From Clostridiales bacterium (GTDB lineage Bacteria > Bacillota_A > Clostridia > Saccharofermentanales > Saccharofermentanaceae), in the NCBI GenBank assembly GCA_017537905.1, contig JAFYJX010000025.1:1-35483 (forward strand): 35,483 nucleotides of DNA, written 5' to 3'. Position 1 is the first letter of the stretch, and every line of letters starts with the position of its first letter. The position numbers and the translations under genes were made by a program. Shown here one piece after another: positions 1-35,483 of the stretch. The notes below the pieces were generated by a model. It ran no database searches and was not told the origin of the DNA. It worked only from the letters and a program-made list of their open reading frames with translations.

Positions 1-1
1 A

Positions 2-121
2 TTTAAGCGTTCTTGCGCAAAGTCAGGCGTTCTTGCAGAAGTTCGTAAGAGAGAACATTACGAGAAGCCTTCTGTAAAGAGAAAGAAGAAGTCTGAAGCA
101 GCTCGTAAGAGAAAGCATTAA
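2..121 (+). CDS. rpsU: 30S ribosomal protein S21, C-terminal part
   Basis: The reading frame is open from the window edge and ends with TAA at 119-121. The visible 39 residues include [13 protein letters not shown] followed by SEAARKRKH. This strongly basic C-terminal tail is characteristic of small-subunit protein S21, which helps mRNA binding on the 30S subunit. The start codon and about the first 20 residues lie outside the window. A terminator follows within 10 bases, so the gene ends its transcription unit. The identification rests on the tail, which is distinctive for the family. Confidence 0.93.
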
Positions 122-131
122 TAAGACTTAA

Positions 132-167
132 ACGAGAGGTTGTCCGTTAGGGCAGCCTCTTTTTGTT
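132..167 (+). terminator. Rho-independent terminator of rpsU
   Basis: GAGAGGTTGTCC and GGGCAGCCTCT form a stem (some G-U pairs) around a short loop, followed by TTTTTG. It lies just after the rpsU stop and just before the stop of the convergent nuclease-like gene. Confidence 0.85.
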
Positions 168-969
168 ACAGAAGATATTTGCGAATCTTTTCTTCTATTA
201 CTTTTGTGTTCAGCGGCTGGCTGTCCGTCTCAAAGGTCAGTATCAGCCGGCTTTCGTCAAAGTCGTCAGCAAGGCTGTATTTATCCATTTTCCTTACGTT
301 GCGCCTGGCATAATCCTCATCACCCAGCTTGCCCAAATGCTCCCAATAGTATTCTTTTCGCAGCCTTACATTCAGGCATTTGAAGTCCGGCGCCGCGAAT
401 AACACGCCATGGTTATAGACCGGAAATTCACAAAGGTAAGGAATATTGTGCCTGCCCAGCGCATCAGCTATCAATATCTCCGACTTCGACCTCACGCGCT
501 CGCCTTTGGCCGTATAGAACTCCTGGTCTTCCTCTTTGAACCCCAGCCTGGTGTAAGGTGTGTTCTGCCACTGCCTGACGAACTCCTCATCGCTAAGATA
601 CTCCGGCGTAACGAGCGCTTTTCGCTGCTCGCTCAGCTTCTCATATACCTGTTGCGCCGCATCCGGGTCGTAGTCTTTGATGAAGTTTTCGATTGCTTTT
701 TGCTGGTTCTCAAGCACTTTGAGGAGCTTCGTGTCGTAGTCTTTTTGCGCGAGGCGGACGGCGAGGGGGCGGTCTTTTTCAGGGATGTATCTGCCTTGAG
801 AATCGTTCGTATTTTCTCTGTGATAGTACTGATGCTTATTCCACTTCTTGATTATTCGCAAAGCTCCTGGCGGAGCTTTTTTGAGGCGTTCGTAGACTTT
901 GTCTATTTGTTGTTCAAGCGAAGCTGACAAGGTTCTGAGTTCATTTATTCTTGGTTTTTCTTCAAACAT
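166..969 (-). CDS. PD-(D/E)XK nuclease-like protein of unknown role
   Basis: A 267-residue protein. Residues 1-115 are charged and predicted helical (QIDKVYERLKK, then KVLENQQKAIENF). The C-terminal half resembles a PD-(D/E)XK nuclease fold: a conserved Glu in SKSE (E164), a Pro-Asp pair in APDF (P194-D195), then YYWEHLG with E210, and a closing strand LILTFET. This order matches the restriction-endonuclease-like core found in uncharacterised stand-alone clostridial proteins. The substrate is unknown. The start at 969 is supported by AAGGAA about 10 bases upstream. It stands alone, convergent with rpsU, and its upstream region carries copy 1 of a 190-bp structured repeat. The nuclease assignment is from motif reading only; no partner methylase is present. 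Confidence 0.7.
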   Translation of the reverse strand: MFEEKPRINELRTLSASLEQQIDKVYERLKKAPPGALRIIKKWNKHQYYHRENTNDSQGRYIPEKDRPLAVRLAQKDYDTKLLKVLENQQKAIENFIKDYDPDAAQQVYEKLSEQRKALVTPEYLSDEEFVRQWQNTPYTRLGFKEEDQEFYTAKGERVRSKSEILIADALGRHNIPYLCEFPVYNHGVLFAAPDFKCLNVRLRKEYYWEHLGKLGDEDYARRNVRKMDKYSLADDFDESRLILTFETDSQPLNTKVIEEKIRKYLL

Positions 970-996
970 AGTGTTGTTTCCTTATTTGTTGTATGG

Positions 997-1186
997 TGAC
1001 ATACGAAAAGCGCATATTTCGAATTTTCGTCGGTAGGTTTTGAGTTTTTGAACTGCTTTTTTGAGAGAACCTACATACGAAAAGTTGATTATCGTAGTGT
1101 TTCGTCGGTAGGTTGTGATTTTACAAGTTGTTTTATTGCAAATAACTACATACGAAAACAGAGTTTTTTGTAATTTCGTATGTCGG
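997..1186. repeat. 190-bp six-arm structured repeat, copy 1
   Basis: Six related arms occur at offsets 0, 26, 74, 101, 149 and 175 from position 999: ACATACGAAAA-type left arms at 999, 1073 and 1148, and TTTCGT-type right arms at 1025, 1100 and 1174. The outer arms read GACATACGAAA and TTTCGTATGTC and pair with each other. The inner arms carry an extra AACCTAC or GTAGGTT extension and pair with inner arms across a loop of about 28 bases. Copy 2 at 17158-17347 has the same length and the same six offsets. It is not a CRISPR: arms alternate orientation, there are only three units and no cas genes. Confidence 0.85.
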
Positions 1187-1259
1187 CATCGTTCCTAACC
1201 ACTTCAACTACCCTCTATCCTATCCCCGCACCATCACATTTCAACCCTTTTCGACCAGA

Positions 1260-1295
1260 TTGAGACTTTTTGGCACTTGTTGAGACTGGTCTCAA
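1260..1295. promoter_or_regulatory. Possible operator: TTGAGAC repeat and palindrome
   Basis: TTGAGAC occurs at 1260-1266 and again at 1280-1286, two helical turns apart. The second copy forms a perfect inverted repeat with GTCTCAA at 1289-1295. It lies about 20 bases upstream of the recJ -35 box. The run of T after the palindrome also allows a weak terminator reading, but the arms are short and no gene ends here. Confidence 0.35.
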
Positions 1296-1315
1296 TTTTT
1301 AAACCCTGCGGTTCT

Positions 1316-1344
1316 TTGTAAATACGAGGCGATTCGGCTATAAT
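1316..1344 (+). promoter_or_regulatory. Predicted sigma-A promoter of recJ-rel
   Basis: TTGTAA at 1316-1321 and a consensus TATAAT at 1339-1344 are separated by 17 bases. The recJ start lies about 30 bases downstream of the -10 box. Confidence 0.75.
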
Positions 1345-1376
1345 AATGCCAATAAAGATAAAGTTGAGATTAGTAT

Positions 1377-3518
1377 ATGTTATTGACCGGTAAGAACTGG
1401 CGCTTATCGGCGTCCCAAAAAGTAGGGGATGCTGATACGCTCCTTGATGTTTTGCTTAAGAATCGCGGTATAACCGAGGGACAATCCGTAGAGCAGTTTT
1501 TGTCTGAGGATGACGGTATCTGGCATGATCCGTTCCTTTATAATGACATGCGAAAAGCTGTCGGCATCATTAATGAGACAATCGACCGCCACGGCAAGAT
1601 CCTTGTTTACGGCGACTATGACTGCGACGGCGTTACTGCGACGTCGATACTTGTCAGGTATTTCAGGAGTCATTCGGTAAATGTTTATTACATCGTGCCG
1701 CATAGATCAGAGCACGGGTACGGGCTTACTGAGAAGATCATGGACAAGGTCATTGAGAAGAAACCGGATCTCGTTATCACCGTTGACTGCGGCGTTACTA
1801 ATGTTGATACGGTGCAGGAGCTTAAGAACCGCGGCATTAAGGTGATCGTTACTGACCACCACAATGTTAAGGACGAGCTGCCGCCGGCAGACTGCGTTAT
1901 ATGCGCGAAGAGGCCTGACAATACGTATCCTTTCATCGATCTTTGCGGCGCGGGTGTTGCGTTAAAGCTCGTCGAGGCTTTGGGCAAAGACGGGAAGTAT
2001 AAGGTGACGGGCAATATCTGGCGTCAGTCTATTGAGCTGGCAGGACTTGCGACGATCGCAGATCTCGTGTCCGTTACAAACGAGAACAGAACCATTATCA
2101 AGCGTGCTTTTAAAAGCATGAAGAATCCTTCGAATGTCGGCGTGGGCGTCATGAACGAGATGCTGTTAGCGCCCGGCAAGACTTTGGATGAGACGTTTAT
2201 CTCGTTCAATTTCGTGCCGAGAATCAATGCTGCGGGAAGGCTTTACGATTCGGCTGATGCGCTGAAGCTCTTCCTCGAGAATAATCCGACTGAGGCGAAA
2301 AACGCAGCGCAGGATCTTACGAGACAGAATGATGAGCGTAAGGAGATAGAGGCCAAGGTTTTCGACGAGGCCAGGGCGCAGTTAGAGAATCCCACGAGGC
2401 CTGACAGGTGGTCGCTCACAAACACTTGCGGTCCGATCGTTGTGTATGGCAAGGACTGGCACCAGGGCGTGCTCGGAATCGTTGCGGGCAAGCTCTCGCA
2501 GTTCTACGGCAGGTCGGCGCTGGTATTTACAGACGATTCGACGGAGCCCGGATGCGCTAAGGGTTCGGGAAGAGCCTTTGGCGACTTCGACCTTTATGAG
2601 TGCCTGGAGCGCATATCGGATAAGCTCGTTAATTTTGGCGGACATAAGAAGGCCGCAGGACTTCTCGTAAGGAAGACAGAGATGGGTGCCTTCATGGAAG
2701 CGCTCGAGGCGGAGTCGGCCAAGATTTACGAAGAGAAGGGCATGTCGGGCGAAGAGTCCGAAGAGGATGCGATCAACGCGGAATGCGAGATCCTGCCTGA
2801 AGGGCTGGACTTCGATTCATATAACGAAGTTTGTAAGTTAAGGCCTTTCGGAATCGGCAATCCGAAGCCGGTCTTTGTTACCAGAGGACTTGTTATCACG
2901 GGCATTGCCCAGATGAGCCAGGGCGCGCACATCAGGCTCGACCTGACAGATGGCGATGGCAAGGCAAATCTCTCGGCGGTTGGCTTTGGCATGGGCGACT
3001 ATTTCAATATCCTGAAAGCGGGCGACAAGGTCGACATCGCTTATACCTTGAATGAGTACTGCTACAGGGGCGAGACGTCTTTGAGCCTTCATCTCGAGGA
3101 TATAAGGCCACTTACGGGCGAAGGATTTATGTGGAAGAAGGCTGATATTGCCGAGAAGCTCTACACGAGCGGGCTTGCGATGGACCAGATCGCGAAAATG
3201 GCGCCCGGTGAGGATATCGCGGGCCAGATGAAGCCGACACCCGAGCAATACGGCGCATGCTATAAGGCGATAGAGCGTTTTGGAGGCACGGCCATGTCCA
3301 CGGCCGATCTGGACCTCCTTGCAAGATTAGTATCTAACAATTATGATGTATCGGTGACTCCGTTCCAGCTGAAGCGATGCCTCGAGGTTTTCGCTGACTG
3401 CAGGCTCATAAGGCTCAGGACCATAAAGCCGATGCGTGTCTGCTTCAACCTGCTGGCGACGGGCGACAAAGTAAAACTTAGCGATTCTGAGGTCTATAGG
3501 AGAATACAAGGTGAGTAA
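1377..3518 (+). CDS. recJ: Single-stranded-DNA-specific 5'-3' exonuclease RecJ
   Basis: A 713-residue DHH-family nuclease that degrades single-stranded DNA from the 5' end in recombination, mismatch and base-excision repair. The N-terminal DHH domain shows motif I DYDCDGVTATSIL (near residue 80), TVDCGV, and VTDHHNV that names the family. The DHHA1 domain has CAKGSGRAFGDFDLYECL followed by the glycine-rich NFGGHKKAAG. An OB-fold-like region follows (RPFGIGNPKPVF), then a C-terminal extension of roughly 120 residues of the kind found in Firmicute RecJ. The ATG at 1377 has only a weak ribosome binding site but follows the promoter closely and gives a full-length N-terminus. The 3' end overlaps the rel start by 8 bases, so the two genes are co-transcribed and probably translationally coupled. 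Confidence 0.95.
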   Translation: MLLTGKNWRLSASQKVGDADTLLDVLLKNRGITEGQSVEQFLSEDDGIWHDPFLYNDMRKAVGIINETIDRHGKILVYGDYDCDGVTATSILVRYFRSHSVNVYYIVPHRSEHGYGLTEKIMDKVIEKKPDLVITVDCGVTNVDTVQELKNRGIKVIVTDHHNVKDELPPADCVICAKRPDNTYPFIDLCGAGVALKLVEALGKDGKYKVTGNIWRQSIELAGLATIADLVSVTNENRTIIKRAFKSMKNPSNVGVGVMNEMLLAPGKTLDETFISFNFVPRINAAGRLYDSADALKLFLENNPTEAKNAAQDLTRQNDERKEIEAKVFDEARAQLENPTRPDRWSLTNTCGPIVVYGKDWHQGVLGIVAGKLSQFYGRSALVFTDDSTEPGCAKGSGRAFGDFDLYECLERISDKLVNFGGHKKAAGLLVRKTEMGAFMEALEAESAKIYEEKGMSGEESEEDAINAECEILPEGLDFDSYNEVCKLRPFGIGNPKPVFVTRGLVITGIAQMSQGAHIRLDLTDGDGKANLSAVGFGMGDYFNILKAGDKVDIAYTLNEYCYRGETSLSLHLEDIRPLTGEGFMWKKADIAEKLYTSGLAMDQIAKMAPGEDIAGQMKPTPEQYGACYKAIERFGGTAMSTADLDLLARLVSNNYDVSVTPFQLKRCLEVFADCRLIRLRTIKPMRVCFNLLATGDKVKLSDSEVYRRIQGE

Positions 3519-6129
3519 GGCCAAGAATGACAAGACATTTGATGCCATAACTACTGAAGAGGTCGTGCAGGCGGAGGCCGAGCGCGCGTATCTTCAGGAC
3601 GACTCGATCAAGCCTGAAATCCCCCAGGATCTCGAAGAGAAATTCCACGAGATAATCAAGCTTTACGACGATTATGCGAAGGCTGCAAATCTCGATGAGA
3701 AAGATATCGAGAAGGATAACGAGAAGCTCGAAAAGGCTTTCAACTTCGCATACAAGGCACACCGCCACCAGAAGCGTAAGACGGGCGAGCCCTATATCAC
3801 GCACCCTGTCGCGGTTGCCATGATCCTCGCTGACCTTAAGGTCGACGTTAATACCATCATCGCAGCGCTCCTGCACGATACGATCGAGGATACGATCGTT
3901 GACGACGAGATGGTCACCGAGAAGTTCGGCGCGGTCGTCTGCAGCCTTGTTGACGGTGTTACAAAGCTCAACTTAAGTCTCGACAACGTTGTTTATAACT
4001 CGAAGCAGGATATCCAGGCGTCGAATGTCCGAAAGATGTTCATCGCCCTGACCGACGACATCCGCGTAATCTTCATCAAGCTCGCAGACCGTCTGCACAA
4101 CATGAGAACGTTAAAGTCCATGAGCCCCGAAAAGCAGATTGAGAAGGCTCAGGAGACTTTGGATATCTACGTTCCTTTCGCAGGCAGATTCGGTATCTAT
4201 AAGATCAAATGGGAATTGGAGGACCTCTGTTTAAGATATCTTCATCCCGACGATTACTATGAACTCGTAAAGCTCGTTAACGGCAACCGCACCCAGCGTG
4301 AAAACTTCATGGAGGACGTTGTTTCCGAGATCCGCGCAAAGCTCGAGGAGAACGGCATCGTCCATTACGACATTGAAGGACGCCCGAAGCACTTCTACAG
4401 CATCTACAAGAAGATGCACGAGAAGGGCAAGACGATCGATGAGATCTACGACCTTTTCGCGTGCAGGATCATTGTTGACGAGGTCATCGAGTGCTATCAG
4501 GTGCTCGGCATCATCCACGAGATGTACCAGCACGTGCCGGGCCGTTTTAAGGACTATATCGCGATGCCCAAGGAGAACAAGTACCAGTCTATTCATACGA
4601 CTGTCGTATCTCATACGGGCACGCCTTTCGAAGTGCAGATAAGAACTTTCGCGATGCACCAGATCGCAGAGTTCGGTATCGCTGCGCACTGGCATTACAA
4701 GGAAGCCGGCAATTCACAGGAATTCAAGGCTGACAGATACGACACGAAGATCAACGAGATGAGACAGATCATCGACTCGCAGAACGAGCTTACCGACTCG
4801 GGCGAGTTCCTTGAATCATTCAAGATGAATATCGCTCCGGACGAGATCTTCGTTTACACGCCTAAGCACGAAGTAATCAAGCTTCCCAAGGGTTCATGCC
4901 CGATCGACTTCGCGTACGCGATCCACTCCGGCATCGGCAACCACATGCACGGCGCGAAGGTCAACGGCCGTATCGTTCCGTTGTCCTATGAACTTAAGAA
5001 CAGCGACATCGTCGAGATCCAGTCTTCGTCCAAGCTCGTAAAGGGCCCTTCACGTGACTGGGTTTCCATCGCGCGCACAGCAAATGCCAAGTCCAAGATC
5101 AATTCCTGGTTTAAGCGTGAAGCCCGCGCTGACAATATCACAACAGGCCGTGAGCTTCTCACAAACGAGATCACCCGTAACGGATTCGATCCCGCGAAGC
5201 TCCTTATGCATAAGTCCATTGAGACTATCCTGAAGCGCAACAACTTCCAGAACCTTGACGACATGTTCGCTGCATTGGGCTACGGCTCCATCAGTGTCAG
5301 CAAGGTTTTCTCGCGCCTGCGTGACGACTACATCCGCAATATTTCCGAAGAGGAGCGCCGCGCGCTGGGTTACCGCGTAACGGCTGACGGCAACGTCGCT
5401 TACAGCCCGAACGAGCTTCCTATCGAGCTCGGCAAGGCTGACCAGACCCGTAATTCCAAGAGCTCGAAAACAAAGGCTCCCGAGACTTCCAAGCAGGTCG
5501 TCGATTACGATGTCGCAAAGATCAACGCGCTTAACACAGCAGATCCCCACCAGACTGTTGCTCCCGGCATGCCCAAGGGCAATGAGGCGCTCGCTGCGGC
5601 AGCTGCTGCAAAGCCTACCAGAGGCCAGCGTTCTGACGCTGCCAGACGCGCACAGAGCAATGATGCAGTCGTTGTTAACGGCCTCGAATCGATCGCTACG
5701 CACATCTCCAAGTGCTGCCACCCCGTCTATGGTGATGAGATCATCGGTTATGTAACCCAGGAAAAGGGCGTAGGCATTCACAAGGTCAACTGCAAGAATA
5801 TCCTGAACATAATCAAGAACAGGGAGAATTCACAGAAGGATGAAGAGAAGTACCAGCGTCTTGTCGCCGTAAGGTGGCTCTCCAAGGCGAAGTTTAGCAG
5901 CTACGACGTTCAGCTCGTTGTCGTTGCCATGGACCGTAACGGTCTTCTCATCGACGTCCTCGACAAGATCTCCGAAGAGAAGATCAACATCGTCAAGCTC
6001 AATACCGTTGTTGACGGCCCTGAGGCCCGCATATTCGTTACGGTCAATGTCTCGGGCAGGGAGCAGCTCGACCGCACGTGTGACAGGATCTTGAGGGTTA
6101 AAGACGTCGTGGACGTCATTAGAAACTAA
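3511..6129 (+). CDS. rel: Bifunctional (p)ppGpp synthetase/hydrolase Rel
   Basis: Makes and degrades the stringent-response alarmone (p)ppGpp. The order is: an N-terminal extension of about 60 residues; an HD hydrolase domain with LLHDTIED (H122, D123); a synthetase domain with GRFKDYIAMPKENKYQSIHT near residue 343; a TGS domain from about 443; a zinc-finger-like region with KCCHPVYGDEIIGY near 733; and a C-terminal ACT domain from about 793. The RFKD motif is the RXKD signature of bifunctional enzymes, as opposed to EXDD of synthetase-only RelA. At 872 residues it is longer than most Rel proteins (about 730-780), because of the N-terminal extension and a low-complexity Ala/Lys-rich linker at roughly 640-725. 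The start is GTG at 3511, preceded by TAGGAGA, and overlaps recJ. Confidence 0.96.
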   Translation: MSKAKNDKTFDAITTEEVVQAEAERAYLQDDSIKPEIPQDLEEKFHEIIKLYDDYAKAANLDEKDIEKDNEKLEKAFNFAYKAHRHQKRKTGEPYITHPVAVAMILADLKVDVNTIIAALLHDTIEDTIVDDEMVTEKFGAVVCSLVDGVTKLNLSLDNVVYNSKQDIQASNVRKMFIALTDDIRVIFIKLADRLHNMRTLKSMSPEKQIEKAQETLDIYVPFAGRFGIYKIKWELEDLCLRYLHPDDYYELVKLVNGNRTQRENFMEDVVSEIRAKLEENGIVHYDIEGRPKHFYSIYKKMHEKGKTIDEIYDLFACRIIVDEVIECYQVLGIIHEMYQHVPGRFKDYIAMPKENKYQSIHTTVVSHTGTPFEVQIRTFAMHQIAEFGIAAHWHYKEAGNSQEFKADRYDTKINEMRQIIDSQNELTDSGEFLESFKMNIAPDEIFVYTPKHEVIKLPKGSCPIDFAYAIHSGIGNHMHGAKVNGRIVPLSYELKNSDIVEIQSSSKLVKGPSRDWVSIARTANAKSKINSWFKREARADNITTGRELLTNEITRNGFDPAKLLMHKSIETILKRNNFQNLDDMFAALGYGSISVSKVFSRLRDDYIRNISEEERRALGYRVTADGNVAYSPNELPIELGKADQTRNSKSSKTKAPETSKQVVDYDVAKINALNTADPHQTVAPGMPKGNEALAAAAAAKPTRGQRSDAARRAQSNDAVVVNGLESIATHISKCCHPVYGDEIIGYVTQEKGVGIHKVNCKNILNIIKNRENSQKDEEKYQRLVAVRWLSKAKFSSYDVQLVVVAMDRNGLLIDVLDKISEEKINIVKLNTVVDGPEARIFVTVNVSGREQLDRTCDRILRVKDVVDVIRN

Positions 6130-6134
6130 AAATC

Positions 6135-6162
6135 AGGCCACCTTCGAGGTGGCCTTTGTTTT
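6135..6162. terminator. Bidirectional terminator between rel and the RNase J gene
   Basis: AGGCCACCT and AGGTGGCCT form a perfect 9-bp stem. T-rich sequence follows on the plus strand (TTTGTTTT) and A-rich sequence precedes it (CTAAAAATC), so it can serve both convergent genes. Confidence 0.9.
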
Positions 6163-7918
6163 ATGTATCTCCGTAATATGTATCGTCGTCTGAATATCCG
6201 CCGACGTAGCTGATGTTGAAGATTATCATTGGGCGGCGGCCGGATTTGGAGTAGACGAAGTTCTTGATCTGCTCCCTGAAATTGCGCTTCTGCAGGAAGG
6301 CTTCGACGCTGCCGGCTTTGGTGCTGGCCTGCTTTAGGAGGTCGTCGACCTTGTCGGAGATCTGCTCGTAGAGAACATCAGAGTTCTCGGCGTCATCAAA
6401 GCAGCCTATTGAGTTGACGGCAGGGGAGCACGCGAGGTCGCCTGTCTCTTCGTCGACCGTGATAGCGATCGCGAGGCACCCATCTTCGCTCAAATGAATA
6501 CGGTCTGTCAGCACTCTGTCATCGGCATCAACCGTGCCGGTGCCGTCGATGAGGACGGGTGCTGCGGGAACGTGATCAGCGATCTTTGCTTCGTCTGAGG
6601 TGAGCTCTAATACCGCGCCGTTTTCGAGGATGCAAATATTTTCCTCATTCATGCCGAGGCTCTCAGCCATTTCCTTGTGGAGGCAGAGCATGCGGTATTC
6701 ACCGTGAACGGGGATAAAGAACTGCGGCTTTATGAGGGTGTGGAGCATCATGAGCTCGTCCCTGTAAGCGTGGCCTGAGACGTGAACGTCTGCAAGCGAC
6801 TGGTAGATAACGTGCGCGCCCTTCTTGTAGAGCTCGTTGATGACTCTGTAGATAGGCTTCTCGTTGCCAGGGATAGGGTCAGCGGAAATGATTACCGTGT
6901 CGCCCTTTGTGATGTCAACGGAGCGGTGTGAGGAGTAAGCCATACGCGTAAGCGCGCTCATCGGCTCGGCCTGTGAACCGGTCGTCAGGACGACGATCTT
7001 GTTGTCAGGGTAATTGTCTATCGCGTCAATGTCGATCAACGTGTCGGGCTTGATGTCAATGTAGCCAAGCTGGTTTGCGATGTTGAAAACCTGGACCATC
7101 GAGCGGCCGGAGAGGCAGACGTGGCGTCCGTATTTCTCGGCTGCAGTAATGATCTGCTGCATGCGGTGAACGTGCGATGAGAAGGTGGCAACGATTATTC
7201 GGCCTTCAGCTTTACGGAACAGCGATGAGAACGCTTCGCCGACATGCTTTTCGGAGGGCGAGAAGCCGTCGATCTCGACGTTTGTGGATTCGCACATGAA
7301 CATGAGGACGCCTTCTTTGCCGAGCTCGCCTAAGCGCTGGAGATTGATGGTCTTGCCGTTGATCGGCGTGTAGTCGATCTTGAAGTCGCCCGAGTGAACG
7401 ATCCTGCCGACAGGTGTGTTGATGCAGAGCGCGTAAGAATCGGCGATCGAGTGGTTTACTCTGATGAATTCGACAGAGAATGAATTGCCGAATCGGATGA
7501 TGTCGCCGTTCTTGCAAGTCGAGAGTTTAATGCCCTCGAAAGGCACGTTCTTGTCCTGAAGCTTAAGCTTGATGAGCTCTATTGCCATTGTGCCGCCGAA
7601 AACAGGGCACTTGAATTCTCTGAGGAAATAGGGGAGTGCGCCGATGTGGTCTTCGTGACCGTGGGTGATGACGATGCCCCTGAGTTTTTCGTGATTTCTT
7701 CTGATGTATGTGAAATCAGGGATGACGCAGTCAACGCCGGGCATGTTCTCTTCGGGGAAGCTCATGCCGCAGTCGACGATGATGATGTCGTTGTTGTATT
7801 CAAAGGCGGTCATGTTCTTGCCGATCTCGCCGATACCGCCCAACGGAATGATCTTTACGGGGTTTGTGTTCTTGTACTTGGGGTCTTTGTAGCTGTGTCT
7901 TTTCGAATTACTGCTCAT
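6161..7918 (-). CDS. rnj: Ribonuclease J
   Basis: A 585-residue metallo-beta-lactamase/beta-CASP ribonuclease with endonuclease and 5'-3' exonuclease activity, central to mRNA decay and rRNA processing in Firmicutes. The zinc-binding motif HGHEDHIG spans residues 86-93. Further metal ligands are visible in NHSIADS (H156) and HSGDFK (D178). The beta-CASP part contains SGRSM and TTGSQAEPMSALTRM, and a distal HVSGHA precedes IPVHGEYRML. A C-terminal domain follows from about residue 450. The start at 7918 is preceded by AGAAGGAA. Only one paralog is in this window, so J1 versus J2 cannot be decided. It lies downstream of the SH3/3D protein gene but is separated from it by a terminator. Confidence 0.95.
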   Translation of the reverse strand: MSSNSKRHSYKDPKYKNTNPVKIIPLGGIGEIGKNMTAFEYNNDIIIVDCGMSFPEENMPGVDCVIPDFTYIRRNHEKLRGIVITHGHEDHIGALPYFLREFKCPVFGGTMAIELIKLKLQDKNVPFEGIKLSTCKNGDIIRFGNSFSVEFIRVNHSIADSYALCINTPVGRIVHSGDFKIDYTPINGKTINLQRLGELGKEGVLMFMCESTNVEIDGFSPSEKHVGEAFSSLFRKAEGRIIVATFSSHVHRMQQIITAAEKYGRHVCLSGRSMVQVFNIANQLGYIDIKPDTLIDIDAIDNYPDNKIVVLTTGSQAEPMSALTRMAYSSHRSVDITKGDTVIISADPIPGNEKPIYRVINELYKKGAHVIYQSLADVHVSGHAYRDELMMLHTLIKPQFFIPVHGEYRMLCLHKEMAESLGMNEENICILENGAVLELTSDEAKIADHVPAAPVLIDGTGTVDADDRVLTDRIHLSEDGCLAIAITVDEETGDLACSPAVNSIGCFDDAENSDVLYEQISDKVDDLLKQASTKAGSVEAFLQKRNFREQIKNFVYSKSGRRPMIIFNISYVGGYSDDDTYYGDT

Positions 7919-7940
7919 AAATGTTCCTTCTATAAAAATA

Positions 7941-7980
7941 CAAATACTTTCCGCTGTTTCTTGTTCGCGAAAAGTATTTG
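7941..7980 (-). terminator. Terminator of the SH3/3D-domain protein gene
   Basis: CAAATACTTT and AAAGTATTTG form a perfect 10-bp stem, extended by GC pairs. On the minus strand the hairpin is followed by TATTTTTATAG. It lies between the wall-protein gene and the downstream RNase J gene. Confidence 0.75.
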
Positions 7981-7993
7981 GAGATAGCTTTCT

Positions 7994-9106
7994 TTATTTC
8001 TTCACGGTAACGTTGCGGTAGCAGGTCTTGTGATTGCCTGTCTCGCCGTCTTCAGCGTAGATATCGATAATATAGCCCTTTACGGCGCCGCCCTTGTCCT
8101 CAACTGTATAGTAGCCGTCGCCGCCCAACGGATCGTTCTCGATATAGATAACGGTTCCCTTAGGGAAAATGGACCAGTCTGCAGCAACCGTACGGCCTTC
8201 TGTGCAGGTCGTTCCGGATGCGGTGCTCTTGCTGTAAGTGCCGTCCTTCAGCTTCTGGGGGCCGTAGAAAGTGATCTTGCACTTTACGGACTCGCCGGAA
8301 GGTTTGGGTGCCGCTGTATTTGTAGCCTTAGGCTTGGGAGTGCTCGTTGCCTTCGGCTTTGTTGTGCTCGTTGCCTTAGGTGCCGAAGTATTTGTATTCT
8401 TTGCCTTCGGCTTGGGCGTAGGAGTATTTGTGTTCTTGGGCTTTGTCTCGCTTGTGAGGGACTTCTTTACGTAGTTGCCGTTATATGTCTTGTACCAGCC
8501 GTTGGAAGTAACGGCTACAACGTCGATCTCGTCGCCCTTGTATACGTTCTTTACCTTTGCGTAATCGGTACCGGGTCCCTTTCTGACGTTAATGGTAGTT
8601 GTCGCATATACCTTTAAAATAAGTTCGGACTCGGTGATCTCCTGCTTTGTTTCCTTTGTAGTAGCCTTAGTTGTTGCCTTGGTGGTTTCCTTTGTGGTTT
8701 CCTTGGTAGTCTCTTTCGAGGTTTCAGAAGTGGCCGAAGTATCGGTCGTAGATTCGGATGTCTCTGTGGAGCCTTCGGTTGTGGAAGCCTCGGTAGACTC
8801 TGCAACTGATGTATCGGTGGGCTCGGCAGAAGTATCGGAAGTATCTGTAGGATCAAGGTTGCCGTTATCCGTCGGGTCGTAACCTTCAGGGTAGGAAACA
8901 ATAGTGATCGTTACTTCAGTCTCAATGGGCTGTGCCTGTACGGCGGTGTAGTCAATGGCGGAATCCACAGCAAAAGTAGCCGTTGCACAGAGCGATACAA
9001 CTATGCAGCAGTTGACGGCCGAGATCATCTTGGCGCGTGTTATGTTATAGAATTCCTTAACTCCAACCAGTTTCAAAACTGAATATTCTCCTTGTTTTGC
9101 CACCAT
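7994..9106 (-). CDS. Secreted SH3- and 3D-domain cell-wall protein
   Basis: Up to 370 residues. A hydrophobic segment (MISAVNCCIVVSLCATATFA, about residues 27-46) looks like a signal peptide or anchor. A Ser/Thr/Glu-rich spacer (about 75-160) follows, with tandem KETT/KATT units. An SH3-like domain contains INVRKGPGTDYAKV and ends near YVKKS. A second Thr/Pro/Lys spacer leads to a C-terminal 3D (double-psi beta-barrel) domain with VEDKGGAVKG and YIIDIYAED, as in wall-modifying proteins of the Rpf/YabE/lytic transglycosylase type. The predicted ATG at 9106 has no ribosome binding site. AAGGAG at 9088-9093 instead points to the in-frame TTG at 9074-9076, giving about 360 residues. Precise substrate unknown; wall binding or muralytic action is inferred. 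Confidence 0.82.
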   Translation of the reverse strand: MVAKQGEYSVLKLVGVKEFYNITRAKMISAVNCCIVVSLCATATFAVDSAIDYTAVQAQPIETEVTITIVSYPEGYDPTDNGNLDPTDTSDTSAEPTDTSVAESTEASTTEGSTETSESTTDTSATSETSKETTKETTKETTKATTKATTKETKQEITESELILKVYATTTINVRKGPGTDYAKVKNVYKGDEIDVVAVTSNGWYKTYNGNYVKKSLTSETKPKNTNTPTPKPKAKNTNTSAPKATSTTKPKATSTPKPKATNTAAPKPSGESVKCKITFYGPQKLKDGTYSKSTASGTTCTEGRTVAADWSIFPKGTVIYIENDPLGGDGYYTVEDKGGAVKGYIIDIYAEDGETGNHKTCYRNVTVKK

Positions 9107-9131
9107 TACATGAGGGCATAATTACAACATT

Positions 9132-9137
9132 ATTATA
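9132..9137 (-). promoter_or_regulatory. -10 element for the SH3/3D protein gene
   Basis: On the minus strand a consensus TATAAT lies about 25 bases upstream of the predicted ATG. No convincing -35 box is present at the correct distance. Confidence 0.45.
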
Positions 9138-9208
9138 TCATATCGATAAAGTTGGTCATCCCGAGGCAAAAAATGGGCATTTTTGAGGGATATTTTTCGC
9201 AAATCCTT

Positions 9209-9252
9209 AAAAACGCCTTTACCGCAAAAGTGATTTTGAGTAAAGCGTTTTT
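9209..9252. other. Imperfect 12-bp inverted repeat in the divergent intergenic region
   Basis: AAAAACGCCTTTA and TAAAGCGTTTTT pair with one bulged base across about 20 bases. It looks like a bidirectional terminator, yet no gene ends at either side, so it may instead be a binding site or end an unannotated short transcript. Confidence 0.4.
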
Positions 9253-9308
9253 CGAAATTTGTCAATTGATTGTCACAACTATGCAAAGCAAGACATATTT
9301 GAAGCGTC

Positions 9309-9314
9309 TATAAT
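9309..9314 (+). promoter_or_regulatory. -10 element for the 54-residue membrane protein
   Basis: A consensus TATAAT lies 44 bases before the start of the small reading frame. A clear -35 box is not seen; TTGTCA occurs twice further upstream (9259 and 9270) but too far away. Confidence 0.45.
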
Positions 9315-9357
9315 CTAGACACCTGCAAGGGGAAAATGTTCGAGGGGGGGAGAGCAA

Positions 9358-9522
9358 ATGTCGTTGGGACGTGTCCGCAAACCGGCCAGAAAAGCAAGCT
9401 ACGGTACGACAGAGCACGATGTAGAAAAGAAACGTGCGAAGACCCTCTTGATATGCGCTCTGATCCTTATTATCTGCGGCATTCTCGATGTTATCTTCCT
9501 TGTCGGAATACTTGATCTTTAA
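9358..9522 (+). CDS. Small single-helix membrane protein (54 residues)
   Basis: A short reading frame with a strong purine-rich ribosome binding site (GAGGGGGGGAGAG) 4 bases before ATG. The first 28 residues are basic and polar (MSLGRVRKPARKASY, then VEKKRAK). They are followed by one hydrophobic helix of about 24 residues (LLICALILIICGILDVIFL, continuing VGILDL) that runs to the C-terminus. A -10 box precedes it and a good terminator follows within 10 bases, so it is a complete monocistronic unit. A cytoplasmic N-terminus is expected from the positive-inside rule. I do not recognise a family and assign no function. Confidence 0.75.
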   Translation: MSLGRVRKPARKASYGTTEHDVEKKRAKTLLICALILIICGILDVIFLVGILDL

Positions 9523-9530
9523 GATATAAC

Positions 9531-9560
9531 AGCTGTCTCTTTGGAGGCAGCTTTTTTATT
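9531..9560 (+). terminator. Rho-independent terminator after the small membrane protein
   Basis: AGCTGTCTC and GAGGCAGCT (one T-G wobble) enclose a TTTG loop and are followed by a run of T. Confidence 0.9.
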
Positions 9561-9612
9561 TTCGGGCCCCCTCGAAAATAATGATAAGAACAAAGAAAAC
9601 CCTTATTTGCCA

Positions 9613-9722
9613 CTCCGGTTACAGATTTGGCCGTTTTTGTAACCATTTTTGTAACCAACATGCGCCGGTGACGAAAACGTACACGTTTTGGCCCGGAAAT
9701 GTGTACAATTCTGTAACCGGAG
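9613..9722. promoter_or_regulatory. 13-bp inverted repeat with inner palindrome upstream of proS
   Basis: CTCCGGTTACAGA at 9613-9625 and TCTGTAACCGGAG at 9710-9722 are perfect reverse complements 84 bases apart. Between them lie two further TTTTGTAACC-like copies and the palindrome AAAACGT-AC-ACGTTTT (9674-9689). It could be a multi-site operator, a mobile-element remnant or the stem of a long RNA structure. No T-box sequence is present. Confidence 0.5.
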
Positions 9723-9731
9723 CTGTCTTAA

Positions 9732-9760
9732 TTGCAAAAACCACCCCTCTCGTATATACT
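9732..9760 (+). promoter_or_regulatory. Predicted promoter of proS
   Basis: TTGCAA (9732-9737) and TATACT (9755-9760) are 17 bases apart. A perfect AT palindrome ATATTATTAATAATAT (9771-9786) sits just downstream, between the likely transcription start and the ribosome binding site. Confidence 0.6.
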
Positions 9761-9798
9761 TACACCCGTAATATTATTAATAATATAGGGAGCAGAAT

Positions 9799-11493
9799 AT
9801 GAGAGTTTCCGAACTTTTTTTGGCTACACAGAGAGAAATACCTGCAGATGCAGAGATTCCTTCACACAGACTGATGCTTAGGGCGGGCCTTATCCGCAAG
9901 ATGGCATCCGGCGTTTATTCCTTCATGCCTATGGGCTACCGCACCTACAGAAAGGTTGAGGCAGTCATCAGGGAAGAGATGGACAAGGCAGGAGCTCAGG
10001 AGCTCATCATGCCGGCACTTCTTCCGGCTGAGGCATACCAGGGTTCAGGCAGATGGGAGAAGTTCGGCCCCGAGATGTTCAGACTTACTGACAGAGGCGG
10101 CAGATCTTTCTGCTTAGGCCCCACACACGAAGAGCCTTTTACCGAAGCTGTAAGAGATTCCATCAGATCTTATAAGCAGCTCCCTGTAACTCTTTATCAG
10201 ATCCAGCACAAGTACAGAGACGAGAAGCGCCCGAGATTCGGCGTTATCCGTGCGCGTGAGTTCGTCATGAAGGATGCTTATTCTTTCGACGTTGACGAGG
10301 CTGGATTAGATATTTCCTACAACAAGATGTATGACGCATACAGAGCCATTTTCGACAGGCTCGGCCTTGATTACACGATCGTTGACGCTGACTCAGGCGC
10401 AATGGGCGGTTCCGGTTCACAGGAGTTCATGGTCAAGAGCGAAGTCGGCGAAGACGCTATCTGCTTCTGCGACGAGTGCGGCTATGCTGCAAACGAGGAA
10501 AAGGCCGGCTGGACAAGAGGCGCAGCTGATACGGCTGAGGAACTCGCAATCGAGAAGATCCACACACCTGACGTTAAGACTATTGAAGAGCTCTGTGGTT
10601 TCATGAACTGCGGACCTGACGCTTTTGTTAAGACGATCCTCTATAACATTGACGGCAAGTTCGTTGCTGCTATGTGCAGGGGCGATCGTGATATCAACGA
10701 GACAAAGCTCGGCAACCTCTACGATGCAACGGAGATGGAACTCGCAGCATTCGCTGATGTCGAGATGATCACAGGCGCGAAGGTAGGTTTCGCAGGCCCT
10801 GTAGGACTTAAGCAGAAGATAGACATCGTTGTTGACCCTGAAGTTACAGGCATGAAGAACTTCGTAGTCGGCGCTTGCGAATCTGACTACCACTTCAAGA
10901 ACGTTAATATCGGCAGAGATTTCGAAGCTGATAAGGTCGCTGACATCACAAATGCCAAGCCCGGCGATATCTGCCCCAAGTGCGGCAAGGGCAAGCTCGG
11001 AATGGCTCGTGGCGTTGAGGTCGGACACATCTTCAAGCTCGGCACAAAGTATTCTGATGCATTGGGCTGCATCTATCTTGATAACAACGGCAAGGAACAC
11101 AGCATGGTAATGGGATGCTACGGCATCGGCGTTTCGAGAGTTCTCGCTGCAATCATCGAGCAGTATCACGATGACGACGGAATCATCTGGCCTTCGATCG
11201 TTGCTCCTTACAAGATCATCGTTGTTCCCACTAAGGCTAACGACGAAGAGCTCATGAGCGTTGCAAACAAGATCTATGACGATCTTACAGCAGCAGGCTG
11301 TGAAGTTCTTATCGACGATCGAAATGAGCGTCCGGGCGTTAAGTTCAAGGACGCTGACCTCCTCGGCATTCCGCTCCGTATTACTGTCGGAAGAAGAGCC
11401 GGCGAGGGCATCGTTGAAGTTAAGAGAAGAGATTCGGCTGATACATCAGAGATCACGGTTGACGAAGCAATCAAACTCGCAAAGGAGATCTGA
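9799..11493 (+). CDS. proS: Proline-tRNA ligase (bacterial type, with editing insert)
   Basis: Charges tRNA-Pro with proline. The 564-residue protein has the usual bacterial ProS layout: class II motif 1 around [19 protein letters not shown]; motif 2 with [12 protein letters not shown] and [11 protein letters not shown]; a YbaK-like editing insert at about 230-390, with [15 protein letters not shown] carrying the conserved Lys; motif 3 in [14 protein letters not shown]; and a C-terminal anticodon-binding domain ([14 protein letters not shown] through [10 protein letters not shown]). The insert suggests it can clear mischarged Ala-tRNA. ATG at 9799 follows GGGAG. Regulation by a T-box, common for aminoacyl-tRNA synthetases in Firmicutes, is not seen. 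AAAGGAG within the last codons serves the next gene, which begins 2 bases after the stop. Confidence 0.97.
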
Positions 11494-11495
11494 TC

Positions 11496-12989
11496 ATGAT
11501 CTCCAGGGTAATCATATCCTTAGTGCTCTGCACTGCAATTACCCTTGGATCTTTTCCCGTAGCGGGAAAGCAGGAGACATTTGCGCCTGCATCATTTGAT
11601 TCTTACGAGATCACACTGGTTGACGGTGGAACAATGACAATGCGTCTGCTTAGCGGGCGCATTGTTTTTGATTCGGGCAAAAACCAAAAATACTATGTCA
11701 CCCTCTCGCAGGCAAAGAATAAGAGGAGCGTAAAGACATTCACCGTCAGCGGCGAGAACTTCGATGTCGATGTCGCAAACCTGATGGAAGAAGACACCCT
11801 CTATAACGTAACCATTGCTTACGAAGCTTACGGCATGAATGTCGATAACGGTGACAACCTGATCTTCAAGCGCGGAAACAATATCTTTTTCTGGAAGTCA
11901 GCAAATTACGAATATAACCAGGAAACATGCAAAGAACTCTGGACTGACGAGCAGTCTTTGAAGGAGTGCTTGGAGCCCCAGAACGATATCGAATGCGACG
12001 ATCCGGTCCTGATCGGTTATTCAAACCGCATATGTGAAGGCGCAGCAGATGACTGGGAGAAGGTCTTCCGCATCTATAAGTTCATCTCGAGCGAGATGGC
12101 TTACGACAAGAAGGCCGCAGAGAAGTATTCCGCGGGCTTTCAGGACAGTGCCGTGGATGTTATAAGGAGCGGCAGGTCCATATGCGAAGGCTTTTCGAAT
12201 GCTTTTGCGGCGCTCTGCAGGGCACAGGGAATACCGGCAGTAGTCGAGTTCGGAATTGGTTTCTCGGAGTATAAGGAAATGACGACGAGGGTTCCCACGG
12301 CTGCCGATTACGCAGATCACGCGTGGGCAGCAGTCTTCCTTGGCGGCAAGTGGCTGTTTGTCGATCCCACATACGATATGTCGAGATATTACTATGGCCA
12401 GAACGACATAAGGGTTTACGACGAGTCTACGAAATTCTATCTGCTGTCGCTCGAAGCTTTTTCGAACGATCACAGGATATACGATGCGGACACGAGGCAT
12501 GGTGTTCCGGCGGCAGGATACTGCGGCAACGGCACGAAGGACGCCCAGTTCGAGATCACAAGAGACGGTGTCTGCCATATTTGGGGATATGGCGAGCTCA
12601 AGATGCCGGCAGGCGTAACCGGATTCAGCAAGGTGGTTTTCGAAGAAGGCAGCAATATCACGGGCCTCGCGAAAAACTGCTTCCGCGATAACGATCTCCT
12701 GACGACGGTCGTGCTTCCTGACACGGTGACTTATATTGGCGATTATGCTTTCGCGACGTGTGAAGACCTGCAGTATGTTTATATTCCTTCCCATGTGGAA
12801 ACCATAGGAGACAGGGCATTCTACGGGTGCGACGAACTCTGTTATGTCAGCGTGCCCGAGAACTGCAAGAGCATTGGTGCAGAGGCTTTCGAAGCGTGCC
12901 CGAGACTATATGTCGTTGTTTCACAGTTTAAGAAGACTTTCTCAAAAGACTATAAAACACAGCCGATGCACATCGAATACAGGACCTGA
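11496..12989 (+). CDS. Secreted transglutaminase-like protein with BspA-type leucine-rich repeats
   Basis: A 497-residue protein with an N-terminal signal peptide (SRVIISLVLCTAITLGSFPVAG). The middle region has a transglutaminase-like fold: GRSICEGFSNAFAALCR carries the Cys nucleophile (C230), DYADHAWAAVF the His (H275), and WLFVDPTYDM the Asp (D290). The triad is therefore complete, and peptide or peptidoglycan-linked cysteine protease or transferase activity is plausible. The last about 110 residues hold LRR_5 units such as LPDTVTYIGDYAFATCEDL and IPSHVETIGDRAFYGCDEL, which usually mediate adhesion. It begins 2 bases after proS and uses AAAGGAG inside the proS end, so it is probably translationally coupled to it, an unusual pairing for a secreted protein. 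The substrate is unknown. Confidence 0.85.
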   Translation: MISRVIISLVLCTAITLGSFPVAGKQETFAPASFDSYEITLVDGGTMTMRLLSGRIVFDSGKNQKYYVTLSQAKNKRSVKTFTVSGENFDVDVANLMEEDTLYNVTIAYEAYGMNVDNGDNLIFKRGNNIFFWKSANYEYNQETCKELWTDEQSLKECLEPQNDIECDDPVLIGYSNRICEGAADDWEKVFRIYKFISSEMAYDKKAAEKYSAGFQDSAVDVIRSGRSICEGFSNAFAALCRAQGIPAVVEFGIGFSEYKEMTTRVPTAADYADHAWAAVFLGGKWLFVDPTYDMSRYYYGQNDIRVYDESTKFYLLSLEAFSNDHRIYDADTRHGVPAAGYCGNGTKDAQFEITRDGVCHIWGYGELKMPAGVTGFSKVVFEEGSNITGLAKNCFRDNDLLTTVVLPDTVTYIGDYAFATCEDLQYVYIPSHVETIGDRAFYGCDELCYVSVPENCKSIGAEAFEACPRLYVVVSQFKKTFSKDYKTQPMHIEYRT

Positions 12990-13016
12990 TCAGGCATCAG
13001 GGTTAGGGAGAGATTT

Positions 13017-13718
13017 ATGGCTTATATTGAATTCAGAGATGTAAAGAAGGTCTACAAGACCGGCTCGGTAAATGTTACCGCGCTTGACGGATGCGACTTT
13101 TATATCGAAAAGGGCGAGCTCTGCGTCATAGTCGGCCAGTCCGGCGCCGGCAAGACCACGCTCCTTAATATCCTTGGCGGAATGGACAGACTCACATCAG
13201 GCGAAGTCTTCCTGGACGGCAACGAGATCTCCAAGCTCAATTCCAACGAGCTCGCTTTGTTCAGAAGACAGAACGTCGGCTTCGTTTTCCAGTTTTATAA
13301 CCTCATTCCGAATCTCACGGCATATGAGAATGTCGAGATGGCAGCGCAGCTCGTAAAAGACCCCATCAGCTGCGATCTGCTCATGAATGAAGTAGGCCTG
13401 GCTGAACGTAAGAACAATTTCCCGGCGCAGCTCTCAGGCGGCGAGCAGCAGAGAGTCGCGATAGCAAGAGCTATTGCCAAGAACCCGAAGCTCCTTTTGT
13501 GCGACGAGCCGACGGGCGCTCTCGACTATCAGACGGGTAAAGCCATCTTAAAGCTTCTACAGTCCCTCAGCACAGAGAAGGGCATGACTGTAGTAATAAT
13601 CACACACAACTCCGCGATTACGGCAATGGCAGACAGAGTTATCAAGGTCAAGAACGGCAAGATCACGAGCAACATAATTAACGAGAATCCGGTTAACGTA
13701 GACACGATCGAATGGTAA
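13017..13718 (+). CDS. ABC transporter ATPase, LolD/MacB-type
   Basis: A 233-residue nucleotide-binding subunit. Walker A is GQSGAGKTT (residues 40-48), the Q-loop is [10 protein letters not shown], the signature is [14 protein letters not shown], Walker B is LLLCDEP followed by the D-loop GALD, and the switch His is in IITHN. The spacing fits the MacB/LolD/FtsE group that works with FtsX-type permeases. GGGAGAG precedes ATG. The stop overlaps the start region of the next gene, which encodes exactly such a permease, so the two form one mechanotransmission-type ABC system. The substrate is not evident. Confidence 0.93.
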
Positions 13719-16700
13719 TGAAGCCTTACGCGAAAACGATCTTAAGATCGATCAGAATGACGCTTCCCAGATTTATCGCGATTTTCGCGATAATCGCATT
13801 GGGCGTGGGCTTTTTCGCCGGCCTCAAAGTAACCACACCGTCATTCGTCCATACGGCTGACGTCTATACAAAAGACTATGCGATGTTCGACTTCAAATTC
13901 TTATCGACGATAGGTTTCGAAGAAGAGGACATCGATGAGATCGCCAAGCGCACGAACTGCGTCGTTGAAGGCTCTTACACGGCTGACTGCGCAGCGTTCC
14001 TGGGAGATTCCGTAAGTGCCGATACCGTGCGCTTCCTTTCGATCACCAAAAACGTAAATAAGCTCAAGCTCGAAGCCGGCAGGATGCCTGAGAAGCCTGA
14101 CGAGATAGTCATTGACGGCTACAGGGTCTCATCTGCCCATATCGGCGAGAAGCTTGTCATCGCCGACGAGACCAGCGAGAGCGCCCGCGAAATGTTCAAG
14201 TACAAAGAGTATACGGTCGTCGGAACCGCCAGAACTCCTGTTTACATGAACTTCCAGCGCGGTACTTCTGACGAAGGCTCCGGCAGCATTCTGTACTACG
14301 TCTGTGCGCTTCCTGAAGCATTTGATTCCGAGTACTACACAGAAGCTTATCTGTATGCGGACACAGGCCTTTATATCTACTCCGATGAGTATAAGGACTG
14401 GGCCAAGACTGCTGAAGACCAATATGGAAAAGTCGTTGAAGACGTTATCAACAAGAGATTTGAAAAGCTTCTCAAAGACGAGTACCAGAAGCTCTACGAC
14501 GGTTTCGACGAATTCAACGAAGAGATAAGCGACGCATGGGATGAGATCGAGGACGGCCAGAAAGAACTGGACGATGCAAAAAAGAAGCTCGAAGACGGCC
14601 AGAAAGAGATAAACGATAACAGAAAAAAGCTTGCCGATGCCAAGAAGACTTTGGACAATTCCTCGAAAAAACTGAAGGACGCGAACAAGGAACTTACTTC
14701 TGCAAAGGTAATGCTCAATGCCGGCAAATCCCAGCTCGACAAGGCTAAGAAACAGCTTGACGGCTACAAGTCACAGTTAGACGGCTACCAGAAAGAAATA
14801 AACGACGGCCGTGAGAAGTTAAGTGATGCGAGGACCCAGACTGCTGAAGGAATAAAGGAACTGAAGAAAAATATTCCCATACTGGAATCTTCGATAGCTT
14901 CAGTCGGGGCGGGGATCACAAATCTCCAGGCGCAGCTCGATCAGGCGACTGACCCTGATGAGATCGAGGAATTGAAGGCAAAGATCGAGACCCAGAAAAA
15001 CACGAAGGCTGATCTGGAATCCAAGCTTGCTGCTGCAAAACAAAAGCTCACCGAACTGGAAACATTGGAAGCAGGCTTCGACGGCCAGGAAGAGCAGCTC
15101 AATGCTAAGCAGGAAGAGTTAAATCAACAGTATGCTGCTTATAACGACAGCTACTCCCAATATGTGACGGAGAAGACCAAGTACGACAAGAGCCTCGAAC
15201 AGTACAACAAGGGCAAGGCTGAGTATGATGAAGGCTTAAAGAAATACAACGACGGACTTAAAAAGTATAAGGACGGCGTGAAGAAATTAGACGACGCCCA
15301 GAAGGAAGTCGATGACGGCTGGAAAGAATACAATGACGGCGTCCTCGAGCTCTGGAACGGATATTCAGAATTCGCTTATGCAGCAGACACTACATTCAGG
15401 GCGGAACTCGTCTATGGTTACATCCTGCTCGATTCTGTTGATGCGCCTGACACTTATGCACTTGGCCGTGACAAGAACACAGGTTATGTCTGCTTTGATA
15501 ACGACTCCAAGATCGTTGACGGTATCGCCGCGGTTTTCCCGATCTTCTTTTTCGCGATCGCGGCGCTCGTATGCTCCACAACAATGAGCCGAATGGTAAG
15601 CGACGAGCGAGGCATCATCGGCACTATGAGGGCCCTTGGTTTCTCTGACACTGCGATCGTAATGAAATACGCAATTTACGCGGGCTCGGCTTCCGTGCTC
15701 GGAGGCGTGCTCGGATTCTTGGGCGGCACCAAACTCTTCCCGGCTGTCATCTGGGAAGTCTATGCGATGATGTACGGCTTTACGACTCTCGAATTCTCGA
15801 CGAGCATCCCGCTCTTCATCCTGTCTCTCGGCGTCGCGCTCATCTGCACGGTCGGCGTATCAGTCGTAACCGCAATGTCCGCGCTGACCGGCATGCCCGC
15901 TGAACTCATAAGACCCAAAGCACCGCTCCCGGGCAAGCGCATTTTATTAGAGCGTATCGGCTTTATCTGGACCAGGATGAAGTTCCTCCACAAAGTTTCG
16001 GCGCGTAACGTATTCCGCTTCAAAAAGAGAATGTGGATGATGATCGTCGGCATCGCAGGCTGCACGGCGCTCCTCCTTACCGCTTTCGGCCTCTACGACT
16101 CGATCTGCAACGTCGTAAACATCCAGTACGACGACATCATGAAATACGACCTCCAGGTCATGTTTGACGACAAGTACAGGCAGTATGAGATCGAAGACGC
16201 TGCCAAGGCCGCTCTTTCGCATTCCGGCATCAACTACGAATACGTTATCGTCAAAGACGACGTTGCCAAGAACAACGGCTCCGGCTATGTCCGCGATCTC
16301 GAAATGTTCATCTCCGACGACCCTAACACCTCGCTCATCTTCGGCCTCACCGATGTGAAGACAGGGGCGCCCCTGCCTTGGCCCGCCGACGGCGAAATAG
16401 CCGTATCCGGCAAGCTCGCAGAGAAGAACAACGTCAAGCCCGGCGACAGTGTAACATTGTTATATGGCGACGATGAGCACGAAGTAACGCTCAAAGTCGG
16501 CTCGGTCTTCACGAACTACACCTTCCACTATGTCATGATGACACCTGCCACATACAAGGAAGCTTTCGGCAAGCCTTACACGCCCGAGACGATCATCGTC
16601 AAGACAGAGACCAAGACTTCCGCCGATTCCTATAAGGTCGCTTCGTACCTCACGGACAATTACGACATCAAGACCTGGTCATCGACAAACGATTCCAGAG

Positions 16701-17128
16701 AGAGCTTCGCCAAGACGATGGAGCGCATGAACTACGTAATCGTCCTTGTCATCACATGCGCGGCCGCTCTCGCATTCATCGTGCTGTTTAACCTCAACAA
16801 CATCAACATTACCGAGCGTATAAGAGAGATCGCCACTCTGAAAGTCATGGGCTTCAACAAGCGCGAGACCGGCGCCTATGTAACCCGCGAGAACGTTATA
16901 TTGGTTCTGCTCGGCTTCATCGTCGGTATCCCGCTCGGTTTCCTGCTGCACCGCTACGTCATGGCGCAGATCGCGATGGACATGGTCACCTACCAGGTAA
17001 GGATCGTGCCCCTGAGCTATTTCTACTCGCTCGCGTTCGTACTGCTGTTCTCCACGATCGTAAATCTCATCATGCGCGCCAAGATTGAGAAGATCGACAT
17101 GGCCGAGTCGCTGAAGAGCGCGGAGTAA
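13712..17128 (+). CDS. Giant FtsX-type ABC permease with long extracytoplasmic coiled coil
   Basis: Up to 1138 residues. One membrane helix near residues 18-38 is followed by an extracytoplasmic domain. Then comes a coiled coil at about 265-547 made of Lys/Asp/Gly-rich units such as KYNDGLKKYKDGVKKLDDAQ, resembling the DG-rich repeats of YhgE/Pip proteins. A first FtsX helix set starts near 604 (FPIFFFAIAALVCSTTM) and includes GTMRALGFSDTAIVMKYA. A second extracytoplasmic domain lies between helices near 774 and 1008, and a last FtsX set contains ATLKVMGFNKRE. Two starts are possible: ATG at 13712, or ATG at 13718 in a TAATG overlap with the ATPase gene. The latter is the more usual coupling. 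Function inferred: export, signalling or wall-hydrolase control; substrate unknown. Confidence 0.9.
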   Translation: MVMKPYAKTILRSIRMTLPRFIAIFAIIALGVGFFAGLKVTTPSFVHTADVYTKDYAMFDFKFLSTIGFEEEDIDEIAKRTNCVVEGSYTADCAAFLGDSVSADTVRFLSITKNVNKLKLEAGRMPEKPDEIVIDGYRVSSAHIGEKLVIADETSESAREMFKYKEYTVVGTARTPVYMNFQRGTSDEGSGSILYYVCALPEAFDSEYYTEAYLYADTGLYIYSDEYKDWAKTAEDQYGKVVEDVINKRFEKLLKDEYQKLYDGFDEFNEEISDAWDEIEDGQKELDDAKKKLEDGQKEINDNRKKLADAKKTLDNSSKKLKDANKELTSAKVMLNAGKSQLDKAKKQLDGYKSQLDGYQKEINDGREKLSDARTQTAEGIKELKKNIPILESSIASVGAGITNLQAQLDQATDPDEIEELKAKIETQKNTKADLESKLAAAKQKLTELETLEAGFDGQEEQLNAKQEELNQQYAAYNDSYSQYVTEKTKYDKSLEQYNKGKAEYDEGLKKYNDGLKKYKDGVKKLDDAQKEVDDGWKEYNDGVLELWNGYSEFAYAADTTFRAELVYGYILLDSVDAPDTYALGRDKNTGYVCFDNDSKIVDGIAAVFPIFFFAIAALVCSTTMSRMVSDERGIIGTMRALGFSDTAIVMKYAIYAGSASVLGGVLGFLGGTKLFPAVIWEVYAMMYGFTTLEFSTSIPLFILSLGVALICTVGVSVVTAMSALTGMPAELIRPKAPLPGKRILLERIGFIWTRMKFLHKVSARNVFRFKKRMWMMIVGIAGCTALLLTAFGLYDSICNVVNIQYDDIMKYDLQVMFDDKYRQYEIEDAAKAALSHSGINYEYVIVKDDVAKNNGSGYVRDLEMFISDDPNTSLIFGLTDVKTGAPLPWPADGEIAVSGKLAEKNNVKPGDSVTLLYGDDEHEVTLKVGSVFTNYTFHYVMMTPATYKEAFGKPYTPETIIVKTETKTSADSYKVASYLTDNYDIKTWSSTNDSRESFAKTMERMNYVIVLVITCAAALAFIVLFNLNNINITERIREIATLKVMGFNKRETGAYVTRENVILVLLGFIVGIPLGFLLHRYVMAQIAMDMVTYQVRIVPLSYFYSLAFVLLFSTIVNLIMRAKIEKIDMAESLKSAE

Positions 17129-17157
17129 AGCGGAGTTGTTTGACGCTGCGCAGGTGC

Positions 17158-17347
17158 TGACATACGAAAATGCTATTTTCTTGGTTTTCGTATGTAGGTT
17201 TGATAGCATTTGAAGCCATTTTTTCGAAAACCTACCTACGAAATAAGTGATTTCAGCGAGTTTCGTATGTAGGTCGCTTGTTTTTGGGTGCCTTTTTTGA
17301 CAAAACCTACATACGAAAATGCTGTTTTTTCAAATTTCGTATGTCGG
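17158..17347. repeat. 190-bp six-arm structured repeat, copy 2
   Basis: Left arms start at 17160, 17234 and 17309, and right arms (TTTCGTATGT) at 17186, 17261 and 17335. The offsets 0, 26, 74, 101, 149 and 175 are identical to copy 1. Outer ends are TGACATACGAAAA and TTTCGTATGTCGG. Inner arms are AACCTAC(A/C)TACGAAA and TTTCGTATGTAGGT(T). The T-rich loops of about 28 bases keep a run of six T but otherwise differ from copy 1. Confidence 0.85.
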
Positions 17348-17417
17348 GCAGTTTTGATGGAATAGGAAGTACGGGTAAAAAGAGCTGCTTTTTGCACATT
17401 TACCTGCACACAACGAA

Positions 17418-17445
17418 ACAGGCTGCCCCTCGTGGGACAGCCTGT
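17418..17445 (-). terminator. Terminator of the AraC-type regulator gene
   Basis: ACAGGCTG and CAGCCTGT form the base of a hairpin extended by a CCC/GGG segment. On the minus strand it is followed by a short T-rich stretch. It lies about 20 bases after the gene's stop. Confidence 0.7.
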
Positions 17446-17466
17446 AAAACCAAACATAATTAACAA

Positions 17467-18222
17467 TTACTTTTCGGGTTCGCCGTTCATCCAGCTCTGG
17501 TGGTAATTCCTGCGGCGGTATTCCTCAGGTGTCAGGCCTGTGGACTTCTTGAAGACCTGGATGAAGTGAGACTGGGAGGAGAAACCCAGGTAGTTTGCGA
17601 TCGTCAGTGAAGACTCGTCTAAGTGCCTTAGCATGTTGCAGGCGACGTTGATCTTCTGGTCTCTGATGTAGCGGCTTAATGTGATGCCCATCTCCTGCTT
17701 GAAGAGCTTGGAGAGGTAGCTGGAATTAAGCGAGAGGGAATCGGCGATGGATTCGACTGTGAGGTTCTCCTGGATGTGGGATCTGATGTAGTCGATCGCA
17801 ACGACGATGTGGCGTGAAACGACGCGGTTCTTGGAAAGGTCGCTCATCTTGCGGCAGTAGGAGCGGAGCATGTCGTTCTGGACGTTGTAGACTTCGTCGA
17901 CGGTGCTTGCAGCGTCGATGAGTTCGATGTAGATATCGCTTAAGTTATATGCGACGGAGATCTCGAGGCCGGCCTCGATGCAGAAACGGCTGACGAGGGC
18001 GGTGAGGATTACAGTGTGATATTTGACGTTCCTGAGCTTGTCCGGGCTTAAAACGCCGAGAGTCTGGGTGGAACCGATCGACTTAAGTGCTTCTTCGAGA
18101 CGGTGCATGTTGCCGCTGGCTACTAATTCATAGAAACTGATCTCGTGGTTGTAAGCGACCTGGCGGTTGCCGGATTCGCCTTCGTCCATCAGTCTTTTTG
18201 CCAATTCTTTTTCGATATTCAT
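17467..18222 (-). CDS. AraC-family transcriptional regulator
   Basis: A 251-residue protein with the two helix-turn-helix units of the AraC C-terminal domain. The first is in LTVESIADSLSLNSSYLSKLF. The second is in LTIANYLGFSSQSHFIQVF, with the family-typical GLTPEEYRRR close behind. The N-terminal about 140 residues (ISFYELVASGNMHRLEEAL and VSRFCIEAGLEISVAYNLSD) are not a cupin; they resemble a helical sensor region common in clostridial AraC regulators. The ligand is unknown. ATG at 18222 follows AGAGG. It is transcribed divergently from the acetyltransferase operon across 222 bases, so control of that operon or of itself is plausible but not shown. Confidence 0.92.
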   Translation of the reverse strand: MNIEKELAKRLMDEGESGNRQVAYNHEISFYELVASGNMHRLEEALKSIGSTQTLGVLSPDKLRNVKYHTVILTALVSRFCIEAGLEISVAYNLSDIYIELIDAASTVDEVYNVQNDMLRSYCRKMSDLSKNRVVSRHIVVAIDYIRSHIQENLTVESIADSLSLNSSYLSKLFKQEMGITLSRYIRDQKINVACNMLRHLDESSLTIANYLGFSSQSHFIQVFKKSTGLTPEEYRRRNYHQSWMNGEPEK

Positions 18223-18246
18223 AAGCCAAACCTCTTTTTAGACAAG

Positions 18247-18260
18247 TGAAAGCGTTTTTG
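18247..18260. promoter_or_regulatory. cre-like site near the AraC-type gene
   Basis: TGAAAGCGTTTTTG matches the first ten positions of the catabolite-responsive element consensus, but the last two bases differ. It lies 25 bases upstream of the regulator's start codon. Confidence 0.25.
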
Positions 18261-18381
18261 TTGTAATTCTTGTAAAAATTTTATATTTCTTTTCAAAAAG
18301 TGTAAAGCACGTTTGAGAAAATGGCAATCGGCAAAAATATTACAAATAAAGCGGATAGGGGGCTTTGAGCGCAAAATCTTA

Positions 18382-18410
18382 TTGAGTTATTGCGCGAAAA
18401 GTAATAAAAT
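18382..18410 (+). promoter_or_regulatory. Predicted promoter of the acetyltransferase-pepP-hydrolase operon
   Basis: TTGAGT (18382-18387) and TAAAAT (18405-18410) are separated by 17 bases, 35 bases upstream of the first start codon. Confidence 0.55.
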
Positions 18411-18444
18411 TTTTAAGATAGCAAAAGTGGAGGTATGTGCATTT

Positions 18445-19101
18445 ATGACTGATGAACTTAAAGACATTATATATGCCGATTTGTTCAGATACACCGGTAA
18501 TGCACGTCGCTACAAGAATATCTATGCATGCTATCTCGAAGAGAGAAGATCTTCTCCGGAGTTCAGCTACATAAGCGTTATGAGGCGTACCCGTTATTAT
18601 GCCGACCAGGTCAAGAAGTACGACGGCATAAGGAAGAAGATCTATCAGCTTAAGTTCGGAGTCAGCAATTACAGACTCGACAGGCTGAGCCGTAAGTATC
18701 ATTTCCAGATCCCTTATGACACGGATATCGGCAAGGGCTTCTATCTTGCCCATTTCGGCCGTGTCATCATTCACCCGAAGAGCGTTATCGGACATAACGT
18801 TAACGTATCGACAGGTGTTGTTATCGGTACCCAGTTCAGAGGTAAGAGGAAGGGTTCTCCTCATATCGGTAACTATGTGTGGATCGGTGCAAATGCAGTG
18901 ATCGTCGGTAATATCAGGATCGGCAACAACGTCCTTATCGCGCCCGGCGCATATGTAAATTTCGACGTTCCGGACGGTTCTATCGTAATCGGTAACCCCG
19001 GCCTCATAAGAAGATCACCCGGCGCTACGCTCAACTATATCAACAATACGATCCTCTTCGACGAATATAATGTTCGTTCGGACGGAGTCAAGCAGTGGTA
19101 A
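18445..19101 (+). CDS. Left-handed beta-helix acetyltransferase (serine O-acetyltransferase-like)
   Basis: A 218-residue hexapeptide-repeat acyltransferase. An N-terminal helical region leads into hexapeptide turns: IGKGFYLAHFGRVIIHPKS, VIGHNVNVSTGVVIGTQ, IGNYVWIGANAVIVGN and IRIGNNVLIAPGAYV. These end in the capping motif VIGNPGLIRRSPGA. His in the LAHFGR segment fits the catalytic position of CysE-like enzymes. The frame stays open upstream to 18313, but ATG at 18445 is preferred because TGGAGG lies at 18428-18433. Serine acetylation for cysteine synthesis and sugar O-acetylation for surface polysaccharide are both possible. There is no cysK or glycan gene nearby to decide. The stop overlaps the start of the aminopeptidase gene. 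Confidence 0.85.
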   Translation: MTDELKDIIYADLFRYTGNARRYKNIYACYLEERRSSPEFSYISVMRRTRYYADQVKKYDGIRKKIYQLKFGVSNYRLDRLSRKYHFQIPYDTDIGKGFYLAHFGRVIIHPKSVIGHNVNVSTGVVIGTQFRGKRKGSPHIGNYVWIGANAVIVGNIRIGNNVLIAPGAYVNFDVPDGSIVIGNPGLIRRSPGATLNYINNTILFDEYNVRSDGVKQW

Positions 19102-20336
19102 ATCCTTCATTTTACGTAAACAACAGAGAACGCTTTGCCGCCGCGCTGCCGGATCGCACCGCGGCTTTACTTTTCTCAGGCGAAGAAAAGCAGATGTCTC
19201 TGGATTCTGATTACAGGTTTTTCGCGGACCGCAACTTTTTCTATCTGACAGGATTAGAGCGCCCGGGCTTTGTCCTCGTGATCGAAAAGTTCGATGGCAA
19301 AGTAACATCCAGGGTCTATGCCCCCGCGCACGATTCCAAGAAGGAGCGCTGGCACGGCAAACGCATGGATTTCGCTGATATCGCTGCCATTGCAGGACTT
19401 GATGCAGAAGATGTTCTCGATCTGGAGAAGTACGAGGAGAAAGAGTACGAGCTGATCAGGAACACTGACATCAACATCTATCTTGATGCTTCGACTGTTA
19501 TGTCCAAATCCAAGGAACTTAGGAAGCAGATCGAAAAGGACGGCCGTAAGGCATCTGACCTCTCAGAGATCACCACGCCTCTGCGCATGATAAAATCGCA
19601 GCACGAGATCGATTCCATTAAGGAAGCTGCAAGGATCACCGAAGAAGCCATAGCAGAGATGAAAAAGCTCATAAAACCGGGCGTTTCCGAGTATGAGCTT
19701 TACTTGAAACTGGAATATGAGATGGCCAGAAGGAGTTCTATGAGCTTTGCTTTTGAGACAATAGTCTCATGCGGCAGGAATGCTTTCTATCTTCACCATT
19801 CGGATCCCGAGAGAGACGGTGACGGAATAGCGAAGGAAGGCTCGATAATCCAGATCGACTGCGGTGCCAGAATGAACGGGTGCTGCGCAGACATCTCGAG
19901 AGTATTCTTCGTCGGAAAACCTGAAGGTGAGAACGACAAGAGGATCCTGCTTTTGGGACTGATTCAGGAATTAAGAAAAGCGGCTTTTGGCTTTATAGCG
20001 CCCGAAAAAACTTTCGCAGGGCTTAATTCACAAATGTATGACATAACCGGCAAATGGCTTGCAGGACAAGGCCTAATACCCGATAATTTTACAGATGAGG
20101 ATGTAAAATGCTACTACTGGCACAACACATCCCATTATCTCGGAATGGACGTTCACGACGTCGGTCCGAGGGACAAGGAATTTGAGGCGGGTAATTGTCT
20201 TGCCGTAGAGCCGGGTGTTTATATCCCTGAATGGGACATCGGCTTCAGGATCGAAGATGATTGCCTTGTAACAGAAAATGGCTGTCAGCTCCTGAGCTCC
20301 GGGTGTGACAGCCCGGAGGGCATAATTGTCGGATAA
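19095..20336 (+). CDS. pepP: Xaa-Pro aminopeptidase (M24B family)
   Basis: Removes an N-terminal residue that precedes proline. The 413-residue protein has the aminopeptidase P N-terminal domain (SDYRFFADRNFFYLTGLERPG) and a C-terminal pita-bread domain. All five dinuclear-metal ligands are visible: Asp in IQIDCGARM, Asp in CCADISRVFF, His in HNTSHYLGMDVHDVG, Glu in LAVEPGVYIPEWD and Glu in FRIEDDCLV. The start is GTG at 19095 with GGAG 7 bases before it, inside the end of the acetyltransferase gene. Its own end carries GGAGGG and overlaps the hydrolase start. Such tight overlaps indicate one translationally coupled operon. Confidence 0.95.
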   Translation: MVNPSFYVNNRERFAAALPDRTAALLFSGEEKQMSLDSDYRFFADRNFFYLTGLERPGFVLVIEKFDGKVTSRVYAPAHDSKKERWHGKRMDFADIAAIAGLDAEDVLDLEKYEEKEYELIRNTDINIYLDASTVMSKSKELRKQIEKDGRKASDLSEITTPLRMIKSQHEIDSIKEAARITEEAIAEMKKLIKPGVSEYELYLKLEYEMARRSSMSFAFETIVSCGRNAFYLHHSDPERDGDGIAKEGSIIQIDCGARMNGCCADISRVFFVGKPEGENDKRILLLGLIQELRKAAFGFIAPEKTFAGLNSQMYDITGKWLAGQGLIPDNFTDEDVKCYYWHNTSHYLGMDVHDVGPRDKEFEAGNCLAVEPGVYIPEWDIGFRIEDDCLVTENGCQLLSSGCDSPEGIIVG

Positions 20337-21339
20337 CGGATCTGGTGTTACCGCTGTTCTCGTTGCGGTTCTCATAGTACTCGTATTGATCCTCGTAGGG
20401 GGAGTACTTTTTGTGCTGTTCCTGTCATTCACCGACAAAGTCTTCAAGAAGCTTTTCACGAGACCGAAGCCGCTTCCGCAGGTCGACAGATCGCCTAAGA
20501 AGATCGACAGAAGCACGATAATAGGACGCGGCAAGAACTGGTTCTATACATTCCATAACGAGTGGCTCGGCGTAAGGACAACGACCTTTGACGGATGCCG
20601 TCTCTCAGGCTATTACAGGCCTTCGTCAGACAGGACATGCCGCAACATGGTTATCCTGGTCCACGGCTACGACGAATCTCCCGCAGAGATGGCCGCATAT
20701 GCGCGGTTGATGATGCGCAAGGTCCAGTGCCACTGCATTATTACCCATATGAGAGCGCACGGCATGAGCGGCGGCAAGACCTTCACATGGGGTCTTATGG
20801 AGAGCGTCGATCTCGATAACTGGTTTACATTCACCAAGAGACGTTTGGGAAATAACTGCCGAATCTATCTGGTAGGCAGGGGAGCGGGCGCGACTGCGTG
20901 CCTTCTTGCTGCGCAGCAGAAGGGCTTTGACGAGTGCGTCTGCGGCATTATCGCCGATTCGCCGATGGCATCGCTTTCGGGCTTTCTGAGAGCCACGCTG
21001 CCCCAGAGCACAAACATCAATCCCGACTGGGTAATCGGCCAGATTAGAAGAACTGCACAGCACAAGTTCGGATTCGACATCAACCGCTGTGACTGCGCCG
21101 TACACGCGAGTTCGATCAAGGTTCCTGTCCTGATATTCCAGGGCGGAGAAGACGATATTACGCCGCCTTCAGGCTCGCGTGAGCTCTACGATAATCTGAG
21201 ATCCAGGAAGAGAATGGTCATCGTCAACAACGCCAAGCACATGGAATGTTATGAGAAATCGCAGGCGATGTATGAGCGCGAAGTCCAGAAATTCATTGAG
21301 TCTTGTGTAGTGAGACTCGTAAAGATCGGTCGCCTCTAA
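20326..21339 (+). CDS. Membrane-anchored alpha/beta-hydrolase-fold protein lacking the nucleophilic serine
   Basis: A 337-residue protein. Residues 8-34 form a membrane anchor, and the rest is an alpha/beta-hydrolase of the Bem46/CocE-like group. The oxyanion-hole strand ILVHGYDE (about 110-117), the acid in GGEDDITPP (D277) and the His in AKHMECY (H305) are present. The nucleophile elbow, normally Gly-X-Ser-X-Gly, reads GRGAG (184-188), so Gly replaces the catalytic Ser at 186. The start is TTG at 20326, with GGAGGG 5 bases upstream, overlapping pepP. The missing Ser implies a non-hydrolytic role (binding, scaffold) or loss of activity. The rest of the frame is intact and shows no sign of decay. 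Confidence 0.85.
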   Translation: MSDNGSGVTAVLVAVLIVLVLILVGGVLFVLFLSFTDKVFKKLFTRPKPLPQVDRSPKKIDRSTIIGRGKNWFYTFHNEWLGVRTTTFDGCRLSGYYRPSSDRTCRNMVILVHGYDESPAEMAAYARLMMRKVQCHCIITHMRAHGMSGGKTFTWGLMESVDLDNWFTFTKRRLGNNCRIYLVGRGAGATACLLAAQQKGFDECVCGIIADSPMASLSGFLRATLPQSTNINPDWVIGQIRRTAQHKFGFDINRCDCAVHASSIKVPVLIFQGGEDDITPPSGSRELYDNLRSRKRMVIVNNAKHMECYEKSQAMYEREVQKFIESCVVRLVKIGRL

Positions 21340-21370
21340 GACACTTTTGTTTATTTTCCTTATATGAGAA

Positions 21371-21409
21371 TCGCGAAAAAGGTGATATAACCTTCTAGTT
21401 TGTTCGCGA
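21371..21409 (+). promoter_or_regulatory. Leader hairpin touching the MATE ribosome binding site
   Basis: TCGCGAA (21371-21377) and TTCGCGA (21403-21409) are perfect complements, with an inner AAGG/CCTT pair. The right arm overlaps the first bases of the GAGGA ribosome binding site of the next gene, so folding could limit its translation. Confidence 0.4.
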
Positions 21410-21417
21410 GGATTTAT

Positions 21418-22788
21418 ATGAACGCCAAGAAATTAAGAAAACAATCCATGACTGAAGGAAGTCTCTGGAATAAGATCCTGGGATTTGCTTTCCCTCTCGC
21501 AATGACGGGGATCCTTCAACAAGCTTTCAATGCGGCTGATATTGCAGTCGTAGGTAATTTCACGGGCGAAGCAGGCGAGGCGGCCATGGCTGCGGTAGGC
21601 GCGAACACTCCCATTATCAATTTCATAATCAACGGATTTCTCGGCATCTCTCTCGGTACCAACGTTGTGATCGCAAATGCGGTCGGAAGCAAGGACGAGA
21701 AGACTGTTCAAAAGGCAGTTCATACATCATTGATCGTTGCAATAATCGGGGGTCTCATTACAGCGATCCTTGCTGAGTTTCTGGCAGAGCCCCTCTTAAG
21801 GGCGCAGAACATTTCAGATGACGCAATCAGGATGGCGATCCTTTATTTCAGGATCTATGTCGGAGGTCTTCCCGTTATCCTTCTATACAACTTCGAAGCG
21901 GCCATTTTCAGAGGCATCGGCAACACGAGGATACCTTTTATAGCGCTCGTCATATCAGGACTTGTAAATGTCGGCATGAACATCTTTTTCGTGCTGTGTC
22001 TCCACAGAACGGTCGACGGTGTTGCAGCTGCCACGGTTATCGCAAACATGCTCAGCAGCATTATCCTGCTGCTCTTTTTGAGGAAGACCAAGACATCCGC
22101 GAAGTTCGATGAGAAGAAGCTGAAGATCGACTGGCAGACACTTAAGAAGATCCTTAAGATCGGCATCCCTGCGAGCCTTCAGTCCTGCGTGTTTTCATCA
22201 GCAAACATCATCATCCAGTCAGCGATCAACAGCTTGGGAACGCTCGTTGCCGCTGCGTCTTCGGCTGCATTTAATATCGAGATATTCTCATACTATGTAC
22301 TCAACAGTTTCGGCCAGGCATGCACAACTTTCACGGGCCAGAATTACGGTGCAAAGAAGTTCGACAGATGTAAGAAATCACTTAAGCTCTGCCTCCTGGA
22401 AGGCATCGTAATAGAAGGCCTGATGGTCTCATTCCTGCTGTTCTTCGGCAGGGATCTGATCGCGATATTCAAGCCCGGCGATCCCGAACTTGTTGAGATC
22501 GGTTATATCCGTGTCATGTTCATCACGACAGCGCACCTGTTATCGCTCTTCTACGATGTTATGAGCGGATACATGAGAGGATACGGAATCTCGCTGTCTC
22601 CCGCGCTCGTTACGATGTGCTGCATCTGCGGCATCAGGATCATCTGGATATACACTGTTTTCGAGCACTTCAGATCGTTTACGAGCATCATGGCGGTATA
22701 CCCTTTGAGCCTTGGCGTAAACGCTCTTGCGATCTTCATATTGCTGCTTATAAAGCGCCCTGCGAAAAAACTGGGCGGCAAGCTCTGA
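21418..22788 (+). CDS. MATE-family cation/drug antiporter
   Basis: A 456-residue, 12-helix exporter of the multidrug and toxic compound extrusion family (NorM/DinF-like), driven by Na+ or H+. Typical features are MTEGSLWNKILGFAFPLAMTGILQQ followed by ADIAVVGNF, the NFIINGFLGISLGTNVV stretch, and in the second half SCVFSSANIIIQSAINSLG with FGQACTTFTGQNYGA. The frame extends upstream to TTG at 21400, but ATG at 21418 is preferred: GAGGA ends 5 bases before it and the family's N-terminus fits. No regulator is adjacent; a leader hairpin may affect its translation. The substrate cannot be deduced. Confidence 0.93.
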   Translation: MNAKKLRKQSMTEGSLWNKILGFAFPLAMTGILQQAFNAADIAVVGNFTGEAGEAAMAAVGANTPIINFIINGFLGISLGTNVVIANAVGSKDEKTVQKAVHTSLIVAIIGGLITAILAEFLAEPLLRAQNISDDAIRMAILYFRIYVGGLPVILLYNFEAAIFRGIGNTRIPFIALVISGLVNVGMNIFFVLCLHRTVDGVAAATVIANMLSSIILLLFLRKTKTSAKFDEKKLKIDWQTLKKILKIGIPASLQSCVFSSANIIIQSAINSLGTLVAAASSAAFNIEIFSYYVLNSFGQACTTFTGQNYGAKKFDRCKKSLKLCLLEGIVIEGLMVSFLLFFGRDLIAIFKPGDPELVEIGYIRVMFITTAHLLSLFYDVMSGYMRGYGISLSPALVTMCCICGIRIIWIYTVFEHFRSFTSIMAVYPLSLGVNALAIFILLLIKRPAKKLGGKL

Positions 22789-22807
22789 TTTTTGGTGATT
22801 TTTATCA

Positions 22808-22836
22808 TTGTAATCGGCCAATTCGTATAGTATATT
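22808..22836 (+). promoter_or_regulatory. Promoter of the riboswitch-thiT-aquaporin unit
   Basis: TTGTAA (22808-22813) and TATATT (22831-22836) are separated by exactly 17 bases. Transcription would start just before the TPP aptamer. Confidence 0.7.
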
Positions 22837-22849
22837 TTTGGCGACAAAC

Positions 22850-22934
22850 GGAAACCGGGGAGCTTTAAAAAGCTGAGAGGGATCAGACATCCGACCCGAT
22901 GAACCTGACGGATAATGCCGGCGTAGGGAACCTT
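22850..22934 (+). ncRNA. TPP (THI-box) riboswitch
   Basis: The hallmark aptamer blocks are present in order: GGGGAGC, a small variable hairpin, GCTGAGAGG, ACCCGATGAACCTGA and GGATAATGCCGGCGTAGGGA. They match the thiamin pyrophosphate-sensing THI element. CCTCC at 22952-22956, just after the aptamer, is complementary to the CGGAGG ribosome binding site at 22996-23001. This suggests translational control: TPP binding would free CCTCC to mask the site. No strong intrinsic terminator was found between aptamer and gene. Confidence 0.95.
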
Positions 22935-23008
22935 ATATATCTTCATTTTGGCCTCCTGTAATTGGTGTGATCCCCAGGGATTAACAACCGTTTGACGGAG
23001 GTGTTTTT

Positions 23009-24382
23009 ATGTCCAAACAATCTACTATGTCCTATCGTGAGAATATCTTAAGGATAGCCACGGGCGGCGTATGCCTCGCACTCGCGTTCGTGCTCTCACA
23101 GTTGAAGCTCTTTGAGATGCCTATGGGCGGAACAGTAACACCGGCATCAACATTGCCTATCATTGCTTATGGTGTTGCATTCGGACCTTTCTGGGGATTT
23201 ATCATCGCATTCATCTTCAGTCTTCTGCAGCTCATCGGCGGCTGGCTCGTTACTCCTTTCCAGGTATTCCTCGATTACACTATCGGTTATACAGCTCTGG
23301 GATTTGCCGGTTTTGCAGCTCTTAAGCCTGATTCGAGATCGAAGATCTCCGGTGCGCTTAACAGATTCAGAGCTGCATCGATCCTTAAGATCCTTGTGTT
23401 CACGATCATCGCTTACGTTGTAAGATGGCTCGGCTCTGTTGCTTCAGGTGTCATCTTCTATGCTGAATATGCAGCTGACGCAGGCTATGACAACGCTCTC
23501 GTTTACTCCATGGTCTACAACGGTTCATTCCTCCTTGTTGACCTTGCGATCCTTTCTGTAGTACTTGTAGTTCTCTACATGGTTCTTCCTTCGAACAGAG
23601 ACGATTCGACTGTTTCTTTCATCCAGAAGTTTACTGCCGAATTCATTGGTACGTTCGTACTCGTTTTCGTAGGATGCGGTACTGCAATGGCAGTAGGATG
23701 TGATACTGTAAACGGCGGCGGATATATCCTCACCGCATTTGCTTTCGGTCTCGTTATCGTTGCTATGGCATACTGCATCGGCAACGTTTCAGGCTGCCAC
23801 ATCAATCCTGCCGTATCTCTTGCGATGCTCATCTCCAAGAAGATGACAATCCAGGAATTCTGGGGCTATGTCGTATTCCAGATCCTCGGTGCTGTTTCAG
23901 GTGCAGGCCTTCTCCAGTATCTTTTCGAGCAGGCTCAAAAGATCGATATGACCGGCGTTTACGATGCGGAAAAGAAGGCTATGCTCTCATGGGGCCTCGG
24001 CGCCAACGGTCTTGCCGGCGTTAACAACAACTTTGTTGCAGGTCTCATAATCGAGCTCGTTCTCACATTCATCTTTGTTCTGACGATCCTCGGCGTTACT
24101 GACGCCAAGTTCAAGCATGGTTCATTCGGCGGCGTCGTTATCGGATTTGCTCTCGTTCTGGTACACATCTTAGGTATCAGCTTTACTGGCACATCTGTTA
24201 ACCCTGCACGTTCCATCGGACCTGCGCTCTTTGCAGGCGGCGCAGCTCTTACAAGCCTCTGGGTATTCATCACAGGACCTATGGCTGGCGCAGCTCTTGC
24301 AGCTGTTGTTTATAAGGCACTTACAAAGGCAAAGGCTGAGAAGGCCGAATCTGCTGCCTCAGAAGACAAAGCTGAAGAGTAA
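23009..24382 (+). CDS. ThiT thiamine S-component fused to an AqpZ-type aquaporin
   Basis: One uninterrupted 457-residue frame. Residues about 10-195 are a ThiT/YuaJ thiamine-binding S-component of an ECF transporter: six hydrophobic segments with LDYTIGYTALGFAG, RWLGSVASGVIFYAEYA and YSMVYNGSFL. After a short linker (LPSNRDDSTVSFIQ), residues 205-440 are a full MIP channel with both NPA boxes (N266-P267-A268 in GCHINPAVS; N398-P399-A400 in TSVNPARS). The AqpZ selectivity-filter residues all align by spacing: F246, H386, T395 and R401. The tail is a charged AKAEKAES-type sequence. CGGAGG precedes ATG. A TPP riboswitch upstream supports the thiamine half. EcfA/EcfT genes are not in the window. 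The family names are secure; the joint function is unknown. Confidence 0.93.
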   Translation: MSKQSTMSYRENILRIATGGVCLALAFVLSQLKLFEMPMGGTVTPASTLPIIAYGVAFGPFWGFIIAFIFSLLQLIGGWLVTPFQVFLDYTIGYTALGFAGFAALKPDSRSKISGALNRFRAASILKILVFTIIAYVVRWLGSVASGVIFYAEYAADAGYDNALVYSMVYNGSFLLVDLAILSVVLVVLYMVLPSNRDDSTVSFIQKFTAEFIGTFVLVFVGCGTAMAVGCDTVNGGGYILTAFAFGLVIVAMAYCIGNVSGCHINPAVSLAMLISKKMTIQEFWGYVVFQILGAVSGAGLLQYLFEQAQKIDMTGVYDAEKKAMLSWGLGANGLAGVNNNFVAGLIIELVLTFIFVLTILGVTDAKFKHGSFGGVVIGFALVLVHILGISFTGTSVNPARSIGPALFAGGAALTSLWVFITGPMAGAALAAVVYKALTKAKAEKAESAASEDKAEE

Positions 24383-24395
24383 TACTAGTTTTTAA

Positions 24396-24413
24396 AGGTA
24401 TCGAAAGATACCT
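24396..24413 (+). terminator. Small hairpin after the thiT-aquaporin gene
   Basis: AGGTATC and GATACCT enclose a GAAA tetraloop. No T run follows, so it probably stabilises the 3' end or assists the larger hairpin just downstream. Confidence 0.45.
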
Positions 24414-24427
24414 CTGTTCACACCGAT

Positions 24428-24469
24428 TTACCGGCCGTATCTCCCGAAGGATCCGGCCGGTAAGTTTTT
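24428..24469 (+). terminator. Rho-independent terminator of the thiT-aquaporin gene
   Basis: TTACCGGCCG and CGGCCGGTAA form a perfect 10-bp stem, followed by GTTTTTG. Confidence 0.9.
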
Positions 24470-24484
24470 GTCTCAAAAAATTGT

Positions 24485-24490
24485 TATAAT
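24485..24490 (+). promoter_or_regulatory. -10 element for the YD-repeat-like lipoprotein
   Basis: A consensus TATAAT lies 59 bases upstream of the start codon, just after the preceding terminator. No clear -35 box is seen. Confidence 0.45.
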
Positions 24491-24548
24491 TGGTTTGTGC
24501 AGTTGGGGACTATTTATGCGTTTGAGCACATTTTGAGGGGGTGTGAAA

Positions 24549-25685
24549 ATGCGTATAACGATCAAGAGAACTATTGCTGTTATTTGCGCAGGCCTTTGCC
24601 AGTTTTCCATGGCCGGGTGCTTTTCTTCCCAATTATCGCCAACCCCAACACTGCCTGAAAGTTTAAGCGGGGAAATGGTCTCAGGATTTCTTAAAGACGT
24701 CTATTATGTACAGCCCTATGACGGTGATGTTCCGGATGGCATGGAAATTAAGTATGTTGTGGTTAAGGAAGTTTCCCGTGGCTGCGACAGAGATGATGAC
24801 AAAGAGGAATATCAGTATGACTACGATAAAGCAGGCCGGCAGAATGTTCGGATAACGGTCTCAAAATCCTGCACTACCCAGAAAACTATCACTTTTAATG
24901 ATGACGGAACTGTGGCGAAAAAGGAATTTAAAAAGCTGACCAAAGATTATGGGCATCATGGAATTGAATATGTGGCTGAGTATAAATACAACGAAAACAA
25001 ACAGCTTATTTCCTATACCGTGACCGAAGGAGATCGTCCTGCTGTAACGTACAATTTCGAATACGAAAACGGACATCTGATAAGCGGTGATATTTTTGAG
25101 AATCACAGGGAGTATGAATATTGTACCTCTGGCCAGTATTATGATTATTTCGCGAAAGTCTGGGAAGGCTTCGATTATGACTATGTGGTAATTCCTGTTA
25201 AGCGCTTTTACGCTGATGACTCTTTCGAGCGGATAATTATGGAAGAAGACTATAACTCCGATTTGGTTCATTATGAGTATGACGGAGATGTGATGACAGG
25301 CTGGCACTATGTTGATAAAGGGGGATACACACATAAGTATGATGCCAAAGGTCATTTCCTGGGAAAAGATGATAAAGACGGCAACTGTATCGAAAAATGG
25401 GAATACAATGAATTCGGCGACGTGATCCTGCGTGAAGATTATGATAATGGGAAAGTCGTTGATAGATCAACTTCTACCTATGATTATGATGACAAAGGAA
25501 ATATACTCTTGGAGACGACTGTATATGGCAGCCTTAATGGTAAAGAAGGAACACGTGTCTGGACGACAAAATACAATTACGATGAATACGGATTGTTGAA
25601 ATCGAAAGTTAAAGAGATAGATGGAAAGTTCTGGGAAATGACGGTATATGCTTACAAGGCAATCGTCGTTCCGGCTGAAGGATAA
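24549..25685 (+). CDS. Lipoprotein with YD-like repeats
   Basis: A 378-residue secreted protein. The N-terminus (RITIKRTIAVICAGLCQFS, then MAGC) has a lipobox-like end with the lipidated Cys at about residue 22. The mature part is rich in Tyr, Asp and Gly and is built of repeated beta-hairpin units such as YEYDGDVMTGWHYVD, HKYDAKGHFLGKDDKDGN, WEYNEFGDVILRED and YDYDDKGNILLETTVYG, resembling the YD repeats of RHS/wall-associated proteins. ATG at 24549 is chosen over GTG at 24543, because GAGGGGG ends 7 bases before the ATG. Its A+T content is visibly higher than that of its neighbours. No enzymatic motif is seen; a binding or wall-associated role is only a guess. Confidence 0.7.
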   Translation: MRITIKRTIAVICAGLCQFSMAGCFSSQLSPTPTLPESLSGEMVSGFLKDVYYVQPYDGDVPDGMEIKYVVVKEVSRGCDRDDDKEEYQYDYDKAGRQNVRITVSKSCTTQKTITFNDDGTVAKKEFKKLTKDYGHHGIEYVAEYKYNENKQLISYTVTEGDRPAVTYNFEYENGHLISGDIFENHREYEYCTSGQYYDYFAKVWEGFDYDYVVIPVKRFYADDSFERIIMEEDYNSDLVHYEYDGDVMTGWHYVDKGGYTHKYDAKGHFLGKDDKDGNCIEKWEYNEFGDVILREDYDNGKVVDRSTSTYDYDDKGNILLETTVYGSLNGKEGTRVWTTKYNYDEYGLLKSKVKEIDGKFWEMTVYAYKAIVVPAEG

Positions 25686-25735
25686 ATGCAGTTAATCTGC
25701 AATAATGCATATAACGGAATAAGGGAGAAAGAAAA

Positions 25736-26500
25736 ATGAAAAAACATGTAAAGATCACAGCAGTTTTGATGGCGCTTGCGCTTATGTTTTCGCTCTGTTC
25801 GTGTACGGATAAGGGTTCGAAAAAATCATCCGGTGACTCCGGCAGGATCGTCAGTGATGATGATGACAAGGGCGCGACTGAAAAAACGACAGAAGATACT
25901 ACAGAAGGAACAACTGAAGCAACCACAACGCAGAAAGGCGTATCGTTTTCTAACAGTACTTTAGGCTCTATCTGTCAGTTGACGAGCGATGCGATCGGCA
26001 CGGATCTTACGACCGCCGAGAAGATGTTTAATGAATTCTTCGGCATTGAACTTGTTGACGGTACAGGCAATATCCTGACTGATGAGAGAGGCGGCATTGC
26101 AACAACAGTCCATGTTTATGTTCATATGCTGGTCAAGGATGATGTCAGATTTAACGGCATGCAGATCTGGACGGATAAGGAAGACGGTCACGTCAGAAGG
26201 ATCGAACTGGTCTTGTGCAATACCAGCTATACAACAGTCGCGATAGAAGGAACACCTGAGTTCATGGAAGAGATAAAGACCCTGAATAAGAATATCAATG
26301 ACGAACTTAAGAAGTCTCTGGGAGATCCTTATGAATCAGGTGATCTTGTTTGGGATGAGGATTCTCTTTATTCTGTATATAAGGTTTCTGACGGCTGTCT
26401 GGCTTACGTTGAGATCCGTGATTTCACCGAAGAAGGCGGCAACGGCCTGCTGAAAACGCAGCTGATCTTTGCGGACTGTAAAGAACTGGCATTTGACTGA
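25736..26500 (+). CDS. Lipoprotein of unknown function
   Basis: A 254-residue protein with a clear lipoprotein signal (KKHVKITAVLMALALMFSL, then CSC) and a good GGGAGAAAG ribosome binding site. After the lipidated Cys comes a Ser/Lys/Asp stretch and a Thr/Glu linker (TTEDTTEGTTEATTT), then a globular domain of about 170 residues starting near LGSICQLTSDAIG. I do not recognise the domain. It follows the YD-like lipoprotein by 50 bases and may share its transcript. The Thr-rich linker is in the same style as that of the SH3/3D wall protein in this window. Confidence 0.75.
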   Translation: MKKHVKITAVLMALALMFSLCSCTDKGSKKSSGDSGRIVSDDDDKGATEKTTEDTTEGTTEATTTQKGVSFSNSTLGSICQLTSDAIGTDLTTAEKMFNEFFGIELVDGTGNILTDERGGIATTVHVYVHMLVKDDVRFNGMQIWTDKEDGHVRRIELVLCNTSYTTVAIEGTPEFMEEIKTLNKNINDELKKSLGDPYESGDLVWDEDSLYSVYKVSDGCLAYVEIRDFTEEGGNGLLKTQLIFADCKELAFD

Positions 26501-26576
26501 TATTTAATTCAGAAATGATATCCGTGTTAACAGACTGTGGTATCCTAATGGAACATAGGATGAAAGGATAATAGCA

Positions 26577-26936
26577 ATGCCGGTAGTAAGAGTTTCAATG
26601 CTTGCAGGGAAGACTCCCGAATACAAGAAAACAGTTTTGGACTGCATCCACGACGGACTTGTGGATTCAATCGGAATCGAAGACTGGGACAGATTCCAGC
26701 GCGTGGAAGAATTCGCGAAAGAAGATTTCGAGAAGCCCGATTTCAAATCAGATGATTTCATGATAATCGAGATCAGCCTTTTTCCGGGCAGATCAAGAGA
26801 GCTTAAGGGTAAACTTATAGAGGCAATAGCCGGCAATCTGCAAACCAGGTTGTCGGTCGAGCCGTCTGATGTTTTTATTTTGATTACTGAGCCGCCGCTC
26901 GAAAACTGGGGCATCGGAGGAAAGCAAAGAGGATGA
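26577..26936 (+). CDS. Tautomerase-superfamily protein
   Basis: A 119-residue small protein starting Met-Pro-Val-Val. Removal of Met exposes Pro-1, the catalytic base of the 4-oxalocrotonate tautomerase/MIF superfamily. The ending PPLENWGIGGKQRG and the beta-alpha-beta pattern (MIIEISLFPGRSRELKGKLIEAI) fit the longer tautomerase subgroup. The natural substrate is unknown. AAAGGA lies about 10 bases before ATG. Its stop overlaps the next start in ATGA, so the two genes are coupled. Confidence 0.8.
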   Translation: MPVVRVSMLAGKTPEYKKTVLDCIHDGLVDSIGIEDWDRFQRVEEFAKEDFEKPDFKSDDFMIIEISLFPGRSRELKGKLIEAIAGNLQTRLSVEPSDVFILITEPPLENWGIGGKQRG

Positions 26937-27172
26937 ACGAAAAATATGTCGTACAGGGTGTAGCCTGTTTTATTGCAGTCCCTTTTTTCGCATGGATAAT
27001 GTTCTCGATCTACGATTATCTGGCGCATGAGACCGGAAATCCCGCTAACTTCTATGTGAACGCAACCGCGATCATCGGATTCGCAGGCGTATTGTTCCTC
27101 GTCATTTACGGAATCGTAAACCTCGTTAAGGCTAAGAAACTTAAGAATACAAAGAACTCGAAAAAGAAATAA
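26933..27172 (+). CDS. Small two-helix membrane protein
   Basis: A 79-residue protein with two hydrophobic helices (VACFIAVPFFAWIMFSI, and AIIGFAGVLFLVIYGIVNLV) and a Lys/Asn-rich tail (KAKKLKNTKNSKKK). It overlaps the tautomerase gene by 4 bases (ATGA), which supports its translation. I recognise no family. The basic tail is predicted to be cytoplasmic. Confidence 0.7.
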   Translation: MNEKYVVQGVACFIAVPFFAWIMFSIYDYLAHETGNPANFYVNATAIIGFAGVLFLVIYGIVNLVKAKKLKNTKNSKKK

Positions 27173-27206
27173 TAGTCAGGTCCGGTATGGGAACTAGGTT
27201 ATTCAC

Positions 27207-27249
27207 AGTCTGCTTGGACATGCAGAGGATTTCCAAGCAGACTATTTGG
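27207..27249 (+). terminator. Hairpin after the tautomerase/membrane-protein pair
   Basis: AGTCTGCTTGGA (27207-27218) and TCCAAGCAGACT (27232-27243) are perfect 12-bp complements, followed by ATTTGG. The weak T run makes terminator strength uncertain. Confidence 0.6.
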
Positions 27250-27281
27250 AGTTTTCCAGGGCTTTGACACATAGTAATCCG

Positions 27282-27384
27282 GCTTTTGTTACGACATCTG
27301 TTCGGCTATGCCGAACAAAAATCGTAAAAAACAGGCCAAATCAAAGCTTTTGTTACGACATCTGTTCGGCTATGCCGAACAAAA
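27282..27384. repeat. Two 39-bp direct repeats with palindromic core
   Basis: Identical copies lie at 27282-27320 and 27346-27384, 64 bases apart. Each contains TGTTCGGC-TAT-GCCGAACA, a perfect 8-bp hairpin. Copy 1 is further enclosed by TTACGA and TCGTAA. Copy 2 can instead pair TCTGTTCGGCT (27361-27371) with AGCCGAACAGA (27384-27394), an 11-bp stem that excludes the inner one. Confidence 0.85.
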
Positions 27385-27406
27385 GCCGAACAGATTCCAC
27401 AACAAA

Positions 27407-27452
27407 AAAGTCCGGAAAAAGTCCGACCTGATCGGAACTTTTTCTGGACTTT
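27407..27452. terminator. Bidirectional terminator before metH
   Basis: AAAGTCCGGAAAAAGTCCGA (27407-27426) pairs almost completely with 27432-27452 across a CCTGA loop. A-rich and T-rich ends on either side suit termination in both directions. It ends 21 bases from the metH stop. Confidence 0.85.
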
Positions 27453-27473
27453 ATATTTCAACCGAATGAGACC

Positions 27474-29873
27474 TTACTCTCCGAAAACAGAATCGCAGTA
27501 TCTTACTGTCGCCATTGCATCCTTTGCATAAGCGTCAGCGCCGATCTTGTCTGCATATTCAGGCGTCATGACAGCACCGCCGACAACGACCTTGGTGTCG
27601 GGCTTTTTCTCGCGCAAAAGCTTTATGGTCTCTTCCATAGAAGCAACTGTTGTTGTCATGAGAGCGGAAAGACCAACGACCTTAATGTTGTTTTCAATCG
27701 CACAATCAACTATGGTTTCCGGCGGAACGTCCTTGCCTAAGTCGAGCACGTCGTAGCCGTAATTCTCGAGCATTACCTTAACGATGTTCTTTCCGATGTC
27801 GTGGATGTCGCCTTTGACGGTGGCGAGGATCACCTGACCCTTAGTTGTTCTGGGCTTATCTGCCATCGCTTCCTTGACTACTGCGAATGCTGCCTTTGCT
27901 GCATCTGCGCTCATGAGAAGCTGGGGAAGGAAAACGGTTCCTTTCTCAAATCCTTTTCCGACTTTGTCGAGAGCAGGGATAAGATCTGCGTCGATTATCT
28001 CAAGTGAATCCCTGCCTGAAGCAAGTTCTTCTTTCATCGCTTCTGTGGCACGTCCTACAACGCCTCGCTCGATTGCTTCTGCGAGTGTTAATACTGCGTT
28101 AGATGCGGAAGAAGCAGCTTTCGATCCTGTGGAAGACTGGGCTGATCCTGCCACATAGTCCTTATACGCATTGATGTATTCTGCAAGATTAGGATCTAAG
28201 TTCATCAGCGCGTTAAATGACCTGTAGGAAGCCATCATGGGGCCGTTGCAGGGGTTGATGATAGCGCACGAAAGGCCGTTCTGCATTGCCATTGCGAGGA
28301 AATAAGAATTGACCAGTTCACGTGCGGGAAGTCCGAACGAGATGTTCGATACGCCGAGGATGGAATGGCCGTTAAATTCATCACGCACGCGCCTTACGGT
28401 ATCGAGCGTTGCGATAGCGGAATTAGGGTCAGAAGATACGGTCATTGCGAGACCGTCGATTACGATATCTTTTCTCGGAATTCCGTATTTGTCTGCAGCT
28501 TCGTAGATGCGCTTGGCGATAGCTATACGGCCGTCTGAAGTCTCAGGAATGCCGCTCTCATCCAGAGGGAGAGCAACGAGCACGCCGCCGTATTTAGCGA
28601 CAAGGGGCATTACTGCTTCGATATTTTCGACCTTGCCGTTTACGGAGTTGATCATTGGCTTGCCGTTATAGATCCTAAGGCCGCGCTCCAGTGCTTCGAT
28701 ATTTGTCGTGTCGAGCTGCAGCGGAAGGTTTGTAACAGACTGGATCTTTACTACGACTTCTTCCATCATGGAAGGCTCGTCGATCTCAGGAAGGCCGACA
28801 TTGACGTCAAGGATGTGCGCGCCTGCTTCTTCCTGATTCAAGGCTTCAGTCAAGAGATAATCGATATTGTTGTCGCGGAGCGCCTGCTGGAGCTTTTTCT
28901 TACCGGTAGGGTTGATGCGCTCGCCGATGATGACGGGCTTTCTGCCGATCTTAACGCAGTCGGCAAAGCTCGTGACATATGTCTCGTTCTTTGTTGTCGG
29001 CGCGATGAAGGGAAGTGTCTTAACCGTGTTTATCATCTTGCTGATGTGCGCGGGAGTCGTGCCGCAGCAGCCGCCCATGACGTGCACGCCGAGCTTAGCG
29101 ATCTGTTCCATTACTTCTGCAAACCCATCAGGGTCAACATCGTAAACAGTAACGCCGTTTTCGGTTCTGGGAAGTCCGGCGTTAGGGTTAACAACGATAG
29201 GAAGTGAGCAGCATTTTACGAGGCGCTCGGCGATAGGGAGCATCTGCTTAGGACCGAAACCGCAGTTGATGCCGATAGCGTCGACCTTAAGACCTTCTAA
29301 CATTGCGACCGTACCTTCGACACTGCCGCCTGTAAGGAGCTTACCGGTCTCGTCGTAGACCATTGTGACGATTACGGGGAGGTTGCATACTTCGTGAGCT
29401 GCTACTACTGCTGCCTTGGCTTCATAAGAGTCGCTCATCGTCTCGATGACGACAACGTCTCCGCCTGCCTCATAGCCGGCCTTAATTATCTCTGCGAAAA
29501 CATCGACTGCATCATTGAACTTCAGGTCGCCCATGGGCTCTAAAAGCTTTCCCGTAGGGCCTACATCGATCGCTACATAAGCGTCGTCTTCACGTCCTGC
29601 TTCTTTTCTGGCCTGCTGGCAGAGCTTAACGGCAGCGGTAACGATCTCTGTTACGTTATCAAACTTGAATCTGTTGGCACCGAAAGTGTTTGTATTTACG
29701 ATATTTGAGCCTGCTTCGAAATAGCCTTTGTTAAGCGTTATTATGTCGTCAGGCCTGGTGAGGTTCCATGTTTCAGGGAGTTCGCCGCCCTTAAGGCCTA
29801 AGCCCTGCAGGATCGAACCGGTACCTCCGTCACAGAATAACCATTCTTTGCCAAGTCTGTCTCTTAAGCTCAT
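27474..29873 (-). CDS. metH: Cobalamin-dependent methionine synthase, short form
   Basis: Transfers a methyl group from methyl-THF through cobalamin to homocysteine. The 799-residue protein has the homocysteine-binding domain (1-290) with zinc ligands C204 in INCGFG and C269/C270 in GGCCGTTP. The pterin-binding domain follows (about 310-570; GERINPTGKKKLQQAL and ILDVNVGLPEIDEP). Then come a helical cap and a Rossmann cobalamin domain with GDIHDIGKNIV near residue 690, whose His is the lower cobalt ligand. The C-terminal activation domain of long MetH is absent and is encoded separately by the gene just upstream. AAAGGG at the end of that gene serves as ribosome binding site 4 bases after its stop. 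It is the last gene of the metF operon. Confidence 0.96.
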   Translation of the reverse strand: MSLRDRLGKEWLFCDGGTGSILQGLGLKGGELPETWNLTRPDDIITLNKGYFEAGSNIVNTNTFGANRFKFDNVTEIVTAAVKLCQQARKEAGREDDAYVAIDVGPTGKLLEPMGDLKFNDAVDVFAEIIKAGYEAGGDVVVIETMSDSYEAKAAVVAAHEVCNLPVIVTMVYDETGKLLTGGSVEGTVAMLEGLKVDAIGINCGFGPKQMLPIAERLVKCCSLPIVVNPNAGLPRTENGVTVYDVDPDGFAEVMEQIAKLGVHVMGGCCGTTPAHISKMINTVKTLPFIAPTTKNETYVTSFADCVKIGRKPVIIGERINPTGKKKLQQALRDNNIDYLLTEALNQEEAGAHILDVNVGLPEIDEPSMMEEVVVKIQSVTNLPLQLDTTNIEALERGLRIYNGKPMINSVNGKVENIEAVMPLVAKYGGVLVALPLDESGIPETSDGRIAIAKRIYEAADKYGIPRKDIVIDGLAMTVSSDPNSAIATLDTVRRVRDEFNGHSILGVSNISFGLPARELVNSYFLAMAMQNGLSCAIINPCNGPMMASYRSFNALMNLDPNLAEYINAYKDYVAGSAQSSTGSKAASSASNAVLTLAEAIERGVVGRATEAMKEELASGRDSLEIIDADLIPALDKVGKGFEKGTVFLPQLLMSADAAKAAFAVVKEAMADKPRTTKGQVILATVKGDIHDIGKNIVKVMLENYGYDVLDLGKDVPPETIVDCAIENNIKVVGLSALMTTTVASMEETIKLLREKKPDTKVVVGGAVMTPEYADKIGADAYAKDAMATVRYCDSVFGE

Positions 29874-29877
29874 TTGT

Positions 29878-30555
29878 TTAAGCCCTTTCTTTCGAATAAT
29901 TGCAGGTATCTTTTTTATTGCATCCGGCGCAGCCGGAGCATGTTGTCTTAGCCTTATCTATGCCGATGCCGATTATAGCAGTAACTGATTTTGTAGGAAC
30001 CATAAGGAGCGAATCGGTAAGCTCTACGCCGATCTGCTTAGATATATCAAGGAGTCTGAACCAGTCCTTCTGGTGGTCGAGCTTTAAGTCGCCGTAGCCC
30101 GGAGAGAATCTGGGGCGGAGGAAGAGACCCTGCGCTTCATAATCGGCCTTGATCTTGTCGTTCATGTCATCTAAGAAAGCTTCGATGGCCGCAGCGCCTG
30201 CCGCCTGATAGATCGCAGCATCTGCAGCGGATGTTATGGAAGCTCTTCTGACTAACATGTCGCACGCGGGTCCGATCGTTGCAGCGAGGAGAAGCGCTCC
30301 GCAGCAGCCTTTGATATTCCGTGCCAATGATTCTGATTCCAGATTGACTTCTTCTGTACCGTTATAGATCGTGATGACATTGCCGTTGATCCTTAACGGG
30401 TATTCCTTTGTGATTATGCGCGGATGAGACTGGGCACTGACATGGTCAATCGCTTTGTTGATACGCTCCTGCATATCGGGCGCGATCTCATTGATACCAT
30501 GGTAACCCATGTATCTCTGGACTTCTTTTACGGGAATGTCAACACCAAGAGGCAT
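29878..30555 (-). CDS. Stand-alone MetH activation-domain protein
   Basis: A 225-residue protein matching the vitamin-B12-dependent methionine synthase activation domain, which binds S-adenosylmethionine and supports reductive remethylation of the inactive cobalamin. The signature LRPRFSPGYGDLKLDHQKDWF contains the RxxPGYGD motif. The C-terminus carries a Cys cluster (TTCSGCAGCNKKDTC, with four Cys) absent from the domain inside long MetH; it could bind a metal or iron-sulfur centre as an electron-transfer site, which is inferred. Its ATG overlaps the metF stop (TGATG), and its end provides the metH ribosome binding site, so the three proteins are made together. Confidence 0.92.
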   Translation of the reverse strand: MPLGVDIPVKEVQRYMGYHGINEIAPDMQERINKAIDHVSAQSHPRIITKEYPLRINGNVITIYNGTEEVNLESESLARNIKGCCGALLLAATIGPACDMLVRRASITSAADAAIYQAAGAAAIEAFLDDMNDKIKADYEAQGLFLRPRFSPGYGDLKLDHQKDWFRLLDISKQIGVELTDSLLMVPTKSVTAIIGIGIDKAKTTCSGCAGCNKKDTCNYSKERA

Positions 30556-31418
30556 CAGTCGATGATTCCTTTGAGGTTATAGAGAATGTCGGAAGCGACG
30601 TCAGGCTTGTTCATGGAATATACGTGAACGTGCGTGATGCCGTTTGCGATAAGGTCGATGATCTGCTCTGTAGCGTAAATGATTCCTGCCTGGCGCATGG
30701 CGACAGGATCGTCACCGAAACGGTCGACTATAGCCTTGAAACGCTCTGGAACGCTGGTTCCGGAGAGCTGGACTGATCTCGATAACTGCTTTGCGGTAGT
30801 GATCGGCATGATGCCCGGAACGATCGGAACGTTGATGCCTACATCCTTAACCCTGTAGAGGAAGTTATAGAAGATGTTGTTGTCGAAGAACATCTGTGTC
30901 GTAAGGAAGTCACAGCCTGCATCGACCTTCTCCTTAAGGAAGTGGATGTCTTCAGCTTTGTTGGCGGATTCAACGTGGCCTTCAGGGTAGCACGCGCCGC
31001 CGATGCAGATGTCTGAATCCAAAGATCTGATTTCTCTGACCAAGTCTGAAGCGTGCTCGAAATCGTGGCAGACGATGCCGTCCTTGGGGAGGTCTCCGCG
31101 AAGTGCCATTACGTTGTCGATATTGTTTTCGCGGATCTGATGGATCATGTTAGCTACGTGCTCTTTGGTGGAAGCTACGCAGGTTAAGTGCGGCATTACC
31201 GGAACGCCGTGAAGATTCTTGATGTCTGATGCGACTTCGACAGTGAGCTTGGAAGTAGAGCCTGCGGCACCGTAGGTTACGGACATGAATGAAGGGTTAA
31301 GTGCTGCGATGGCGCCTGCTGCCGTCTTTACTTCATTTAAGCCTGTCTCCTGCTTGGGAGGGAAGACCTCGAAAGAGATCGTGGGAGTCTTATCTGCAAG
31401 TATTTTGTTAATCTTCAT
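30555..31418 (-). CDS. metF: 5,10-methylenetetrahydrofolate reductase
   Basis: Reduces methylene-THF to methyl-THF, the methyl donor for MetH. The 287-residue TIM-barrel flavoprotein begins with the family pattern ISFEVFPPK (E17 matches the catalytic Glu). It continues with MSVTYGAAGS, HLTCVASTKEHV, NVMALRGDLPKDG, GGACYPEGH, DFLTTQMFFDN and PIVPGIMPI, all diagnostic. GGAA precedes ATG at 31418. It is first in the metF-activation-metH operon, and its stop overlaps the next start by one base. A 142-base divergent promoter region separates it from the corrinoid/iron-type importer. Confidence 0.96.
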   Translation of the reverse strand: MKINKILADKTPTISFEVFPPKQETGLNEVKTAAGAIAALNPSFMSVTYGAAGSTSKLTVEVASDIKNLHGVPVMPHLTCVASTKEHVANMIHQIRENNIDNVMALRGDLPKDGIVCHDFEHASDLVREIRSLDSDICIGGACYPEGHVESANKAEDIHFLKEKVDAGCDFLTTQMFFDNNIFYNFLYRVKDVGINVPIVPGIMPITTAKQLSRSVQLSGTSVPERFKAIVDRFGDDPVAMRQAGIIYATEQIIDLIANGITHVHVYSMNKPDVASDILYNLKGIID

Positions 31419-31497
31419 AATAAAATTCCTTGTTTTCGCATAGATTTTAGATATAGAACAGTTGCCAATAAGTATACCTCAAAAGCGGGTCAAATAT

Positions 31498-31503
31498 TAT
31501 AAT
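31498..31503 (+). promoter_or_regulatory. -10 element for the ABC importer operon
   Basis: A consensus TATAAT lies 57 bases before the start codon of the binding protein. No good -35 box is visible. The 142-base region between the divergent operons contains no cobalamin or SAM riboswitch that I can recognise. Confidence 0.4.
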
Positions 31504-31560
31504 TTAGTCGAACAATAAGAAGCATTGGCGTCCGTGCCTTGTTTTTAGGAGGTTTTAAGA

Positions 31561-32628
31561 ATGAAGAAGATTATTTCAGTTATTCTTGCAGCTGCAGCTA
31601 CTCTGGCACTTGCAACAGGCTGTAATAACACTAATGTTACTGTTCCTTCAGTAACAGTTCCGTCAGAGATCGAATCACTCGTTTCCGAGGGAAAGGAACT
31701 TGTTGATGACTTAAATATCACGGTTCCCACTAAGGACCGCGCAGGCAATGACATTAAGATTCCGGAGAAGGTTGAGAAGATCGTTTCACTGGCACCTTCC
31801 ACAACACAGTTCCTTATTGACTTAGGTCTTGGGGACAAGATCATCGCCATCGATACAAACTCTGCAACATATGCTGATAAGCTTAAGGCAGACATCCCGC
31901 AGTTCGACATGATGAACCCTGATAACGAAGCTATCGCAGCGCTCGCTCCTGATCTCGTTTTCACATCAGGCATGAGCTCTGTAGGCGGCACATCACCTTT
32001 CCAGTCTCTTGTTGACAGCGGCATCTGCGTAGCTGATATTCCTTCACCTTCTTCTCTCGAAGGCATTTGTGAAGACCTGGAATTCATCGGTGCATGCGTC
32101 GGCAAGGGTGCTGAGGCTCTCGCTTATTCAAAGGGCTTTACAGCTTTTATGTCAGGCATCGAGGAGATCGGCAAGAATATTCCTGCTGACCAGCAGAAGA
32201 CAGTTCTCGTAATGATGAACGTTCCTTCCGCTGAGTATCCTACAATCTACACATTCGGCAAGGGCACATACATGAACGAGATGCTCGAAGCAATCGGCGC
32301 TAAGAATGTTTTCGGCGACAAGGAAGGATGGCTCTCCGTTTCCGTCGAGGAAGCAATCGCAGCTAATCCTGACGTTATCCTCATGGACTGCAACTGGATG
32401 CCTGATGCAGCAGACCAGGTAAAGGCTCTTAAGGGCTGGGAGAACGTAAATGCCATCAAGAACGGCGCAGTTTATGCCGTAAATGAGGACCTCTGCTCCC
32501 GTCCTAACCAGCATGTTTCCGAGGCAACTCTCGAGTGGGCAAAGCTCATCTATTCTGAGCAGTTCAGCAACTTTACAAAGAATTTCGACGACATCACAAA
32601 CGAAATCCTTTCGAAGGTTCTCGGATAA
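31561..32628 (+). CDS. Substrate-binding lipoprotein of a corrinoid/siderophore-type ABC importer
   Basis: A 355-residue lipoprotein with signal KKIISVILAAAATLALATGC (lipobox LATGC) and a strong AGGAGG ribosome binding site. The mature part is a TroA/BtuF-like binding protein: PEKVEKIVSLAPSTTQFLIDLGL, LVFTSGMSS, EDLEFIGACVGK, PTIYTFGKGTYMNEMLEAIGAKNVF and NPDVILMDCNW are typical segments. Both cobalamin and ferric siderophore proteins share this fold. Cobalamin is favoured here only because the operon is divergent from the B12-dependent methionine genes. The permease gene follows 19 bases later. Confidence 0.9.
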   Translation: MKKIISVILAAAATLALATGCNNTNVTVPSVTVPSEIESLVSEGKELVDDLNITVPTKDRAGNDIKIPEKVEKIVSLAPSTTQFLIDLGLGDKIIAIDTNSATYADKLKADIPQFDMMNPDNEAIAALAPDLVFTSGMSSVGGTSPFQSLVDSGICVADIPSPSSLEGICEDLEFIGACVGKGAEALAYSKGFTAFMSGIEEIGKNIPADQQKTVLVMMNVPSAEYPTIYTFGKGTYMNEMLEAIGAKNVFGDKEGWLSVSVEEAIAANPDVILMDCNWMPDAADQVKALKGWENVNAIKNGAVYAVNEDLCSRPNQHVSEATLEWAKLIYSEQFSNFTKNFDDITNEILSKVLG

Positions 32629-32647
32629 TTTTTGACGAGCAAGTATT

Positions 32648-33682
32648 ATGACTAAGAAGGGCACAGGACTTAAGATAGCGTTATCAGCAGTCCTGTGCCT
32701 TTTTATATTGCTTCTCGCGATCAGACAGGGAAGCGTATATATCTCGCTCAAAGACCTCTTTGGAATAATCGGAGGCCACATCTCAGGCAAGGGAACGCCT
32801 TCTGACATCGAGCCCATGATGGATTCGATTTTCTGGACCATCAGAATGCCCAGAGCCCTAATGGCATTTATGGTCGGCGGCGCGCTATCCATAAGCGGCG
32901 CGTGCATGCAGGCATTGCTGCAAAATCCTCTCGCATCTTCTTACACTTTGGGTGTTTCGTCCGGTGCTTCACTCGGTGCGGCACTGGTAATAATCCTGGA
33001 GATTTCCATTCCTGTGTTGGCAGGCTTCATGCTTCCTTTCGCAGGCTTTGTTTTTGGCCTTATAACGGTCTGCGGGGCACTTCTTCTGGCGTCCGCGATC
33101 GACAGGAGCGTATCTAACACGACAGTAGTCCTGATAGGTATGATCCTGTCGCTTTTCGTAAACGGCATAATGAACCTGTTATCCTCGCTCTATTCCGACA
33201 ACTCAAAGCAGCTCCATCTCTGGATGATGGGCTCTTTTTCCGCAAGGAGCTGGACGCACTGCGCTATCATGCTGCCGGTATGTATCTTTGGTCTTGTCTG
33301 CCTTATGCTGATGTCCCGAAAACTGGACATCATGAGCTTCGGCGACCTTCAGGCCCAGGCTATGGGTGTTGATTCGACAAAGACGAAGATCGTTTCTATC
33401 CTTATCTGCGCATTGCTTACCGGTGTATCCGTAGCATTCACAGGCGTTATCGGATTTGTCGATCTCGCCGCGCCTCATGTTGTAAGAAGGATCTTCGGAC
33501 CTTCGCATAAACTCGTTATCCCTATGTCATTCATCTACGGCGGCGCATTCATGGCTTTGTGTGATCTTATATCGCGAACACTTTTGTCGCCCCGCGAGAT
33601 CCCTGTCGGCGCAGTAACAGCCCTCATTGGAGCTCCGTTCTTCGCATATGTTTTCTTCGCTTCAAGGAGGAAACACGCATGA
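32648..33682 (+). CDS. FecCD/BtuC-type ABC importer permease
   Basis: A 344-residue integral membrane protein with about ten helices. FecCD-family segments are clear: WTIRMPRALMAFMVGGALSI, ACMQALLQNPLASSYTLGVSSGASLGA, LWMMGSFSARSW, ALLTGVSVAFTGVIGFVDLA with APHVVRRIFG (the loop that contacts the ATPase), and SRTLLSPREIPVGAVTALIGAPFFAYVFF. It forms the translocation pore with the flanking binding protein and ATPase. The stop overlaps the ATPase start in ATGA, and AAGGAGG lies in its last codons. Confidence 0.94.
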   Translation: MTKKGTGLKIALSAVLCLFILLLAIRQGSVYISLKDLFGIIGGHISGKGTPSDIEPMMDSIFWTIRMPRALMAFMVGGALSISGACMQALLQNPLASSYTLGVSSGASLGAALVIILEISIPVLAGFMLPFAGFVFGLITVCGALLLASAIDRSVSNTTVVLIGMILSLFVNGIMNLLSSLYSDNSKQLHLWMMGSFSARSWTHCAIMLPVCIFGLVCLMLMSRKLDIMSFGDLQAQAMGVDSTKTKIVSILICALLTGVSVAFTGVIGFVDLAAPHVVRRIFGPSHKLVIPMSFIYGGAFMALCDLISRTLLSPREIPVGAVTALIGAPFFAYVFFASRRKHA

Positions 33683-34431
33683 ATATTATCTGCAAAAACA
33701 TGAGTGCCGGATACGGCAAAACGGAGATCCTGAAGGATATTAATCTCGAGATCAAACCCGGCGAAAAGGTCTTCGTCGGAGGCGCTAATGGCTCTGGTAA
33801 GACTACGCTTTTGCGCGTGCTTGCCGGCATAATTCCTTACTCGGGTGAGGTTCTTATCGACGGCAAAGAAGTCTCATCTATGAAGCGCAAAGATGTAGCA
33901 AAACTGATAGCGCTCATGCCTCAGACGAGTGATATTTATTTCCCGTACACAGTTAATGAGACAGTGCTTCTAGGAACATACGCATCAACCGGAAACTCTT
34001 TGTTTGGAAGTAATGCTAAGGCCGCACAGTTCGCGGTCAAGTGCATGGAAGACTGCGGAGTCTTGGAACTTAAAGATCGCCACCTCGATGAGCTCTCAGG
34101 CGGCCAGCTCCAGAGAGTTTTATTAGCCAGGACTTTTGCTCAAGGTTCACCGTTCCTTTTCCTTGACGAACCCGGCAACAATCTTGATATCAAATACAGG
34201 GCTGAACTCTGCGACAAACTTAATAGCTGGTCAGCAGGAAAGACCGGTGATATCGATAACACTTTGGTTGCTGTTTTCCACGACTTGGAGCAGGCGAAAA
34301 GATGCTGCACAAGGGCTGTCATGCTTAAAGACGGCCGCATTTTTTTCGACGGTGAAATAACTGATGCAATGAAGCCCGAGATGCTCATGAAGATCTATGA
34401 TTTTGATGTAGCATCGTACTTCAAAGTGTAG
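33679..34431 (+). CDS. ABC importer ATPase (BtuD/FepC-type)
   Basis: A 250-residue ATPase: Walker A GGANGSGKTTLLRVLAG, Q-loop in LMPQTSDIYFPYTVNE, signature LSGGQLQRVLLARTFAQ, Walker B FLFLDEPGNNLD and switch His in VFHDLEQAKRC. It powers the upstream FecCD-type permease. The protein reaches a normal family length, with TAG at 34429-34431. What follows is odd: instead of a terminator, an RHS coding fragment continues in the same frame directly after the TAG. Confidence 0.94.
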   Translation: MNIICKNMSAGYGKTEILKDINLEIKPGEKVFVGGANGSGKTTLLRVLAGIIPYSGEVLIDGKEVSSMKRKDVAKLIALMPQTSDIYFPYTVNETVLLGTYASTGNSLFGSNAKAAQFAVKCMEDCGVLELKDRHLDELSGGQLQRVLLARTFAQGSPFLFLDEPGNNLDIKYRAELCDKLNSWSAGKTGDIDNTLVAVFHDLEQAKRCCTRAVMLKDGRIFFDGEITDAMKPEMLMKIYDFDVASYFKV

Positions 34432-35483
34432 TTTTCGATTAATTCTAAAACAACTGAATATAATGACGGATACCAGCTCTCCAAGATATCTATCGATAAT
34501 CAGGATATAAGTTATGGTTATGACAAACAGGGAAGACTCACATCTGTTACAGACAGCAAGGGTACAACAAACTATACCTATGATGTTAATGGCAACAGAA
34601 AGAGTACAAAATATCCTAACGGAGTAATAACAACATACGAATATAACGATCAAAACATCCTGACCAAGCAGGAAAGCAAGGATAGTTCAGGTGTTGTTAT
34701 TGCAAGTTATGAGTACAAGATTGGATTAAATGGCGAGAGACTTTCTTGTAAAGAACTCGGCAGAACCGTTGAGTATAAGTATGATGAGCTTAACAGGCTG
34801 ATCGAGGAGAAGGTTACAAGAGGAACCGAAGTGTCTGTAACCACGTATACTTACGATGCGAACTCGAACCGTATTTCAATGTCAAAGGACGGAACGGTTA
34901 CTACTTATGCTTATAACGAGCTCAATCAGATAAGAAGAGCCGGCAATATCAACTACACATGGGATAATGCCGGTAACCTCGTAAGTCAGACGACCTCAAC
35001 GGGAGTATTGGTAGGTTCTTATACATACGATAGTCAGAATAGAATGATCTCTGCAAATGTAAGTACAAGTGCTGCATCTGTCATAGAGACATACGAATAC
35101 GACTATCTCGGCAACAGAACGGCTAAGACCTCTAACGGAGTAACGACAGAATACACTACAGATCTGTCATCAGGATACTCTCAGGTTCTTAAAGCAAAGA
35201 CCGGAACTAACGTTGTCTACTACACCAGAGGATTTGAGCTGATATCCAAACAGGAAGGATCTTCAGCCTCCTACTATCTCTACGACGGAGGATTATCTGT
35301 AAGAGCATTAACCAATGAGTCTGGCTCTGTAACCGATACACTTGTCTTCGATGCCTTCGGCAACGAGACAGCCAAGACAGGTTCAACGGATAACGCCTAT
35401 GGTTTCCAGGGCGAAGAGAAGGATGAAACAGGCCTTTACTACCTGAGAGCCAGATACATGGATCCTGCCACAGGAACCTTTAC
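34432..35483 (+). pseudogene. RHS/YD-repeat protein fragment, 5'-truncated, runs off the window
   Basis: From 34432 the frame following the ATPase TAG stays open to the window end (350 codons). It encodes tandem YD repeats (YGYDKQGRLTSVTDSKG, YTYDVNGNRKSTKYPNG, YKYDELNRLIEEKVTRG, YTYDANSNRISMSKDG, YEYDYLGNRTAKTSNG). The RHS core follows (YYLYDGGLSVRALTNESG, FGNETAKTG, YGFQGEEKDETGLYYLRARYMDP with ATGTFT at the edge). RHS proteins are large secreted shells whose variable C-terminus is often a toxin, here outside the window. No ATG, GTG or TTG occurs in frame before 34831, although repeats begin about 80 bases in. The 5' end is therefore missing: a recombined remnant, a silent cassette, or an assembly joint. 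Read-through of TAG is another possibility. Confidence 0.75.

Follow-up and report, generated by a model that had tools for sequence, protein, structure and literature searches.

A ThiT-family S-component joined in frame to an aquaporin at a TPP-riboswitch locus in one clade of gut and rumen bacteria

Introduction

S-components of ECF transporters are believed to deliver their vitamin by toppling within the membrane. ThiT, a group II S-component (PDB 3rlb, 4mes), is the closest described relative of the N-terminal half of the protein studied here, with which it shares the family PF09515, six predicted helices and a TPP riboswitch; an EcfT-family gene is likewise found in the related fusion genomes tested. 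The protein differs from ThiT in being fused to a channel, in having D, S and Y in place of E84, H125 and W133, and in having GxxxA for AxxxA. Its C-terminal half has the same fold as AqpZ and other bacterial MIP channels, with two NPA boxes and the F/H/T/R filter at the AqpZ spacings, but the protein adds an N-terminal S-component, about 12 residues between helices 3 and 4, and riboswitch control.

PMC11109136 describes fusions of 5TMR and NRAMP domains as prevalent in archaea, and presents the NRAMP fusion as the only assembly among 5TMR proteins that is fused with an integral membrane transporter. Like our protein, these fusions link a fold of the S-component kind to an integral membrane transporter; however, the 5TMR domain is C-terminal, the partner transports metals, and neither ThiT nor an aquaporin is involved. 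The initial annotation of the window (the whole stretch of DNA analysed, 35,483 nucleotides) knew of no described protein that couples an S-component to a channel, and our survey of the open-licence literature agreed, as no published description of a ThiT-aquaporin fusion was found there. Databases already contain such fusion proteins, named after either half. The protein combines two known families in a new way and is a second case, besides 5TMR-NRAMP, of an S-component fold joined to a membrane transport protein. A natural fusion of an S-component to a rigid channel that is expected to be tetrameric offers a test of S-component movement, of release from the ECF module and of the benefit of clustering.

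Results

The frame was open throughout, with no stop and no frameshift at the junction in the window. The Pfam families Thia_YuaJ (PF09515, residues 17-194; 3.2e-33, 115.8 bits, cut-off 25.8) and MIP (PF00230, residues 200-435; 5.9e-51, 173.8 bits, cut-off 25) were the only domains of the window protein at E 0.001, which supports the reading of one frame holding ThiT and a complete MIP channel (Table 1). The ThiT half scored 97.2 bits against the NCBIfam equivalog TIGR02357, below its cut-off of 108.45, and it is therefore filed here as a ThiT-family domain and not as a proven ThiT equivalog. The aquaporin half scored 189.7 bits against the aquaporin Z equivalog (cut-off 256) and 171.2 against the wider MIP subfamily model (cut-off 171.25). 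Judged from these scores, both halves are family members without proof as equivalogs. M191, near the end of the ThiT half, is invariant in the fusion alignment; a GGAGG-like stretch for an internal re-start, which would yield a free aquaporin, was not seen just 5' of it in the window.

Table 1. Features of the fusion locus (positions in the window)
Feature	Position	Strand	Remarks
Hexapeptide protein, aminopeptidase P and alpha/beta hydrolase (ancestral neighbours)	18313..21339	+	Pfam
TPP riboswitch aptamer (RF00059)	22846..22946	+	59.9 bits, gathering score 54.3; 62 bases before the start codon
Possible expression platform hairpin; GGAGG (22997-23001) pairs with a 5' CCUCC	22951..23002	+	predicted fold
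Fusion ORF	23009..24382	+	457 codons open
S-component half of the ThiT family (residues 1-194), predicted to have six helices	23009..23590	+	PF09515, profile match, AlphaFold2
Linker, residues 193-200, natural ThiT C-terminus to former aquaporin N-terminus	23585..23608	+	non-helical in the model
Aquaporin half, residues 201-440, AqpZ-type	23609..24328	+	
Loop insertion (residues 317-328) separating aquaporin helices 3 and 4	23957..23992	+	typical of fused copies
Variable charged C-terminal tail and stop codon	24329..24382	+	length and sequence vary

The two-domain architecture was looked for in protein databases and found in 75 proteins, the window protein included. These are part of 98 matches of a ThiT-region search among candidates of about 251-800 aa, each match standing for a 90%-identity cluster; for the other 23, the only Pfam domains listed, if any, are from S-component families. 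When 5.8 billion proteins were searched, fusions appeared at 76-100% identity among the best 120 of 4219 matches, and four database entries (P0002-P0005) are near-identical to the window protein (99-100%). Ruminococcaceae bacterium R-25 carries the fusion on a 1.69 Mb contig. Among the 80 loci kept from a contig scan, L001-L007 are fusions, and L004 belongs to Ruminococcaceae bacterium AB4001 (G004), whose record has no MAG tag. Other sources include MAGs labelled Saccharofermentans, Clostridiales and, in the case of one partial protein, Lachnospiraceae.

Within the family of AB4001, 25 of 115 genomes carry the fusion, at 26 loci. An order-level search at E 1e-110 returned the identical 25 among 188 genomes, and a class sample at the same threshold gave 4 of 391, all four among the 25. 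No fusion was found outside the one family in the order and class samples at E 1e-110, a threshold that a distant fusion could escape. The fusion is common in one clade and unseen elsewhere, and its carriers are one group of gut and rumen bacteria. One genome (G024, contigs C48 and C29) holds two different copies of the fusion, with 83% and 77% identity to the window protein, which are paralogs or the product of a mixed bin; one of the two was used for the trees and the riboswitch counts.

The 26 fused rows form one clade in the aquaporin tree (100/100) on a long stem of 0.46 changes per site. They lie inside a 55-row clade (100/99) that takes in every stand-alone row of the family except one, and their exact sister is weakly placed (80/44). 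The ThiT tree, which has long-branched outgroup rows and is unsure in its deep part, also gives the 26 fused rows as one clade (98/98), nested in stand-alone ThiT. One clade alone does not prove a single origin.

The same three upstream neighbours as in the window precede thiT in all 20 fetched stand-alone loci, stretches of 5-8 kb in which a search for an aquaporin ORF found none. A riboswitch also lies 5' of the stand-alone thiT at all 18 loci scanned (L133 and L135 were left out); 11 matches are over the gathering score and seven below it, the latter at 47-54 bits and E 3.5e-6 or better. Since neighbours and riboswitch are shared, the aquaporin came to thiT's own place. The stand-alone ThiT proteins nearest to the fusion have tails resembling ..VIPSKK.., the N-terminus of most of the family's stand-alone aquaporins lies near MDSVKKYVAEF.., and the fused junctions, which recur in the other fusions, read ..VIPSSKxDxTxxxIQKFTAEF... 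It follows that both proteins were joined almost whole, with few residues between them. A MATE-family transporter gene (21400-22788, +) lies between the hydrolase gene and the riboswitch; it is present in 7/7 fusion loci (L001-L007), and no match at 1e-12 was seen in the 20 stand-alone thiT loci.

The riboswitch ahead of the fusion gene, proposed at the outset, was recovered over the gathering score. It also stands 5' of the fused gene at 25/25 other loci examined, 24 over the gathering score and one (L111) below it at 52.9 bits, so the recurrence of the architecture beside TPP riboswitches in related genomes is clear. The Shine-Dalgarno sequence GGAGG is paired in a predicted hairpin, and similar pairing was seen in all four folded fused loci (the window, L001, L004 and L006; z-scores -1.1 to -2.5). 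When the aptamer is included, the hairpin is absent from the minimum-energy fold and present in the centroid (z-score +0.63). With such modest z-scores, these predicted folds no more than hint at translational control by the riboswitch.

Both halves are under purifying selection. Median dN/dS (Nei-Gojobori; pairs with a synonymous difference of at least 0.70 or too few sites dropped) was 0.10 for the fused ThiT and 0.13 for the fused aquaporin, compared with 0.18 and 0.16 for the stand-alone relatives. All 325 pairs were kept for each fused half, and 104/190 and 182/190 for stand-alone ThiT and aquaporin; the median synonymous difference of the fused halves is 0.52-0.54, so these ratios are rough. 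The junction gave 0.24 (161/325 pairs) and the loop 0.19 (203/325), and the C-terminal tail, with 0.73 in the 84/325 scorable pairs, is weakly constrained.

The NPA boxes (266-268 and 398-400) are invariant in the 34 aligned fusions, out of the 75, and so are the filter residues F246 (33 rows and one gap), H386, T395 and R401. The channel therefore has both boxes and the four filter residues as first described; we take the F/H/T/R filter and its numbering to be of the AqpZ type, which is a strict water type. The loop segment carries W328 in 26/26 and V317 in 24/26 fused rows, and it is a gap in 22/24 stand-alone aquaporins of the family and 24/25 other aquaporins (S_L152 was excluded from the comparison of fused and stand-alone aquaporins); one fused protein, P0062, is without it. 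In the structure model the insert, about 12 residues long, folds into a small hairpin, and it lies where the protein is expected to face outside.

Aquaporins are tetramers, and both of their termini lie on the cytoplasmic side. The AlphaFold2 model (pLDDT 76.6), built with more ThiT relatives, superseded an earlier one with a poor N-terminus (69.8). It places the helices of the ThiT half at 6-31, 49-58, 60-77, 83-103, 125-150 and 163-192, and the first aquaporin helix starts at 201. The aquaporin fold was recovered, and fold searches returned aquaporins only, this half filling the list; the ThiT fold was assessed by sequence profile. Substrate-bound S-components including ThiT have both termini toward the cytoplasm, according to PMC4860826. 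The join is topologically simple because the termini of both partners are cytoplasmic. A new docking face for ThiT on aquaporin helix 3 was considered and rejected, as the sites showed no significant clustering on a single face (permutation p 0.10). Five of the 13 fused-specific fixed aquaporin sites lie in helix 3 (hypergeometric P 0.013), a lead only, as this helix was chosen post hoc.

A profile of the ThiT domain and nine stand-alone relatives matched the solved ThiT 3rlb at E 1.4e-6; no ThiT was recovered when the sequence of the ThiT half alone was searched against solved structures. The thiamine contacts of L. lactis ThiT are given as Trp34, Glu84, His125 and Trp133 in PMC5037267. Three of the four differ in the profile alignment (E84 to D89, H125 to S143, W133 to Y151), and the placement of W34 of loop L1 is not confident. 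Among the 34 fusions, D89 is found in 34, S143 in 33 (one gap) and Y151 in 28, with F in the other six. The impression that both halves look intact calls for qualification in the S-component, given its three altered contacts. A loss of contact residues specific to the fusion was rejected, as all nine aligned stand-alone relatives carry the identical D, S and Y; the change therefore predates the fusion. The helix 1 motif for EcfT docking is AXXXA, which PMC5037267 writes as PhiXXXA. It is GxxxA (G20, A24) in 34/34 fusions and in the nine aligned relatives, and the first position in 23 other ThiT rows is A in 17 and G in six.

No stand-alone ThiT clearly over the Pfam cut-off was found in the 25 fusion genomes. 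In AB4001 one match is borderline against the cut-off of 25.8 (25.5 bits alone, 26.1 with neighbours). A further 14 matches, in this or other genomes, are weaker and probably represent other S-components. The EcfT family (PF02361) was over the cut-off in 18/18 fusion genomes tested, with more than 140 bits in 17 and only 61 bits in G057. Thiamine pyrophosphokinase was over the cut-off in 24/25 genomes, and in G081 it is in two pieces. ThiC was found in 17/25 and ThiE over the cut-off in 19/25; with 17 genomes having ThiC, most fusion genomes may also make thiamine. Neither ThiC nor over-cut-off ThiE was found in six (G004, G031, G032, G057, G058 and G089), absences that are uncertain in drafts, and in G032 and G089 a weak sub-cut-off ThiE match adjoins the pyrophosphokinase gene. 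Because these six keep the pyrophosphokinase, the fused ThiT is, as far as gene content indicates, probably their thiamine importer. A separate stand-alone aquaporin is present in 24/25 fusion genomes among the matches listed (further matches of G073 fall outside the listing), and a fused copy should therefore not be required for water permeability by itself.

Discussion

We consider, with a probability of about one half, that the fusion is a bifunctional protein whose aquaporin serves both as a water pore and as a hub for four ThiT units. A copy of a family-type aquaporin gene would have come to lie in frame behind the 3' end of thiT, within the ancestral TPP-riboswitch locus of that gene; the simplest course is a single event in the clade's ancestor. 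We infer that the ThiT part, apparently the cell's only clear ThiT, binds thiamine and docks on the shared ECF module, and that the aquaporin part forms an AqpZ-type water pore, as its residues suggest, and a tetramer, as in its family. With the termini of both parts in the cytoplasm and a linker of about 8 residues, four ThiT units would surround one aquaporin tetramer. The main gain would be clustering, as a fixed four-valent hub would keep the ThiT units together and near ECF modules, and the short linker may still allow each unit to topple. Water conduction would be kept, probably uncoupled from the thiamine flux; that the filter and NPA residues do not vary speaks against a dead scaffold.

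Of three meanings that had been offered for the fusion, we tentatively favour a membrane scaffold. Cells import only traces of thiamine, which makes water balance an improbable reason for it, and osmotic coupling of vitamin uptake appears unlikely on these grounds of flux. Release of thiamine assisted by the channel appears unlikely on grounds of size, the AqpZ-type filter being far too narrow for thiamine. Against the bifunctional hub weigh the changed thiamine contacts, the GxxxA motif, the shortfall to TIGR02357, the lack of a significant docking face and the confinement to one clade, and a simple bifunctional protein that gains nothing from clustering would also be consistent with the strong purifying selection.

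The strongest rival is retention without benefit, to which we would give roughly one chance in four. A chance join in the resident thiT, with no separate ThiT left, would have been kept because the cell needs ThiT, and the channel would be harmless and stay intact through selection on folding. The single clade of fused rows and the second aquaporin, which may make the fused channel redundant, agree with this. However, a useless pore should drift, whereas the filter and NPA boxes do not vary and dN/dS of the fused aquaporin is no higher than in stand-alone copies; some pore residues also matter for folding, so this counter-argument is not conclusive.

It is rather unlikely that the fusion serves a thiamine-regulated permeability to water or small solutes, in which the amount of channel follows the TPP status and ThiT is only the vehicle. 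The riboswitch at the window gene and at every other fused locus examined, together with the separate aquaporin as a second copy, would suit such a role. Yet the riboswitch is ancestral to thiT and therefore need not have been chosen for the channel, and the filter is of the strict water type.

Less likely again, the fused S-component has given up thiamine for a related compound, or serves as a sensor gating the channel. The three substitutions relative to L. lactis ThiT and the relaxed docking motif would fit this, but the stand-alone relatives have identical residues, and the six genomes that keep the pyrophosphokinase point to thiamine itself. We regard as slightly more doubtful still that toppling of ThiT on the ECF module moves the cytoplasmic mouth or outer face of the aquaporin, changes its water conductance and so gates the water pore, in a tetramer with four S-components. 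An assembly or gene-calling artefact, for which broken or chimeric database copies (P0061, P0070, P0081) and two entries listing the aquaporin part only (P0079, P0080) might speak, is practically ruled out by the recurrence in 75 database proteins and 25 genomes, the long contig of R-25, the conserved junction, the ancestral locus and the purifying selection.

The two aquaporin-only entries were also examined as split genes, and this was rejected, as the fused frame is open on contigs of identical size: their longest contigs have 84,710 and 276,045 bases, exactly as G055:C38 and G020:C19. They look like internal start calls. Three further entries (P0074, P0077, P0078) have 290-292 aa, come from contigs under 4 kb and start within ThiT or near it. 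Two fusions (P0075, P0076) end at residue 260, just before the first NPA box, and among P0070 and P0081 one is a fusion without the stretch before that box and the other a chimera-like stand-alone aquaporin. These four are probably due to misassembly between similar aquaporin genes, or to gene conversion.

Elsewhere in the window, an ABC ATPase gene is followed by a gene (13712-17128, +) for an FtsX-like permease of 1138 aa that weakly matches coiled-coil families. The region 27474-34431 encodes a cobalamin-dependent methionine synthase, a B12-dependent synthase activation domain, MTHFR and an importer of the FecCD/periplasmic-binding type, all ordinary-looking.
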